Shown here: piece after piece, positions 1 through 64,000 of the stretch | Numbering within the stretch: position 1 is the first letter of the stretch | Layout of the letters: every line of letters starts with the position of its first letter | Assembly: GCA_902558835.1 (NCBI GenBank) | Contig: CACEFK010000002.1 | Location: 1-64,000 of the forward strand | Length of the DNA stretch: 64,000 nucleotides | From: an uncultured Pelagibacteraceae bacterium | GTDB taxonomy: Bacteria; Pseudomonadota; Alphaproteobacteria; Pelagibacterales; Pelagibacteraceae | Direction: 5' to 3' | Made by a program: the position numbers and the translations under genes | The notes under the pieces: generated by a model | Seen by the model: only the letters and a program-made list of their open reading frames with translations | Told to the model about the DNA's origin: nothing | Database searches by the model: none

Positions 1-4
1 TTTA

Positions 5-1336
5 ATGAGTAAAGGCTATGGGGTTGATCAAGCCATAGCAAATGTCCCTCAAAAATTTAAAAATGATGCTGGATTAAACTATGATCGATTGAAATGGAGA
101 AGAAAAAAAGGTCGTGTAGATTCTTCAGCTGAAATATTACTGAAAATAAGAAATGATAAAGAGTATTTAGTTAGACCTGATAAATGGTGGAAAGAAAGAG
201 AAATTATCTCAAGAGCATTGCTTTATAAAAAGAAATATGAAGTTTCATATAAAATTTCAAGCAATCATGGAATGACTGAAGGGTCTGAATATGCTGCTGC
301 AGAATGGATGAGTGGATGGATAGCTTTAAGTTTTCTAAATGATCCATTAACAGCTAAAGATCATTTTAAAAATTTTTATAAAAATGTTAGTTATCCAATA
401 AGCTTAGCTAGAGGTGCTTATTGGCTTGGAAGAGCATATGAAAAAATAGGCGAAAGAGAACAATCAAATAATTGGTACAGAGAAGCTTCAAAATATCTTA
501 CTACTTACTATGGTCAGCTAGCTTTTTTAAAATTAAATCCAAATGGAAATTTTGAGTTAGAAAAAGATATGGAAATTGATCCAAAATACAGAATTCAATT
601 TTTTAATAAAGAGCTTGTAAAAATTTCTTATCTTCTGGATGAATTGAAAAAAGATAAATACACAAAACATATTTTAAGACATTTAGCTAACGACAATATA
701 GCTAAAGGTAGTGAAGTTTTAGCTGCAGAATTAGCTACAAGTATAAATAGATATGACTTTGCTATTCAGGTTTCAAAAATTGCGTCTTACCAAAAAAGAT
801 TTCATAATAAATACAATTATCCAATAATTAGTACTCCTAAATATATTAATAAAAGAAAAATTCCTGAAAGTGCTTTGATCCTATCTATAATTAGACAAGA
901 AAGTGAATTTGATTTGGAAGCTAATAGTCATGCTGGTGCAAAAGGATTAATGCAATTGATGCCCTACACAGCAAAATTAGTTTCAAAACAAGCCAAACTT
1001 CCTTATTCAAAATCAAGATTAACCACTGATCCAGAATATAATATTAATTTAGGCTCACATTATATTGCAGGTTTAATTCTACAATATGATGGTGCCTACC
1101 CTTTTGCAGTCGCTGCGTATAATGCTGGACCCAACAGAGTTAAATATTGGAAAAAAATAAATAAAGATCCACAAAAAAAACAAGTTGATTATGTTGATTG
1201 GGTTGAATTAATAAAATTTAGAGAAACAAGAAATTACGTACAGCGTGTAATGGAAAATTATAATGTCTATAGATATATTTTGGAACAACGACCTGTGCCT
1301 ATGAAAAACTTTTTTAAAGATCAGCCTCTGTTTTAG
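5..1336 (+). CDS. Lytic murein transglycosylase (SLT family), probably 5'-truncated by the window edge
   Basis: C-terminal SLT motifs IIRQESEFDLEANSHAGAKGLMQLMP and AAYNAGPNRV; N-terminal helical repeat region looks incomplete and the frame is open to the window edge. Confidence 0.9.
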   Translation: MSKGYGVDQAIANVPQKFKNDAGLNYDRLKWRRKKGRVDSSAEILLKIRNDKEYLVRPDKWWKEREIISRALLYKKKYEVSYKISSNHGMTEGSEYAAAEWMSGWIALSFLNDPLTAKDHFKNFYKNVSYPISLARGAYWLGRAYEKIGEREQSNNWYREASKYLTTYYGQLAFLKLNPNGNFELEKDMEIDPKYRIQFFNKELVKISYLLDELKKDKYTKHILRHLANDNIAKGSEVLAAELATSINRYDFAIQVSKIASYQKRFHNKYNYPIISTPKYINKRKIPESALILSIIRQESEFDLEANSHAGAKGLMQLMPYTAKLVSKQAKLPYSKSRLTTDPEYNINLGSHYIAGLILQYDGAYPFAVAAYNAGPNRVKYWKKINKDPQKKQVDYVDWVELIKFRETRNYVQRVMENYNVYRYILEQRPVPMKNFFKDQPLF

Positions 1337-1428
1337 TGGCGGAAGAGGAGGGATTCGAACCCTCGGTACAAGTTTCCTCGCACGGTCATTTAGCAAACGA
1401 CTGGTTTCAGCCTCTCACCCACTCTTCC
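1337..1428 (-). tRNA. tRNA-Ser (GCT), CCA encoded
   Basis: Reverse complement GGAAGAGTGGGTGAGAGGCTGAAACCAGTCGTTTGCTAAATGACCG...GGTTCGAATCCCTCCTCTTCCGCCA; long variable arm, GCT anticodon. Confidence 0.93.
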
Positions 1429-1495
1429 GTATGACATTGTGTATTAAGCGATTGTATTGAAAATTCAATATATATAAAGTAATTATTCAATTATT

Positions 1496-2749
1496 ATGAG
1501 AAATAAGTACTCAGTATTTTCGTTAATCAAAAATGCTATTTCATATCATGAAAATTGGCAAAGAGCATGGAAAGACCCTGCGCCTAAAAAAGAGTACGAT
1601 GCAGTTATTGTTGGTGGTGGTGGCCATGGATTAGCAACAGCCTACTATTTAGCAAAAAAACACAATATGAATAATATTGCTGTAGTCGAGAAAGGTTGGA
1701 TAGGTGGTGGAAACACCGGACGGAATACTACAATTATTAGATCAAATTATTTATGGGATGCCAGTGCAGGATTATATGATCATGCATTAAAAATTTGGGA
1801 AAGTTTATCTCAAGAACTAAACTATAATGTAATGTTTAGTCAAAGAGGTGTAATGAACCTTGCACATAATTTACAAGATGTTAGAGATTTAAAAAGACGA
1901 ACACATGCTAATAGACTAAATGGAATTGATGCAGTTTACTTGAGCACAGAAGAAGTTAAAAAATTTTGTCCAATTATAAATACATCACCAGATATTAGAT
2001 ACCCTGTTTTAGGAGGTACTTTACAACGTAGAGCTGGTACAGCAAGACACGATGCAGTTGCTTGGGGATATGCTAGAGGAGCAGATGCAATGGGTGTTGA
2101 TATTATTCAAAATTGTGAAGTTAAAGGAATAAAAAGAAATGGAGATAGTGTTGAAGGAATAGAAACAACAAAAGGATTTATAAAAACTAAGAAAGTTGGT
2201 GTAGTTGCAGCTGGTCATTCTAGTGTAATAGCTAATATGGCTGGTCTAAGACTTCCACTTGAAAGTAAACCTTTACAGGCTTTAGTTTCTGAACCTGTAA
2301 AACCAATTATTGATACAGTTGTAATGTCTAACGCAGTGCATGCTTATGTAAGTCAGTCTGACAAAGGAGAGCTAGTGATTGGTGCTGGAACGGATGATTA
2401 TATTTCTTATACTCAAAAAGGTAGTCATCAAATAGTTGAAGGAACATTAAACGCTATATTAGAATTATATCCAATTTTCAGTAGAATGAGAATGTTAAGA
2501 CAATGGGGAGGAATAGTAGATATTTGTCCTGACGCTAGTCCAATTTTAAGTAAAACTTCAATTAAAGGATTATACTTTAATTGTGGTTGGGGTACTGGAG
2601 GATTTAAAGCAACTCCTGGATCTGGAGATTTGTTTGCACATACTATCGCAAATGATGAACCACACAAACTTAATGCTGCATTTAACTTAAATAGATTTGT
2701 AAGCGGAGACCTTGTTGATGAACATGGGGCTGCAGCGGTTGCTCATTAA
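1496..2749 (+). CDS. soxB: Sarcosine oxidase subunit beta (FAD-dependent)
   Basis: N-terminal dinucleotide fold [32 protein letters not shown]-terminus; operon with soxD/A/G. Confidence 0.95.
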
Positions 2750-3024
2750 TGTTTTTAATAAACTGTCCATACTGTGGAGAACGAGATCAGCAAGAATTTA
2801 AGGCTGGCGGTGAAGCTCACATTGAAAGACCTAAGCAACCAACAGAATTAAGTGATGATGAATGGGCAGAATATTTATTTATGAGAAAAAATATTAAAGG
2901 TGTTCAATTTGAAAGATGGAACCATGCACATGGTTGTCGTAAATGGTTTAATATGGTTAGAGATACATCTAACGACGAAATAAAAGCAATTTACAAAATG
3001 GGTGAAAAACCACCTGCTCAATAA
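2749..3024 (+). CDS. soxD: Sarcosine oxidase subunit delta
   Basis: [28 protein letters not shown]...GCRKWFNMVRDT typical SoxD; shares 1 nt with soxB stop. Confidence 0.95.
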   Translation: MFLINCPYCGERDQQEFKAGGEAHIERPKQPTELSDDEWAEYLFMRKNIKGVQFERWNHAHGCRKWFNMVRDTSNDEIKAIYKMGEKPPAQ

Positions 3025-3025
3025 A

Positions 3026-6000
3026 ATGATAAAAAACTTAAGAGTAAAATCCAGCGAGTACATAGATGAAACTAATAGAATTTCCTTTAAATTTAATGGC
3101 AAAACTTACCATGGGTTTAAAGGTGATACGTTAGCTTCAGCGTTACTTGCAAATAATGTTCATTTAGTTGGAAGAAGTTTTAAATATCATAGACCAAGAG
3201 GAATTATGACTTCTGGCTCAGAAGAACCAAATGCCATAGTTCAAGTAAATCCTGGTACCAACAGAACAGAACCTAATGTTAGAGCAACAGAAGTAGAGAT
3301 TTACGAAGGTTTAGAGGCATCCAGTCAAAATTGTTGGCCAAGTGTAGAATTTGATATTGGTGGAATAAACAATTTTCTCTCCCCTTTTTTTCCAGCAGGT
3401 TTTTATTACAAAACATTTATGTGGCCAGCTAGTTTCTGGGAAAAATACGAATTTTTCATACGACACTCAGCCGGTTTAGGAAAATCACCAACATCAAGTG
3501 ATCCTGACATTTATGACCACCGAAATATTCACTATGATGTATTGGTTGTAGGTGCAGGTATATCTGGAATATTAGCAGCAAAAAATGCAGCTAAAAATAA
3601 TTTTAAAACGTTGTTAGTTGATGAAAAAAATGAACTTGGTGGCTCAACTATTTTTGAAAATAACGAATTTAACAAAATTGATAATAAAACTCCTTCTGAA
3701 TGGTTAAAAAAAGAAATAGAGGAAATTAAAAATATTAAAAATCTTGAAATAAAAACTAGAACAAGTGTAGCTGCTTATCATCAATATAATTATCTTTTGG
3801 CTAGAGAAAATCTAACTGATCATTTAGAGGCAAAAGATAAAACAAATAAAATCAGACAAAGACTTCTGAAAATTAGAGCTAAGAAAGTTATTTTGGCCAC
3901 AGGAGCTTTAGAAAGACCTTTGATATTTAATAATAATGATAGACCTGGAATAATGCTTTCATCTGCTGTTAAAAAATACAGTGAATTTTATGGAGTTGCT
4001 TGTGGTAGTAAAAATGTATTTTTTACTAATAATGATAGTGCTTACGAAAGTGCTTTGTCATTATATAACAAAGGTATAAATGTTGAGGCAATTATTGATA
4101 TAAGAGAGCAATCTGAAAGTAAAATTGTTAAAAAAGTAAAAGCAGCAGGTATTAAAATTTACTGGTCACACTCAATTGTTGATACAGCTGGTTATAAAAG
4201 ACTAAATAGTGTTTCAATCATGAAACTATCTAATGACGGTACTTCAGTGACTGGAAGTAAAATTTCTATTTCATGTGATTGCTTAGGAGTTGCTGGTGGT
4301 TGGACACCTGCTGTACATTTATATACACAATCAGGTAGTAAACTAAAGTTTGATGAGGAAAAACAAATTTTCTTACCAAATCAAAATACATCCGAACAAA
4401 TAAGTGTAGGATCTTGTGGTGGAGATTTTAAAATTGATGAAATCATTAAAAATTTAAATCATAAGCTTAAAGATACTCTAAATATTAAAGAAACGGATTT
4501 AGATAATATTAATGTTGAGATTGATCAGGAAAATTCAAAAAGAAATATTTGGTTACTTCCTTCGGATAAACCTTTAGGCAAAACTAAACCTTTTGTAGAT
4601 TATCAAAACGATGCGACAGCTAAAGATATCAAATTAGCATTAAGAGAAGGTTTTAGATCTATTGAGCATGTAAAAAGATACACGACTACGGGTATGGGAA
4701 CTGATCAAGGTAAACTAGGAAATATGCATGCATTGGGAATAATTGCAGATACAGCTGGTGTTAAAATGGGAGAATTAGGAACTACTACATTTAGACCTCC
4801 TTACACACCATTAACATTCGGAACTATTGTAGGTAGAAATGTTGGAAAGTTTTTTGATATTTTTAGAAGAACACCAATGAATGATTGGCATGTTGAAAAT
4901 AAAGCTGAATTTGAAAATGTCGGTCAATGGAAGAGAGCATGGTACTACCCTATTAACGGAGAAACTATGCATCAAGCAGTACAAAGAGAAAGTAAAGCTG
5001 CTAGAGAAAGTGCTGGTATACTGGATGCCTCTACTCTTGGTAAAATTGATATTCAAGGAAGTGATGCTTCTGAATTCTTAAATAGAGTTTATACAAATGC
5101 TTGGTCAAAATTAGCTATAGGGAAATGTAGATATGGCCTTATGCTAAATGAGGATGGTATGGTTTATGATGATGGAGTTACAACAAGATTAGGTGAAAAT
5201 CATTACATCATGACCACTACAACTGGTGGAGCAGCAAATGTTTTAGGTAAACTTGAAGACTATCTTCAAACAGAATGGCCTGAGCTTGATGTTTATTTAA
5301 CCTCTGTAACAGATCATTATGCTACGGCGAGTTTGTGTGGGCCTAATAGTAAAAAAATTCTAAAAAAAATAATTCCCAATTTAGATTTGTCAGATGAAAG
5401 CTTTCCTCACATGTCATACAAAGAAGCGAAAATCGGCAATATTCAATGCAGAATAATGAGAATTAGTTTTACTGGAGAACACAGCTACGAAATAAATGTT
5501 CAAGCAAGCTATGGAATAGATCTGTGGGAAAAGTGTATGGAGGCAGGCAAAGAGTTTAACATTACACCTTATGGAACTGAAACAATGCACTTATTAAGAG
5601 CAGAAAAAGGTTTTATTATTGTTGGTCAAGATACTGACGGAACAATGACCCCTATCGATCTTCAAATGGATTGGATAGTAAGCAAGAAGAAATACGATTT
5701 CATAGGCAAAAGATCTCTTTATAGGTCTGATACAATGAGAGAAGATAGAAAACAGTTAGTGGGTTTATTAACAGAAGATCCAAATGTAATTTTAGAGGAA
5801 GGAGCACAAATCGTTTCTGAGTTAAATCAAAGTCCAGTAGAAATGCTTGGACATGTAACTTCAAGTTATTTCAGTCCAAACTTAAATAAATCAATAGCCC
5901 TTGCAGTAGTTAGAGGTGGAAAAGATATGATGGGAAAACAACTTTTTGTGCCGATGGAAAATAAAAATATTAATGTCACTGTTGCAAATCCAGTGTTTTA

Positions 6001-6031
6001 CGATGAGAAAAATGAGAGGTTAAATGCTTAA
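3026..6031 (+). CDS. soxA: Sarcosine oxidase subunit alpha (start likely ATG at 3026 rather than ORF start 3002)
   Basis: FKGDTLASALLANNVHLVGRSFKYHRPRGI, internal VVGAGISGILAA, C-terminal GcvT-like domain. Confidence 0.95.
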   Translation: MIKNLRVKSSEYIDETNRISFKFNGKTYHGFKGDTLASALLANNVHLVGRSFKYHRPRGIMTSGSEEPNAIVQVNPGTNRTEPNVRATEVEIYEGLEASSQNCWPSVEFDIGGINNFLSPFFPAGFYYKTFMWPASFWEKYEFFIRHSAGLGKSPTSSDPDIYDHRNIHYDVLVVGAGISGILAAKNAAKNNFKTLLVDEKNELGGSTIFENNEFNKIDNKTPSEWLKKEIEEIKNIKNLEIKTRTSVAAYHQYNYLLARENLTDHLEAKDKTNKIRQRLLKIRAKKVILATGALERPLIFNNNDRPGIMLSSAVKKYSEFYGVACGSKNVFFTNNDSAYESALSLYNKGINVEAIIDIREQSESKIVKKVKAAGIKIYWSHSIVDTAGYKRLNSVSIMKLSNDGTSVTGSKISISCDCLGVAGGWTPAVHLYTQSGSKLKFDEEKQIFLPNQNTSEQISVGSCGGDFKIDEIIKNLNHKLKDTLNIKETDLDNINVEIDQENSKRNIWLLPSDKPLGKTKPFVDYQNDATAKDIKLALREGFRSIEHVKRYTTTGMGTDQGKLGNMHALGIIADTAGVKMGELGTTTFRPPYTPLTFGTIVGRNVGKFFDIFRRTPMNDWHVENKAEFENVGQWKRAWYYPINGETMHQAVQRESKAARESAGILDASTLGKIDIQGSDASEFLNRVYTNAWSKLAIGKCRYGLMLNEDGMVYDDGVTTRLGENHYIMTTTTGGAANVLGKLEDYLQTEWPELDVYLTSVTDHYATASLCGPNSKKILKKIIPNLDLSDESFPHMSYKEAKIGNIQCRIMRISFTGEHSYEINVQASYGIDLWEKCMEAGKEFNITPYGTETMHLLRAEKGFIIVGQDTDGTMTPIDLQMDWIVSKKKYDFIGKRSLYRSDTMREDRKQLVGLLTEDPNVILEEGAQIVSELNQSPVEMLGHVTSSYFSPNLNKSIALAVVRGGKDMMGKQLFVPMENKNINVTVANPVFYDEKNERLNA

Positions 6032-6587
6032 TTATAATTCAGTAATTAAAAATGAAATTAAGCAAGAAAGTATTTCTGTAAAGGAAATCTCTCCAGTAAT
6101 AAAAATTAATTTGAGAGGTAAAAAAAGAGAATTTTTAACAAATGTTGGTAAAAATCTTAATATGATCTTACCTACAGAAGCAAACACTTCAACAACAAGT
6201 GATAAATTAACAGCAATATGGCTAAGTCCAGACGAATGGATGATAATCTCAAATGAGCTAGCAAGTAAAGACACTAACAAATCCGATCTATATGAAATGT
6301 TATTTGATAGTATTTCAAAAACAAATTTAGGTGCAGTTATCGATGTAACAGATCAATTTGTTCAATTAGAACTTAAAGGTGAAAATGTCTATGAAATTTT
6401 TTCAGCAGGATCCCCCTTTAATTTTAATGAATTTAAAGAAAAGAAAGGATCAACAACTCAGACAGTTTTAAATCATGTAGATGTGATACTGCACCATAAA
6501 GATGAAAATATTGTAAATCTGTTTGTTAGAAGATCTTTTGCTGAACATCTTTGTTCTTGGATTGAAGACTGTGCTTCAAGATTATAA
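6024..6587 (+). CDS. soxG: Sarcosine oxidase subunit gamma
   Basis: Position in sox operon; WLSPDEWMIIS, SAGSPFNF, RRSFAEHLCSWIEDCA. Confidence 0.88.
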   Translation: MLNYNSVIKNEIKQESISVKEISPVIKINLRGKKREFLTNVGKNLNMILPTEANTSTTSDKLTAIWLSPDEWMIISNELASKDTNKSDLYEMLFDSISKTNLGAVIDVTDQFVQLELKGENVYEIFSAGSPFNFNEFKEKKGSTTQTVLNHVDVILHHKDENIVNLFVRRSFAEHLCSWIEDCASRL

Positions 6588-6589
6588 AC

Positions 6590-7117
6590 TTATTTTTTTC
6601 TTCTAAAGTCCCATGGCATTTCAAATTTACCTTGCCAAATACCTAATTTTTCATTTTTAGCATTAATTTCGTTTGATATATATTTTTTTGAGTATTTTCT
6701 ATAAGCTACTGCATAACCGTTTGAAACTAGCCAAGAATTCAGATTTAAATTTCTTTTATAGCACTCTCCAATTAATCTTTTATATCTGTCAATATCCAAA
6801 ATTTTACAAGTTATTACTTTGTTATTTATTTTTTTTTGTAATTTTTGAGTTGAAATTTTTCCACATGGATAATCTTTAGTAAAAGTAAAAAAAATTATTG
6901 TTAAATATGGTTTTTTACACATTTGCTTGAATTCAGGTGCATCAATTCCATGCAATCTTATCTTTTTTGAATTTATTTTTATTGTATCACCATCAATAAT
7001 TTGAGCATTTCCAGAAATTTCTTTAATCTCTTCAGACCTGACATCTTTATATGTGAGAATAAAAAAAATAGAACAGATTATAATTAAAATTATTGCTTTC
7101 CTTTTTGTAAAAAACAT
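6590..7117 (-). CDS. Thermonuclease (SNase)-family protein with N-terminal signal/anchor
   Basis: IIDGDTIKINSKKIRLHGIDAPEFKQMC and NSWLVSNGYAVAYRKYSKKY SNase motifs. Confidence 0.88.
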   Translation of the reverse strand: MFFTKRKAIILIIICSIFFILTYKDVRSEEIKEISGNAQIIDGDTIKINSKKIRLHGIDAPEFKQMCKKPYLTIIFFTFTKDYPCGKISTQKLQKKINNKVITCKILDIDRYKRLIGECYKRNLNLNSWLVSNGYAVAYRKYSKKYISNEINAKNEKLGIWQGKFEMPWDFRRKK

Positions 7118-7129
7118 ATTTAAAAAATT

Positions 7130-8467
7130 TTAAATATTAGCTAATTTATGTTTAATATAATATTTAACATAAAATAGTAACATCAATGATATCAACCATT
7201 GAAAGATAGCCCAAATATAAAAAAAAGTTTTAAAATCTGCATTTAAATACTTTGCAATGTAAAAGGATAAAACTGGCACTATAACATTTCTGGCAATGTT
7301 ATTAACCATAGCTTTCTCAGATTTTTTTAATGCCATAAAAAATCCATTTGATAAGAAAAATATTGGATAAGCAGGTAAAATAAATGCAGAAATCTTAAGG
7401 TACATCGAGCCATGCATAATTACATCTGGATTTGAGGAAAAGAATTTAGGAACAATGTCAGCACTTACAAAAATAACTACACCAGCGATTAACATTATAA
7501 ACAGACCGTATTTTATTGATGTAAAATATGATTGCTCAACTCTATCGTAATATTTTGCTCCTATATTTTGAGCTATGATGGATATTATTGCTGTATTTAT
7601 ACCTAAAACTGGCAACAAAAGAACTTGCTCAATTCTTGTGGCAGATCCATATCCAGCTACAGCGTATTCACCAAATAATCCCACATAAGTAAATACAATA
7701 GTAGCAGCTACTGAATAACCTAATATGGCAATAGTTATGGGCATTGATTGAAAAAATATATTTTTTAGGAAAAAAAATTTAGCTTTGAAATGATCTAAGG
7801 TTATTTGTTTAATTCTCTGGTTATTTAATATTTTTATCAAAATAATTAACAAAGATACTAATTGTGCAATTAAAGTTGCTATTCCAATACCAGTTATTCC
7901 TAATGGTGGGATAAATAAAAATCCAAAAATTAAAATTGGATTTAAAATTATGTTTAAGAAAAAAGAAAATATTAAGACATTTCTATAAGTTTTAGTATCC
8001 CCTTCAGCATGTAAAAACGAATTTAAAGCTACAACTAAAATAAATAAGACCGTACCTAAAAAAATTATATTAATATATTCAAGTCCAAGGGTAGTTACCG
8101 TATTAGAAGAATTCATTAATTGGAATATATTTTCACCAAAAGAAAAACCTAAAATTGATACAACTACTGAAATTATAATTGCATAAATGATGACATTTCC
8201 AAAATAACTTAAAACGTTTTTTTCGTTTTTTTCTCCAATACTACTTCCTATTAATGATGTTCCAGCAACTGTAACCCCAATAGATGTTGCAATAATAATA
8301 AAATATATTGGAAATGACTTGCTCAAAGCAGATAAAGCTTCTGGAGATATTTTTCCTGCATAAAAAGTGTCTACGATTGTATAAAGGGTTTGAAATAAGG
8401 TTCCTATACTTGCTGGTACAGCAAGTCTTCTTACTAACAACGAAACTTCATCTTTTAATAAATTCAT
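7130..8467 (-). CDS. MATE family efflux transporter
   Basis: ~445 aa, 12-TM-like; VRRLAVPASIGTLFQTLYTIVDTFYAG, NSFLHAEGDTKTYRN. Confidence 0.92.
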   Translation of the reverse strand: MNLLKDEVSLLVRRLAVPASIGTLFQTLYTIVDTFYAGKISPEALSALSKSFPIYFIIIATSIGVTVAGTSLIGSSIGEKNEKNVLSYFGNVIIYAIIISVVVSILGFSFGENIFQLMNSSNTVTTLGLEYINIIFLGTVLFILVVALNSFLHAEGDTKTYRNVLIFSFFLNIILNPILIFGFLFIPPLGITGIGIATLIAQLVSLLIILIKILNNQRIKQITLDHFKAKFFFLKNIFFQSMPITIAILGYSVAATIVFTYVGLFGEYAVAGYGSATRIEQVLLLPVLGINTAIISIIAQNIGAKYYDRVEQSYFTSIKYGLFIMLIAGVVIFVSADIVPKFFSSNPDVIMHGSMYLKISAFILPAYPIFFLSNGFFMALKKSEKAMVNNIARNVIVPVLSFYIAKYLNADFKTFFYIWAIFQWLISLMLLFYVKYYIKHKLANI

Positions 8468-8481
8468 TAATTTAAGATTTG

Positions 8482-9387
8482 TTAATACTCTTTTTGAAAG
8501 ATATGTCTTTTTCCAGCTTCTTTAGCAAGATTAATTTGTTTTTGCCTCATCCTAAATCTTGATTTTTGATCATCTGTTAGATTATCGTGACAATTTGGAC
8601 ACGAAACACCCTTTTCATATTTTTTTGATTTTTTATCCTTAGGAGATATAGGTTTCCTACAACCGCTACACATTGAGTAAGAACCAACTTTTAGACCATG
8701 TTTTAAACTAATCCTGTTGTCAAAAACAAAACATTCACCTTTCCATAAACTTTTTTTCTTATTAGTTTTTTTCAGATAATTTAAAATTCCACCATTTAAC
8801 TGATAAATGTTATTAAAACCTTTTTTCTCTAAATATACAGATGCCTTTTCACAACGAATTCCACCAGTACAAAACATGGCTATAGGTTGATTTTTTTTTA
8901 ATTTTTTTAGATATTTTGGAAAATCTCTAAAGTTATCAACATCAGGATTAATTGCTCCCTTAAATGTTCCAACATCATACTCAAATGGTTTTCTCGCATC
9001 TATAAGAACTGTATCCTTTTCTTTAATCAGCTTATTCCATTTAATTGGGTCTACATGACTATCTTTTTTGTTTATTCTTTTATTTAAAGTTAAATTCATA
9101 GGAACAACTTCATTTTTAATTTTAACTTTAGGTTTGTGAAATGGTTGAAATGAACTTTTAGAGACATTACTGCTGTTAAATTCTTTTAATTTAAGAGTTC
9201 TTTTTAAATTGTTAATTGTGAATTTAATGTCTGCAGCTTTACCAGAGATAGTTCCATTTACCCCTTCTTTAGAGATAATTATCGTCCCTCTAATGTTTTT
9301 CTTTTTTAAAGTTTCTAATAAAATTTTTTGTTTTTTCTTTAGATAAGAAATTTTAACAAATTTATAAAAACCAACTACTTCAAACAT
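8482..9387 (-). CDS. trhO: tRNA uridine(34) hydroxylase / rhodanese-domain protein
   Basis: KEGVNGTISG, rhodanese loop MFCTGGIRCEKAS, C-terminal CxxC Zn motifs. Confidence 0.9.
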   Translation of the reverse strand: MFEVVGFYKFVKISYLKKKQKILLETLKKKNIRGTIIISKEGVNGTISGKAADIKFTINNLKRTLKLKEFNSSNVSKSSFQPFHKPKVKIKNEVVPMNLTLNKRINKKDSHVDPIKWNKLIKEKDTVLIDARKPFEYDVGTFKGAINPDVDNFRDFPKYLKKLKKNQPIAMFCTGGIRCEKASVYLEKKGFNNIYQLNGGILNYLKKTNKKKSLWKGECFVFDNRISLKHGLKVGSYSMCSGCRKPISPKDKKSKKYEKGVSCPNCHDNLTDDQKSRFRMRQKQINLAKEAGKRHIFQKEY

Positions 9388-10037
9388 TATAATTTTCTAC
9401 AAACAGTCATTCCATCACCAAGAGGAATTATTAATTTTTCAACTCTTGTATCCTTTGAAATATGATCGTTAAATTCTTTAATATTTTTAGTAAATTTATC
9501 ATTATTGTTTTCATTCACAACTTCTCCATACCATAAAACATTATCAATGATTATTAGACCATTTTTGTTTAATAATTGTAAAGAAAGTTCATAGTATTCA
9601 ATATAATTCATTTTATCAGCATCAATAAAAACTAAATCAAACTTTTCATTTTTAATTTCATCTAGACTTTCTAAAGCAGGTTTAATTAATGTTTTTATTT
9701 TATGATCTTGATTAGCTTTTTTAAAAAAATCTATTGCAACTTTATTAGTTTCTTCATTTTTATCTAAAGCAATTATTTTGCCGTCATCTGATAATGCCAA
9801 AGCCATAGATAACGTACTTAATCCTGTAAATGTACCTATCTCTAAAATTTTTTTGATATTTGAAATTTTTATAATTAAATGCAGAAATTGACTTTGTGAA
9901 ATTGAGATTTGCATTCTTTTGATATCACCAAGAGAAGTGTTGTAATCAATTATTTCTTTTTGGACTGGATGTAAATTAAATCCATGACTTAAAATATACT
10001 CTTGGAGTTCTTTAGTTATATTTAGGTCTGAACCCAT
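9387..10037 (-). CDS. SAM-dependent O-methyltransferase (caffeoyl-CoA OMT-like)
   Basis: KKILEIGTFTGLSTLSMALAL, FDLVFIDADKMNYIEYYE, IIIDNVLWYGEV. Confidence 0.9.
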   Translation of the reverse strand: MGSDLNITKELQEYILSHGFNLHPVQKEIIDYNTSLGDIKRMQISISQSQFLHLIIKISNIKKILEIGTFTGLSTLSMALALSDDGKIIALDKNEETNKVAIDFFKKANQDHKIKTLIKPALESLDEIKNEKFDLVFIDADKMNYIEYYELSLQLLNKNGLIIIDNVLWYGEVVNENNNDKFTKNIKEFNDHISKDTRVEKLIIPLGDGMTVCRKL

Positions 10038-10042
10038 AAATT

Positions 10043-11506
10043 CTAAAGTTTTTTCTTTAAAATCTCATTAACTAATTGAGGATTTGCTTTTCCACCAGAA
10101 ACTTTCATTACTTGACCTACAAAGAAACCAAATAATTTAACTTTACCTGATTTATATTCGGTAGCTTTGTCTCTGTTATCATCAATAACCTTATCTATTA
10201 GTGCCTCAAGTGCTTTTGGATCACTTTCTTGTTTTAAACCTTTTTCTTCAACAATTTTCTGAGGATCTTTGTCGTCTTCCATCATTTGTTCGAAAACTAT
10301 TTTTGCAATTTTTCCAGAAATTGTTCCGTCTTTAATTAAATTAATTAATTTTGATAAGTTGCCTGCACTTATAGGGCTTTCAGTTATTTCTAAATTTTTT
10401 TCATTTAACGCTGCAAATAATTCACCAATTATCCAATTTGTTGCAAGTTTTACATCAGACTTCTTAATTACATTTTCAAAGTAATTTGATGTTTCAATAT
10501 CAGAAACTAAAATGTTTGCTTCATAAGGAGATAACTTGAATTTTTCTATAAATCTTTTTTTCTTTTCATCTGGTAGCTCTGGAATTTCTGATTTTAAGTT
10601 TTCAATAAAATCATCTGAAACTTCTAATGGTAATAAGTCTGGATCTGGAAAATATCTATAATCATGAGCATCTTCTTTTGATCTCATTGATCTAGTTTCA
10701 TTTTTTTTAGTATCAAAAAGTCTTGTTTCTTGATCAATCATTTGACCATCCTCAATTAAATCAACTTGTCTGTTAGCTTCGTATTCTATTGCCATCTGCA
10801 TGAACTTTATTGAGTTAACATTTTTGATCTCACATCGGGTTCCAAACTCTTTTGAACCTTTTTTTCTAACAGATACATTTACATCGGCTCTCAAAGATCC
10901 TTCCTGCATGTTTCCATCACAGGTGCCTAAATATCTCATTATAGATCTTAATTTTTTAATATATGCATTTACTTCATCTGGAGACCTTAGGTCAGGTTTA
11001 CTTACAATTTCCATTAAAGCCACACCTGATCTATTTAAATCTACAAAAGTATTTTTAGGATCTAAATCATGAATGCTTTTGCCGGCATCTTGCTCCAAGT
11101 GTAATCTTTCTATACCTACCTCTTTTTGACCATCTGGCATATCAAGTATTACTTTACCCTCACCTACAATTGGATCTTTGAATTGTGAGATTTGATATCC
11201 CTGAGGTAAGTCTGCATAAAAATAATTTTTTCTATCAAAGACAGATCTCTTATTGATTTTAGCTTTTAAACCAATTCCTGTTTTGATAGCTTGTTTTACG
11301 CAATACTCGTTTATTATTGGCAACATTCCTGGAAATGCTGCATCAACTAAACTTACTTGGGTATTTGGCTCAGCTCCAAATTTGGTCGCTGATGTTGAAA
11401 ATAATTTTGATTCCGATGTAACTTGTGCATGAACTTCTAAACCAATGACAACTTCATATTGATTATCATGTCTATTAATTAGATATTCAGATTTGTTCTT
11501 ACTCAC
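10043..11506 (-). CDS. gatB: Aspartyl/glutamyl-tRNA amidotransferase subunit B
   Basis: [21 protein letters not shown]...[17 protein letters not shown]. Confidence 0.98.
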
Positions 11507-12960
11507 TTAATCCACCAATCATGTATATTGTTTTGAAAATTAATTTTTTCTTCCATAGCATATGCAATGTTTAAAATATTTTGTTCATCAAAAGCTTTAC
11601 CAATTATCTGCAATCCTAATGGATATCCTTTAGCATCATGGCCTGCGGGTATAGAAATTCCAGGCAAACCTGCTAAATTTACAGGAACAGTAAAAATATC
11701 ATTTAAATACATTGAAACCGGATCATTTGTTTTTTCACCAATTTTAAACGCAGAACTTGGAGTAGATGGGGTTAGAATTGCATCAACCTTTTTATAAGCA
11801 TCATCAAAATCATTTTTAATAAGTTTTCTTACCTTTTGTGCTTTGAGATAATAAGCATCATAATATCCTGAAGATAAAACATAAGTCCCGATCATTATTC
11901 TTCTTTGAACCTCAGCACCAAATCCTTCAGATCTAGTTTTTTCATACATATCAATAAGATTTTCTCCTTCAGCTCTAAAACCGTATTTAACACCGTCATA
12001 TCTAGCCAAATTAGATGAGGCCTCTGCTGGTGCTACTATGTAATAAGTTGGTAGTGCATAATTAGTATGAGGTAGAGATATATCGATAATCTCAGCACCA
12101 CAATCTTTTGCATATTCAATACCTTTTTTCCATAGGTCTTCTATTTCTTTAGGCATACCATCTACTCTATATTCTTTGGGTATTCCTATTTTTTTACCTT
12201 TAATATCTTTTGTTAATTCTTTGCTGTACTCGTTTCTTTTAAAATCTATTGAAGTAGAATCTTTTTCATCATAAGTGCTAATAACTTCCTGTAACAATGC
12301 ACAATCTTTAACATTTTGTGCCATTGGACCAGCTTGATCTAGAGATGATGCAAATGCTACAATTCCGTATCTGGAGCAACTACCATAAGTAGGTTTTAAT
12401 CCGACAGTGCCAGTAAATGAAGCAGGTTGTCTTATAGATCCGCCTGTATCTGTTCCAATAGTTATTGGTGTTAATTGAGCTGCTACTGCAGAAGACGATC
12501 CACCAGAAGATCCTCCTGGAACTAAATTTTTATCAATTGGGTTTTGTACATTGCCAAAAAAACTAGTTTCATTAGATGAACCCATTGCAAATTCATCACA
12601 ATTTAATTTACCCATTAAGATAGCTCCTTCATTCCAAATGTTTTGTGTAACTGTTGACTCGTATGTTGGAACAAAGTTATTTAAAATCTTGCTGCCTGCC
12701 GTAGTTCTTAAATCTCTTGTACAAAATAAATCTTTTACAGCCATTGGAATGCCAGGTAATTTTAGATCAAGATTAGGTTTTTCATCAAATTTTTTTGCTT
12801 TATTTAAAGCATTTGCATAATCTTCAGTTATATATGCATTTAATTCTTTTGATTTTTCAGATCTTTCAACAAATGCTTTAGCAACTTCACTTGAGGAAAG
12901 TTTTTTTCCTTTTATATTTTCTACTAACTCAGATAATGATTGTTTAGTTATATCTGACAT
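11503..12960 (-). CDS. gatA: Aspartyl/glutamyl-tRNA amidotransferase subunit A
   Basis: Amidase signature [13 protein letters not shown]...[14 protein letters not shown]. Confidence 0.98.
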
Positions 12961-13247
12961 TATTCAATTACCTTTGGTACTACAAAATAATCTTCATTTT
13001 CCTTAGGAGAATTTTTTATTACTTGATCTCGTAAGTTTTTACTTTTTACTTCATCTGACCTTAGTTTTAGGGTTGTTTCAGCAACAGAAGTTAATGGTTC
13101 AACATTGTCAGTTTTTAATTCGTTAAGTTTTTCAATAAAATCAAAAATTGAATTTAAATCTCCTGCAAGTTTCTCTGCTTTTTTCTCATCTACAGAAATT
13201 CTTGATAGTTTAGATATGTGCTTTATTGTTTTAAGATCGATGCTCAT
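12960..13247 (-). CDS. gatC: Aspartyl/glutamyl-tRNA amidotransferase subunit C (start at MSIDLKTIKHISKLSRI)
   Basis: IKHISKLSRISVDEKKAEKLAGDLNSIFDFIEKLNELKTDNVEP. Confidence 0.94.
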   Translation of the reverse strand: MSIDLKTIKHISKLSRISVDEKKAEKLAGDLNSIFDFIEKLNELKTDNVEPLTSVAETTLKLRSDEVKSKNLRDQVIKNSPKENEDYFVVPKVIE

Positions 13248-13297
13248 ATGGTATTTAAATATGTCGCAAACTATCACTTAAGTTTAAAATATACAAT

Positions 13298-13753
13298 ATG
13301 ATCACTATTGAAGAATTCAAAAAAAAACAGTCTGAAACCTCTAGATTGATTGGTTTAGATCTTGGTTCAAAAAGAATCGGTGTATCAATTTGTGATGAAA
13401 AACAGTCAATAGCCACACCTTTTAAAACGATCAATAAAACCAATAATGATGATCTAATCAACGAATTAAAAAAAATAATAGAGGAAAACAATATTAAAGG
13501 AATTATCATTGGATATCCAATTAACATGGATGGTTCATTAGGTCCTTCTGCTCAATCAGTAAGTGATGTATCTAAAAATATAGACCAAAATATTGATGTA
13601 GAAGTTTGCTTATGGGATGAAAGACTTTCAACTGTGGGGGCATTTAATCTATCTAGTCAGCTTGATGTTAATGTTTCTAAGCGTGAAAAAAACATAGATC
13701 AAAATGCAGCTGCATTTATTCTTCAAGGAGCTATAGATTATTTAAATAATTAA
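13298..13753 (+). CDS. ruvX: Holliday junction resolvase-like RuvX/YqgF
   Basis: IGLDLGSKRIGVSICDE...IIIGYPINMDGSLGPSAQ...WDERLSTVGA. Confidence 0.94.
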   Translation: MITIEEFKKKQSETSRLIGLDLGSKRIGVSICDEKQSIATPFKTINKTNNDDLINELKKIIEENNIKGIIIGYPINMDGSLGPSAQSVSDVSKNIDQNIDVEVCLWDERLSTVGAFNLSSQLDVNVSKREKNIDQNAAAFILQGAIDYLNN

Positions 13754-13795
13754 TCCTTGCCATTTAGGGGCTTTATAGCTATAGAGTTAATTTTA

Positions 13796-14737
13796 ATGGC
13801 AATCAAAACCAATAAAGCTATTAAAATTTCACAAAAACATCTGTTAGGTATCCAAGAATTATCAGTTAATGATATTAATTATATCTTGGATGAGTCAGAA
13901 GCTTTCATAAAATTAAATCAGAGTAAAAATAAAAAAATTGATGTGTTAAGAGGTAAAACACAAATAAATTTATTCTTTGAGCCATCAACTAGAACTCAAA
14001 GCTCATTTGAACTTGCTGGAAAAAGACTTGGTGCGGATGTTATGTCAATGAATATGGGTAACTCTGCAATTAAGAAAGGTGAAACTTTGATTGATACGGC
14101 AATGACCTTAAATGCAATGCATCCTGATATAATTGTGATCAGACATCAAGACTCTGGTGCATGTAATCTATTATCTCAAAAAGTTAATTGTGTCGTATTA
14201 AATGCTGGTGATGGTAGACGCGAACACCCTACCCAAGCATTATTAGATGCATTAACAATTAGAAATCGAAAAAAAAAAATTCAAGGATTAAAAATAGCAA
14301 TATGTGGGGATATACTTCATTCAAGAGTAGCTAGATCAAATATTTATCTTCTTACAATGTTAGGAGCTGAGGTTAATATAGTTGCTCCATCTAACCTGAT
14401 GCCAAAAGAAATTGAAAAATTTGGTGTAAATACTTTTACTGATATGAAAAAGGGCCTCAAAGATTGTGATATTGTGATGATGCTTAGATTACAAAATGAA
14501 AGAATGACCAGTTCATATCTTTCATCGAACAGAGAGTACTACGAATATTATGGATTAACACCAGATAAACTTGATCATGCAAAATCAGATGCTTTAATTA
14601 TGCATCCTGGTCCAATGAATAGAGGAATTGAAATTGATACAAGATTAGCTGATGACATAAACAAAAGTGTAATTAAAGAACAAGTTGAATTAGGTGTTGC
14701 TGTAAGAATGGCATGTTTAAAAATATTTTGTGAATAA
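13796..14737 (+). CDS. pyrB: Aspartate carbamoyltransferase catalytic subunit (start likely 13796)
   Basis: [47 protein letters not shown]. Confidence 0.97.
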
Positions 14738-16024
14738 ATGAAAAAACAATACTTTATAAATGCAAACATTATAGATCCTCATAATTCCATAAACGAAAAT
14801 GGTGGATTAATAATTGGAGAAGACGGAAAGATAGAAGCAATAGGAAAAAAGGTAAATACAAACAATTTACCAACTAGAGAAAAGCCTACTGACTTAAAAG
14901 GTAAATATATATTTCCTGGTATAGTGGATATGAGAGTTTTTGTAGGCGAGCCAGGATATGAATATAAAGAAAATTTTAGGACTTTAAGTAATGCAGCATT
15001 ATCTGGAGGAGTAACTTCCGTCGTAACCATGCCTAATACAGATCCAATTATAGATAATGTGTCAATTGTAGATTTTTTAAAAAGAAGAGGACGTGATAAG
15101 TCTAAAATAAATATCTTTCCTTGCGCTTCATTAACTCAAAACACTGATGGCACCAATATGACTGAATTTGGGTTACTAGCTAAAAAAGGAATTATTGCTT
15201 TTACTGACGGAGTAAAAACAATTCAAAATACTAGACTTATGTCTAGAATTATGAATTCAGCTAAAGATTTAGGATGTCTTATAATGCAACATGCTGAAGA
15301 TTACGATTTAGCTAAAAATGGCATGATTAATTCTGGTATTATTGCAACAAAACTAGGCTTATCAAGCATACCAGATATTGCTGAAAGAATTATAATTGAA
15401 AGAGATCTTACTCTCTTAGAAAAAACTAAATGTCGATATCATATATCTCAACTGTCAGCAGGAAAATCTGTAGATATAATTAAAGAACGTAAACAAAACG
15501 TTAAATTTACTTGCGGTGTATCAATAAACAATCTTTCATTAAATGAAAATGATATTGGAGATTTTAGAACATTTTTAAAATTATCACCTCCACTGCGAAG
15601 AGAAGAAGATCGAGAAGGTTTAGTTCAAGGATTAAAAGATAAAACTATTGATGTAATTGTTTCTGACCATAAACCTGAAGATGAAGAATCTAAAAGATTA
15701 ACTTTTGCACAAGCTGCAACTGGCGCATCTGGTATTGAAACATTGTTATCCTTAAGTTTAGAATTATTTCACAATGGGTCTGTAAAACTTGAAACTATAA
15801 TTCAAGCTTTAACATCTAACCCAGCAAAAATATTAAATATAAATAAAGGAAACCTGTCTATTGGTAATGATGCAGATTTTTGTATAGTAGATATCAATAA
15901 ACCGTGGATTGTAAAAAAAGAAAATTTAATCTCTAAATCTAAAAATACTTCAATTGAAGATAAGAAACTTCAAGGAAAAGTAACCAATACATTTGTAAAA
16001 GGTATAGAATTATTTAAAATATAA
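14738..16024 (+). CDS. pyrX: Dihydroorotase-like PyrC' (PyrX type), predicted non-catalytic
   Basis: DHOase scaffold (FPGIVDM..GEPGYEYKE, MPNTDPIID, SDHKPED) but HxH metal motif replaced by MRVF; adjacent to pyrB. Confidence 0.85.
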   Translation: MKKQYFINANIIDPHNSINENGGLIIGEDGKIEAIGKKVNTNNLPTREKPTDLKGKYIFPGIVDMRVFVGEPGYEYKENFRTLSNAALSGGVTSVVTMPNTDPIIDNVSIVDFLKRRGRDKSKINIFPCASLTQNTDGTNMTEFGLLAKKGIIAFTDGVKTIQNTRLMSRIMNSAKDLGCLIMQHAEDYDLAKNGMINSGIIATKLGLSSIPDIAERIIIERDLTLLEKTKCRYHISQLSAGKSVDIIKERKQNVKFTCGVSINNLSLNENDIGDFRTFLKLSPPLRREEDREGLVQGLKDKTIDVIVSDHKPEDEESKRLTFAQAATGASGIETLLSLSLELFHNGSVKLETIIQALTSNPAKILNINKGNLSIGNDADFCIVDINKPWIVKKENLISKSKNTSIEDKKLQGKVTNTFVKGIELFKI

Positions 16025-16026
16025 AA

Positions 16027-16605
16027 ATGGAACTTTTTATAATAGGTATAATCTCGTACCTAATGGGATCAATTCCTTTTGGATTAATTTTAACCAAAGT
16101 ATTTTTAAAAAAAGATATTAGAGAAATCGGTTCTGGTAATATTGGCGCAACAAATGCTTTAAGAACTGGTAACAAGTTAATTGGTTATTCAACACTAATA
16201 CTTGATGTGTTAAAGGCAGTAATACCTGTTTTATACGTTAAAATTAATTTTCCTGATGCAGTATATATATCAGCTTTATGTGCTTTTATAGGTCATGTGT
16301 TTCCAGTATGGTTAAAATTTAAAGGTGGTAAAGGTGTAGCGACATATGTTGGGATACTTTTTTCTTTAAATATTATTTTTGGATTAGTGTTTGGTATTTG
16401 TTGGTTAATAATTTTTTTTATTTCTAAATATTCATCTTTATCTTCCTTGATAGGATCACTTTCTACACCTGTTTATATTTTAATTTTTGAGGGTTCTGAA
16501 AATGTATTTTTTTACATAATAATGTTTATTTTAATATTTTTTACCCACAGAGAAAATATTAAACGCTTGAAAAATAAAGAAGAAACTAAGACAAAAATTT
16601 ATTAA
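16027..16605 (+). CDS. plsY: Glycerol-3-phosphate acyltransferase PlsY
   Basis: YLMGSIPFGLILTK, GSGNIGATNALRTGNK, KFKGGKGVAT. Confidence 0.96.
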   Translation: MELFIIGIISYLMGSIPFGLILTKVFLKKDIREIGSGNIGATNALRTGNKLIGYSTLILDVLKAVIPVLYVKINFPDAVYISALCAFIGHVFPVWLKFKGGKGVATYVGILFSLNIIFGLVFGICWLIIFFISKYSSLSSLIGSLSTPVYILIFEGSENVFFYIIMFILIFFTHRENIKRLKNKEETKTKIY

Positions 16606-16642
16606 TTTGACTATCAAACTCTTTTGAGTAGTTTGTTATTTT

Positions 16643-19225
16643 ATGAATCTAGTCATAGTTGAAAGCCCTGCTAAAGCGAAAACAATTAATAAATATTTAG
16701 GTGATAACTACACCGTTTTAGCTAGCTATGGTCATATTAGAGATCTTCCTTCAAAAAATGGATCAGTTGATCCTGATCAAAATTTTAAAATGGAATGGGA
16801 AGTTGATAGCTTTTCAAAAAAATATTTAAAAGAAATTACTGATGCTGCGAAAGATTCTTCAAAAATAATTCTTGCGACCGACCCAGATCGTGAAGGTGAA
16901 GCAATAGCATGGCATGTAAAAGAATATTTACACGAAAAAAAACTTTTAAAGGATAAAGAAATTGAACGTGTGGTTTTTAACGAAATAACAAAAAAAGCTG
17001 TGACATATGGTATTGAAAATCCAAGACAGATAGAGCCCTTATTAGTCGATGCATACATGGCTAGAAGAGCACTAGATTATTTGGTGGGATTTAATATATC
17101 ACCAATACTTTGGACTAAATTACCTGGTTCAAAATCAGCAGGCAGAGTTCAATCTGTTGCACTAAAATTGATTACTGAAAGAGAACATGAAATTGAATTA
17201 TTCAAACCTGAAGAGTTTTGGACTTTAAGTATTAATTTTCAGGATAAAAACAAAAGCAAAATTACAGCAAGTATTTCTCAACTTGATGGAGAAAAAATTG
17301 AAAAATTCTCATTTAAAAATAAAGAGGAAATTGAAAAGGCAATTTCAAATATTAAGACCAAAAAATTTAACATAACTGATATTTCCTCAAAAGTTGTTAG
17401 CAGAAATCCCTCGGGACCCTTTACTACTTCAACACTTCAGCAAGTTGCTTCTAGTAGATTAGGTTTTGGTGCATCAAGAACAATGCAAATAGCACAAAAA
17501 CTTTATCAAGGAATAGAAATTGAGGGAGATACAGTTGGGTTAATTACTTATATGAGAACGGATGGAACTAATTTATCAGTTGATGCTGTCACTGATTTTA
17601 GAAATTTTATTAAAAAACAATATGGTAACGAATACTTGCCAGAAAATCCAAATAATTACTCAGGAAAAAAAGCAAAAAATGCTCAGGAAGCTCATGAAGC
17701 AATAAGACCAACTGACATTAATAGAAATCCAGACTCTATTAAAAAGTATTTAAGTTCTGACCAGCAAAAATTATATTCCTTGATTTGGTCTAGAGCACTA
17801 TCGTCTCAAATGGAAACAGCAAAATTTGATAGAAATACAATAACGATCGAGTCTGAAGATGGCAAAACAATATGTAAATCAAGCGGATCGGTTTTGAAAT
17901 TTGATGGATTTTTAAAAGTTTATTCAAATCAAGGCAAAGATGATGATGAACAAATTTTACCTGAGATGTCAAAAGGACCAATTAATATAGAAGCTCTTAT
18001 TGATGAACAACATTTTACCCAGCCTCCCCCACGTTACTCTGAGGCTAGTTTGGTTAAAAAATTAGAAGAATTGGGAATTGGAAGGCCTTCAACTTATGCA
18101 AGTATAATTTCAACAATAGCAAATAGAGGTTATGCAGAAATAGTTAATAAAAGATTTTTCCCAACTGATAGAGGTAAATTAATTTCTGCGTTTTTAGAAA
18201 AATTATTTTCAAAGTATGTGGATTATAACTTTACAGCTGGACTAGAGGATCAGCTAGATGAAATAACTTCTGGAAAAGAAAGTTGGTTAAAAGTCTTAGA
18301 AATGTTTTGGAAAGATTTTAATAGTAATGTTTCAGAGGTAAAAGAAAAAAGAACTAGAGAGGTTTTAGATCTTTTAAATGAAAGTTTGGGAGCATTGATA
18401 TTTGACACTGATAAAGAAGGAAACATAGTTAGAAAATGTCAGTTATGTGAAACGGGTTCCCTTAGTTTAAAAAATAGTTTTAGAGGAGGTGCCTTTATTG
18501 GATGTTCAAACTATCCTGAATGTAAATTTACAAGACCACTATCAAAAGCTAAAGCGGCTGCTCAATCACAACTTGCTGAACCAAAATTTCTTGGAAAACA
18601 CGAAAATGGAAATGATATTTTTCTTAAAAATGGAAGATTTGGTCCTTATCTTCAGTATGAGAAAGTTCTTGAAGAAAATATTGAAGAAGAAAAACCTAAA
18701 AAAAGAAAAAAAACTAAGAAAAAGAAACCTGAAGTTAATGAACTATTGAAAAATGTATCTATACCAAAAGGAATTGAATTAGAAAGTATTGATTTAGATA
18801 AAGCAAAATTTTTATGTTCGCTTCCTAAATCATTAGGCATTAATCCAGAAAATCAAAAGGAAATCACTTTGAACACTGGTAGATTTGGACCATATTTAAA
18901 ATGTGAAAATAAATCAGCTAGAATAGAAAATGTCGAAGAAATTTTTTCTATAGGATTAAATCGAGCAATTACACTCATAGCTGAAGCAAAACCTGGAAGG
19001 ATGTCTTCTTCAATTATAAAAGATTTAGGGGAGCATCCTGAGGATAAAAAGCCGGTCCGAATCATGAAAGGTCAATATGGACCATACATTAAATACAAAT
19101 CTCTAAATGCAACAATCCCAGAGGAAAAAGACCCAGTAGAGCTAACAATGGAAGAGGCTCTTATACTAATTGAGAAAAGAAGAGAATACGATAAAAATAA
19201 AAAATCTAAAAAAAAGAAAAAATGA
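16643..19225 (+). CDS. topA: DNA topoisomerase I
   Basis: VESPAKAKTINKYLG, DPDREGEAIAWH, YMRTDGTNLS, C-terminal Zn-finger and TopA repeats. Confidence 0.98.
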   Translation: MNLVIVESPAKAKTINKYLGDNYTVLASYGHIRDLPSKNGSVDPDQNFKMEWEVDSFSKKYLKEITDAAKDSSKIILATDPDREGEAIAWHVKEYLHEKKLLKDKEIERVVFNEITKKAVTYGIENPRQIEPLLVDAYMARRALDYLVGFNISPILWTKLPGSKSAGRVQSVALKLITEREHEIELFKPEEFWTLSINFQDKNKSKITASISQLDGEKIEKFSFKNKEEIEKAISNIKTKKFNITDISSKVVSRNPSGPFTTSTLQQVASSRLGFGASRTMQIAQKLYQGIEIEGDTVGLITYMRTDGTNLSVDAVTDFRNFIKKQYGNEYLPENPNNYSGKKAKNAQEAHEAIRPTDINRNPDSIKKYLSSDQQKLYSLIWSRALSSQMETAKFDRNTITIESEDGKTICKSSGSVLKFDGFLKVYSNQGKDDDEQILPEMSKGPINIEALIDEQHFTQPPPRYSEASLVKKLEELGIGRPSTYASIISTIANRGYAEIVNKRFFPTDRGKLISAFLEKLFSKYVDYNFTAGLEDQLDEITSGKESWLKVLEMFWKDFNSNVSEVKEKRTREVLDLLNESLGALIFDTDKEGNIVRKCQLCETGSLSLKNSFRGGAFIGCSNYPECKFTRPLSKAKAAAQSQLAEPKFLGKHENGNDIFLKNGRFGPYLQYEKVLEENIEEEKPKKRKKTKKKKPEVNELLKNVSIPKGIELESIDLDKAKFLCSLPKSLGINPENQKEITLNTGRFGPYLKCENKSARIENVEEIFSIGLNRAITLIAEAKPGRMSSSIIKDLGEHPEDKKPVRIMKGQYGPYIKYKSLNATIPEEKDPVELTMEEALILIEKRREYDKNKKSKKKKK

Positions 19226-19506
19226 AAATAATTAAAATTATAATTTCAGTTATATTTATTTCTTTATTTAATTTAACATTTTCATCTGCTGAGGATTGTT
19301 CAAAATATGACAAATTAAGTAAAGATTATGCAAAATGTACATCTGATAAATTAAAGAAAGAAACCTCACAAAAAGCAGAAGAAATAAAATCTAAAACTGC
19401 AAAGAAAATAGAAGAAGGTAAAAAAAAATTAAAAAACTTTAATTTAAAAGATAAGCTTAATAAATTTAAGAATAGCAAAACTCATAAGGAGTTTTCTGAA
19501 AAATAA
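19222..19506 (+). CDS. Small Lys-rich protein with predicted signal peptide, unknown function
   Basis: MKIIKIIISVIFISLFNLTFSSAEDC; 4-nt overlap with topA stop. Confidence 0.65.
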   Translation: MKIIKIIISVIFISLFNLTFSSAEDCSKYDKLSKDYAKCTSDKLKKETSQKAEEIKSKTAKKIEEGKKKLKNFNLKDKLNKFKNSKTHKEFSEK

Positions 19507-19507
19507 A

Positions 19508-19969
19508 ATGGATTTTGAAAATAAAATTAAAGAATTAAAGATTAATCTTCCAGAGGCAAAACCACCTGTTGGTTCTTATGTTGCAACAAAAATTGTTGGT
19601 AATTTACTTTATATTTCAGGACAGATTTCTATTTCAGAAAATGGTGAATTAATAAAAGGAAAAGTTGGAAAAGATCTATCTGTAGATGATGGTTACAAAG
19701 CAGCTGAAAGATGTGGTTTAAGTATTATATCGCAAGCAAAAGTAGCTTGTCATGGAGATCTTTCTAAAATTAAATCTTGCGTAAAATTAACAGGTTTTGT
19801 CAATTCAACTGATAACTTTACAGATCAACCAAAAGTAATTAATGGAGCTTCTGATTTAATCGCTTCTATTTTTGGTGAAGCAGGAATGCACACTAGAGCA
19901 GCAGTAAGTACAAATAGCTTACCACTTGGTGTGTCTGTTGAAGTTGATGCAATTTTTGAGTTAATTTAA
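19508..19969 (+). CDS. RidA/YjgF-family protein
   Basis: VGNLLYISGQISISENGELI, GEAGMHTRAAVSTNSLPLGVSVEVDAIFEL. Confidence 0.93.
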   Translation: MDFENKIKELKINLPEAKPPVGSYVATKIVGNLLYISGQISISENGELIKGKVGKDLSVDDGYKAAERCGLSIISQAKVACHGDLSKIKSCVKLTGFVNSTDNFTDQPKVINGASDLIASIFGEAGMHTRAAVSTNSLPLGVSVEVDAIFELI

Positions 19970-19970
19970 A

Positions 19971-21269
19971 TTATCTTCCAATACCAAAATATTTAAAACC
20001 TAGTTTTTTAATTTTTTTTGGTGAATAAATATTTCTCATATCGTAAATAATGAGTTTTTTATTTTTTGAAAATTTTTTGAAATTAATTGATTTAAAATCA
20101 TTCCATTCTGTATGTATAATTACAATATCTGATTCTTTGACCGATTCTTGTATTGAATTAGAAGATTCAACATTTTTTAATTTTTTAAATTCTTTTTTTG
20201 ATCCTGTAGGATCATAATATTTAATTTTTGCACCTTTTTTCGATAAAAATGGAATTAATTTTAGGCTAGACGAGTCTCTCATATCGTCAGTATTTGCTTT
20301 AAAAGTTACACCTAAAAAGGATACAATTTTATTTTTAATTTTATTATTTAAAATTAAACTAACTCTTTTGGATAATAAATCAGATCTTAAATCATTAGAT
20401 CTGATAACGCTTTTTACCACTGATAAATTAGTTTTGAATTTATCAGCAGTTGAAACTAAAGCTTTGGTATCTTTTGGAAAACATGACCCACCGTATGCAG
20501 GTCCAGCTCTTAAAAATCTGCTACCAATTCTTTTATCTAATCCAATTCCTATTGAGATATCCTCAATATCTATAGCAGTTTTTTCACATAAATTTGATAT
20601 TTCATTTATAAAGGTAATCTTTGTTGCCAAAAAGGCATTTGAAGCATATTTAATTAATTCAGCTGCTCTTCTTTTTGTAGAAAGAAATTTTGCACCTTTT
20701 GATATTAGTGGTGAATATAAACTTTTTAATATTCTCAGGGATTTACTATCATTTGATCCAACTACAACTCTATCTGGATAGATAAAATCTCTGATAGCCT
20801 CACCTTCTCTTAAAAATTCAGGATTAGATACTACTGAAAAAAATTTTTTATTTACTTTTTTAGATATAATTTTTTCAATCTCATCACCTGTTGTCACGGG
20901 CACAGTCGATTTATTGATTATAATTTTAAATTTTTTAATAGATTTAGATATTTCTTTTGCAGCAGCATATACTTGGCTTAAGTCAGCACTATTACTATTT
21001 TTTTTGGTTGGTGTTCCTACACATATAAAAACAATATCTGATTTTTTTACCGACTCTTTTAGGTTTGTTGAAAAATTCAGTCTTTTATTTTTATAGTTTT
21101 TTAAAACTAACTCTTCTAAACCAGGTTCGTAAATAGGAACAATACCTTTTTTTAAATTGTTAATTTTTTTTAAATCTTTATCAACACATATGACATCATT
21201 GCCTAAATCAGAAAAACAAACGCCACTAACTAAACCAACATAACCCGTGCCAATCATACATAATTTCAT
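19971..21269 (-). CDS. ugd: UDP-glucose 6-dehydrogenase (start MKLCMIGTGYVGLV at 21269; track ORF extends upstream into galU)
   Basis: MIGTGYVGLVSGVCFSDLGNDVICVD, PEFLREGEA, GPAYGGSCFPKDTKAL. Confidence 0.95.
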   Translation of the reverse strand: MKLCMIGTGYVGLVSGVCFSDLGNDVICVDKDLKKINNLKKGIVPIYEPGLEELVLKNYKNKRLNFSTNLKESVKKSDIVFICVGTPTKKNSNSADLSQVYAAAKEISKSIKKFKIIINKSTVPVTTGDEIEKIISKKVNKKFFSVVSNPEFLREGEAIRDFIYPDRVVVGSNDSKSLRILKSLYSPLISKGAKFLSTKRRAAELIKYASNAFLATKITFINEISNLCEKTAIDIEDISIGIGLDKRIGSRFLRAGPAYGGSCFPKDTKALVSTADKFKTNLSVVKSVIRSNDLRSDLLSKRVSLILNNKIKNKIVSFLGVTFKANTDDMRDSSSLKLIPFLSKKGAKIKYYDPTGSKKEFKKLKNVESSNSIQESVKESDIVIIHTEWNDFKSINFKKFSKNKKLIIYDMRNIYSPKKIKKLGFKYFGIGR

Positions 21270-22081
21270 ATTTTTCCTATTTCTTTTGAAGAGTTGATAT
21301 AGCCAATCATTGTTCCACAATCAAGATACTTACCTTCAAAATTATGAGCTATGAATTTTTCTTTATCATTAATTAATAGCTGTATTGCATCAGTAATGTG
21401 TATCTCCTTACCTTTACCAGGTTTAAGAGATTTTATTTTTTTAAAAATTGTACGCGGTAATATATATCTTCCAATAACAGCATTGTTAGATGGTGCTTTT
21501 TTTGCTGATGGTTTTTCAACTACACCATCAATAATATAATTTCTTTTATTTAATTTTTTATTAACTTTATATATCCCCCATCTTGAAACATTATTTTTTT
21601 TTACTTTCATTGATGCCATCACAGATGCTTTATATTTTTTATGAACCTTGATCATTGACTTAGAACAATTTTTTTTAATTATTAAATCATCTGGTAACAA
21701 CATTAAAAAATATTTATTTTTAATGTATTTTTGTGTCTTAAGGACGGCATCACCTGTGCCCTTTGGAATATTTTGAAAAACAAACTTAATTTTACTCTTA
21801 TATTTAAGTATTTTTTTATATTCATTAATTAATCTAGGATCTTTCTTTTTTTTAAGAATATTTTTATAAAATTGATCACTGTAAAAATATTTTTTAATCA
21901 TTAATTTTTTAGTAGAGATAATAAAAACAATCTCTTTAATACCTGCATCAATGCATTCATCTAGAATATATTCAATTCCGGGTCTTCCATTTATAGGTAA
22001 AAGCTCTTTAGCAAAAACACTTGTTAAAGGTAATAACCGAGTTCCAAGTCCTGCTAAAGGAATAATTGCTTGTTTAATCAT
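21266..22081 (-). CDS. galU: UTP-glucose-1-phosphate uridylyltransferase
   Basis: AIIPLAGLGTRLLPLTSVFAKELLPI, VEKPSAKKAPSNNAVIGRYIL. Confidence 0.95.
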   Translation of the reverse strand: MIKQAIIPLAGLGTRLLPLTSVFAKELLPINGRPGIEYILDECIDAGIKEIVFIISTKKLMIKKYFYSDQFYKNILKKKKDPRLINEYKKILKYKSKIKFVFQNIPKGTGDAVLKTQKYIKNKYFLMLLPDDLIIKKNCSKSMIKVHKKYKASVMASMKVKKNNVSRWGIYKVNKKLNKRNYIIDGVVEKPSAKKAPSNNAVIGRYILPRTIFKKIKSLKPGKGKEIHITDAIQLLINDKEKFIAHNFEGKYLDCGTMIGYINSSKEIGKI

Positions 22082-22115
22082 TTAAATGTTTTACTTATTA
22101 AATATTTTTATACAA

Positions 22116-22931
22116 ATGAAAGTTTTATTAAACAATACGTCATTATTTGAATCATTAAGGCCATTTAATGACCTTGGCTTTGTTCCAACTATGGGTGGAA
22201 TACATAATGGTCATTTATCATTGATAAATAAATCAAATAAACTTTGCGAAAAAACAATTGTAAGTATTTTTGTTAATCCAAAACAATTTAATAAAAAAAA
22301 AGATTTAAAATCCTATCCAAGAAATATCAAAAAAGATTTAAAAATTCTTGAAAAAAGCAAAAAAGTTGATTTTGTTTATCTTCCTAAATTTAAAGACATA
22401 TACAAAGATAAAAAAAAATCAAAAATTACATTACAAAAAAAAGATAAAATTTTGTGTGCTAAATTTAGAAAAGGGCATTTTGAAGGTGTTTTAGATGTAA
22501 TGAATAAATTAACTAAAATTGTGAAACCTAAAAAAATATTTATGGGAGAAAAAGATTTTCAACAGCTACATTTGGTAAGAAAAGAATTGGGAAAAAAATA
22601 TAAAACTAAGGTTATTCCTTGCAAAACAGTTCGGGATAGGAATAATGTAGCACTTTCATCAAGAAACCTTCTTTTAAATAAATCTAATTTAATCATAGCA
22701 GCAAAAATTTATGAAAAACTAGTAAGTATTAAAAAATATATTAAAAATAAGAAAAATATAAGAACCTTTTTAAATCTTCAAAAAAAAGAATTAAAAAATA
22801 ATTATAAAATTAAAATCGATTATTTAGAGCTAAGAAATATTAAAAATTTAAAAATTTCAAGTACAAATAAAAATTCAAGATTATTTATTGCTTATTATTT
22901 AAATAATGTCAGATTGATTGATAACTTGTAA
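22116..22931 (+). CDS. panC: Pantoate-beta-alanine ligase (start likely 22116)
   Basis: GFVPTMGGIHNGHLSLI, SIFVNPKQFNK, GEKDFQQLHLV, SSRNLLL. Confidence 0.93.
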   Translation: MKVLLNNTSLFESLRPFNDLGFVPTMGGIHNGHLSLINKSNKLCEKTIVSIFVNPKQFNKKKDLKSYPRNIKKDLKILEKSKKVDFVYLPKFKDIYKDKKKSKITLQKKDKILCAKFRKGHFEGVLDVMNKLTKIVKPKKIFMGEKDFQQLHLVRKELGKKYKTKVIPCKTVRDRNNVALSSRNLLLNKSNLIIAAKIYEKLVSIKKYIKNKKNIRTFLNLQKKELKNNYKIKIDYLELRNIKNLKISSTNKNSRLFIAYYLNNVRLIDNL

Positions 22932-22933
22932 TT

Positions 22934-24307
22934 TTATAAAAAATATGCTCCAACCCCTAAAAAAGAAACGAAACCAATTACATCTGTAATCGTCGTCACA
23001 AAAACACTTGAAGCAATCGCTGGATCTATATTCATTTTTTTTAAGGTAAAAGGGACTAATATACCAAATAATCCAGCTATGATCATTGTTAGTACCATAG
23101 ATATTGCTATGATCAGAGAAAGAATACTATCTTGAAACCATAGCTGAACAACAAAAGCACTTATTGCTGCAAATATAATTCCATTTAAAATGCCAATAGA
23201 AAATTCTTTAAATACATTTGATGAAAAGTTATTTTGAGTTAAATCATTTGTAGCTATAGTTCTTACTGTAACTGCAAGTGTTTGCATTCCAGCATTTCCT
23301 CCCATCGAAGCTACAATAGGCATTAAGAAAGCTAGTACTACCATTTGTTCAATGGTTGCTCCAAATAAACTAATGCACCATGTTGCTAGAAAGGCTGTAA
23401 ATAAATTTAGTAATAGCCAATTGAATCTTCTCTTTGTTTTTTTTACAACTCCATCAGTAATTTCCTCATCTCCTACCCCTGCTAATCTTAAAGCATCTTC
23501 CTCAGCTTCCTCTTTCAAGACTGTTAAAACGTCATCGTTCATAATCATACCAACTAATTTATTGTTTTTGTCTACAACAGCAGCTGAATTCAAATTATAA
23601 TTTTCAAATAAGTTAGCAACTTCCTCTTTATCCATTTCAACAGGAATTAATAATTGAGATTCTGACATAATTGTTGCCATTTTAGTGTCTCGAGGTGTTG
23701 TCAAAACTCTAGATGAAGGAACAGTACCTATTGGTTTAAAATCCTCATTGACAATAAAAATTTCTAAAAACTCTTCTGGTAAATCTTTGTTCTCTCTTAA
23801 ATAATCAATTGTTTGACCTACAGACCAATTACTTGGAATAGCTGTAAATTCACGCTGCATAAGTCTAGCAGCGGTGTCTTCTGGATAGCTTAAGCTTTCT
23901 AATAGAGCAAATCTATCTTTAGGGGGTAAAGAGCTAAGGATTGCGTTTTTATCCTCTTCAGGAACATTTTCTAATATAGATATAGCATCATCTGACTCTA
24001 AACCCTTTAGAATACTAACTATGGATTCTGAAGACAAATATGTAATAATTTCGGATTGAATAGACTCATTTAATTCAACAAAAACGTCCGGATCAATATT
24101 AAAATTGTTTAATTTAATTAAACTTTCTCTATCCCCTTCACTAAGATGTTCGATAATATCTGCAGCATCAGCAGGGTGCATTTCGTTAAATGAATTAGTA
24201 ATAAATTGGGCGTCATTGTTAGCTATTTTGCTAGTAACAACTCTTATATATTCTTTATTAAATTCAAAATTTACTTTTTTATCTTTAGTTTTTTTAGTTA
24301 AAGACAT
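22934..24307 (-). CDS. mgtE: Magnesium transporter MgtE
   Basis: MgtE_N, CBS pair, C-terminal TM with MPIVASMGGNAGMQTLAVTVR. Confidence 0.96.
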   Translation of the reverse strand: MSLTKKTKDKKVNFEFNKEYIRVVTSKIANNDAQFITNSFNEMHPADAADIIEHLSEGDRESLIKLNNFNIDPDVFVELNESIQSEIITYLSSESIVSILKGLESDDAISILENVPEEDKNAILSSLPPKDRFALLESLSYPEDTAARLMQREFTAIPSNWSVGQTIDYLRENKDLPEEFLEIFIVNEDFKPIGTVPSSRVLTTPRDTKMATIMSESQLLIPVEMDKEEVANLFENYNLNSAAVVDKNNKLVGMIMNDDVLTVLKEEAEEDALRLAGVGDEEITDGVVKKTKRRFNWLLLNLFTAFLATWCISLFGATIEQMVVLAFLMPIVASMGGNAGMQTLAVTVRTIATNDLTQNNFSSNVFKEFSIGILNGIIFAAISAFVVQLWFQDSILSLIIAISMVLTMIIAGLFGILVPFTLKKMNIDPAIASSVFVTTITDVIGFVSFLGVGAYFL

Positions 24308-24368
24308 AAATCTACCTATAATTTAGATTTGCACTATTAATACATAATAAAGATAATACAAATTATAA

Positions 24369-24986
24369 ATGAACATAGAGATCAAAAAGTCAATAAAACC
24401 AGTAAATTATTTTGATGCTATTAATGTACTAGAGTCAAGATTAAAGGATTTATATGAAAATAATGAGCAAGAATTAATTTGGACTTTAGAGCATAATGAA
24501 GTTTTTACAGCAGGAACTTCTTATAAAAAGAATGAGATTATTGATAAATCCATTAAAATATTAGAAACGAATAGAGGTGGTAAAATTACTTACCATGGAC
24601 CAGGTCAATTAATTTGTTATTTTGTTTTAGATTTGAGAAAAAAAAAAGATATCAGAAAATTTATAACAATTATCGAAAAAACAATAATTCAAACTTTAAA
24701 ATTTTATAAAATAGAAACTTTTCCAGATAAAGATAATATCGGTATATGGCATAAATATAATAATGAAGTTAAAAAAATTGCTGCAATAGGTATCAGAGTT
24801 AGCAAATGGATTGCCTATCATGGTTTTGCAATAAATATAAATAATGATCTAGAAAATTATAAAAAAATTATACCATGTGGTATTTCAGACAAAGGAGTAA
24901 CTAATTTAAAACATATTTTAGATCAGGATTACTCAAATCTAAGTGATATATTAATTAAAAATTTTATTTCAAATTTGAAAATTTAA
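24369..24986 (+). CDS. lipB: Lipoyl(octanoyl) transferase
   Basis: [43 protein letters not shown]. Confidence 0.94.
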
Positions 24987-25881
24987 GTCTTTTAGATTTT
25001 AAAAGTTTTTTAAAATAATCAGGCAACAATGCTGAATAAGTATGTTTTATGTCATTAATTTTAAATTTTATTTGATATGAGTGTAACATTAAATTTTTAT
25101 TAATTCCTTTATTAGAATTTGATAATTTATATTTTGTATCGCCAAATATAGGATTTCCAATTGCATATAATTGTTTTCTTAACTGATGTTTTCTCCCGGT
25201 AATAGGTTTTAATTCTAATAAACTTGCTTCTGAATTTTTATCAATAACAGTGAAAATTGTTTTTGCTTTTTCTATTATTTTTTTATCACCATCGTATCTA
25301 ATTAGGTCGTTATCCCAAACACCAGACTTTTTATTAATTTCCCCTTGGCATATAGCTAAATAAGTTTTGTGTACTTTTCTTATTCTAAATAAAGAAGTAA
25401 GCAATTGAGCGCTCTCTCTGTTTTTGGCCATAATAAAAACTCCAGAAGTATCTTTATCTAATCTGTGAACAGAATATGGTTTTGTTCCTTCAAAAATTTC
25501 ACTTTTGGCAAAAATATCAACTAGATTTTTTTTTGATTTAGTTCCACCTTGAACAGATATGCCTGAGGTTTTATTTAACACTACAAAATTATCGTTATTG
25601 TCAATAATTTGATCTTCATTTGATTTGATAATTTCCTTTGAGGGTGAAAATTTAATTTTTTTTTGCTGAATTGTTTCTTTAAATTCAATGTTAAATATAT
25701 TTATTTCATCTTTCGTTTTTACTTTAAAAGAACTTTTTACTTTCTTTTTATTAATCTTTATTTTTCCTGTTCTTAAATATTTTTCAACAAGTCCTTGTGG
25801 AATTTTACCAATTTTTAATCTTAACCATCTGTCCAAACGCATATCATTACACGTTGAATCAACGATGTAAGATTTCTTCAT
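24964..25881 (-). CDS. rluC: Ribosomal large subunit pseudouridine synthase (RluC/D family)
   Basis: S4 domain plus [18 protein letters not shown] and [10 protein letters not shown]. Confidence 0.88.
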
Positions 25882-25891
25882 GATTTAAGAT

Positions 25892-26335
25892 TTAAACAGT
25901 AGCTTGTTTTTTTTCTTCCGTTTTAGGAGATTCTTTATTTGTGTCTTTTTTTGGTTTATCAACTCTCTTGGCTTCAACGTCTCTATCAACAAATTCAATT
26001 ATTGCCATTGGAGCATTATCTCCATATCTAAATCCAGCTTTAATTATTCTTGTGTAACCACCTTTTCTATCTTGATATCTTTTAGAAAGTGTTTTTTTAA
26101 CTTTATTGGCCGATTTAATGTCTTGTAGTTTAGAAACTAACATTTTAGTTGTCTGTAGGGTTTCTTTTTTACCTAATGTTATTATTTTATCCGCTTGAGG
26201 TTTTAAAAATTTAGCTTTTGGCAAAGTAGTTTTGATCTGCTCATACTTAATTAAAGAATTAAGCATATTCTTAAGTAAAGCTTTTCTGTGCTCTGACGTT
26301 CTATTTAACTTCTTATTTGCCAAACCATGTCTCAT
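25892..26335 (-). CDS. rplQ: 50S ribosomal protein L17
   Basis: [28 protein letters not shown]. Confidence 0.98.
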
Positions 26336-27363
26336 TAAATTGCTTCCTCCAATTTCTTAGACATTTCTGCAATGTTGTCTGGTGGCCAATTAGGTATTTC
26401 CATTCCTAAATATAAAGACATACCAGTTAAAACTTCTTTAATTTCATTTAGTGATTTTCTTCCAAAATTAGGTGTTCTTAACATTTCACCCTCTGATTTT
26501 TGAACTAGGTCACCGATATAAATAATATTATCATTTTTTAAGCAGTTCATTGATCTAACTGATAACTCTAATTCATCTACTTTTCTTAGTAAGTTTTTGT
26601 TAAATTCAGGTTCAGTAGAAACTTCTTTTACAGGAGCTTCAACTGGCTCATCAAAGTTTACAAACATTTTAAGCTGATCTTGGAAAATTCTAGCTGAATA
26701 AGCTACAGCATCCTCAGCAGAAATTGATCCATTAGTCTCAACTTCCATTATTAATTTATCATAATCTAGTGCTTTACCTTCTCTAGCAGTACTTACTGAA
26801 TATGAAACTTTTTTAACTGGACTATAAAGTGAGTCTATAGCAATTAGGCCTAATGGTGGCTCTTCAGGTTTATTTAGTTCTGCAGGAACATATCCCTTAC
26901 CTGTATTAACATTCATCTCCATATGAAAAGTAGTATTTTCATCTAGATTACAAATAACTAAATCAGGATTTAAAATCTCAACATCTGCAACTGGAGTTAT
27001 ATCTGAAGCTTTAATTTCTCCAGGTCCTTTAGCATCTAAGATTAATTTTTTTGTACCCTCAGAATTGCTTTTCAGTGCTAAAGATTTTACGTTTAAAACT
27101 ATATCAGTCACATCTTCTCTAACACCTTTTATTGAAGTGAATTCATGTAAAACACCATCGATTTGAATTGATGTTACAGCAGCTCCTCTTATAGATGATA
27201 ATAAAATCCTTCTTAGAGAATTTCCTAAAGTTAATCCATAACCTTTTTCTAAAGGCTCAGCTACAATTTTTGCATGAGTTAAGTCATCACTTATTTGAAC
27301 ATCTAATTTAGATGGCTTAATTAATGACTTCCAATTTTTTACATTAACATTTTCGACTTCCAT
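26335..27363 (-). CDS. rpoA: RNA polymerase alpha subunit
   Basis: [28 protein letters not shown]-terminal alpha-CTD. Confidence 0.99.
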
Positions 27364-27812
27364 TAAACTCTCCTTTTCTTTGGTGGTCTAGTTCCATTAT
27401 GAGGCATTGGCGTTGTGTCTTTAATTGACAAAATCTTAAATCCTCTAGCTTGCAATGCTCTTAAAGCTGTTTCTCTTCCTGATCCAGGTCCTTTGACTTC
27501 AACGGATAAAGTTTTCATTCCGTATTCAAGAGCTTTCGAAGCAGCAGCATCAGCTGCTATCTGCGCAGCGTAAGGAGTAGATTTTCTTGATCCCTTAAAA
27601 CCTTTTTGTCCAGCAGATGCCCAAGAAATTACATTTCCATTTGTATCAGCAATAGAGATAATAGTATTATTAAATGTTGATTGCACATATGCAATTCCAT
27701 TTAAAATATTTTTTTTAACTTTCTTTTTTTTTGAATAAGAACTTTTTACACTTTTCTTAGTAGACTTTTCTACCTTCTGATCTTTATTCTCAACCTTATC
27801 AGTTTTTGCCAT
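27363..27812 (-). CDS. rpsK: 30S ribosomal protein S11 with Lys-rich N-terminal extension
   Basis: [40 protein letters not shown]. Confidence 0.98.
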
Positions 27813-27814
27813 AA

Positions 27815-28198
27815 CTATTTTTTAGTTGGTGTTAATTTTTTTCCAGCAATAGCGATTGCTTTACCTTTTCTTGTCCTCGCATTGCATCTAGTTCTTTGTC
27901 CTCTAACAGGTAATTTTTTTCTATGTCTTGTTCCTCTGTAACAAGCTAGATCAATTAATCTTTTAATACTTAATGAATAATCTCTCCTTAAATCACCTTC
28001 TACTTTAAAGTTTTGATCGATGTACTCTCTAATTTTTAAAATCTCTTCATCTGTTAATTCATTTACTCTTTTAGCTCTTGGAATTTCTAAAGATGAACAA
28101 ATTTGTTGAGAGAATTTATCACCAATGCCATAAATATAAGTTAAGCCTATATGAACAAGTTTATTCTGTGGAATGTTTATACCTGCGATACGAGCCAT
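27815..28198 (-). CDS. rpsM: 30S ribosomal protein S13
   Basis: [41 protein letters not shown]. Confidence 0.98.
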
Positions 28199-28221
28199 AA
28201 TTTTTGTGATAAATTGTGCCT

Positions 28222-28249
28222 TTTATATAAGAAGATTAATCAAAGTCAA
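28222..28249 (-). promoter_or_regulatory. Candidate sigma70-type promoter for rpsM-rpsK-rpoA-rplQ
   Basis: Minus strand TTGACT - 16 nt - TATAAA inside the 55-bp adk/rpsM gap. Confidence 0.5.
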
Positions 28250-28253
28250 CGTC

Positions 28254-28817
28254 TTATACATTGATAAAAGCCTCTATTTTCCTTGTTATTTCTTCAATTT
28301 CTAAGCTTCCATCAATCTCTTTAAAATTTGGATTCTCAGAGTAGAAATTTAGAACTGGTTGGGTTGTTTCCATGTATTTCTCATACCTTGAAACTATCGT
28401 ATGAGTCTCATCATCAGACCTATTTTCTATAATTTTTCTCTTCTCAAGCCTTTTGAGAATTGTTTCTTTATCTACGTTTAGAAATAAAATTAAATCTATG
28501 CTCTGATTTGAATTTTTTAGTAACACTTCTAAATTTTTAGCCTGACTTAATGATCGAGGATATCCATCAAAGACTAATTTATTTTTTTTTTGAGGATCAG
28601 ATATTAAATTTTCTATAAGCTTATTAACAATATCATCACTGATAAATTTTCCATTCTTCATGTCATTGGTTATTTCTCTACCAATGAATGAATTTTTTCT
28701 GATTTCTTCTCTTAAAAGATCACCTGTTGAAATTTGAAAAGCATTTAATTTTTTTACAAGGTATTTAGACTGAGTACCTTTTCCAGCACCAGGAGGTCCA
28801 AATAAAATTATATTCAC
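28254..28817 (-). CDS. adk: Adenylate kinase
   Basis: MNIILFGPPGAGKGTQSKYL, DGYPRSLSQA. Confidence 0.97.
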   Translation of the reverse strand: MNIILFGPPGAGKGTQSKYLVKKLNAFQISTGDLLREEIRKNSFIGREITNDMKNGKFISDDIVNKLIENLISDPQKKNKLVFDGYPRSLSQAKNLEVLLKNSNQSIDLILFLNVDKETILKRLEKRKIIENRSDDETHTIVSRYEKYMETTQPVLNFYSENPNFKEIDGSLEIEEITRKIEAFINV

Positions 28818-30098
28818 TTACTTACCAAATTTTGTTTTTTTAATCAGTTGTTCGTATTGTGAACTCATTAATCTTGTTTGTATTTGTGTTACAGTATCGA
28901 TAGCTACTACAACAACTATTAATATAGATGCACCACCTAAATAAAAAGGTATTGGATAGTTTGCAATTAAAAATTCCGGCATTAAACAAACTAGGGTTAA
29001 ATATAGAGCTCCAATCGTAGTTAATTTTATTGAAATATTTTCAATATACAACGCTGTACTTTCACCTGGTCTAATACCTGGTACAAATCCACCATACTTT
29101 CTAAGATTCTCAGCAGTTTCTGTTGGATTAAATGTTATAGAAGTATAAAAAAAAGTGAAAAATATTATTCCTGATGCATACAGCAACATATAAAGAGGTT
29201 GTCCTTGAGTAAAATAAGAGCTTAAATTTAAAAATGTTTCATTGTTGGAAAATGAAAAATTTGAGAATGTTACTGGTAACAATAGAAGTGCAGATGCAAA
29301 AATTGCAGGAATTACTCCAGCTTGGTTAATTTTTAAAGGTAAATGTGATGACTCTCCACCATACATTTTATTTCCCATTTGTCTTTTTGGATAATTAATA
29401 AGAATTTTTCTTAATGCTCTTTCCATAAAAACTACAAATAGAATTGTAAGTATTAATAAAACAAATATAGCTAGGATCATGAAGGTTGAAACTGCACCTG
29501 TTCTACCTAATTCAAAAGTTGTAACTAAAGCTCTAGGTATTTCAGCTACTATACCAGCAAAAATTATTAACGATATACCGTTACCAATTCCTCTTTGAGT
29601 AATTTGTTCACCTAGCCACATTAAAAATATTGTTCCTGCTACAATAGTTGTAACGGTAGTTATTTTAAAAAAAACTCCTGGATTAATTACTAAATCAGCT
29701 GATGACTCTAAACCGACAGATAAACCATATCCTTGAACTGTTGCAAGTAATACTGTTCCATATCTAGTGATTTGTGTAATTTTAGCTCTTCCTGTCTCAC
29801 CTTGAGCTTTTAAATTTTTAAAATATTCAGAAACACCAGTTAAAAGTTGAACAATAATTGCAGAAGAAATGTAAGGCATTATCCCTAACGCAAATATCGC
29901 CATTCTACTAACTGCACCTCCTGCAAAAACATTAAACATACCTAGCAACCCTTTTTGGTTACCTTCCATCATAATTTTCAATTGCTCAGGATCTATACCA
30001 GGTAAAGGTACAAATGTTCCAAATCTATAAACAGCTAAAATTAAAATAGTAAAAATAATTCTATTTCTTAAATCATTTGTTGACGATGATGCGCTCAT
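28818..30098 (-). CDS. secY: Preprotein translocase SecY
   Basis: GTFVPLPGID, MPYISSAIIVQL, GFVPGIRPGEST. Confidence 0.98.
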   Translation of the reverse strand: MSASSSTNDLRNRIIFTILILAVYRFGTFVPLPGIDPEQLKIMMEGNQKGLLGMFNVFAGGAVSRMAIFALGIMPYISSAIIVQLLTGVSEYFKNLKAQGETGRAKITQITRYGTVLLATVQGYGLSVGLESSADLVINPGVFFKITTVTTIVAGTIFLMWLGEQITQRGIGNGISLIIFAGIVAEIPRALVTTFELGRTGAVSTFMILAIFVLLILTILFVVFMERALRKILINYPKRQMGNKMYGGESSHLPLKINQAGVIPAIFASALLLLPVTFSNFSFSNNETFLNLSSYFTQGQPLYMLLYASGIIFFTFFYTSITFNPTETAENLRKYGGFVPGIRPGESTALYIENISIKLTTIGALYLTLVCLMPEFLIANYPIPFYLGGASILIVVVVAIDTVTQIQTRLMSSQYEQLIKKTKFGK

Positions 30099-30107
30099 AT
30101 AAACAAA

Positions 30108-30560
30108 CTATTTTTTTAATTGAATAGATCCACCAATTTTTTCTAGTTTTTCTATTGCTGATTTAGAGGCTAGATCAGCTTCAATATTGATTTTATCTTT
30201 TACTTCACCAGTTCCTAAAATTTTTAATTTTTTTGAGTTTTTATTTATTAATTTAAGTTTTTTTAATAATTCTGAGTTTAATACTTCGTTTGGATTAATA
30301 CTTTTTTTGTCTATATAAGATTGAATCTTATCCAGATTTAAAATTGCAACATTCTCTTTTGATATTGGATTAAATCCTCTTTTTGGAAGTCTTCTGTATA
30401 ATGGCATTTGACCACCTTCAAAACTTTTTATAGCTACTCCAGATCTTGATTTTTGACCTTTAACACCTCTACCTGAGGTTTTTCCTTTGCCTGAACCAAT
30501 TCCTCTTCCAACTCTTATTTTAGATTTGTTGATTTTTTCTCTATTATTTAAAGTAATCAT
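30108..30560 (-). CDS. rplO: 50S ribosomal protein L15
   Basis: [26 protein letters not shown]. Confidence 0.97.
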
Positions 30561-31075
30561 TATCCTCTTTTTTCAATTATTTCAGAAATTTTTTTATTTC
30601 TAATCGCTGATATTTGTTTTGGCGAACTTTGTTTCATTAAAGCTTTCATTGTAGCTCTAATTACATTGTGCGCATTAGAAGTTCCCATAGATTTTGCAAC
30701 AATATCTTTTACTCCTAAAACTTCACACACTGCCCTAACAGGACCACCTGCAATAATACCTGTTCCCTTAGAAGCTGCTCTTAACACTATTCTACCCGAG
30801 CCATCTTTTGCCTTAACATCATGATGTATCGTTCTGCCTTCTCTTAATGGTATATGAGTAAGTTTTCTTCTAGCCATTTCATTTGCCTTTTTAATAGCAT
30901 CAGGGACTTGTTTTGCTTTTGCATGAGCTATACCAATTTTACCTGCTTGATTTCCAACAACTACAAGCGCTGAAAATCCAAATCTTCTTCCACCCTTAAC
31001 AACTTTAGTAATACGATTTATGTGGACTAATTTCTCTAATATATCGTCAGTTTTTTTATCTTTTAAATTTTCCAT
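30560..31075 (-). CDS. rpsE: 30S ribosomal protein S5
   Basis: [24 protein letters not shown]. Confidence 0.98.
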
Positions 31076-31077
31076 AA

Positions 31078-31434
31078 TTAAAATTCCATCCCGTTTTCTC
31101 TTAGAGTTTCTGCAAAAACTTTAATTCTACCGTGATATTTATAAGAGCCTCTATCAAAGTAAATTTTAGTAATTTTTTTCTCTTGAGCTTTTTTAGCTAA
31201 TTTTTGAGCAACCAATTTAGATAATTCAGTTTTATTAACTTTATCACCTGATTTAAGATCTTTTTCTACAGATGAAGCTGATAATAAAGTTACTTTTTTT
31301 GTATCATCAATTATTTGAGCTGAAATATTTTTTGATGATCTAGAGATGCTTAATCTAAATCTATCTTTTGGAGCAACTTTTTTAACTTTATTACTAACTC
31401 TAAATCTTTTTCTTATACCAGTATTTAATTTCAT
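31078..31434 (-). CDS. rplR: 50S ribosomal protein L18
   Basis: [46 protein letters not shown]. Confidence 0.97.
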
Positions 31435-31973
31435 TACTTTTTCTTACCCTCTTTTTTAAGAACATACTGTCCTTTTTCTCGAACACCTTTCCCTTTGTAA
31501 GGTTCGATTTTTCTTAATGTTTTAATTTTAGATGCTACTTCACCAACTAGCTGCTTGTCAGAGCCTGTAATTTTTAATGTTGTTTGTTTTTCTACGGCAA
31601 TTTTAATGCCTTCAGGTATGTCAAAATTGATATCATGACTATAACCCAATTGTAAGTTTAACTGATTTCCTTTTAACGCTGCTCTATAACCAACACCAAC
31701 TAATTCTAAGGTTTTTTCATAACCTGTGCTGGATCCAATAACAGCATTATTGATTAAACTTCTATTCATACCCCAAAGTCTTTTTGAGTTTTGATCTACT
31801 TTTTTTGGTTTAATAGAAATTTCTTTACCCTCAATTATGTCTAAATTAAACATATCTAGATCAACATTTATTGATTTTTTCCCTAGAGGTCCTTCTATAT
31901 TTATAATATTTCCAGCTAAAGCAACTTTTACTTTTTCAGGGATTGATATGTTAATTTTTCCTATTTTAGACAT
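31434..31973 (-). CDS. rplF: 50S ribosomal protein L6
   Basis: [33 protein letters not shown]-like C-terminus. Confidence 0.98.
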
Positions 31974-32368
31974 TAAAATACCTTACAAATTATTTCACCA
32001 CCAACTTTTTGTTTTCTTGCATCTATGTCTGTCATTACTCCTTTGGGAGTTGAAACAATAGCAATTCCTAAACCATTATTTATTTTAGGTAAGCTATCAG
32101 CAGATGAAAAAATTCTTCTTCCAGGTTTTGATACTCTTTCAAAAGCACTAATTACTGGATTACCTGAATGGTACTTAAGCTCTAATGATAAAATTGGTTT
32201 TTTCTCCTCAGAACTTATTTTAAAATCTTTTATAAAACCTTCATTTTTAAGTATATCTGCAATTTTTGTTTTAAAATTAGATGAAGGTAATTCAACTTTT
32301 TTATGATTTCTGGCTTGAGCATTCTTCACTCTTGCAATCATATCTCCTATCGGGTCACTTAAACTCAT
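31973..32368 (-). CDS. rpsH: 30S ribosomal protein S8
   Basis: SDPIGDMIARVKNAQ, GLGIAIVSTPKGVMTD. Confidence 0.98.
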   Translation of the reverse strand: MSLSDPIGDMIARVKNAQARNHKKVELPSSNFKTKIADILKNEGFIKDFKISSEEKKPILSLELKYHSGNPVISAFERVSKPGRRIFSSADSLPKINNGLGIAIVSTPKGVMTDIDARKQKVGGEIICKVF

Positions 32369-32379
32369 AATTTTCCTTT

Positions 32380-32685
32380 CTACCAGCTAGATTTAACTAA
32401 GCCAGGTATCTTTCCTTGTAATCCTAATTGTCTTAATGCAATTCTTGAAATCTTTAATTTTCTGTAAACACCATGAGGTCTTCCAGTAATCTCACATCTA
32501 TTCATAACTCTTATTTTTGCTGAGTTTCTTGGCAGTTTAGATAATTTTTGCTGCGCTTTAAATCTTTCTTCTAATGGAATCTTTTTATCCATTACAATCT
32601 TCTTTAATGCTTGTCTTTTCTTATAAAATCTATCTGAAAGCTTAATTCTTTTTTTATTTTTATTAACAGCGCTTAACTTTGCCAT
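32380..32685 (-). CDS. rpsN: 30S ribosomal protein S14
   Basis: RNSAKIRVMNRCEITGRPHGVYRKLKISRIALRQL. Confidence 0.98.
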   Translation of the reverse strand: MAKLSAVNKNKKRIKLSDRFYKKRQALKKIVMDKKIPLEERFKAQQKLSKLPRNSAKIRVMNRCEITGRPHGVYRKLKISRIALRQLGLQGKIPGLVKSSW

Positions 32686-32687
32686 AT

Positions 32688-33242
32688 TTAATTATCTCCT
32701 TTTTTAATAAATGGAAAATTCATTTTTTCTAGTAATGCAAAACTATGCTCTTTATTTATTGCTTTAATAACTATTATTATATCTAAACCTCTAACTTTGT
32801 CTGCTCTGTCAAAGCTCACTTCCGGGAAAATTATATGTTCTTTAATCCCAAATGAATAATTACCAAATTTGTCAAAGCCTTTTGATGACAAACCTCTAAA
32901 ATCTTTAATTCTTGGTAATGCAATATTCACTAATCTGTCTAAAAATTCATACATTCTATTTTTTCTTAAAGTTACTTTTAAACCAGCGTTTGATCCTTTT
33001 CTTGTTTTAAAGTTCGCAACTGATTTTTTAAATTTTGTTGTTACTGGTTTTTGTCCAGTAATTTTAGCCATATCTTCTTCACATGATTTTAAAATCTTAG
33101 AGTCTGAAGCATCTAAACCAAGACCCATATTTAATATAACTTTCTCAATTCTTGGAGCCATATAAATATTCTTGAAACCAAACTGATCTTTTAGCGAGGG
33201 TTGAATTTCTTTATTGAATATTTCTTTTAATCTTGGTGTCAT
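32688..33242 (-). CDS. rplE: 50S ribosomal protein L5
   Basis: VILNMGLG, ITGQKPVTTKFKKSVANFKTRKG. Confidence 0.98.
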   Translation of the reverse strand: MTPRLKEIFNKEIQPSLKDQFGFKNIYMAPRIEKVILNMGLGLDASDSKILKSCEEDMAKITGQKPVTTKFKKSVANFKTRKGSNAGLKVTLRKNRMYEFLDRLVNIALPRIKDFRGLSSKGFDKFGNYSFGIKEHIIFPEVSFDRADKVRGLDIIIVIKAINKEHSFALLEKMNFPFIKKGDN

Positions 33243-33487
33243 TATTTTTTAGCCTCTTTTTTCTTTAACGCTTTTTCATCAATTAGTTTTAAGTTAGAAA
33301 TATGAATAAAGCTTTCCTTTGGAAAAATTCCACCTTTTTTCTCTTTTGTTGTTTTTACGTGTTTTTTAACCATGTTAATTTCTTTAACCTTGGCTCTGTT
33401 ATTGGCTCTATCTAATTCAATAACTTCACCTTCTTTTTTTTTATCTTTTCCAGTTAAAACTCTCACTTTCAAACCTTTTTTAATCAT
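33242..33487 (-). CDS. rplX: 50S ribosomal protein L24
   Basis: [39 protein letters not shown]. Confidence 0.96.
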
Positions 33488-33855
33488 TATAAAACCTCCG
33501 GTGCCAATGAAATAATTTTCATTTGACCTCTATTTCTTAATTCTCTTGTAACTGGACCAAAAATCCTTGTTCCAACTGGTTCTCCTTTGTCATCAACTAG
33601 AACAGCTGCATTATTATCAAATCTTACTTTAGAACCATCATTTCTATGAATTCCCTTTTTAACCCTTACAACTACAGCTTTATGGACAGATCCTTTTTTA
33701 ACTTTTCCTTTAGGCATCGCCTCTTTTACTGCAATTACAATTGTATCACCAATACTAGCGTATCTTCTTTTTGATCCACCTAGAACTTTAATGCACTCAA
33801 TTCTTTTTGCACCAGTATTATCAGCTACTTGTAATTCTGTTTGAACACCAATCAT
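33487..33855 (-). CDS. rplN: 50S ribosomal protein L14
   Basis: [33 protein letters not shown]. Confidence 0.99.
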
Positions 33856-34091
33856 TACTTTGCACTCTCCATAACTTGAAATTTTTTATTTTTAGAAAAA
33901 GGTTTGCTCTCAATAATTGAAACTTTATCGCCAGTTTTGAACTTATTATTTTCATCGTGAGCGTTATAGTTTTTCCTAACTCTGATTACTTTTTTAAGAA
34001 CTGGGTGAGAATATTTACGTTCTACCATTACAGTAACTGTTTTATTTGGTTTATCGCTTATAACTACACCTGTAAGTATTTTTTTAGGCAT
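33855..34091 (-). CDS. rpsQ: 30S ribosomal protein S17
   Basis: [29 protein letters not shown]. Confidence 0.97.
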
Positions 34092-34275
34092 TTGCTTTTC
34101 CTTTTAAAATTGTTTTTAATCTTGCTATTGTTTTTCTAGTTTCACCGATTTTAGATGGGTTTGTTACTTGTGAATTCATTTTTTGAAATCTGAAATTAAA
34201 AAGATCTTTTTTAAGTTTATCAATATTTTTCACAATTTCGTCCTTTGATAATTTTTTAATTTCTTGTTTTTTCAT
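34084..34275 (-). CDS. rpmC: 50S ribosomal protein L29
   Basis: [35 protein letters not shown]. Confidence 0.96.
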
Positions 34276-34685
34276 TAAGCAAATCTCTTTATTGTTTTGG
34301 TCTTAATTGGTAATTTTGCTGATGCTTTGTATAAAGCTTCTTTTGCAATTTGTTCTGAAACACCATCAACTTCAAATAATATTCTTCCTGGTTTTACTCT
34401 ACATGCAAAGTACTCGGGTGAACCCTTTCCTTTACCCATTCTGACTTCAATTGGTTTTTTTGAAACTGGTATATTTGGAAATATTCTTGTCCAAACTCTT
34501 CCTTGTCTTTTCATATGTCTTGTTAAAGCAACTCTAGCAGCCTCTATTTGTTTTCCAGTAACTCTTTCAGGCTGCAAAGCTTTTAATGCGTAAGCACCAT
34601 AATTAATAGTACTTGCTCTAGTAGCAGTACCGTGAATTCTGCCTTTATGCGCTTTTCTCCACTTTGTTCTTACTGGTTGAAGCAT
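34275..34685 (-). CDS. rplP: 50S ribosomal protein L16
   Basis: [42 protein letters not shown]. Confidence 0.99.
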
Positions 34686-34687
34686 TA

Positions 34688-35365
34688 TTATTTACCTTCC
34701 TTTGGTGTTATCTTGTTAGTTTCTTGGCTAAATTCTCTAGCAAAAACTTCACCTTTATAAATCCAAACTTTAATACCAATAATTCCATATGTCGTAAGAG
34801 CCTCTGCCTCTGCATAATCTATATCAGCTCTTAAAGTATGTGATGGAATGCTTCCATCTCTTAACCACTCTGTTCTAGCTATTTCATTTCCACCGAGTCT
34901 TCCACTTACAGAAACTTTAATTCCTTTTGCTCCAAGTCTAATACATGATTGCATTGCTCTTTTCATAGCTCTTCTATAAGAAATTCTTTTAACAAGCTGC
35001 TGAGCTATGTTTTCTGCTACTAAATAAGCATTAGTTTCAGGTTTTTTAACTTCTTTAATATTTAGATTAACTTCATTTGTTGTAAATTTTGAAAGATTAT
35101 TTTTAATTTTGTCTATATCACTTCCTTTTTTTCCAATAACAAATCCAGGTCTTGAAGTATAGATTGTAACGTAACATTTATTAGATGTTCTTTCGATCAT
35201 TACCTTGGATACACCAGAGTTAATTACATTTTTCTTGATATATTCCCTAATTTTAAAATCTTCAATCAGGTAATTACCAAAATCTTTTTTCTTAGCATAC
35301 CATACAGAGTCCCATCCTCTGTTGACACCTAATCTAAAACCTACAGGATTAACTTTTTGCCCCAT
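34688..35365 (-). CDS. rpsC: 30S ribosomal protein S3
   Basis: [20 protein letters not shown]. Confidence 0.99.
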
Positions 35366-35747
35366 GCTTCTCCATTTGTTTTGCTTCTGATAAAATTATT
35401 GTAACAGTTGACCAAGGTTTTAATATTGGTGCCGCTCTTCCTTTGGCTCTTGGTCTAAATCTTTTCATAACTATTTTTTTTCCACAATATGCCTCTTTAA
35501 CTATTAATTTATCAATATCGTATTGAAAATTATTTTCAGCATTGGCTACTGCTGAACTGATAGTTTTTCTAACATCTCTAGTAACTCTTTTTTCTGAAAA
35601 CTGTAAATCTCTAATTGCAACATCAACTTTTTTGCCAACAATACTTTTTAGTATTGGATTTAGCTTTCTGACACTTGATCTAATACCGTTGTTAACAGAC
35701 TTAACTGTTTTAACGTTATTTTTATCAATTTTCTTTTTTTTACCCAT
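35349..35747 (-). CDS. rplV: 50S ribosomal protein L22
   Basis: [43 protein letters not shown]. Confidence 0.97.
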
Positions 35748-35749
35748 AA

Positions 35750-36046
35750 TTATTTCTTCTCTGCTGTTGCTGGTTTAGCTTTCTTATCAGCTGGTGTATG
35801 ACCAAAAAATGTTCTTGTTGGTGCAAATTCACCCAATTTATGTCCAACCATATCTTCAGAAACTGTTATTGGTATAAATTTTTTTCCATTATAAATTTGG
35901 AAACTTACCCCTACAAAATCAGGTAAAATTGTAGATTTTCTTGACCAAGTTTTAATAGGAATTTTTTTTGGATCGTCTTTATACTTGTCTACTTTCTTCA
36001 TCAAGCTTTCCTCTACAAACGGTCCTTTCCACACTGCTCTAGCCAT
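35750..36046 (-). CDS. rpsS: 30S ribosomal protein S19
   Basis: [47 protein letters not shown]. Confidence 0.99.
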
Positions 36047-36885
36047 TACTTAGTATCCTTCCTCTTATTTCTTCTCTTAACTATAAATTTATCTGTTCTC
36101 TTATTATCTCGAGTTTTTAAACCTTTAGCAGATTGTCCTGTAGGTGAAACTGGATGTCTTCCTCCAGCAGATTTTCCTTCACCACCTCCATGTGGGTGAT
36201 CAACTGGGTTTTTAACAACACCTCTAGTATGAGGTCTTCTACCCAACCATCTTGATCTACCTGCTTTTCCAATTTTAATATTTTTTTGATCTGGATTACT
36301 TAAAATTCCAATTGTAGCTAAAGATCTTGAATCTATTTTTCTCACTTCACCTGATGCTAATTTTATTAAACTATAGTTTCCATCTAGACCACTAATAGTA
36401 ACTGATGAACCAGCTGCTCTAGCGATTTTTCCACCACCACCTGGTTGTATTTCAACATTATGTATATTGATACCTACTGGTATATCTTGTAATGGCATAC
36501 AATTACCTACTTTAATTTCTTTTTTAGAACCGCTTTCAACTTTGTCTCCAACTTTAATTTTTTGTGGTGCTAAAAAATATGAGTGAGTACCATCCTCAAA
36601 TTTTACTAGCATAATGTAACATGATCTATTTGGATCGTACTCTATTCTTTCAACTGTGGCTTCTATGTCGAATTTTTTTCGATAAAAGTCCACATGTCTG
36701 TACATTTTTTTATGTCCACCAGCTCTATTAATAGAGGTAATATGACCATTATTATTTCTACCCTTCATCGCATTTTTAGGTGAAACTAGGGTCTTAAATG
36801 GTTTACCTTTCCATAAACCAGTTCTATCAACTAAAATAGTGCCTCTTGTAGATTTTGTGTATGGTTTAAAAGTTTTTAGTGCCAT
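36046..36885 (-). CDS. rplB: 50S ribosomal protein L2
   Basis: [49 protein letters not shown]. Confidence 0.99.
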
Positions 36886-36888
36886 TTA

Positions 36889-37182
36889 TTAAATTCCTGT
36901 TGTTAGATCAATACTTTGACCTTTTTTTAAAGTAATTATTGCTTTTTTATATCCAGATACTTTTACTTTTTTGCCTCTGGTAATTTTTGTTCTGTTTTGT
37001 TTATTTATAATATTTATTTTAGTCACATTAACTTTAAATATTTTTTCAATATTCTTTTTTAAATTTTTCTTATTTGCACCATCTGGAACTTTAAAAACAA
37101 TTTTATTAAGTTCAGACAAGTTAGTTGATTTCTCAGTAACAACAGGTGATAAAATTTTGTCGTATAAGTGTATTTTTTCCAT
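36889..37182 (-). CDS. rplW: 50S ribosomal protein L23
   Basis: YDKILSPVVTEKSTNLSELNKIVFKV. Confidence 0.97.
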   Translation of the reverse strand: MEKIHLYDKILSPVVTEKSTNLSELNKIVFKVPDGANKKNLKKNIEKIFKVNVTKINIINKQNRTKITRGKKVKVSGYKKAIITLKKGQSIDLTTGI

Positions 37183-37183
37183 T

Positions 37184-37807
37184 TTATGAATATCTCTTTT
37201 CTAATTCTTTCACCGAACTTTCTGTGAAAACAACTTTTTTAAATTTAATTATATCGTAAGCACTAAAATGATTTACATCAGTAACTTTAACATTTGGAAT
37301 ATTTCTCACTGATTTTTCAATTTTTTCTTTTGAATTTTTATCTAAAATTATTAGTGAATTTTTAATTTCAAGTTTATTAATAATTGAGTTCATCTCTTTT
37401 GTTTTTTTAATTTCAGAACTAAAATCATTTAAGATTAATAAATTTTTATTATTATTTTTTTCAGTAATTAATGAAGCTACGCTTTGTTTTTTCTCTGTTT
37501 TGTTTAGTTTTCTTTTTTTATAAGCTAATTCACCTTTTGGTCCATGAGCAATACCACCACCAACAAATATAGGAGCTTTTCTACTAGCATGTCTTGCACC
37601 ACCAGTTCCTTTTTGAGCATATATTTTTGATGTTGGTCCTTTTACCTCGTTTTGTTGTTTGGTTTTCGCATGTCTTCCTTTGTAATTAGCATTTGTTTTG
37701 TAAAGAACTGCACTTACCAACTTATGGTTAATTTTTGCAGAAAAAATTTTATCCAAAACTTCAATGCTATCTTTTTTTCCGTCTATGCTAATTTTATATA
37801 ATTTCAT
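37184..37807 (-). CDS. rplD: 50S ribosomal protein L4
   Basis: IYAQKGTGGARHASRKAPIFVGGGIAHGPK. Confidence 0.98.
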   Translation of the reverse strand: MKLYKISIDGKKDSIEVLDKIFSAKINHKLVSAVLYKTNANYKGRHAKTKQQNEVKGPTSKIYAQKGTGGARHASRKAPIFVGGGIAHGPKGELAYKKRKLNKTEKKQSVASLITEKNNNKNLLILNDFSSEIKKTKEMNSIINKLEIKNSLIILDKNSKEKIEKSVRNIPNVKVTDVNHFSAYDIIKFKKVVFTESSVKELEKRYS

Positions 37808-38517
37808 TATTTTTTCTTCTTATCTGGTGTTTTTTTAGCTTCTTCAGCAGCTGCTTGTTTTTCGCTAATCGTCATTTTATTTATATTTTTTACAGATTTT
37901 TTAACCATTACCTCTGAATTTTTTGAACCTGGAATAGATCCTTTTAAATAAAGCAGTTCATTTTCCAAATCAGCTTTTATAATTTCTATGTTATGCATTG
38001 TTCTTAACTTATCACCCATGTGACCTGCCATTTTTTTTCCTTTAAAAACTTTTCCTGGATCTTGACTGTGTCCAGTTGAACCATGAGCTCTGTGTGATAT
38101 TGAAACACCGTGACTGGCTCTTAAACCTCCAAAATTATGTCTTTTCATAGCACCTGCAAAACCTTTACCAATTGTCTTTGATCTTGTGTCTACAAATTTA
38201 ATATCTTTAAATATTTCTAAACCAAACTCGTTTCCTTCTTTGTAAAAAGAAGTGTCATTTACTCTAAATTCTTTTAATTTTTTCTTAGCTTCAGTATTTT
38301 TTTTAGCAAAAACACCTTTCATTGATTTTGTTAGTTTTGAATTTTTAATTTTTCCATATCCAAGCTGAACAGCTTTGTATCCTCTTTTTTCCTCTTCAAT
38401 GACCTGAATAACTCTAGCTTTTTCAACCTTTAGCACAGTCACAGGAACTAATTGACCAGATTTATAGAACTCTCTAGTCATACCAATTTTCTTTCCTAAT
38501 AAAGCTATTTCACTCAT
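37807..38517 (-). CDS. rplC: 50S ribosomal protein L3
   Basis: LLGKKIGMTREF, GKGFAGAMKRHNFGGLRASHG. Confidence 0.98.
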   Translation of the reverse strand: MSEIALLGKKIGMTREFYKSGQLVPVTVLKVEKARVIQVIEEEKRGYKAVQLGYGKIKNSKLTKSMKGVFAKKNTEAKKKLKEFRVNDTSFYKEGNEFGLEIFKDIKFVDTRSKTIGKGFAGAMKRHNFGGLRASHGVSISHRAHGSTGHSQDPGKVFKGKKMAGHMGDKLRTMHNIEIIKADLENELLYLKGSIPGSKNSEVMVKKSVKNINKMTISEKQAAAEEAKKTPDKKKK

Positions 38518-38519
38518 AA

Positions 38520-38828
38520 TTAAATTTTTATCTCCACATCAACCCCTGATGCTAAATCAAGTTTCATTAACGCTTCAACAGTTTGTGGTGTTGGTTCAAT
38601 AATATCAATTAGTCTTTTATGTGTTCTTGACTCAAATTGTTCTCTACTTTTCTTGTCAATGTGAGGTGATCTTAAAACTGTATATCTTTCAATTCTAGTA
38701 GGTAATGGAATTGGTCCCTTAATTGTTGCTCCAGTTCTTTTTACTGTATTCACAATTTCTTCAGTTGAAGCATCTAAAACTTTGTTGTCATATGCTCTTA
38801 ATTTAATTCTAATATTCTGCTTTTCCAT
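38520..38828 (-). CDS. rpsJ: 30S ribosomal protein S10
   Basis: [50 protein letters not shown]. Confidence 0.99.
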
Positions 38829-38830
38829 TA

Positions 38831-40909
38831 TTAACCTGCAATTTTCTTAGTTACTTCGTCTTGAACATTTTGTGGAACTTTTGAGTAATGATCAAAAAAC
38901 ATTGAATATTGTGCTCTACCTTGAGACATTGATCTTAAATTATTTATATAACCAAACATGTTAGCCAAAGGGACCATCGCTGTTATTACGGTTGCGTTAC
39001 CTCTTTGCTCTTGAGTGCTGATTTGCCCCCTTCTACTATTTAAATCACCTATAACATCACCCATGTAGTCTTCAGGAGTTACTACTTCAACTCTCATTAC
39101 TGGCTCTAATAATTTTAGCCCACCTTTTGTACATGCTTCTTTAAAGCAAGCTCTGCTTGCTAATTCAAATGCTAATACACTTGAGTCAACATCGTGATGC
39201 AATCCATCTAAGATGGTTACTTTGTAATCAATCATTGGAAATCCAGCTAAAATTCCAGAATCTGAAACTGTTTCTATTCCTTTTTCAACACCAGGGATAA
39301 ATTCTTTTGGAATTGCACCACCTTTAATTTTGCTCTCAACATCTCTACCTTTACCAGGTTCTTGAGGCTCTACTAAAAGTTTAACTTTTGCAAATTGACC
39401 AGCACCACCACTTTGTTTTTTGTGAGTGTATTCAACCTCTGAAGCAGTTTCTATAGTTTCTCTATAAGCAACTTGTGGAGCTCCAACATTGGCTTCTACT
39501 TTAAATTCTCTTTTCATTCTATCAACAATAATATCCAAGTGTAGTTCACCCATTCCCTTAATAATTGTTTGTCCTGACTCTTCGTCTGAAGTAACTCTAA
39601 AAGAAGGATCTTCCTTAGCTAATCTGCCTAATGCTTCACCCATTTTTTCTTGGTCCGCTTTTGTTTTTGGTTCTACTGCAATTTCAATTACTGGATCAGG
39701 GAACTCCATTGGTTCAAGAAGAACAGAATTTTCTTTGTCACATAAAGTATGTCCTGTAATAGTATTTTTTAATCCTGCTAAAGCAACTATATCACCTGCA
39801 TTAGCCTCTTTAATATCTTCTCGAGAGTTTGCATGCATTAAAAGCATTCTTCCAACTCTTTCTTCTTTTTCTTTAGAAGAATTGAAGACTGCTGTACCAG
39901 TTTTGATTGTACCAGAATAGATTCTAATAAAAGTTAGTGAGCCAACAAATGGATCGTTAGCCACTTTAAAAGCTAAAGCAGAAAATGGAACACTATCTTC
40001 AAATTTCATTTCCATTTCATCTTCACTACCTAATTTAGTTCCTTTGATAGATCCAATATCTACGGGACTTGGTAAGTAGTTCACAACTGCATCTAGTAAA
40101 GGCTGAACACCTTTGTTTTTGAATGCTGAACCTGTCAAAACTGGAACAAAACTAAAATTTAAAGTTCCTTTTCTTATGCATTTGACTAAATCTTCTTCTT
40201 TAATTTCATCGCCATTTAAATAGGCTTCCATTAGCTTTTCGTCCTGTTCAACAGCTGTTTCTACCAATTCTGTTCTATATTTTTCTGAAATTTCTTTTAA
40301 GTCTTCTGGAATTTCTTTGTATTCCCACTCAGCTCCAAGTGCTTCATTTTTCCAAACTTGAGCTTTCATTTTAACAAGATCAACTACTCCAGATAAAGAA
40401 GCTTCAACACCAATAGGAACTTGCACAACTAAAGGTTTGGCGCCTAATCTATCTCTGATCATATCTACACATCTAAAAAAATCAGCACCTGTTCTATCTA
40501 ATTTATTAACAAAGCAAATTCTTGGAACTTTGTATTTATCTGCTTGTCTCCATACTGTTTCAGATTGAGGCTCCACACCTGCAACACCATCAAAAACAGC
40601 AACAGCACCGTCTAAAACTTTTAAAGATCTTTCTACTTCAATAGTAAAATCAACGTGACCAGGTGTGTCTATAATATTAATTCTATGATCATTCCAAAAA
40701 CAAGTAGTAGCTGCAGATGTAATTGTAATTCCTCTTTCTTGTTCTTGCTCCATCCAATCCATTGTTGCAGCACCATCATGTACCTCACCAATTTTATGGC
40801 TCTTACCTGTATAGTAAAGAACTCTTTCGGTGGTAGTTGTTTTACCAGCATCTATATGGGCCATGATCCCAATGTTTCTATATTTATCTAATGAATGAGT
40901 TCTAGCCAT
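38831..40909 (-). CDS. fusA: Elongation factor G
   Basis: [40 protein letters not shown]. Confidence 0.99.
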
Positions 40910-40915
40910 ATCTTA

Positions 40916-41386
40916 TTACCACCTAAAATGAGCAAATGCCTTATTAGACTCTGCCATTTTATGTACATCCTCTCTTTTTTTAACAGCAGCACCCTTTTTT
41001 TCATAAGCATCGTAAAGCTCATTAAAAATTTTATCTGCCATGTGTTTATCTTTTCTTTTTCTTGCTGACTCAACTAACCATCTAATAGCTAAAGCTTGTG
41101 CTCTTTTACTTTTTACCTCAACAGGAACTTGATAAGTTGCACCACCAACTCTTCTAGATCTAACTTCTACAGTTGGTTTGATATTGTTAATTGCTTCATT
41201 GAAAATATTAATCGGTTCATCTTTAGTTTTTGTTTTAATTTTATCGATAGCGTCATAAACTATTTTAGCAGCAATACCTCTTTTTCCATCATACATTATA
41301 TTGTTGATTAATTTAGGAATAATAGTTGATTTGAATTTTGGATCTGGAACTACATTTTTTTTTGGTTGAGTTTTTTTTCTAGACAT
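40916..41386 (-). CDS. rpsG: 30S ribosomal protein S7
   Basis: EVRSRRVGGATYQVPVEVKSKRAQALAIRWLV. Confidence 0.99.
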   Translation of the reverse strand: MSRKKTQPKKNVVPDPKFKSTIIPKLINNIMYDGKRGIAAKIVYDAIDKIKTKTKDEPINIFNEAINNIKPTVEVRSRRVGGATYQVPVEVKSKRAQALAIRWLVESARKRKDKHMADKIFNELYDAYEKKGAAVKKREDVHKMAESNKAFAHFRW

Positions 41387-41757
41387 TATTTACCTTTTTT
41401 TGTTCCGTATAAAGATCTTCTTTTTTTTCTATTTGCAACACCTTGTGTATCTAGATTACCTCTTAGAATATGATAACGAACACCTGGTAAATCTTTTACC
41501 CTACCACCTCTAATCAGTACTACCGAGTGTTCTTGAAGATTGTGACCTTCACCAGGAATATAAGCTGTAACTTCAAATCCATTTGACAATCTTACTCTAG
41601 CAACTTTTCTTAATGCAGAGTTTGGTTTTTTAGGAGTCGTTGTATAAACTTTTACGCAAACACCTCTCTTTAAAGGTTGTTTTTGTAGTGCTGGAACTTT
41701 GTTCCTTGCAGCTGGTTTAACTCTTTTTTTTCTTAACAACTGATTAATAGTTGGCAT
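41386..41757 (-). CDS. rpsL: 30S ribosomal protein S12
   Basis: [68 protein letters not shown]. Confidence 0.99.
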
Positions 41758-41866
41758 AAATATTTAAAATTAATTAATTTATTTTTAGATGAAAATAACT
41801 GACAGGTTATTTTGTGGCAGCGTTTAGTACTGCTAGAAGTACTACATTCCAACCAAAAACATCGCC

Positions 41867-41894
41867 AAATTACTTATTAATAACCCTTTGTCAA
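41867..41894 (-). promoter_or_regulatory. Candidate sigma70-type promoter for rpsL operon
   Basis: Minus strand TTGACA - 16 nt - TAATTT within the 166-bp rpoC/rpsL gap. Confidence 0.5.
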
Positions 41895-41923
41895 ACTAAA
41901 ACTGCAATTTTTAGGCGATTTTT

Positions 41924-44900
41924 TTACTGATTTGCCTGTGTTTCTTCAGGTTCTGAAGCTTCTATTTTATCCTGCTCTGCTAAGAAATTATTATCATCTT
42001 CTAGAGCTTTATTGTTCCATCTATTTTTAATATTACCAGTACCTGCTGGAACTAATCTTCCAACAATTACGTTCTCTTTTAGACCATTTAATGGATCAAC
42101 TTTTCCTTTAATTGCAGCATCGGTTAATACTCTTGTTGTTTCTTGGAACGAAGCTGCTGAAATAAACGATTCAGTTTGAAGTGAAGCCTTAGTAATTCCC
42201 ATCAGAACTCTTTCACCAACAGCTGGTGTTTTACCCTCTGCAACCAATTTTTCATTAGTATTATCAAACTTAATTCTATCAACCACTTCACCAGGTAAAT
42301 AACTTGAGTCTCCTGATACTTTAACTTCAACCTTTTTAAGCATTTGTCTTAAAATAGTTTCAATATGCTTATCGTTTATTATTACACCTTGTAATCTATA
42401 GACTTCTTGAACTTGGTTAACAAAATATTCTGTTAATTCTTTTATTCCTAAAATTCTTAAAATATCATGTGGTAATGGTTGTCCATCTAAAAGATACTCT
42501 CCTTTTTGAATTTTTTCACCAGGGTTGAAATTGATATGTTTGCCTTTTGGAATTAGATAATTTGAAGGTTCCGATCCATCTTCAGGAACAATAGATACTC
42601 TTTGTTTACCTCTCACCTCTTTACCAAAAACAACACTACCATCATTTTCTGCAATGATTGCACTATCCTTTGCTTTTCTAGCTTCGAATAACTCAGCAAC
42701 TCTTGGAAGACCTCCAGTTATATCTTTTGTTTTCGTAGTTTCTTTAGGTAATCTTGCAATTACGTCACCAGCATAAACTTTTTGACCATCTTTAATTGAT
42801 AAAATTGAATCTGGTACTAAATAATATCTAGCTTCATTGTCGTCAGCTTTTTTAATCACATTTCCTTTTTCATCTCTAAGAGTGATTCTAGGTTTTAAGT
42901 CAGTGCTCTTTGATTGACCTCTCCAATCAATTACTGATTTAGAAGAAATTCCTGTTGCATCATCAGTAGTTTCTTGAATTGATACACCATCAATTAAATC
43001 TACATAACTTGCTGTACCACTTTTTTCTGCAATAACTGGAGTAGTATATGGATCCCATTCACATATTTTAGTATTTGCTTTTACTTTGTCACCATTGTTG
43101 AAAAACAGTTTTGATCCATAAGCGACTTTATAAACTGCTATCTGAACTCCTTTGTCATCCTCTATAGAAAGTTGAGTGTTTCTTCCCATAACAATCAAGT
43201 TCTTTTTAGAGTCCTCTAAAATATTTGAGTTGATTATTTTTAAAGTTCCTTCACTTTTAGTAACTATTTGAGAATCTTGTTTAACTGAAGCAGTCCCTCC
43301 AACGTGGAACGTTCTCATTGTTAACTGTGTCCCTGGTTCTCCAATTGATTGAGCAGATATCATTCCAATAGCTTCACCAACATGAACCATCTTACCTCTT
43401 GATAAATCTCGTCCATAACAAGTAGCACAAACACCCTCTTTTGAACTACATGTCATTACTGAATAAACTTTGATTGATTTAACTCCTGCAGCATCAATTT
43501 TATCACAGCCTGCCTCATCAATCATTTCAGATTTTTTAATAATTACTTCACCTGATAAAGGGTTTTTAACATCAGCAGCTGTTACTCTTCCTAATGCTCT
43601 TTCAGATAAACTAACAACCACATTACCACCCTCTAAAATTTCAGAAAGTTCAATAAATCCAGGATCATCGCAATTAACTTTGGTTATTGTTAAGTCTTGT
43701 GCAACATCACATAATCTTCTTGTTAAATATCCAGAACTAGCTGTTTTAAGTGCTGTATCTGCTAACCCTTTTCTAGCTCCGTGAGTTGAATTAAAGTACT
43801 CTAAAGCAGTTAATCCTTCTTTAAAGTTTGAAATAATTGGACTTTCGATAATTTCCCCTGATGGTTTAGCAATCAAACCTCTCATACCAGCTAATTGTTT
43901 CATTTGAGCAGCAGATCCTCTAGCTCCACTGTCAGCCATCATAAATACAGAATTTATTTTCAATCCTTCATCGGTTTTTTCTGTAGCAGAAATTCCTTTC
44001 ATCATTTCTCCGGCAACTTTATCTGTACACTTAGACCAAGCATCAACAACTTTGTTGTATTTTTCACCTCTAGTAATTAAACCTTCAGCATATTGAGTTT
44101 CATAATCTGCAATTAATTTTTTAGTATCATCAATTAATTGAGTTTTATTTTCGGGGATTACAAGATCATCTTTTCCAAACGAAATTCCAGCTTTAAATGC
44201 GTGTTTAAATCCTAAATCTTTAAGTTTATCACAGAAAATTACAGTTGTTTTTTGACCACAAAATCTAAATACAACGTCAATTATTTCTGAAACTACTTTT
44301 TTAGGTAACAATCTATCTACTAAAGAGAATTTGATGTTGCTATTTTTAGGTAATAAATTTGCTAATAAAAATCTTCCAGCTGTAGAAGTATATTTTTCTA
44401 TTTTCTTGTTCCCTTGTTCATCTACAGTCTCGTATCTTGAAATGATAGTGCTATGTACATTTATTTGACCAGATGATAATGCAAATTCAATTTGATCTGA
44501 ATTTGTAAAGTATCCAGCTGGTTTATCAGATATAGGTTCTTGTGATAGATAGTAAATTCCTAAAATCATATCCTGACTTGGAACAATAATTGGTTTACCG
44601 TTTGATGGAGAAAGAATATTATTTGTAGATAACATTAAAATTCTTGCCTCTAATTGTGCTTCTAAACTTAACGGCACATGCACTGCCATTTGGTCACCAT
44701 CGAAGTCAGCGTTAAATGCTGCACACGTTAAAGGGTGCAATTCAATTGCATCTCCTTCAATTAATTTTGGCTCAAATGCTTGAACCCCAAGCCTATGAAG
44801 TGTTGGAGCTCTATTTAATAGAACAGGATGCTCTCTAACAATTAATTCTAAAGCATCCCAAACTGCATTCGTTTCTTTTTCAACTAATTTTTTGGCTTGT

Positions 44901-46096
44901 TTAATAGTTGATGCTAATCCTAATTTATTTAATCTTGCATATAAAAATGGTTTAAATAACTCAAGAGCCATTTTTTTCGGTAAACCACACTCATGTAGTT
45001 TCAAATCAGGACCGACAACTATTACTGATCTTCCAGAATAATCAACTCGTTTACCTAATAAATTTTGTCTGAATCTTCCTTGTTTACCTTTTAACATTTC
45101 AGCAAGAGATTTAAGTGGACGCTTACCTGTTCCTGTTATTACTCTGCCTCTTCTACCGTTATCAAATAAAGCATCTACAGACTCTTGAAGCATCCTTTTT
45201 TCATTTCTTACGATGATATCTGGAGCTTTAAGATCCATTAATCTTTTTAATCTGTTATTTCTATTAATTACTCTTCTGTATAAATCGTTAAGATCCGAAG
45301 TGGCAAATCTTCCACCGTCTAGAGGAACTAATGGTCTTAGTTCTGGTGGTATAACTGGCACTACAGTCATAATCATCCATTCAGGTTTTTGACCTGTTTC
45401 AATAAATGACTCGATTAATTTTAATCTTTTAATTGCTCTTTCTTCATTAACTTTTGATTTGGTTTCTTTAATAAAGCTAACAAGATTTTTTCTCTCTAAT
45501 TCTAAATCTAAATTTTTCAGCATCTCAAGAACAGCTTCTGCTCCTATTCCCGCTGTAAAACTTTCTTCACCAAACTCATCCTGGTATTTAGCTAATTCTT
45601 CCTCATTTAAGAGTTGATTTTTTTGTAAACCAGTTAAACCAGGTTCTATTACTATAAAGTTTTCAAAATAAAGAACTCTCTCTATCTCTTTTAATTTCAT
45701 GTCCACTGCTAAAGCAATTCTGCTTGGAAGAGACTTCAAGAACCAAATATGTGCTACAGGTGTAGCAAGATTAATGTGGCCCATTCTTTCTCTTCTTACA
45801 TTTGATTTTGTAACCTCAACACCACATTTCTCACATATTATTCCTCTAAATTTCATTCGTTTATACTTACCGCATAAACACTCATAATCTTTTATTGGTC
45901 CAAAAATCCTTGCACAGAACAAACCATCTTTTTCAGGTCTAAACGTTCTATAATTAATTGTTTCAGGCTTTTTAATTTCGCCGAATGTCCAAGATTTAAT
46001 TTTCTCTGGGCTAGCAAGTGAAATTTTAATGCTATTAAAATTTTGAGCTTCAGAAATTTCGCTGCCCTTAAATAGATCTGTCAATTCTTTTTTCAT
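41924..46096 (-). CDS. rpoC: RNA polymerase beta' subunit
   Basis: [32 protein letters not shown]. Confidence 0.99.
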
Positions 46097-49000
46097 TAAT
46101 TAAGCTCCACATTTAATGCTAATGATTTAATTTCTTTAACTAATACGTTAAATGACTCCGGTATTCCAGATTCAAAGTTCTCTTCACCTTTAACTATAGT
46201 TTCATAAACTTTAACTCTTCCTGCAACGTCATCAGATTTAACAGTTAAAATTTCCTGTAATGTGTATGATGCACCATATGCCTCGAGTGCCCATACTTCC
46301 ATTTCACCAAATCTTTGTCCACCTAATTGTGCTTTACCACCAAGTGGTTGTTGCGTAACCAAACTGTAAGGTCCAGTTGATCTTGCATGAATTTTATCTT
46401 CAACTAAGTGATGAAGTTTTAGCATGTAGATTATTCCAACAGTAACCGGTCTATCAAACTTCTCTCCTGTTCTTCCATCCCATAAATAAGTTTGTCCAGA
46501 TCCTGGTAAATTTGCTAGCTCAAGCATTTCCGTAACATTTTTTTCTTTAGCACCATCAAAAACAGGTGTTGAGATTGCAATACCGTTTTGTAAATTTTCA
46601 CAAAGATCTTTAAATTCGCTCTTACTTAACTTATCAACTTTTTCATTAAAAATTTCATTTCCATAAACAGATTTTAAGAATTTTTCGATTTTTTCTGTTC
46701 TTTCAATTTTTTTGTTATTTTCGTTTACTAAATTTTTAACTTGTTCACCAAATTCTTTACATGCCCAACCCAAATGTGTCTCTAAAATTTGTCCAACGTT
46801 CATCCTACTTGGGACACCAAGAGGATTTAATACAATATCAACTGGTCTACCATCTTCTCTATATGGCATGTCTTCAACAGGTACAATTTTACTTACAACT
46901 CCTTTGTTTCCATGTCTTCCAGACATTTTATCACCAGGTCTTAATCTTCTTTTTATAGCAACGAATACTTTTACCATTTTCATTACACTTGGTAATAAAT
47001 CATCACCACTTCTAATTTTTAAAACTTTATCTTCAAATCTCTCTGTTATGTCTTGTTTTGCTTTATTATATTGATCTTTTAATTGAGTTAACGTTGCTTC
47101 GTCATTTACATTTCCTACAGTGATTTTGAAGACATCGTTAATTGATAGTTTGTTAATTGTATCAAAATCTAACTTAGTTCCTTCGGATAAATCTTTTACT
47201 TTTTTATTTAAAGATGATCCTGACAGGAATTGTGAAGCCCTTTGTTTAATACTTCTTTCTAATATTTCTTCCTCAACAATTTTATCTTGTTGTACTTGTT
47301 CAATTTCAGCTCTTTCAATTGTTATTGATCTTTCATCTTTCTCAATTCCATGTCTATTGAATACTCTTACATCGACTACTGTTCCACTTGATCCTCTAGA
47401 CATTCTTAAAGATGTATCTGTAACATCGATAGCTTTTTCTCCAAATATTGATCTTAATAATTTTTCTTCAGGACCAGATGCTGAGTCACCTTTTGGAGTA
47501 ACTTTACCAACCAAAATATCACCAGCATTAACCTCTGCACCAATATAAACTATTCCCGATTCATCAAGGTTTTTTAAAGCTTCTTCATTTACATTTGGTA
47601 TGTCTCTAGTTATTTCTTCTTCACCAAGCTTTGTATCTCTTGCCATTATTTCGTATTCAACAATGTGAACAGATGTGAATACGTCATCTGTAACACATCT
47701 TTCTGAAATTAAGATTGAGTCTTCAAAGTTGTAACCTTGCCACGGCATGAATGCTACAGTAACGTTCTTACCTAAAGCAAGTTCACCTAATTTTGTTGAA
47801 GGACCGTCTGCAATAATATCTCCAGATTTAACTTTGTCACCAACTCTCACTAGTGGTCTTTGATTGATACAAGTATTTTGGTTTGATCTTTTAAATTTTT
47901 GAAGGTTATAGATATCTACACCAGACTTACTAAAATCTGTTTCCTCAGTTACTTTTATAACAATTCTTTTACCGTCTATTTTATCAACAACTCCATCACG
48001 CTTAGCAACAATAGTCACCCCAGAATCTAAAGCAACATCACTTTCAATTCCTGTACCGACAAGTGGAGACTCAGGTTTTAATAATGGAACTGCTTGTCTC
48101 ATCATGTTTGATCCCATTAAAGCTCTGTTTGCATCATCATTTTCTAAGAATGGAATTAAAGATGCTGCAACTGAAACTAATTGTTTTGGTGATACGTCAA
48201 TGTAATCAATAGAGTCAGGTTTTGCTAAAAGAAAGTTAAGGTTTTGTCTACATGAAACTAATTCTTCAGTAATTTTTCCATTTTTATCAAGTTTTGTATT
48301 TGCTTGAGCAATAGTGAATTTTGTTTCTTCCATTGCTGACAAGTATTCGACTTTATCTTGAACAACACCGTCTTTTACTTTTTTGTAAGGACTTTCAATA
48401 AAACCATACTTATTAATTTTTGCATAAGTAGATAAACTATTAATCAAACCAATATTTGGACCCTCTGGTGTCTCAATTGGACAAATTCTTCCATAGTGGG
48501 TTGGATGGACGTCCCTAACTTCAAAACCTGCTCTTTCTCTAGTTAAACCACCCGGACCTAACGCTGAAACTCTTCTTTTATGAGTAATTTCAGATAAAGG
48601 ATTCGTTTGATCCATAAACTGAGATAGTTGTGAACTTGCAAAAAAATCTTTCAATGAAACTGTTAATGGTTTTGCGTTAATTAGATCTTGTGGCATTGCT
48701 GACTCAACATCCAAAGTTGTCATTTTTTCTTTGATAGCTCTTTCCATTCTGTAAACACCAATTCTAGCTTGGTTCTCAACTAGCTCTCCAACAGAACGAA
48801 CTCTTCTATTTCCTAGGTGATCAATGTCATCGACATCATCTTTACCATCACGTAAATCCAACATTTTATGAATAATTGCAATGATGTCATCATTTCTTAA
48901 TATGGTAATTTTATCCGAACACTCTTGGTTTAATCTTGAGTTCATTTTAACTCTTCCAACATCAGACAAATCATATCTGTCTGAGCTAAAGAAAAGGTTA

Positions 49001-50184
49001 TTAAATATTTGAGTTGCTATCTCTATAGTTGGCGGTTCTCCAGGTCTTAACATTTTATAGATTTCCGTTATAGCTTCGTCTTTAGTATTATTTTTATCAG
49101 CTAAAATAGTTGTAAGTAGATAAGGTCCTTTGTTTATAGAGTTTGTAACAGAAATTTGAAGTGTATGTATATTTGCATCTAAAATTTGTTGAATAATTGT
49201 ATCATTTAATTCAGTCCCAATTTTAAATACACCATCCTCTTCTTCATTGACTTTTACGTCTCTGTGTAAAAATTTACCAAACAAAGACTCTCTAGAAACT
49301 AGTATGTCTTTAAGACCATCGTTAGCTAATTTTTTTGCATTTAAAAAATTGATCTTATCACCTAATTTGATTACTACTTCACTAGTTTTTGCATCAATTA
49401 CTTCTTCTGAAAAATTTTTAGCCTTGTAGTTTTCTGGGTTAAATTTAGTTTTCCACTTTTCTGTTTTTGTATCAAAAGTATATTGTTCACTTTCATAGAA
49501 CTCATCAACTATTTCTGATTTTGTGTAACCTAAAGCTAATAATAAAGTAGATGAAAAAATTTTCTTTTTTCTGTCAATTTTAAAATATAAAAAATCCTTA
49601 ACATCATATTCTAAATCTAACCATGAACCTCTATTGGGTATTACTCTACAATTAAATAAAAGTTTACCGCTTGCATGAGTTTTTCCTTTATCATGATCAA
49701 AAAATACACCTGGACTTCTGTGCATTTGGTTTACTACAACTCTTTGAACACCGTTAGTTATAAAAGTTCCACTATTGGTCATCATAGGAACTTCACCCAT
49801 ATATACTTCTTGCTCTTTAGCTGATAAAATATCTTTAGTATTATTTTCTTGATCTATTTCGTAAACTACTAATCTTAAAGTACACTTAAGAGCTGATGAA
49901 TATGTAAGACCTCTTGCTATACATTCTTCAACATCAAATTTTGGTTTCTCTAATCTATATGAAACATATTCTAAAGTTGCTTTGTCATTTAAATCTTCAA
50001 TAGGAAATATACTTTTAAAAACTCTATCAAAACCTTTGGTAAGTTCTGCTGCCTCAACATTAAATTCTGTTAATTCTTTGTAGGAATTTTTTTGTACTTC
50101 AATTAAGTTAGGTATAGATAAACTCTCTTTTAGTTTACCAAAACTTTTCCTAATGTTTTTCTTTTCAGTAAAAGATAATTGCAT
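46096..50184 (-). CDS. rpoB: RNA polymerase beta subunit
   Basis: [59 protein letters not shown]. Confidence 0.99.
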
Positions 50185-50195
50185 TTATGTTTATA

Positions 50196-50221
50196 AATAC
50201 TGATTAAAAATAATCAGTATT
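50196..50221 (-). other. Perfect 11-bp hairpin between rplL and rpoB
   Basis: AATACTGATTA-AAAA-TAATCAGTATT (plus strand); no U-tract on the minus transcript. Confidence 0.7.
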
Positions 50222-50240
50222 CGAATTCTTTCTATTTAAT

Positions 50241-50606
50241 TTATTTAAGTTCTACTTTAGCGCCAGCAGCTTCTAACTTAGCTTTGATCTCTTCAGCGTC
50301 TTTTTTATTTACACCAGATTTAACTTCTTTTGGTGCTCCCTCTACAAGATCTTTAGCTTCTTTTAAACCTAATGAAGTAGCTGCTCTTACTTCTTTTATA
50401 ACATTAATTTTTTTATCACCTGCAGAAACTAACATGATTGTAAAATCATCTTTGTCTTCTGCTGGAGCTGCACCACCTGCTGCTGCTGGAGCTGCTGCTG
50501 CCATAGGAGTTACACCCCATTTTTCTTCTAATTGTTTTGATAGTTCAGCTGCTTCTGCAACTGTCAAACTTGATAAGTCTTCGATAATTTTGTTAAGGTC
50601 AGGCAT
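50241..50606 (-). CDS. rplL: 50S ribosomal protein L7/L12
   Basis: [33 protein letters not shown]. Confidence 0.99.
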
Positions 50607-50611
50607 ATGTT

Positions 50612-51133
50612 TTACTCTTTGGGTTGTGTTTCAGAATTTTCTGCCGACAAACTACTCATTTTTTCTGAATGTGCAAGCAAAATACTGATTAATTTAGATG
50701 CAGAAGCATTCAAAATACCCACAATATTAGCTCTTGCTTCATCTAATGTAGGTAAACTTGCTACATTTTGGACACCAGCCTGATCTAAGACCTCGTTATC
50801 CATGATTCCACCGATCAATTTTAGGTTTTCATTATCTTTTGCAAATTTTGAGAGAATCCTTGCTGACATTATAGCATCTTCTCCAAATGCAACTGCCGTA
50901 GGACCAGTAAATAAATTTGATAGATCTTTACACTTTGTTTTTTCTAAAGCTAATTTTGTAATTCTATTTTTTGTTATTTTGAAAATTATCCCATGTTCTC
51001 TCATTTTCGCTCTCAATTCATCTAATTGAGTCATAGTTAAACCTTGGTAATGGGTAACCATAACAGCTTTGCTGTTCTCAAACTTACTGGTCATCTCTTC
51101 AATATAATTTTTCTTTTGTTCTTTATTCATCAT
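50612..51133 (-). CDS. rplJ: 50S ribosomal protein L10
   Basis: [33 protein letters not shown]. Confidence 0.97.
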
Positions 51134-51135
51134 AA

Positions 51136-51825
51136 CTATATCGATTTCCCTAATTTAACTTTATATGAAACACCCATTGTTGATGTAGCAAATACAGTTC
51201 TAATTAAATCACCTTTCAAGGTATTGTTTGATTTTTCTTTTTCTAAAGCATCTAAAATTGCATTATAGTTTTTCATTAATTGATCATCACTAAAAGATTT
51301 TTTACCAATACTAACTCCAATATTTCCGTCTTTGTCATTTCTAATTTCTACTTGACCAGATTTAGCATTAGTTACAGCTTCTTTAATATTTTCAGAAACT
51401 GAACCAAGTTTAGGGTTTGGCATTAAACCTTTAGGTCCTAAAACTTTTCCTAATTTAGAAAGTTTAATCATCATTCCAGGTGTACAAATCAATTTTTCAA
51501 AATTTAATTCTCCAGCTTTAATTTTTTCAACAAATTCATCACCTCCCACAATATCTGCACCAGCATCTTTTGCATCTTGTGCTTTATTATCTTCACAAAC
51601 TACAGCAACTTTAACTTTCTTACCTGTGCCTCCAGGTAAATTAACTACCGTTCTAATATTAACTTCACTTTTCTTTTGTTTGTTATTAATTTGAAAACTT
51701 AAGTCTAAAGACTCATCGAATTTAGTTGTGCAGTTTTTTTTAAGTTCAGGTAATAACTTTTCTATAGATTCCGCATTTAAGTCTTTTGTCTTTTCAGGTA
51801 ATTTTTTGTATCTTTTTGATGCCAT
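51136..51825 (-). CDS. rplA: 50S ribosomal protein L1
   Basis: TPGMMIKLSKLGKVLGPKGLMPNPKLGSV. Confidence 0.99.
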   Translation of the reverse strand: MASKRYKKLPEKTKDLNAESIEKLLPELKKNCTTKFDESLDLSFQINNKQKKSEVNIRTVVNLPGGTGKKVKVAVVCEDNKAQDAKDAGADIVGGDEFVEKIKAGELNFEKLICTPGMMIKLSKLGKVLGPKGLMPNPKLGSVSENIKEAVTNAKSGQVEIRNDKDGNIGVSIGKKSFSDDQLMKNYNAILDALEKEKSNNTLKGDLIRTVFATSTMGVSYKVKLGKSI

Positions 51826-52250
51826 TATTCTTTTACCTCAATACCCATTGATCTGGCGGATCCTGCAATAATTTTTATAGCTTCTTCAATATCATGTGCA
51901 TTTAAATCATTCATTTTTTCTTTTGCTATACTCTCTAATTGTTTTTTAGAAATTGAAGCAACAATATTTCTTCCAGGTTCTTTAGATCCACCTTTTAGTT
52001 TTACTGCTTCTTTAATATAAAATGATGCTGGAGGTGATTTAATTTTAAAATCAAATTTTTTGTCTTTATAGACTGTAATTTCAACTGGCACAGGTTTGCC
52101 TGCCATTGATTTTGTTTTGTCATTAAACGCTTTACAAAACTCCATAATATTTACACCTCGTTGACCTAATGCAGGACCAACAGGTGGGGCTGGATTAGCT
52201 TGACCACCCTTAATTTGTAATTTTATAAACCCACTAATTTCTTTTGCCAT
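51825..52250 (-). CDS. rplK: 50S ribosomal protein L11
   Basis: [33 protein letters not shown]. Confidence 0.99.
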
Positions 52251-52780
52251 TAACTTACCTTTTCAACCTGATTATATTCTAAATCTACTGGTGTAGGACG
52301 ACCAAATATAGAAACTGACACCTTAAGTCTAGCTTTTTCTTCATCAATTTCTTCAATCATTCCGGTAAATGATGCAAATGGACCATCTACAACCTGAACT
52401 TTTTCACCTACACTATAATCTACGCCAGATTTTGGTTGAGCAACACCATCTTTAATCTGACCTAAAATCTTCTCTACTTCTTTATCCGAAACTGGAACAG
52501 GAATACCTTTTGTGCCCAAGAAACCACTGACTCTCTTTATATTTTTGATCATATGATAAATATTATTATCCATCTCACTCTTTATTAATACATATCCAGG
52601 GAAGTATTTCTTCTTCTTTTGAATTCTTTTACCTCTCTTAACCTCAGTAACATCATGAGTAGGTACAATAATCTCTTCAAACTTATCAGCAATTTTAGCT
52701 TTATCAGCTTCCTCTTTAATTAAAGAAGCTACTTTATTCTCAAAACTAGAATGAGACTGAACAATATACCAATTTTTCAT
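52250..52780 (-). CDS. nusG: Transcription antitermination protein NusG
   Basis: [48 protein letters not shown] (KOW). Confidence 0.97.
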
Positions 52781-52971
52781 TAAATACTCACTTTAAGTAA
52801 AAGTTCTAAGAAAAATTTCAAAACCTGATCTAAAAGAAGAAAAAATAAAGACATAACAACTGCCATAACAAAAACCATTAAAGCACCTTGCAAAGTTTCT
52901 TTCCAAGTAGGCCAAGTAACTTTAAAAGCCTCTTGTTTTACTTCCTGAATAAATTTAATTGGGTTTCTCAT
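52780..52971 (-). CDS. secE: Preprotein translocase SecE (start corrected to MRNPIKF; track ORF to 53049 runs into tRNA-Trp)
   Basis: 63 aa, FIQEVKQEAFKVTWPTWKETLQGALMVFVM. Confidence 0.94.
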   Translation of the reverse strand: MRNPIKFIQEVKQEAFKVTWPTWKETLQGALMVFVMAVVMSLFFLLLDQVLKFFLELLLKVSI

Positions 52972-52988
52972 AATTTTTAAGCTCAAAT

Positions 52989-53064
52989 TGGCAGGAGCGG
53001 AGGGACTCGAACCCTCAGCCTCCGGTTTTGGAGACCGGCGCTCTACCAATTGAGCTACACTCCT
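52989..53064 (-). tRNA. tRNA-Trp (CCA anticodon), CCA encoded
   Basis: Reverse complement AGGAGTGTAGCTCAATTGGTAGAGCGCCGGTCTCCAAAACCGGAGGCTGAGGGTTCGAGTCCCTCCGCTCCTGCCA. Confidence 0.96.
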
Positions 53065-53074
53065 ATTTATAGAG

Positions 53075-54265
53075 TTACTCTATAATTTTAGTTACTACTC
53101 CTGCTCCAACAGTTCTTCCACCTTCTCTAATAGCAAAGTTTAATTTCTCTGCCATAGCAATTGGTGTAATAAGTTTAACAGTAAATTTAGCATCATCACC
53201 TGGCATAACCATTTCAGTACCAGCTGGTAATTCTACTTCACCTGTAACGTCTGTTGTTCTAAAATAAAACTGTGGTCTGTACTTAGTAAAGAATGGAGTA
53301 TGTCTTCCGCCTTCATCTTTTTTAAGTACATACGCTTGAGCCTCAAATTTAGTATGTGGAGTGATTGAACCAGGTTTACAGAGAACTTGACCTCTTTCGA
53401 TATCAGTTCTTTCAATACCTCTCAATAAAATTCCAACGTTATCACCAGCTTCACCAGAATCTAAAAGTTTTCTAAACATCTCAACTCCAGTACAAACTGA
53501 TTTTTTAGTTTCTCTAATTCCAACTATTTCAACTTCTTCACCAGTTTTAATTACACCAGACTCAACTCTTCCTGTTGCAACTGTTCCTCTTCCAGAAATT
53601 GAGAATACGTCCTCAACTGGCATCAAGAATGGTTTATCAACCTCTCTAGCTGGCTGTGGAATATGTTCATCAACAGCTTTCATTAATTCTAAAATAGAAT
53701 TTTTTCCAATTTCATCATCTCTACCTTCAACTGCTGCTAAAGCCGAACCTTTAACGATTGGTGTTTTATCGCCTGGGTATTTGTATGAAGTTAAAAGTTC
53801 TCTAATTTCTTCTTCAACAAGTTCAATCATTTCTTTATCATCAACTTGGTCTACTTTATTTAGGTAAACAACAATTGCAGGAATACCAACTTGTCTTCCT
53901 AAAAGAATATGCTCTCTTGTTTGTGGCATTGGACCATCAGCTGCATTAACAACTAAAATTGCTCCATCCATTTGTGCAGCACCAGTGATCATGTTTTTAA
54001 CATAGTCAGCGTGACCTGGACAGTCTACGTGAGCATAGTGTCTTTTTTCTGTTTCATACTCAACGTGTGCTGTTGAAATTGTTATACCTCTCTCTTTTTC
54101 TTCAGGTGCTTTATCAATTTGATCATAAGCAACTGCAGTTCCACCGCCAGCTTGTGCTAATACATTTGTAATCGCGGCAGTAAGAGTTGTTTTACCATGG
54201 TCGACATGACCAATAGTCCCAATGTTACAGTGGGGTTTATTTCTTACAAATTTTTCTTTTGACAT
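53075..54265 (-). CDS. tuf: Elongation factor Tu
   Basis: [42 protein letters not shown]. Confidence 0.99.
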
Positions 54266-54313
54266 TACTTTTTTACCTCAGTTTATTTGTTTTCATTTTC
54301 AATTTTATTTTCT

Positions 54314-54387
54314 TGGAGCGGGTAAAGGGAATCGAACCCTTACATCCAGCTTGGAAGGCTAGCGTTCTACCATTGAACTACACCCGC
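54314..54387 (-). tRNA. tRNA-Gly (TCC), CCA encoded
   Basis: Reverse complement GCGGGTGTAGTTCAATGGTAGAACGCTAGCCTTCCAAGCTGGATGTAAGGGTTCGATTCCCTTTACCCGCTCCA. Confidence 0.96.
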
Positions 54388-54431
54388 ACAACCCCAAGAG
54401 TAACACTCCATGTTATCTAAAATTTATTAAA

Positions 54432-54517
54432 TGGTGGAGGGGGAAAGATTCGAACTTTCGAAGACCGAAGTCAACGGGTTTACAGCCCGCCCCATTTGAC
54501 CGCTCTGGAACCCCTCC
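54432..54517 (-). tRNA. tRNA-Tyr (GTA), CCA encoded
   Basis: Reverse complement GGAGGGGTTCCAGAGCGGTCAAATGGGGCGGGCTGTAAACCCGTTGACTTCG...TTCGAATCTTTCCCCCTCCACCA; long variable arm. Confidence 0.96.
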
Positions 54518-54646
54518 TTTGGGGAAGTGTCCCCTTGTTCAATAAAGCTTCAAATAACAAGCGTTTTATATATTTTATTTATGCAAATGCAACACGTGAT
54601 TTAATAGGAAAATATTAAAAAAACCGTATAAAACAGATACAAATTT

Positions 54647-55390
54647 ATGAATAAATCATCATTTTTCATTGTTGGTCAACACGCAGTTATTGAAGCTCTT
54701 AGAAACCCTAAAAGAAAGGTTTTAAGAGTATTTTTAACGGAAGAGTCTAAAAAAAATATTCATAGAAAAAACCCAAATAAAAACATTTTAGAAGATGTTA
54801 AAGTTTACTTTAAATCTAAAAAAGAATTAGACAAATATACTTCTAAAGAACAATTAATGCATAATGGTTACGTTGCAGAGATTGAACATTTGGATCAACC
54901 AGATCTAAAACAATTTATAAAAGATAAAAATAATTTAACATTTGTCTGTCTTGATGAAGTTAGTGATCCAAGAAATATTGGTTCATTAATAAGAAGTGCA
55001 GCATCATTTGATATTGATGGATTAATAATTAAAGAGAGGCACTTTCCTCGTGACAGTAAGTTAATGTATAAATCAGCAAGTGGTTGTATGGAACACATGA
55101 ATATATTCCAAGTATCCAACATTAATTCCACATTAAAAAATTTAAGAGAAAAAAACTTCTGGATTTATGGTTTTGATTCAAAAGGTCAAAAAGATTTTAC
55201 AGATATAAAGTGGGAAGGAAACAATATTCTTCTTTTTGGCTCAGAAGGATTTGGAATGAGACAGCATACAGGTAAATATGCTGATTTTTTTGTAAAAATT
55301 AATATTAATGAAGATATTGAAAGTTTAAATATCTCAAATAGTGCAGCAATTGTATTTCATCACTTAAGTTATATAAAAAAAAACAGTTGA
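54647..55390 (+). CDS. rlmB: 23S rRNA (guanosine-2'-O-)-methyltransferase RlmB / SpoU family
   Basis: IVGQHAVIEALRNPKR, LDEVSDPRNIGSLIRSAASF, LLFGSEGFGMR, LNISNSAAIVFHHLSY. Confidence 0.95.
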   Translation: MNKSSFFIVGQHAVIEALRNPKRKVLRVFLTEESKKNIHRKNPNKNILEDVKVYFKSKKELDKYTSKEQLMHNGYVAEIEHLDQPDLKQFIKDKNNLTFVCLDEVSDPRNIGSLIRSAASFDIDGLIIKERHFPRDSKLMYKSASGCMEHMNIFQVSNINSTLKNLREKNFWIYGFDSKGQKDFTDIKWEGNNILLFGSEGFGMRQHTGKYADFFVKININEDIESLNISNSAAIVFHHLSYIKKNS

Positions 55391-55423
55391 TTATTTAACA
55401 AATAGTTAATAATTATTGCGCAT

Positions 55424-55499
55424 GCCCTTGTAGCTCAGCTGGTAGAGCAATTGATTTGTAATCAATAGGTCCGCGGTTCGAATCCGTGCGGGGGCACCA
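55424..55499 (+). tRNA. tRNA-Thr (TGT), CCA encoded
   Basis: GCCCTTGTAGCTCAGCTGGTAGAGCAATTGATTTGTAATCAATAGGTCCGCGGTTCGAATCCGTGCGGGGGCACCA. Confidence 0.96.
55450..55471 (+). repeat. Putative att core, left copy (inside tRNA-Thr anticodon arm)
   Basis: ATTGATTTGTAATCAATAGGTC, identical to 63097..63118. Confidence 0.75.
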
Positions 55500-55598
55500 C
55501 TAAAATCTTATTTATTTTCATCAAATTCAAATTTTGCTTTAATTTTTCAAAAATAAAAATTATTTATTAATGCGATAGAAAGGAAGCAAGTAGAACTA

Positions 55599-55626
55599 AG
55601 TGAAGTGAATTTGAAGTGAATTTTAA
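55599..55626 (+). repeat. 28-bp direct repeat, left copy; two tandem TGAAGTGAATT units
   Basis: AGTGAAGTGAATTTGAAGTGAATTTTAA, identical to 62999..63026. Confidence 0.9.
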
Positions 55627-55685
55627 TTATCTAGTAAAAGCTTATAAGTAAATAACTTAGTTCAAAAAAATTAATACTTCCAATA

Positions 55686-58600
55686 TTATTGCGAGCCTTT
55701 ATTAAATTTATTTAAATAATTTTCTATGTAAATTTTTTCTTCAGGAGTAATAAGAAAAAGATCATAGACTAAATTGTCAATTTTATTATCAATTAACAAA
55801 TTATCAGGATCCTTAATAATTTTTTCAACGTATGAAATTAACTCTTTTTGTTTTTTTTGATCATTTAAATCAGGAATTGGAAAATTTTTGAGTTCATTCA
55901 ATTTAAATTGAGGAAATAAACCTCTTTGTAATTTTGCAAATCTTACAATGAACCAAAAAGTAATAAGTTTTGAATTTATTATCCCAAGTACCAACAGAGG
56001 ATTAATTTTAAAATCATAAACATTCATATAATTTATATCATTTAAAAAGATTTTTTTAAAAAATGTTGAAACAATACTATATGGTGGCTTTGATGGTATT
56101 TGTCTCACAAGAACTCTCTCCGAGCTAAATATAGAAATATTTCTTGGTTCAGCTAAATGTTTTCCATAACTCAAATATTTACCTGTCCATGAATGGGAAT
56201 ATCTCTTGATATCTTTGCCATCTAGATACTTGTGGTATGATTCATTTTCTTTTTGATTACTGTGAAAAATTTTGTTTTCTAAAATTTCTCTTGTTTGTGG
56301 AGGTGTTCCCTTGCCTACTTGATATGATTTTAAACCTGACTGAACTTTTGCATAATATGGATACAAAGTTTTCGAATTTTGAATTACTTTGTTAGAAATT
56401 GTCTTAAGTTTATTATCTGCAATAATATCAAAATTAAAAATATAGTTATAACTTTCATCATTTAAAAGTTCAGTTTTAGCTATTGATGTTTTAAAAATAA
56501 TTTCATCTTTCTCTGAGTAAATAGTAATCTTACTATATATATCCTTTTTATTTTTACAAAAACTAACTACACATGCATCTACAGCAGCATTCTTAAAAAC
56601 TTGTTTAGAAAAATTTATTATTTCAATTCTACTATATTTTAAAATTAATTTTCTTAAATCCTCATTCGTGTTTATTGTCATCCAGTTATTTGGAATAATA
56701 AAAGATAAGAAACCATTTTCTTTTAAAAGATTTATGCCTAACTCTATAAATAATGCATAAGTATTTAATTGATATTGAGCAAGTTTATATTTTTTAACAT
56801 AATATTTTTTATCAACATCCTCAAATTTTTTTAGTTTACTAGACCTAGCAAAAATATATGGCGGATTTCCAATAACTAAATCAAAACCATTATTTTCAAA
56901 AACATCTAGAAAAAAAATTTTCCAAAGAAAAAAGTTTCTTTCAATATTATTTGAAAACACACTTTTGTCATTTGATGTAGATGTTTTTTTTAAAATAAGA
57001 GAATTAATCTTTTCTTCAAGTTTGAGTCTTAGATCTTTCTTTATTTTTCTGCTACTTAAATTGAAGTATTTTTTTTGAATTTGAATCAATTCTTTTTTAA
57101 TTTCCTCAGTTTGAACATCAGTAAACAATTCGTTATCCTCATCAACATCAAAATCATGATTCTTATATTTTTGTACTAAACTATTACCCTGCAAAATTTT
57201 ATAACTTAAATTGGGTAAAGGATTTGGATTATTAACATTTTTTTCTTCAACAATTAATGATAACCAAAGTCTAAGTTTTGAAATTTCTACAGCTCCTCTG
57301 TCTATATCAACACCATAAATTGAGTTTTCAATAAATTCTCTTTTAAAAAGATAAATACTTTTTTTTCCACCAAAAAAATTATCAATTCTAAATCTAATTT
57401 TAACAATTTCATTCATAATCAAAACAGGAAATGCACCAGACCCTATTGCTGGATCGCATATCTTTATATTAGCTAATAAATTATCTATAGATTTTAAAAT
57501 TTCTTTTTCATTAAATTCATCAATTTTTTCTTTTAATTCCTCTTCATCTAGGAAATCAAAATTAACTAAATCATAAATAAAATTTTCATGATGAGAGAGA
57601 TGTGATTTTGATATTAAAAAATTTTTAATAATTTGTTTGCTCATAAAAGATACAACAAATCTAGGTGTATAATAAGAGCCTTTTCCTTTTCTAAAATTTT
57701 CAGGTAAAAGTTTTTCGAAGACTTTACCTAACATTTCGGGATCAATACCTATCTCTACATCCAATCCATCATTCTCGTCTACTGTAAAGTTATATAAATC
57801 AAATATATCTAAAATTCCGTCCCGAGAAATATTTGAAAAAATAGAATTTGGTATATTTAGTTTTTCTTTTTTCCAATCATAATTATCTAATTCTTCGAAT
57901 AAGCCTCCATTAAGATATGGGATTTTACAATCTAGAATTTCAACATAATTATTTTTATTTTCCTTGTTCAATCCATCATAAAGTAAATGCTCAAAGAAAT
58001 CATTGTAGAAATTTTTTTTATTTTTATTAAATAATTCAAAACTATTTCTTAAAAAAGATTTATCTCCATTTGATAATGTTTGATTTTTTTTAGCACCCAT
58101 ACACCCTTTTTTTTGAAGAAAATAACAAAAGACAACTTGTCCTAAAAATTTTTTAGCAAATAAGTCAATTTCAATTTTTTTTTGTTCTAAGAATATTCTG
58201 AATTTTTTATCCTTATAAAGATATTCGGTAATTTTAAGAAATAAGTTTTTATATTTTTGAAAAAATTCGTCACTTATTACTTCAATATCAAATCTATTTT
58301 TTAAATCATCATAGTTCTTTATCTTTGTTTGAAACTGTGCAGTTGGTGTGTGAACTTTTGATCCAGGTCCCAAAAAAAAAGATAATCTTTTTGGCATTGA
58401 AAATTCTCTGGTAACAACTGTATCTGAAAGCCATTTATAATTACTTTCAATCAGTGAAAATCTATAATTTTGAGAATTTTTTGTATAAAAAATTATAATT
58501 GCCTTTTCTATGGACAATTTTTTAAAAATAGAAAAAACTTTTTTAGTCAGTGAAACTCTTGGATCGCTTATTGATGAATGTTCAAGTTCAAAAATTTGAA

Positions 58601-58769
58601 GATTATTTAAACTTTTTACTTCTCCTATTTTAATTATTTTTTTTGTTAATTCATTCTTGGTATCATCTTTAAATTCAATTTCTTCAATTATTAAATCATC
58701 AGGTAATATTTTTTTTAAAAAATTACAAAATTCTTGTCTTTTGTAAGGTAAAGAAAAATCATGCATCAC
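55686..58769 (-). CDS. Eco57I/TaqI-like N6-adenine DNA methyltransferase with C-terminal target-recognition domain and uncharacterised N-terminal domain
   Basis: YYTPRFVVSFMSKQI, motif I ICDPAIGSGAF, motif IV FDLVIGNPPYIFARSS, TaqI-C-like YLDGKDIKRYSHSWTGKYLSYGKHLAEPR. Confidence 0.92.
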   Translation of the reverse strand: MMHDFSLPYKRQEFCNFLKKILPDDLIIEEIEFKDDTKNELTKKIIKIGEVKSLNNLQIFELEHSSISDPRVSLTKKVFSIFKKLSIEKAIIIFYTKNSQNYRFSLIESNYKWLSDTVVTREFSMPKRLSFFLGPGSKVHTPTAQFQTKIKNYDDLKNRFDIEVISDEFFQKYKNLFLKITEYLYKDKKFRIFLEQKKIEIDLFAKKFLGQVVFCYFLQKKGCMGAKKNQTLSNGDKSFLRNSFELFNKNKKNFYNDFFEHLLYDGLNKENKNNYVEILDCKIPYLNGGLFEELDNYDWKKEKLNIPNSIFSNISRDGILDIFDLYNFTVDENDGLDVEIGIDPEMLGKVFEKLLPENFRKGKGSYYTPRFVVSFMSKQIIKNFLISKSHLSHHENFIYDLVNFDFLDEEELKEKIDEFNEKEILKSIDNLLANIKICDPAIGSGAFPVLIMNEIVKIRFRIDNFFGGKKSIYLFKREFIENSIYGVDIDRGAVEISKLRLWLSLIVEEKNVNNPNPLPNLSYKILQGNSLVQKYKNHDFDVDEDNELFTDVQTEEIKKELIQIQKKYFNLSSRKIKKDLRLKLEEKINSLILKKTSTSNDKSVFSNNIERNFFLWKIFFLDVFENNGFDLVIGNPPYIFARSSKLKKFEDVDKKYYVKKYKLAQYQLNTYALFIELGINLLKENGFLSFIIPNNWMTINTNEDLRKLILKYSRIEIINFSKQVFKNAAVDACVVSFCKNKKDIYSKITIYSEKDEIIFKTSIAKTELLNDESYNYIFNFDIIADNKLKTISNKVIQNSKTLYPYYAKVQSGLKSYQVGKGTPPQTREILENKIFHSNQKENESYHKYLDGKDIKRYSHSWTGKYLSYGKHLAEPRNISIFSSERVLVRQIPSKPPYSIVSTFFKKIFLNDINYMNVYDFKINPLLVLGIINSKLITFWFIVRFAKLQRGLFPQFKLNELKNFPIPDLNDQKKQKELISYVEKIIKDPDNLLIDNKIDNLVYDLFLITPEEKIYIENYLNKFNKGSQ

Positions 58770-61700
58770 TAATTTCTTCAGATATAATTAGATGTTCTTC
58801 GCTTTCGTCAATTTTATTTGCTTTATTCAATATTTTTTTTAGATAGTCTGGTGAAATAATTGAATTTAATTTTTCTAACTCATTATTCAGTTTTGATAAC
58901 CTTATTTCTCTTATCATCTTCAAATATCCACCTGGTAATGCATCTAATTTTTCTAAAACATAAATAAGATCCTGAATATAAGAATTATATTTTTTTGGAG
59001 CTTTCTCAAGAATAGCATTTAACTTATCTAATGTTCTTTTCTTACCTCTATCTAAAGCAGTAAGAAATTTTTTATTAAATAAATTTTTTGATATTTCTGA
59101 GTAATATTTTTCAAAATTATCAGATACCATAAAAGGTTTTTCAGTTTGATTTGACTCAAAAATTTTAAAAAACTTCTCATTGGATAATTTCAAATATTCT
59201 TTTTTTTTATTTAAAAATCTAAAAATTGATTCATCTCCTTTTTTGGCATAAACAATTATGCCATTACCGTTTTCTTTTTTTATTTTTCGTCTAATTCTAA
59301 TTTGAGGTGGCAACTTTCTTATTTCTTCAATAAATTCTGGGCTTTCATCTCTCAAATTATAAATAAGATTTTCATAATATGTTTCTGGGTTTCTTATTTC
59401 GTCAGAGGCATTTTCTATTTCGTCCTCAAAAAATCGACTTAATTCCTCATCTGAGGTGAGTATTTTTGTATCATCACCAAATAATGCTTGAAAAACTGAA
59501 ATCTTTATTTTTGCTATTTTCTTTGTTCTTACCTCTTTTTCTCCTCTTGATGATGGAAAAAAATTATAAATAAATAATTCATCATAGACTTTTTTATTTA
59601 TACGATTTATCCGACCAAATCTCTGAATTACCTTGGTTGGATTATATGGAATATCGTAATTAATTATTGTACCGGCTCTATTCAGATTATAACCCTCAGA
59701 AATGGTATCAGTAGCCATTAAAACATTGTAATCATCTGCTTTATCTTTTTCATTTATACCTGCATCAAAGTTTGCTTTTATAATTTGTTTATTTATCTTC
59801 TTTATTGAATCTTCAGAAGTGTATTTAAAAACTTTAATATTTCTCTCTTTTAATTTTTTAGCAACATAATTTGCTGTATCTGCAAATTCTGAAAATATTA
59901 AAACTTTTCTTTTATCTTTTTTATTTAATTCATTTTCTAGTGTTTCGTAAAATTTTTCAAATTTTGGATCTATAAAGTTTGTTTTTAATCTTGTTTCCCA
60001 TTTTTGTTTTAATTGAGTTAATTCTTTTATGTCATTGATTAAATCTTTATAAAATTCTGGTCTTAATTCAGTCTTATCAATGAACCAAGCGCCTTTAGCT
60101 TTGAAATCCTCTACACTTTTTAAATCATCAAAATTTTTATTACTTTGTATATTTTCTTCAAATTCAAAAACTTCAGGCATTGAGCCTTTTTTATATATTG
60201 GTATTTTGCCTTTAGTATCATACCAATCTTTTATTTTAACATTTGAACTAATTATATTGTCAAGGGTTTCCATAAATGAATATACGCAACTTTCAAATCT
60301 TCTCACTAATAGTCTTTTCATAAAATCTGCAATATTTTCTAAAGATTTTTTTAAAAGTTCTTTATCTTTTTCCTCTAAACCTGCTCTTTCAGCAATCTGA
60401 CTAAGATATTTTGGCAGAATATAAGAAGCTGACTTATATCTTGCAGCAACATAACGCTTCTCATCTGTCTTTGGTGATATTACTTCCAAAGTATCACTAT
60501 ATAACTCGCTTATCTCACCTAAATTATAATCTATCAATTTTGGTGGGTTTCTTTTAGGAAATTCTAATTTTTTTAATTTTATATCCTTTTTATACCGATC
60601 TATACCCTCCAAGTCTAACCTGGATCTTCTGATTACTAATGGCGATAAAATTGATTTTATTTGATCAGTTAAATTATTCATTTTTTCTTTTATCTTGGGG
60701 TCAAATTTTTTTGTTGTATCAATTTTTGTTATATCATTATACTCTTTAACTAATTCCTTAAATTGATCTGATAAATTTTCTATATTCTGTAAAGATGATT
60801 TTGTAGGTATTTGAAAAAGTTTAATCATATTGAATATATCTTGAGGTCGATTATTAAAGGGTGTTGCAGATAAAAGAATTACTTTGTTATTTTGACAAAG
60901 TTTATGCAGTAAAGAATAATCATTAGTTAAGTCATTACGAAATGAGTGAGCTTCATCAATGATAATTAAATTTTCAGAAGTGGTTCTTTCTCGTTTAAAT
61001 GCGTTTTCAATTTTTCCTCTTGAAACTACACTTCCCTGAATCATTGTTATAGTCTTGTAATCCTCCCAACCATCAACTAAATGAGGTGGGGCAATAATAA
61101 TTGTGTTTAGATTTAAATTTTTTGCAATAGCTGAGGCAATCACACTTTTACCTAATCCCACAACATCTGCAATTATTACACCTTGGTGTTTATTGATAAT
61201 ATCCAAGCCTTTTAAAATGGCATCTTCTTGATATTTAATATCTAAAAATTTACCATCAGACAATTCTTTAGGCATCAATATTTCGTTATCTTTTTTTTCT
61301 TGAAAATATTCATCTAGTACCTTCACAAATAAATTGTAGGGCTTAGGTATTTTATTAATCCAAGTTTTTTTTACTACTTTATTTTCAAATTCATCATAGT
61401 TGTCTATATTAGCTACATCTATACAGTTAGGGCTATTCCATCGTTCTAAAAATTGATTAAGATGCGCTTCATAATCAGAAGGTTCTCTAAACAAATAATT
61501 ACCCTCTATATTATCTAAAAAACCTGATCTTGTCAGATTACTGGAGCCAGCTAAAACAATTCCAGGTGTTAAATTATTTTGATTAAATTTTTTTGAATAT
61601 TTAAATACAAATGTTTTTGAATGATCATTTTTTTCTTTCCAGCATTTAATATTTAAAGATCCATCCTTAATTTTTTTAATAAACATATTGTAAGATTCTT

Positions 61701-61992
61701 GGTCATCCTTTTGGACTAAAATATCAGTATTATTAATATCATTTTTTAAATAATCAAAATAAGAGTCTTTAATAGATAAATTTGAATTTAATATTGTAGA
61801 AATTTTTGAATCGTACCCTATTCCTATCATTATATTTATTTTTTTATTTTCAAGTTGTTTATAAATTTGTTTAAAACCTGAAAAATAAAAATAACCTACT
61901 TCAAAAAAAAGTTCTTCACATGATGGCAGAATATTGTCTGCTATAGACTTTACAGTACTTTCTTTTGTTTGGTTGTTTATAAGTGTTGTCAT
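58759..61992 (-). CDS. PLD-nuclease-domain / SNF2-like superfamily 2 helicase fusion (restriction/defence type)
   Basis: N-terminal PLD-like HSKTFVF...GSSNLTRSGFLDNIEGN; helicase ADVVGLGKSVIASAIA, IIDEAHSFRND, LLSATPFNNRPQDIF, ATDTISEGYNLNRAGTIINYDIPYNPTKVIQRFGRINR. Confidence 0.93.
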   Translation of the reverse strand: MTTLINNQTKESTVKSIADNILPSCEELFFEVGYFYFSGFKQIYKQLENKKINIMIGIGYDSKISTILNSNLSIKDSYFDYLKNDINNTDILVQKDDQESYNMFIKKIKDGSLNIKCWKEKNDHSKTFVFKYSKKFNQNNLTPGIVLAGSSNLTRSGFLDNIEGNYLFREPSDYEAHLNQFLERWNSPNCIDVANIDNYDEFENKVVKKTWINKIPKPYNLFVKVLDEYFQEKKDNEILMPKELSDGKFLDIKYQEDAILKGLDIINKHQGVIIADVVGLGKSVIASAIAKNLNLNTIIIAPPHLVDGWEDYKTITMIQGSVVSRGKIENAFKRERTTSENLIIIDEAHSFRNDLTNDYSLLHKLCQNNKVILLSATPFNNRPQDIFNMIKLFQIPTKSSLQNIENLSDQFKELVKEYNDITKIDTTKKFDPKIKEKMNNLTDQIKSILSPLVIRRSRLDLEGIDRYKKDIKLKKLEFPKRNPPKLIDYNLGEISELYSDTLEVISPKTDEKRYVAARYKSASYILPKYLSQIAERAGLEEKDKELLKKSLENIADFMKRLLVRRFESCVYSFMETLDNIISSNVKIKDWYDTKGKIPIYKKGSMPEVFEFEENIQSNKNFDDLKSVEDFKAKGAWFIDKTELRPEFYKDLINDIKELTQLKQKWETRLKTNFIDPKFEKFYETLENELNKKDKRKVLIFSEFADTANYVAKKLKERNIKVFKYTSEDSIKKINKQIIKANFDAGINEKDKADDYNVLMATDTISEGYNLNRAGTIINYDIPYNPTKVIQRFGRINRINKKVYDELFIYNFFPSSRGEKEVRTKKIAKIKISVFQALFGDDTKILTSDEELSRFFEDEIENASDEIRNPETYYENLIYNLRDESPEFIEEIRKLPPQIRIRRKIKKENGNGIIVYAKKGDESIFRFLNKKKEYLKLSNEKFFKIFESNQTEKPFMVSDNFEKYYSEISKNLFNKKFLTALDRGKKRTLDKLNAILEKAPKKYNSYIQDLIYVLEKLDALPGGYLKMIREIRLSKLNNELEKLNSIISPDYLKKILNKANKIDESEEHLIISEEISDA

Positions 61993-62058
61993 AAATAAAA
62001 CTTATTATATTACAAAAGTATTTTTATGCCTTTATGAAAACATTTTTTTGGCTGATTG

Positions 62059-62083
62059 AAAACATATAATTTAAATATGTTTT
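62059..62083. promoter_or_regulatory. Dyad upstream of helicase gene, candidate operator
   Basis: AAAACATAT-AATTTAA-ATATGTTTT, 9-bp perfect arms. Confidence 0.4.
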
Positions 62084-62239
62084 ATTAATGCATTGGATTT
62101 CAATCCTTTTCTATCGTATTCCGCTATTTTTATTATCTCCCTTGTTGCGTAATTCGAATAAACAGAAAAGGGTTGAGTCTATAACCAACTATAAACTTTT
62201 AACCCTCAAAAAATCAATCAACAATAGGAGTTCTAATAT

Positions 62240-62425
62240 ATGGAGATAGGCCGTGTCTGTAAGTACTGTCACGTGAGTGCTTACGTTGCTTATGACAACT
62301 GTGACCCAGTTTATAAAAAAACATTTAAGTTCGAAATTTTACCAGGTGAACACAACAGTTTAGTCTGGGACAAGATAATCAAAATATTTACCAAAAATGG
62401 ATACAAAGTGGAGCTTAAATCATGA
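62240..62425 (+). CDS. Small hypothetical protein (61 aa) with CxxC near N-terminus
   Basis: MEIGRVCKYCHVSAYVAYDNCDPVY...; AGGAG Shine-Dalgarno-like motif upstream; ATGA overlap with next gene. Confidence 0.6.
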   Translation: MEIGRVCKYCHVSAYVAYDNCDPVYKKTFKFEILPGEHNSLVWDKIIKIFTKNGYKVELKS

Positions 62426-62988
62426 AAAGAGTTTTACTTATTATTTTATTACACTTATCTCTATTTTTTATTGTCTTTGCTTACCATGCGCAAGCTGAAG
62501 AAGATGAAATGTGGACAATTGATAAATACGAAAGTTTAACATTTGCAAGAGTATATGGAGAAGTAATTCATGGAGACAGTTTAAATTTCTTTATTCAATC
62601 AAAAGATAACTGTGAAAAAGTTTGGCATAATTTCACTTTTTACACATATGAGCAGCCTGGAGATATAAAACAACTATTAAACAGAAATATACCAATAAAA
62701 ATTAATGAAGAAGAAGTTACTGCTTATGTAGATCATATACAGCCATTTTTAATGGGTTACAGAGTTTTATTATCCTTAGGATCGTTTCCAATTAAAGAAT
62801 ATATTTATAAATTAAATAATTTTTATATTGAGGAACAAAGATTTGAGATTGAAATAATTGATGGGATTGATTTTAAGGCAAGTAAATATTTTGATATATC
62901 AATAAATAGATGGAATTTAGATAAACTCGTACCATCTGTTTTAGAAGCACATAAAAGGTGTAAAGAAATTAAAAATACTGACTCTTAA
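62422..62988 (+). CDS. Hypothetical secreted/periplasmic protein
   Basis: N-terminal signal peptide MKRVLLIILLHLSLFFIVFAYHAQAEE; no family recognised. Confidence 0.7.
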   Translation: MKRVLLIILLHLSLFFIVFAYHAQAEEDEMWTIDKYESLTFARVYGEVIHGDSLNFFIQSKDNCEKVWHNFTFYTYEQPGDIKQLLNRNIPIKINEEEVTAYVDHIQPFLMGYRVLLSLGSFPIKEYIYKLNNFYIEEQRFEIEIIDGIDFKASKYFDISINRWNLDKLVPSVLEAHKRCKEIKNTDS

Positions 62989-62998
62989 ATAAAGTTTT

Positions 62999-63026
62999 AG
63001 TGAAGTGAATTTGAAGTGAATTTTAA
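62999..63026 (+). repeat. 28-bp direct repeat, right copy
   Basis: AGTGAAGTGAATTTGAAGTGAATTTTAA, identical to 55599..55626. Confidence 0.9.
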
Positions 63027-63096
63027 AAACTTCAATAGACAGGACTCAATTAGTTAAGTATTATCAATGTTAATGAAAGGAAAAATAATTAACTTT

Positions 63097-63118
63097 ATTG
63101 ATTTGTAATCAATAGGTC
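63097..63118 (+). repeat. tRNA-Thr anticodon-arm remnant, right copy (putative distal att)
   Basis: ATTGATTTGTAATCAATAGGTC identical to 55450..55471; homology continues weakly as TGCAG vs CGCGG. Confidence 0.75.
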
Positions 63119-63132
63119 TGCAGATATAAATT

Positions 63133-63270
63133 TTACCAGGCTGTTAATTTCCAGCATTCATTGGCGTCTTCAATACGAACGTAACAACCAAGAAAAGACA
63201 TAATTTTAAATGCACAAAAACCTCCAACTAAAATAATGACTACGAACATTATTGGATTAATTTTTTTCAT
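63133..63270 (-). CDS. Small single-TM protein (45 aa), not in ORF track
   Basis: MKKINPIMFVVIILVGGFCAFKIMSFLGCYVRIEDANECWKLTAW; 4-nt gap downstream of the NAD kinase stop. Confidence 0.65.
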   Translation of the reverse strand: MKKINPIMFVVIILVGGFCAFKIMSFLGCYVRIEDANECWKLTAW

Positions 63271-63274
63271 TTAT

Positions 63275-64000
63275 CTAACTAGTCTCTCTTCTTATTTGTT
63301 CAATTTTAATCTTTTTTTGTAGACTTCTGTTTTTATCATAAAGAAGATTAAACTTTATTTTATTATTAGTTTTTACTGTAATTGATTTAGCATTTCTTAC
63401 TTCTAAGTTATCTGCAACAGCACTGATAGGTCTCTTAGTTGGGTTTAAGTTAGTTATAACTATTTTAGTTTTATCATTAACAATTTTACCCTTCCATCTT
63501 CTTGGCCTAAATGCGCTTATAGGTGATATTGATAATTTTTTTGAATGTAAACTTAAAATAGGTCCATGAACAGAAAGATTGTAGGCCGTACTTCCTGCTG
63601 GTGTTGATACTAACACACCGTCAGACACTAATTTTTTAATTATTTGTTTTGAACCTTGCTTAATAGATAATGAAGCAGCCTGCCTACTTTGTCTAAGCAC
63701 AGATACTTCATTTATTGCTATAGATCTTTTGGTTTGATTGTTTTTATTTTTAACAATCATCTCTAAAGGAGAAATTGAAAGTAAATTTGCTTTTAACAAG
63801 CTTTTTAAAATATCTTTTGAGGAAAATTTATTCATAAGAAAACCATAATTTCCAGAGTTAATCCCATAAAAATGTTTTTTAGAGTTTCTATTCTTTTTTA
63901 GTGTTTGAAGCATAAAACCATCTCCACCGATTACAATGATGAGGTTTTCTTTTTTAAACTGGTTAGATTTAATTTTTTTTAATAATAAATTTTTTATCTT
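63275..64000 (-). CDS. nadK: NAD kinase, N-terminus continues beyond the window
   Basis: Frame stays open upstream of the track ATG: ENLIIVIGGDGFMLQTLKK (GGDG motif), GINSGNYGFLMN, LVSTPAGSTAYNLSVHGPIL. Confidence 0.93.
   Translation of the reverse strand, partial: KIKNLLLKKIKSNQFKKENLIIVIGGDGFMLQTLKKNRNSKKHFYGINSGNYGFLMNKFSSKDILKSLLKANLLSISPLEMIVKNKNNQTKRSIAINEVSVLRQSRQAASLSIKQGSKQIIKKLVSDGVLVSTPAGSTAYNLSVHGPILSLHSKKLSISPISAFRPRRWKGKIVNDKTKIVITNLNPTKRPISAVADNLEVRNAKSITVKTNNKIKFNLLYDKNRSLQKKIKIEQIRRETS

Follow-up and report, generated by a model that had tools for sequence, protein, structure and literature searches.

Introduction

Type III restriction-modification (R-M) systems combine a beta-class Mod methyltransferase with a ResIII helicase that carries a PD-(D/E)XK nuclease, and this layout of two genes, Mod and Res, is ordinary among them.

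Fusions of an HKD/PLD nuclease to an SF2 motor are already known from SauUSI, PbeA and the Type-2 BR helicases. SauUSI, a Type IV enzyme of S. aureus, is a single chain with an N-terminal PLD domain followed by the motor; it acts alone, has a recognition domain of its own at the C-terminus and cleaves DNA containing 5mC or 5hmC (PMC7913695). In PbeA, of the PbeABCD/CxC-ABC systems, the partners of the fusion are an ABC ATPase and a DndE-like protein (PMC10853773). Type-2 BR, with Hma grouped alongside, joins an HKD-SNF2 helicase to an N6-methyltransferase, DUF499 and DUF3780 (PMC12839542, PMC8565338). The CglI and NgoAVII R-M systems also contain a PLD nuclease, an SF2 ATPase and a methyltransferase and cleave DNA in an ATP-dependent manner, but have three genes, with PLD fused to a B3 recognition domain rather than to a helicase, and a DEAD-family ATPase with Z1 (PMC4267653, PMC5737866).

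We analysed 64,000 nucleotides of DNA from an uncultured Pelagibacteraceae bacterium (the window), in which a PLD-SNF2 protein is encoded beside an N6-adenine methyltransferase (MTase; Table 1). The PLD and motor domains align with those of SauUSI in one stretch, but recognition and methylation are left to the partner MTase, and the motor is of a RapA/SNF2-like kind. As in Type-2 BR/Hma, an SNF2 helicase with an N-terminal HKD domain is paired with an N6-MTase, but the defining DUF499 ATPase is absent. The fusion also resembles PbeA, although only two of 22 relatives of the motor match the PbeA model at 1e-20. The likeness to Type III systems is one of layout and inferred function, with two genes, specificity inside the MTase and a putative helicase-nuclease as second subunit; here, however, the MTase is of the gamma-class Eco57I type, the motor SNF2 and the nuclease PLD.

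Results

Table 1. Position of the two genes, their domains and the surrounding island in the window.
Feature	Position	Strand	Basis or remark
tRNA-Thr(TGT), island integration site	55424..55499	+	
att repeat in tRNA-Thr anticodon arm	55450..55474	+	
28-nt arm repeat, two GAAGTGAATTT units, island left end	55599..55626	+	
Gamma-class N6-adenine MTase with TaqI_C-type recognition domain (putative Mod-like subunit)	55686..58766	-	Eco57I, N6_Mtase, TaqI_C; start codon context
MTase target-recognition domain (TaqI_C)	55770..56432	-	Hypervariable among close relatives
MTase catalytic core	56445..57491	-	NPPY at 56856-56867
MTase N-terminal alpha-beta3-alpha-beta2 domain, residues 1-140	58350..58769	-	Model secondary structure, 18-member alignment
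Putative PLD-SNF2 translocase-nuclease (Res-like subunit), 1077 aa	58759..61992	-	ATG start, ORF list
C-terminal alpha+beta region of motor protein, residues 846-1077	58762..59457	-	Predicted secondary structure, no Pfam hit
SNF2/RapA-like SF2 motor, residues 240-845	59458..61275	-	Pfam, RapA matches
Walker A of motor	61147-61167	-	DEAH and QRxGRxxR also in motor
N-terminal HKD/PLD nuclease domain, residues 1-195	61408..61992	-	SauUSI profile match, invariant H124/K126
HxK of PLD domain	61615-61623	-	GSSN and E163/N165 also in domain
Remaining island cargo: an ORF of 61 aa and a protein of 188 aa, probably secreted	62240..62988	+	
28-nt arm repeat, identical copy, island right end	62999..63026	+	
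Second att repeat, other island end	63097..63121	+	22 bp exact; 24/25; chance expectation 0.00

The original prediction placed two open reading frames on the reverse strand, at 58759-61992 (1077 aa) and 55686-58769 (1027 aa), read the longer as an N-terminal PLD half-site fused to an SF2/SNF2 helicase and the other as an N6-adenine MTase with its own recognition domain, and all of this held. SNF2-rel and Helicase_C scored above the Pfam cut-offs in the motor protein. PLDc_2 fell just under its cut-off of 27 on that protein alone (22.9-26 bits), and phmmer with its N-terminal 400 aa returned ATPase matches only. SauUSI (7clg) was found with a family profile, built from 17 N-terminal domains, at E=2.7e-13, and the H124/K126...GSSN...N.E.N of the motor protein lines up with its active site; BfiI and R.NgoAVII followed as weak, non-significant matches. 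PLDc_2 was present in all 17 members and RE_NgoFVII in 13 of them, and none of H124, K126, G149, S150 and N152 varies among 22 relatives. Judged by sequence, the PLD assignment is thus sound despite the sub-cut-off score of the single protein. Scanning genome contigs with a single protein returned one partial relative only.

RapA was the motor's best solved match, both by sequence profile and by fold. RapA is not a defence protein, and this relationship is a counterpoint to an R-M reading. Neither Pfam nor the model secondary structure gave a recognisable DNA-recognition domain in the motor protein; its residues 846-1077 are a candidate MTase-docking region. The structure models of the two proteins are monomers of fair quality (pLDDT 74 and 80).

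Eco57I and TaqI_C scored above the Pfam cut-offs in the MTase, and DPxxGSGA and NPP are invariant in 18 MTases. CamA, an orphan regulatory MTase, was the best fold match, with BrxX and MmeI also matched. The N-terminal domain of the MTase has the element order of a PD-(D/E)XK nuclease in the model secondary structure, but D...(D/E)xK is not conserved in the alignment of the 18 members; R71 is the sole invariant residue in the first 150, besides a near-invariant M1. We rejected an active Type IIG nuclease on this ground and presume that the domain is a dead nuclease or a scaffold. The MTase frame was listed with a GTG start at 58769. As there is an in-frame ATG at 58766 and the overlap is 8 nt in three homologous pairs, the ATG is probably the start; the predicted overlap of the two genes exists, but probably spans 58759-58766 (8 nt) rather than 58759-58769.

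The window's motor belongs to a clade of 26 members with tree support of 100/100. The order helicase then MTase, with at most one gene between, is found in 24 of these, and the MTase directly follows in 22; the gaps in adjacent pairs run from -14 to +20 nt. No other family was common to more than five of the 31 loci compared, and we found no third conserved gene. The divergence of the partners is correlated (Mantel r=0.79, 28 pairs), a value reached by none of 9,999 permutations (largest 0.34). Joint inheritance by itself would also be expected to give such a correlation, whichever two genes were concerned. Compared with its closely related pair in G684, the motor is 58% identical (windows 0.42-0.77) and MTase residues 1-500 are 0.33-0.67 identical, but the stretch 701-1000 only 0.10-0.26. 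A hypervariable recognition domain beside a conserved motor is what an R-M system with changing specificity should show.

The pair is carried on a 7.65-kb tRNA-Thr island without an integrase, whose site is empty in relatives. Within the host's order its distribution is patchy (10/397 genomes), and the order's members fall on at least three separate tree branches. Carriers of the pair include mobile islands, plasmids (bacteroidal ones among them), phages and marine genomes. By sequence comparison, the host gained the pair as part of this small mobile element next to the tRNA gene.

The MTase has intact SAM and NPPY motifs and the adjacent gene encodes a nuclease with an intact HxK...GSSN active site, the two components expected of R-M systems in general. 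The lack of HsdS and PglZ, predicted for the window, extends to the whole assembly (87.5% complete; PF01420 and PF08665). DUF499 was absent from the host genome and from 37 other records with such helicases. With these three absent, the pair falls outside Type I, BREX and Hma/Type-2 BR, and the 38 DUF499-free records ruled out membership of the last. The locus has neither a beta-class Mod (N6_N4_Mtase) with a ResIII-type Res carrying PD-(D/E)XK, as in Type III, nor, in the alignment of N-terminal domains, the conserved motif of an active nuclease fused to the MTase, as in Type IIG. A Type IV enzyme like SauUSI would have its own modified-base domain and no MTase; here an MTase partner is conserved.

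DISARM, of which the pair had been thought a condensed form, did not survive comparison. DrmD is the motor's best NCBIfam match, but at 126 bits against an equivalog cut-off of 610 it reflects shared SNF2 motor homology only, and the island's four genes include no YprA-like helicase (DrmA/ArmC) or DUF1998 protein. The phospholipD_antiphage model (NF042964) scored 104.6 bits against a curated cut-off of 1100. PADLOC's best model for the motor, C3a139 'HKD+Snf2', shares its full-length architecture (121 bits, residues 28-997; the model gives no cut-off). We did not adopt it as the pair's identity: its strong members (400-450 bits) form a separate clade with another operon layout, and the one core locus scanned, L073, includes DUF4391 and a Type III Mod and Res. 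The best PADLOC models for the MTase are named Type IIG R-M (396 bits), with the MTase part strongly matched. No curated model matched above its cut-off, and the open-access literature held no named two-gene system of PLD helicase and Eco57I MTase, although subscription papers and REBASE lay outside the search and a name may exist there. The clean match to a described subtype that would have spoken against the original prediction was not found in PADLOC, the curated models or this literature.

Discussion

The recurrent pairing, correlated divergence and hypervariable recognition domain, with no third gene and no clean catalogue match, make a two-gene system of translocase-nuclease and MTase well supported. 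The predicted minimal system stands to that extent, but neither a two-gene layout nor a PLD-SF2 fusion is special. The pair is very probably a compact, widespread and apparently unnamed R-M system, and we give a probability of roughly 0.73 to an ATP-dependent one of Type III-like logic. The catalytic motifs of both proteins, intact and invariant across relatives, support this reading.

In such a system the MTase would use its TaqI_C domain to read an asymmetric site and its NPPY site to methylate an adenine, protecting host DNA. On unmethylated invading DNA it would form a complex with the PLD-SNF2 protein and act as its specificity subunit. The PLD-SNF2 protein would then hydrolyse ATP and move along the duplex or contact a second complex, and cleavage, with protection against phage, would follow once a pair of PLD half-sites had come together as a single active site, the dimeric arrangement of SauUSI and BfiI. 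The system would thus be methylation-protected, a better term than the 'methylation-guided' of the original prediction. As the N-terminal domain of the MTase lacks conserved nuclease residues, the PLD motor is likely to be the cutter. More tentatively, at a little below even odds, the pair may be a distinct, unnamed R-M type in which a Type IIG-like MTase, its nuclease dead, became the specificity and modification subunit of a SauUSI-type PLD translocase encoded by a second gene, and which spread over marine alphaproteobacteria, Bacteroidota, plasmids and phages.

If PADLOC's label is taken at face value, the MTase alone would be a Type IIG enzyme whose N-terminal nuclease does the cutting, leaving the helicase as an add-on, be it an accessory or a defence gene in its own right. 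REase_MTase_IIG models are indeed the best PADLOC matches for 18/18 MTases and the domain has the right order of elements, but with the nuclease motif unconserved across the family and a helicase that adjoins the MTase in most of the clade and diverges in step with it, we consider this unlikely. A shade less likely is a modification-dependent system, Type IV- or Pgl-like, in which the motor cuts marked DNA and the MTase marks the invader or sets the trigger. The PLD domain's closest solved relative, SauUSI, belongs to Type IV and cleaves DNA that carries modifications (PMC7913695), and the MTase fold is near BrxX/PglX; however, we found no counterpart of SauUSI's C-terminal mark-reading domain (PMC7913695), PglZ is absent from the assembly, and a hypervariable recognition domain fits classical R-M better.

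Type-2 BR has the same parts, an HKD-SNF2 helicase and an N6-MTase (PMC12839542), and DrmD leads the NCBIfam matches, so the pair might be envisaged as what is left, incomplete or derived, of a Type-2 BR/Hma, DISARM or ARMADA system after loss of the remaining genes. This is improbable: no DUF499 accompanies such helicases in any of the 38 records or genomes, and a unit found whole, with both genes, in bacteroidal plasmids, phages and marine genomes alike is not a single decayed locus. The matches to RapA and CamA would suit an epigenetic or RNA-polymerase-recycling pair, a RapA-like motor with an orphan MTase, but the invariant PLD active site, the patchy distribution on mobile islands, phages and plasmids, and the switching of the recognition domain make a role outside defence the most improbable of these explanations.

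If the pair restricts, it would represent a compact two-gene design for ATP-dependent R-M, with a swappable specificity part and a PLD motor as cutter, useful for testing how translocation joins PLD half-sites and for reading marine bacterial methylomes. The locus also shows that a highly streamlined ocean bacterium acquires candidate phage-defence genes, which travel as exchangeable cargo of very small tRNA islands. A 71% identical homologue of the island's other cargo lies near another pair, in G781.

The motor-methyltransferase pair as a unit

Both reading frames of the original prediction are present as described: a helicase with a phospholipase-D-like (PLD) N-terminus, here called the motor, and an N6-adenine methyltransferase (MTase). 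The pair is a genuine unit. We drew relatives from plasmids, from IMG/VR and from genomes that belong to the same order or phylum, and in a tree of 41 sequences the window's motor fell inside a 26-member clade with support of 100/100. The MTase directly follows the helicase in 22 of these 26, with at most one intervening gene in 24, while in the remaining two it lies just upstream. No further gene family occurs in more than five of the 31 loci compared. The divergences of the partners are correlated over 28 pairs (Mantel r 0.79, against at most 0.34 in 9,999 permutations), which shows that helicase and MTase travel together, but is not by itself proof of contact between them.

In Pfam searches of the motor, SNF2-rel and Helicase_C exceeded the cut-off and PLDc_2 fell slightly under it. 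The suggested PLD identity became clear once a profile had been built from 17 N-terminal domains. SauUSI was the top match (E=2.7e-13), in an alignment spanning the HxK, GSSN and E.N motif, with BfiI and R.NgoAVII behind as weak, non-significant matches. PLDc_2 matched all 17 domains and the NgoFVII-type restriction-nuclease PLD family 13 of them. Each motor chain has a single HKD motif, so its active site would have to form between two copies, by analogy with SauUSI and BfiI (PMC7913695). In an AlphaFold model of fair quality (pLDDT 80), the SNF2 part lies nearest to RapA and eukaryotic SNF2 enzymes. We found no DNA-recognition domain in the motor.

The MTase is a gamma-class adenine enzyme with Eco57I and TaqI_C domains (Pfam), and its model (pLDDT 74) matches the fold of CamA, BrxX/PglX, MmeI and BpuSI. 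The catalytic motifs of both proteins are kept throughout the relatives. The predicted gene overlap is present, but its extent is likelier to be 8 nt, from an ATG at 58766, than 11 nt, from a GTG at 58769; three related pairs have the 8-nt overlap. The modelled N-terminal domain has a PD-(D/E)XK-like order of elements, with no conserved catalytic nuclease residues among the 18 members aligned. On that basis we take this domain for an inactive nuclease or a scaffold and assign the cutting to the PLD motor.

A change of specificity in restriction-modification (R-M) systems is typically marked by turnover of the recognition part while the rest is kept. Compared with G684, the window's nearest complete relative, the motor has 0.42-0.77 identity in each 100-residue stretch and the MTase 0.33-0.67 across residues 1-500. 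From residue 701 onward, in the part that holds the recognition domain, MTase identity drops to 0.10-0.26; this turnover supports an R-M function.

Comparison with known systems

The absence of HsdS and PglZ, claimed for the window, extends to the host assembly (87.5% complete), and Type I R-M and BREX were rejected on this basis. Judged by DrmD, with a score of 126 of 610 bits, the pair is not DISARM. DUF499 was absent in 38 records, against Type-2 BR/Hma, and Type IV was rejected on layout. By domain families the pair is not Type III R-M either, having a gamma-class Eco57I MTase, an SNF2 motor and a PLD nuclease. PADLOC's best model for the motor was C3a139 'HKD+Snf2' (121 bits), but strong members score 400-450 bits, lie in a separate clade and have a different operon layout. 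The example scanned (L073, in genome G904, 8048-16934) has its C3a139-scored SNF2 helicase at the operon head, with DUF4391 and Type III Mod and Res. Gene layout is similar in L072 and L075-L077; domains were scanned in L073 only. The HKD-SF2 fusions of Type-2 BR (PMC12839542), PbeA (PMC10853773) and SauUSI (PMC7913695) have other partners, as does the SNF2-PLD of the archaeal SNF2-PLD/COG1743/DUF499 operon (PMC7641849). A search of the open-access literature turned up no named two-gene PLD-SNF2 and Eco57I system.

The best-supported reading is an ATP-dependent, Type III-like system, made of known parts with a known logic. The MTase would choose the site and protect host DNA, with movement and cutting left to the PLD-SNF2 subunit. 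The pair is real, recurs and is probably functional; we infer that its proteins form a complex, translocate along DNA, cleave it and protect against phage.

Mobility

Features of the motor gene and its tRNA-Thr island
Feature	Position	Strand	Description
PLD-SNF2 motor	58759-61992	-	1077-aa ORF
Island	55450-63121		7.65 kb, integrase-less; bounded by att repeats, with a 28-nt arm repeat at each end
att repeat in tRNA-Thr anticodon arm	55450-55471		22 bp exact
Second att repeat	63097-63118		22 bp exact

The att repeat has a chance expectation of 0.00. The arm repeats, just inside both island ends, are identical, each consisting of two GAAGTGAATTT units. In three compared genomes (G462, G357, G012) NAD kinase directly follows tRNA-Thr, and this junction is the empty site. 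Another genome, G560, has an island (L092, G560:C2, 1820-7570) with the same tRNA-Thr att core and GAAGTGAATTT arm repeats but wholly different cargo, namely an SNase and several apparent membrane proteins, MotA/ExbB-like ones among them. This points to a single family of mobile elements able to swap cargo, the G560 cargo possibly being another defence system. No integrase was seen on either island. The window's island also encodes a 188-aa, probably secreted protein (62422-62988). Its 71% identical homologue in G781 (L087:15494-16054) lies a few kb from a helicase-MTase pair non-orthologous to the window's.

Other pairs are also found at tRNAs. That of G684 (L082, 3565-11147) is flanked by tRNA-Ser on one side and by a 39-bp duplicated fragment of this tRNA on the other, and two more abut tRNA-Val (L086, 9263-9337) and tRNA-Met (L087, 6747-6823). 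The motor is carried by 10 of the 397 genomes of the order sampled, in at least three separate places in the tree.

Two IMG/VR virus contigs, L031 and L034, have a syntenic structural block in common (head protease, portal and endolysin in L031). Their helicase-MTase pairs, at the same place, come from opposite halves of the tree; this is cargo replacement on a phage backbone. In two loci (L009, L029) a 464-aa gene separates helicase and MTase, and on a P. distasonis plasmid (L008) its homologue, a Schlafen/AlbA_2 protein, is directly upstream of the pair.

Follow-up and report, generated by a model that had tools for sequence, protein, structure and literature searches.

The 22-bp repeat found downstream of the tRNA-Thr gene in the window (the whole 64,000-nucleotide stretch of Pelagibacteraceae DNA analyzed here) is probably the attR of a non-autonomous defense island of about 7.65 kb, inserted in tRNA-Thr(UGU) and moved in trans by a satellite integrase. 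Judged from comparison of sequences, the repeat marks a real insertion at tRNA-Thr, and the island belongs to a large family whose elements stack in tandem at this gene. Nearly all members are without the recombinase that movement requires, so they probably borrow it from related virus-satellite elements. The features of the island and its flanks are given in Table 1.

Table 1. Features of the tRNA-Thr island in the window (positions numbered from the first nucleotide of the window).
Feature	Position	Strand	Basis or remark
tRNA-Thr (anticodon TGT)	55424..55499	+	ARAGORN
Element-supplied tRNA-Thr 3' half (attL core)	about 55451-55499	+	49-bp core identical in relatives
Left element end (P-arm side)	55500..55598	+	conserved among class A islands of other genomes
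Predicted left arm-type site, 28-bp repeat	55599..55626	+	words GAAGTGAATTT at 55602-55623
Type IIG-like restriction-modification enzyme, 1027 aa	55686..58769	-	Eco57I-type methylase and TaqI_C specificity domain
SNF2-type helicase with N-terminal PLD-like domain, 1077 aa	58759..61992	-	domain matches
Small ORF, 61 aa	62240..62425	+	no family match
ORF, 188 aa, signal-peptide-like start	62422..62988	+	L088 island has a relative (35%) in this position
Predicted right arm-type site, second 28-bp copy	62999..63026	+	words GAAGTGAATTT at 63002-63023
Right element end (P'-arm side), ends TATTATCAATGTTAATGAAAGGAAAAATAATTAACTTT	63027..63096	+	conserved in other islands
attR core, remnant of displaced tRNA-Thr 3' half	63097..63118	+	22-bp repeat, comparison with relatives
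Decayed remainder of displaced tRNA half	63119..63132	+	decayed alike in sister loci L139 and L141, where other elements precede it
Flanking 45-aa ORF	63133..63270	-	directly adjoins intact tRNA-Thr in empty-site relatives

The repeat ATTGATTTGTAATCAATAGGTC is present as exact forward-strand copies at 55450-55471, within tRNA-Thr, and at 63097-63118, and these are its only exact positions in the 1.09-Mb genome. No third copy was found in the window, even at three mismatches, and none of 100 dinucleotide shuffles gave any match. On its 3' side the identity extends with one mismatch (GGTCYGC) and then ends. The earlier note had described an exact tRNA-Thr repeat 7.6 kb downstream of the intact gene, followed by some further similarity and then divergence, and both points were borne out. 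In the relative L008, the remnant is whole as far as the CCA end, unlike the decayed window copy, which is therefore short by about 20 bp. The far boundary of the island thus carries a direct repeat of the tRNA end, as in other tRNA-integrated islands, and is followed by the 45-aa ORF, which adjoins nadK.

Empty sites, another mark of tRNA-integrated islands, were found in nine SAR11 relatives. The CCA end of tRNA-Thr lies directly against the nadK end in L109 (a 100% complete genome), L111, L112, L113 and L116, where nadK was identified from sequence, and tRNA-Thr lies directly against the 45-aa ORF in L146, L149, L150 and L158. Reading the two repeats as attL and attR of an island, the earlier note had suggested looking for an empty rlmB-tRNA-Thr-nadK site and had held that constant gene content between tRNA-Thr and nadK would contradict the island; gene content at this place varies between relatives, the same flanks enclosing other cargo in L008, for instance, and the attL/attR reading is supported. 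A pattern search detected at least two tRNA-Thr 3' halves in 115 of the 294 genomes having that half, with a maximum of five, and in the loci examined these halves are arranged in tandem, as stacked elements. The right end of the window's type of island (class A, see below) was found in 9 of 399 genomes, so this type is uncommon; the SAR11 genomes compared are mostly incomplete single-cell assemblies.

Just inside each island end lies a second exact direct repeat, of 28 bp (AGTGAAGTGAATTTGAAGTGAATTTTAA), which the earlier reader had not noticed and which occurs nowhere else in the genome. It contains two tandem 11-bp words, GAAGTGAATTT; the left copy is separated from the tRNA end by about 100 bp, the right copy from the core by about 97 bp. 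An exact search of a species-level genome collection with the 22-bp center of the arm pair returned 12 stretches, all from Pelagibacteraceae and all adjoining tRNA-Thr or its remnant. The N-terminal domain of lambda Int binds arm-type sequences and its C-terminal domain core-type sequences (PMC2951348). The attP of such tyrosine integrases has a core with arm-type repeats to either side, and the window island is shown to keep this layout complete, with a tRNA core and two predicted arm sites.

The elements at tRNA-Thr were assigned to two classes by simple end motifs. Class A, to which the window island belongs, comprises elements of 3.5-11.3 kb with arm words about 102-124 bp after the CCA and 97-75 bp before the core; conservation ends just inside the arm words. 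The 43 class B elements measure 0.7-4.2 kb, with words about 57-90 bp after the CCA and 76-57 bp before the core. The 11-bp words of class A are GAAGTGAATTT, GAAGTCTTTTT, TGTAGTGAATT, TGTAGTCTTTT, TGTAGTCAATT and AAGGTGAATCC, and those of class B include TGTGACG, TGTGTTA, TGTGCCA, TGTGTCG, TGTTGTCA, TGTTGC, TGTTACC and others. Every element has its own pairs of words, set at fixed distances from the tRNA core; the words vary between elements and agree between both ends of one element. With the relatedness of elements left uncorrected, the mean end match was 18.4 of 19 in class A (n = 13), against 16.0 after shuffling, and 15.2 in class B (n = 43), against 12.6, and in neither class did any of 10,000 shuffles reach the observed value. 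The ends of several class B elements do not match each other. Most class B elements have a distance of 93 nt between the core and the start of their first gene, and their coding sequence is almost entirely antiparallel to the tRNA (20,936 versus 289 aa).

Cargo differs between the two classes. The window island contains four annotated ORFs of any size, and its pair of large genes recurs in the L067 island, with 44% identity for the restriction-modification enzyme and 42% for the PLD-SNF2 helicase. Class A cargo is largely restriction-modification or otherwise defense-like, comprising type I HsdR, HsdS and HsdM (L064), an AlwI-type system (L066), IIG-like enzymes (L107 and L093), a C5 methylase (L091) and a large helicase (L058); that of L059 and L088 is not recognizably defense. 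Class B elements carry small lipoprotein-like or pilin-like genes, and some encode Mom, SRA or nuclease domains. Two class B cassettes (L100:3577-4380 and L086:1634-3001) encode a Mom-family protein and an SRA-domain protein, both related to DNA modification. Cassettes of L085, L098, L089 and L061 contain up to six paralogous genes with type IV pilin-like starts (GFTLIELLVVVAIIGILAAVGVVAY), as if a pilin repertoire were shuffled at the tRNA-Thr site. A recurrent cluster (L008:7480-12388, L062:12811-17710 and L065:11154-16514) combines a MotA/ExbB-like protein, with weak ZorA similarity, and a staphylococcal-type nuclease; it is a possible unrecognized defense system.

No PF00589 match was found inside the window island. 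At the same tRNA-Thr/nadK site, L079 carries a 7.7-kb integrase-bearing element (L079:5900-13900), probably a phage satellite, encoding an integrase with the Pfam domain Arm-DNA-bind_3, a small helix-turn-helix protein (weak match) and a DUF5906 primase-helicase, most of its ORFs having no family. Its arm words, TGTAGTCAATT, are matched at both ends, in class A positions, and are related to but different from the window's word; no relatives of its integrase were found in IMG/VR or the phage set. The second case, L045 (IMG/VR 3300017731_002668), is an 8.9-kb satellite-like viral contig with an integrase, a terminase small subunit (TerS) and an AAA helicase. Its putative attP holds the full 49-bp tRNA-Thr core (about 7329-7377, minus strand) between paired TGCGGACA words, and the integrase gene starts about 100 bp away. 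Four SAR11 island ORFs are related to L045 proteins. One of them, in a class B cassette of L090, is what is left of an L045-type integrase, its N-terminal 74 residues (66% identical); its distance from the core, 102 bp, agrees with that in L045.

An integrase bearing the window word GAAGTGAATTT was not found; most of the genomes are incomplete single-cell assemblies, so that a helper integrase could be missed. Island end motifs had no exact match in IMG/VR, and a short end-motif search of the phage collection gave weak AT-rich matches and nothing else. Viral contigs with the tRNA-Thr 3' half as a candidate attP were set aside, most of them carrying a complete tRNA gene of another sequence, as were the phage-collection matches, which are just tRNA-Thr genes of unrelated phages. 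Integrases elsewhere in SAR11 (L126, L127 and L131-L133) were also considered as helpers and rejected, as none adjoins the tRNA-Thr core. In L127 (9119-12083), an integrase gene region lies between inverted TGTCACAACTCTGTCACAAC copies with an 11-bp period, which may be arm words of this kind serving a different site. At L126:11128, a tRNA-like 3' half remnant, apparently of tRNA-Met, lies about 0.6 kb from a second integrase gene.

Two sister loci (L141 and L139) have the window's decayed remnant and its 45-aa ORF flank, but other arms to the left of the remnant. Elements have therefore replaced one another here since the remnant decayed, and the 22-bp core contains the point of exchange. This bears on the strongest alternative, still an unlikely one, in which homologous recombination between shared ends and flanks, through natural transformation or transduction, spreads the island and the repeats are relics of an ancient integration. 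The island ends are similar enough to recombine, the host has no cognate integrase, and recombination is frequent in SAR11 (PMC7542561); exchange points within the 22-bp core, arm words matched within an element yet varying between elements, the nine empty sites and the integrase-bearing relatives with the same layout all argue against it. We consider it very improbable that the host's only tyrosine recombinase, a Cre-like protein (317 aa in the window genome), moves the islands. Exactly one PF00589 protein is encoded in most SAR11 genomes searched, array-bearing genomes included (about 307-326 aa, e.g., L073:1456-2409, Cre-like by eye and distant from the island), and in three near-complete genomes it lies about 89 kb from tRNA-Thr. 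However, it has no Pfam arm-binding domain match, one recombinase hardly explains many different arm words per genome, and two other integrases, those of L079 and L045, are located right at the tRNA-Thr core. The SAR11 genomes searched seem to lack a XerC/XerD pair. The idea that the 22-bp copy arose by chance or by duplication of a tRNA fragment, without any tie to mobility, can be practically dismissed, its decayed state being the one point in favor against the shuffles without a match, the same arrangement across many genomes and the empty sites, which already refute it.

Under the preferred reading, movement in trans by a satellite integrase, site-specific recombination at the anticodon region would have placed the island in tRNA-Thr(UGU). 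Comparison with relatives shows that it brought its own tRNA 3' half, so that the tRNA stays whole at attL and the displaced half decays at attR. Most likely, the island is moved in trans by the tyrosine integrase of a related phage-satellite element, whose arm-binding domain recognizes the 11-bp words. The restriction-modification enzyme and the PLD-SNF2 helicase are probably selected as phage defense. Because the displaced half has decayed, clean excision would now leave tRNA-Thr with a broken 3' half. Since pattern search detected only one intact 3' half in the window genome, an assembly 87.5% complete, the host probably depends on keeping the island, save where another element takes its place, as the sister loci suggest.

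Several known systems resemble this family. Cis-mobilizable elements (CIMEs) keep attL and attR, lack integrase and transfer genes and occur in tandem with related elements, as defined in PMC5704250. The window island likewise has both att sites without an internal integrase, and none of its four annotated ORFs is relaxase-like (two have no family match). In contrast to CIMEs, it is related to satellite-type elements and not shown to be ICE-derived, its arm words are diversified and its sister elements go down to 0.7 kb. Tandem ssrA genomic islands of Dehalococcoides are also stacked behind one RNA gene, 15 of them without an integration module (PMC3146451). The two cases share this stacking and the presence of integrase-less members, but a serine recombinase and tmRNA are involved in Dehalococcoides, and tRNA-Thr and tyrosine-integrase-type attP arms in SAR11. 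Phage satellites (P4, PICI) and tycheposons share the tRNA target, and L079 and L045 have integrase and replication genes, L045 also TerS, whereas genes for an integrase, for replication and for packaging are all missing from the window island. The window island therefore lacks the integrase and replication genes of a phage satellite and the tyrosine recombinase of a tycheposon, and shares with the latter, as described in passages of PMC10872708, a tRNA border. According to the same passages, additive flexible islands of Methylophilaceae are marked by tRNA-Lys repeats, which likewise places repeated tRNA ends in a streamlined aquatic bacterium; arm sites, found in SAR11, are unmentioned in those passages.

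Class B also resembles integron cassette arrays lacking an integrase (CALIN) in forming arrays of short cassettes with nearly all genes in one direction, but the recombination site and junctions in SAR11 are a tRNA half with arm sites. Overlap of the att site with the integrase promoter is widespread in tRNA-inserted prophages (PMC2951348), and class B cassette genes may therefore be expressed from an integrase promoter. We tentatively propose, as a conjecture we hold to be somewhat less probable than its negation, that SAR11 has an integron-like, integrase-free cassette system, in which many non-autonomous cassettes and defense islands share one tRNA-Thr target, the pair of 11-bp arm words in each would specify the satellite integrase that serves it, and the cargo gene of small cassettes occupies the integrase-start position of the autonomous element (93 nt versus about 100 from the core), so that the integrase promoter would drive it. 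Islands in tandem at RNA genes, and elements keeping att sites without integrases, are already known. Within the literature searched, the SAR11 family itself, its diversified but end-matched arm words and its connection with satellite-like relatives that carry an integrase at this core appear to be new.

SAR11 are among the most abundant ocean bacteria, and the turnover of their gene-variable regions is unsettled. An earlier survey of these regions found no integron attC sites and one region flanked by tRNA genes (PMC2217521). The tRNA-Thr family provides a concrete, sequence-defined exchange site and a testable arm-word code predicting integrase-element pairing, and it links the turnover of defense genes to phage satellites.
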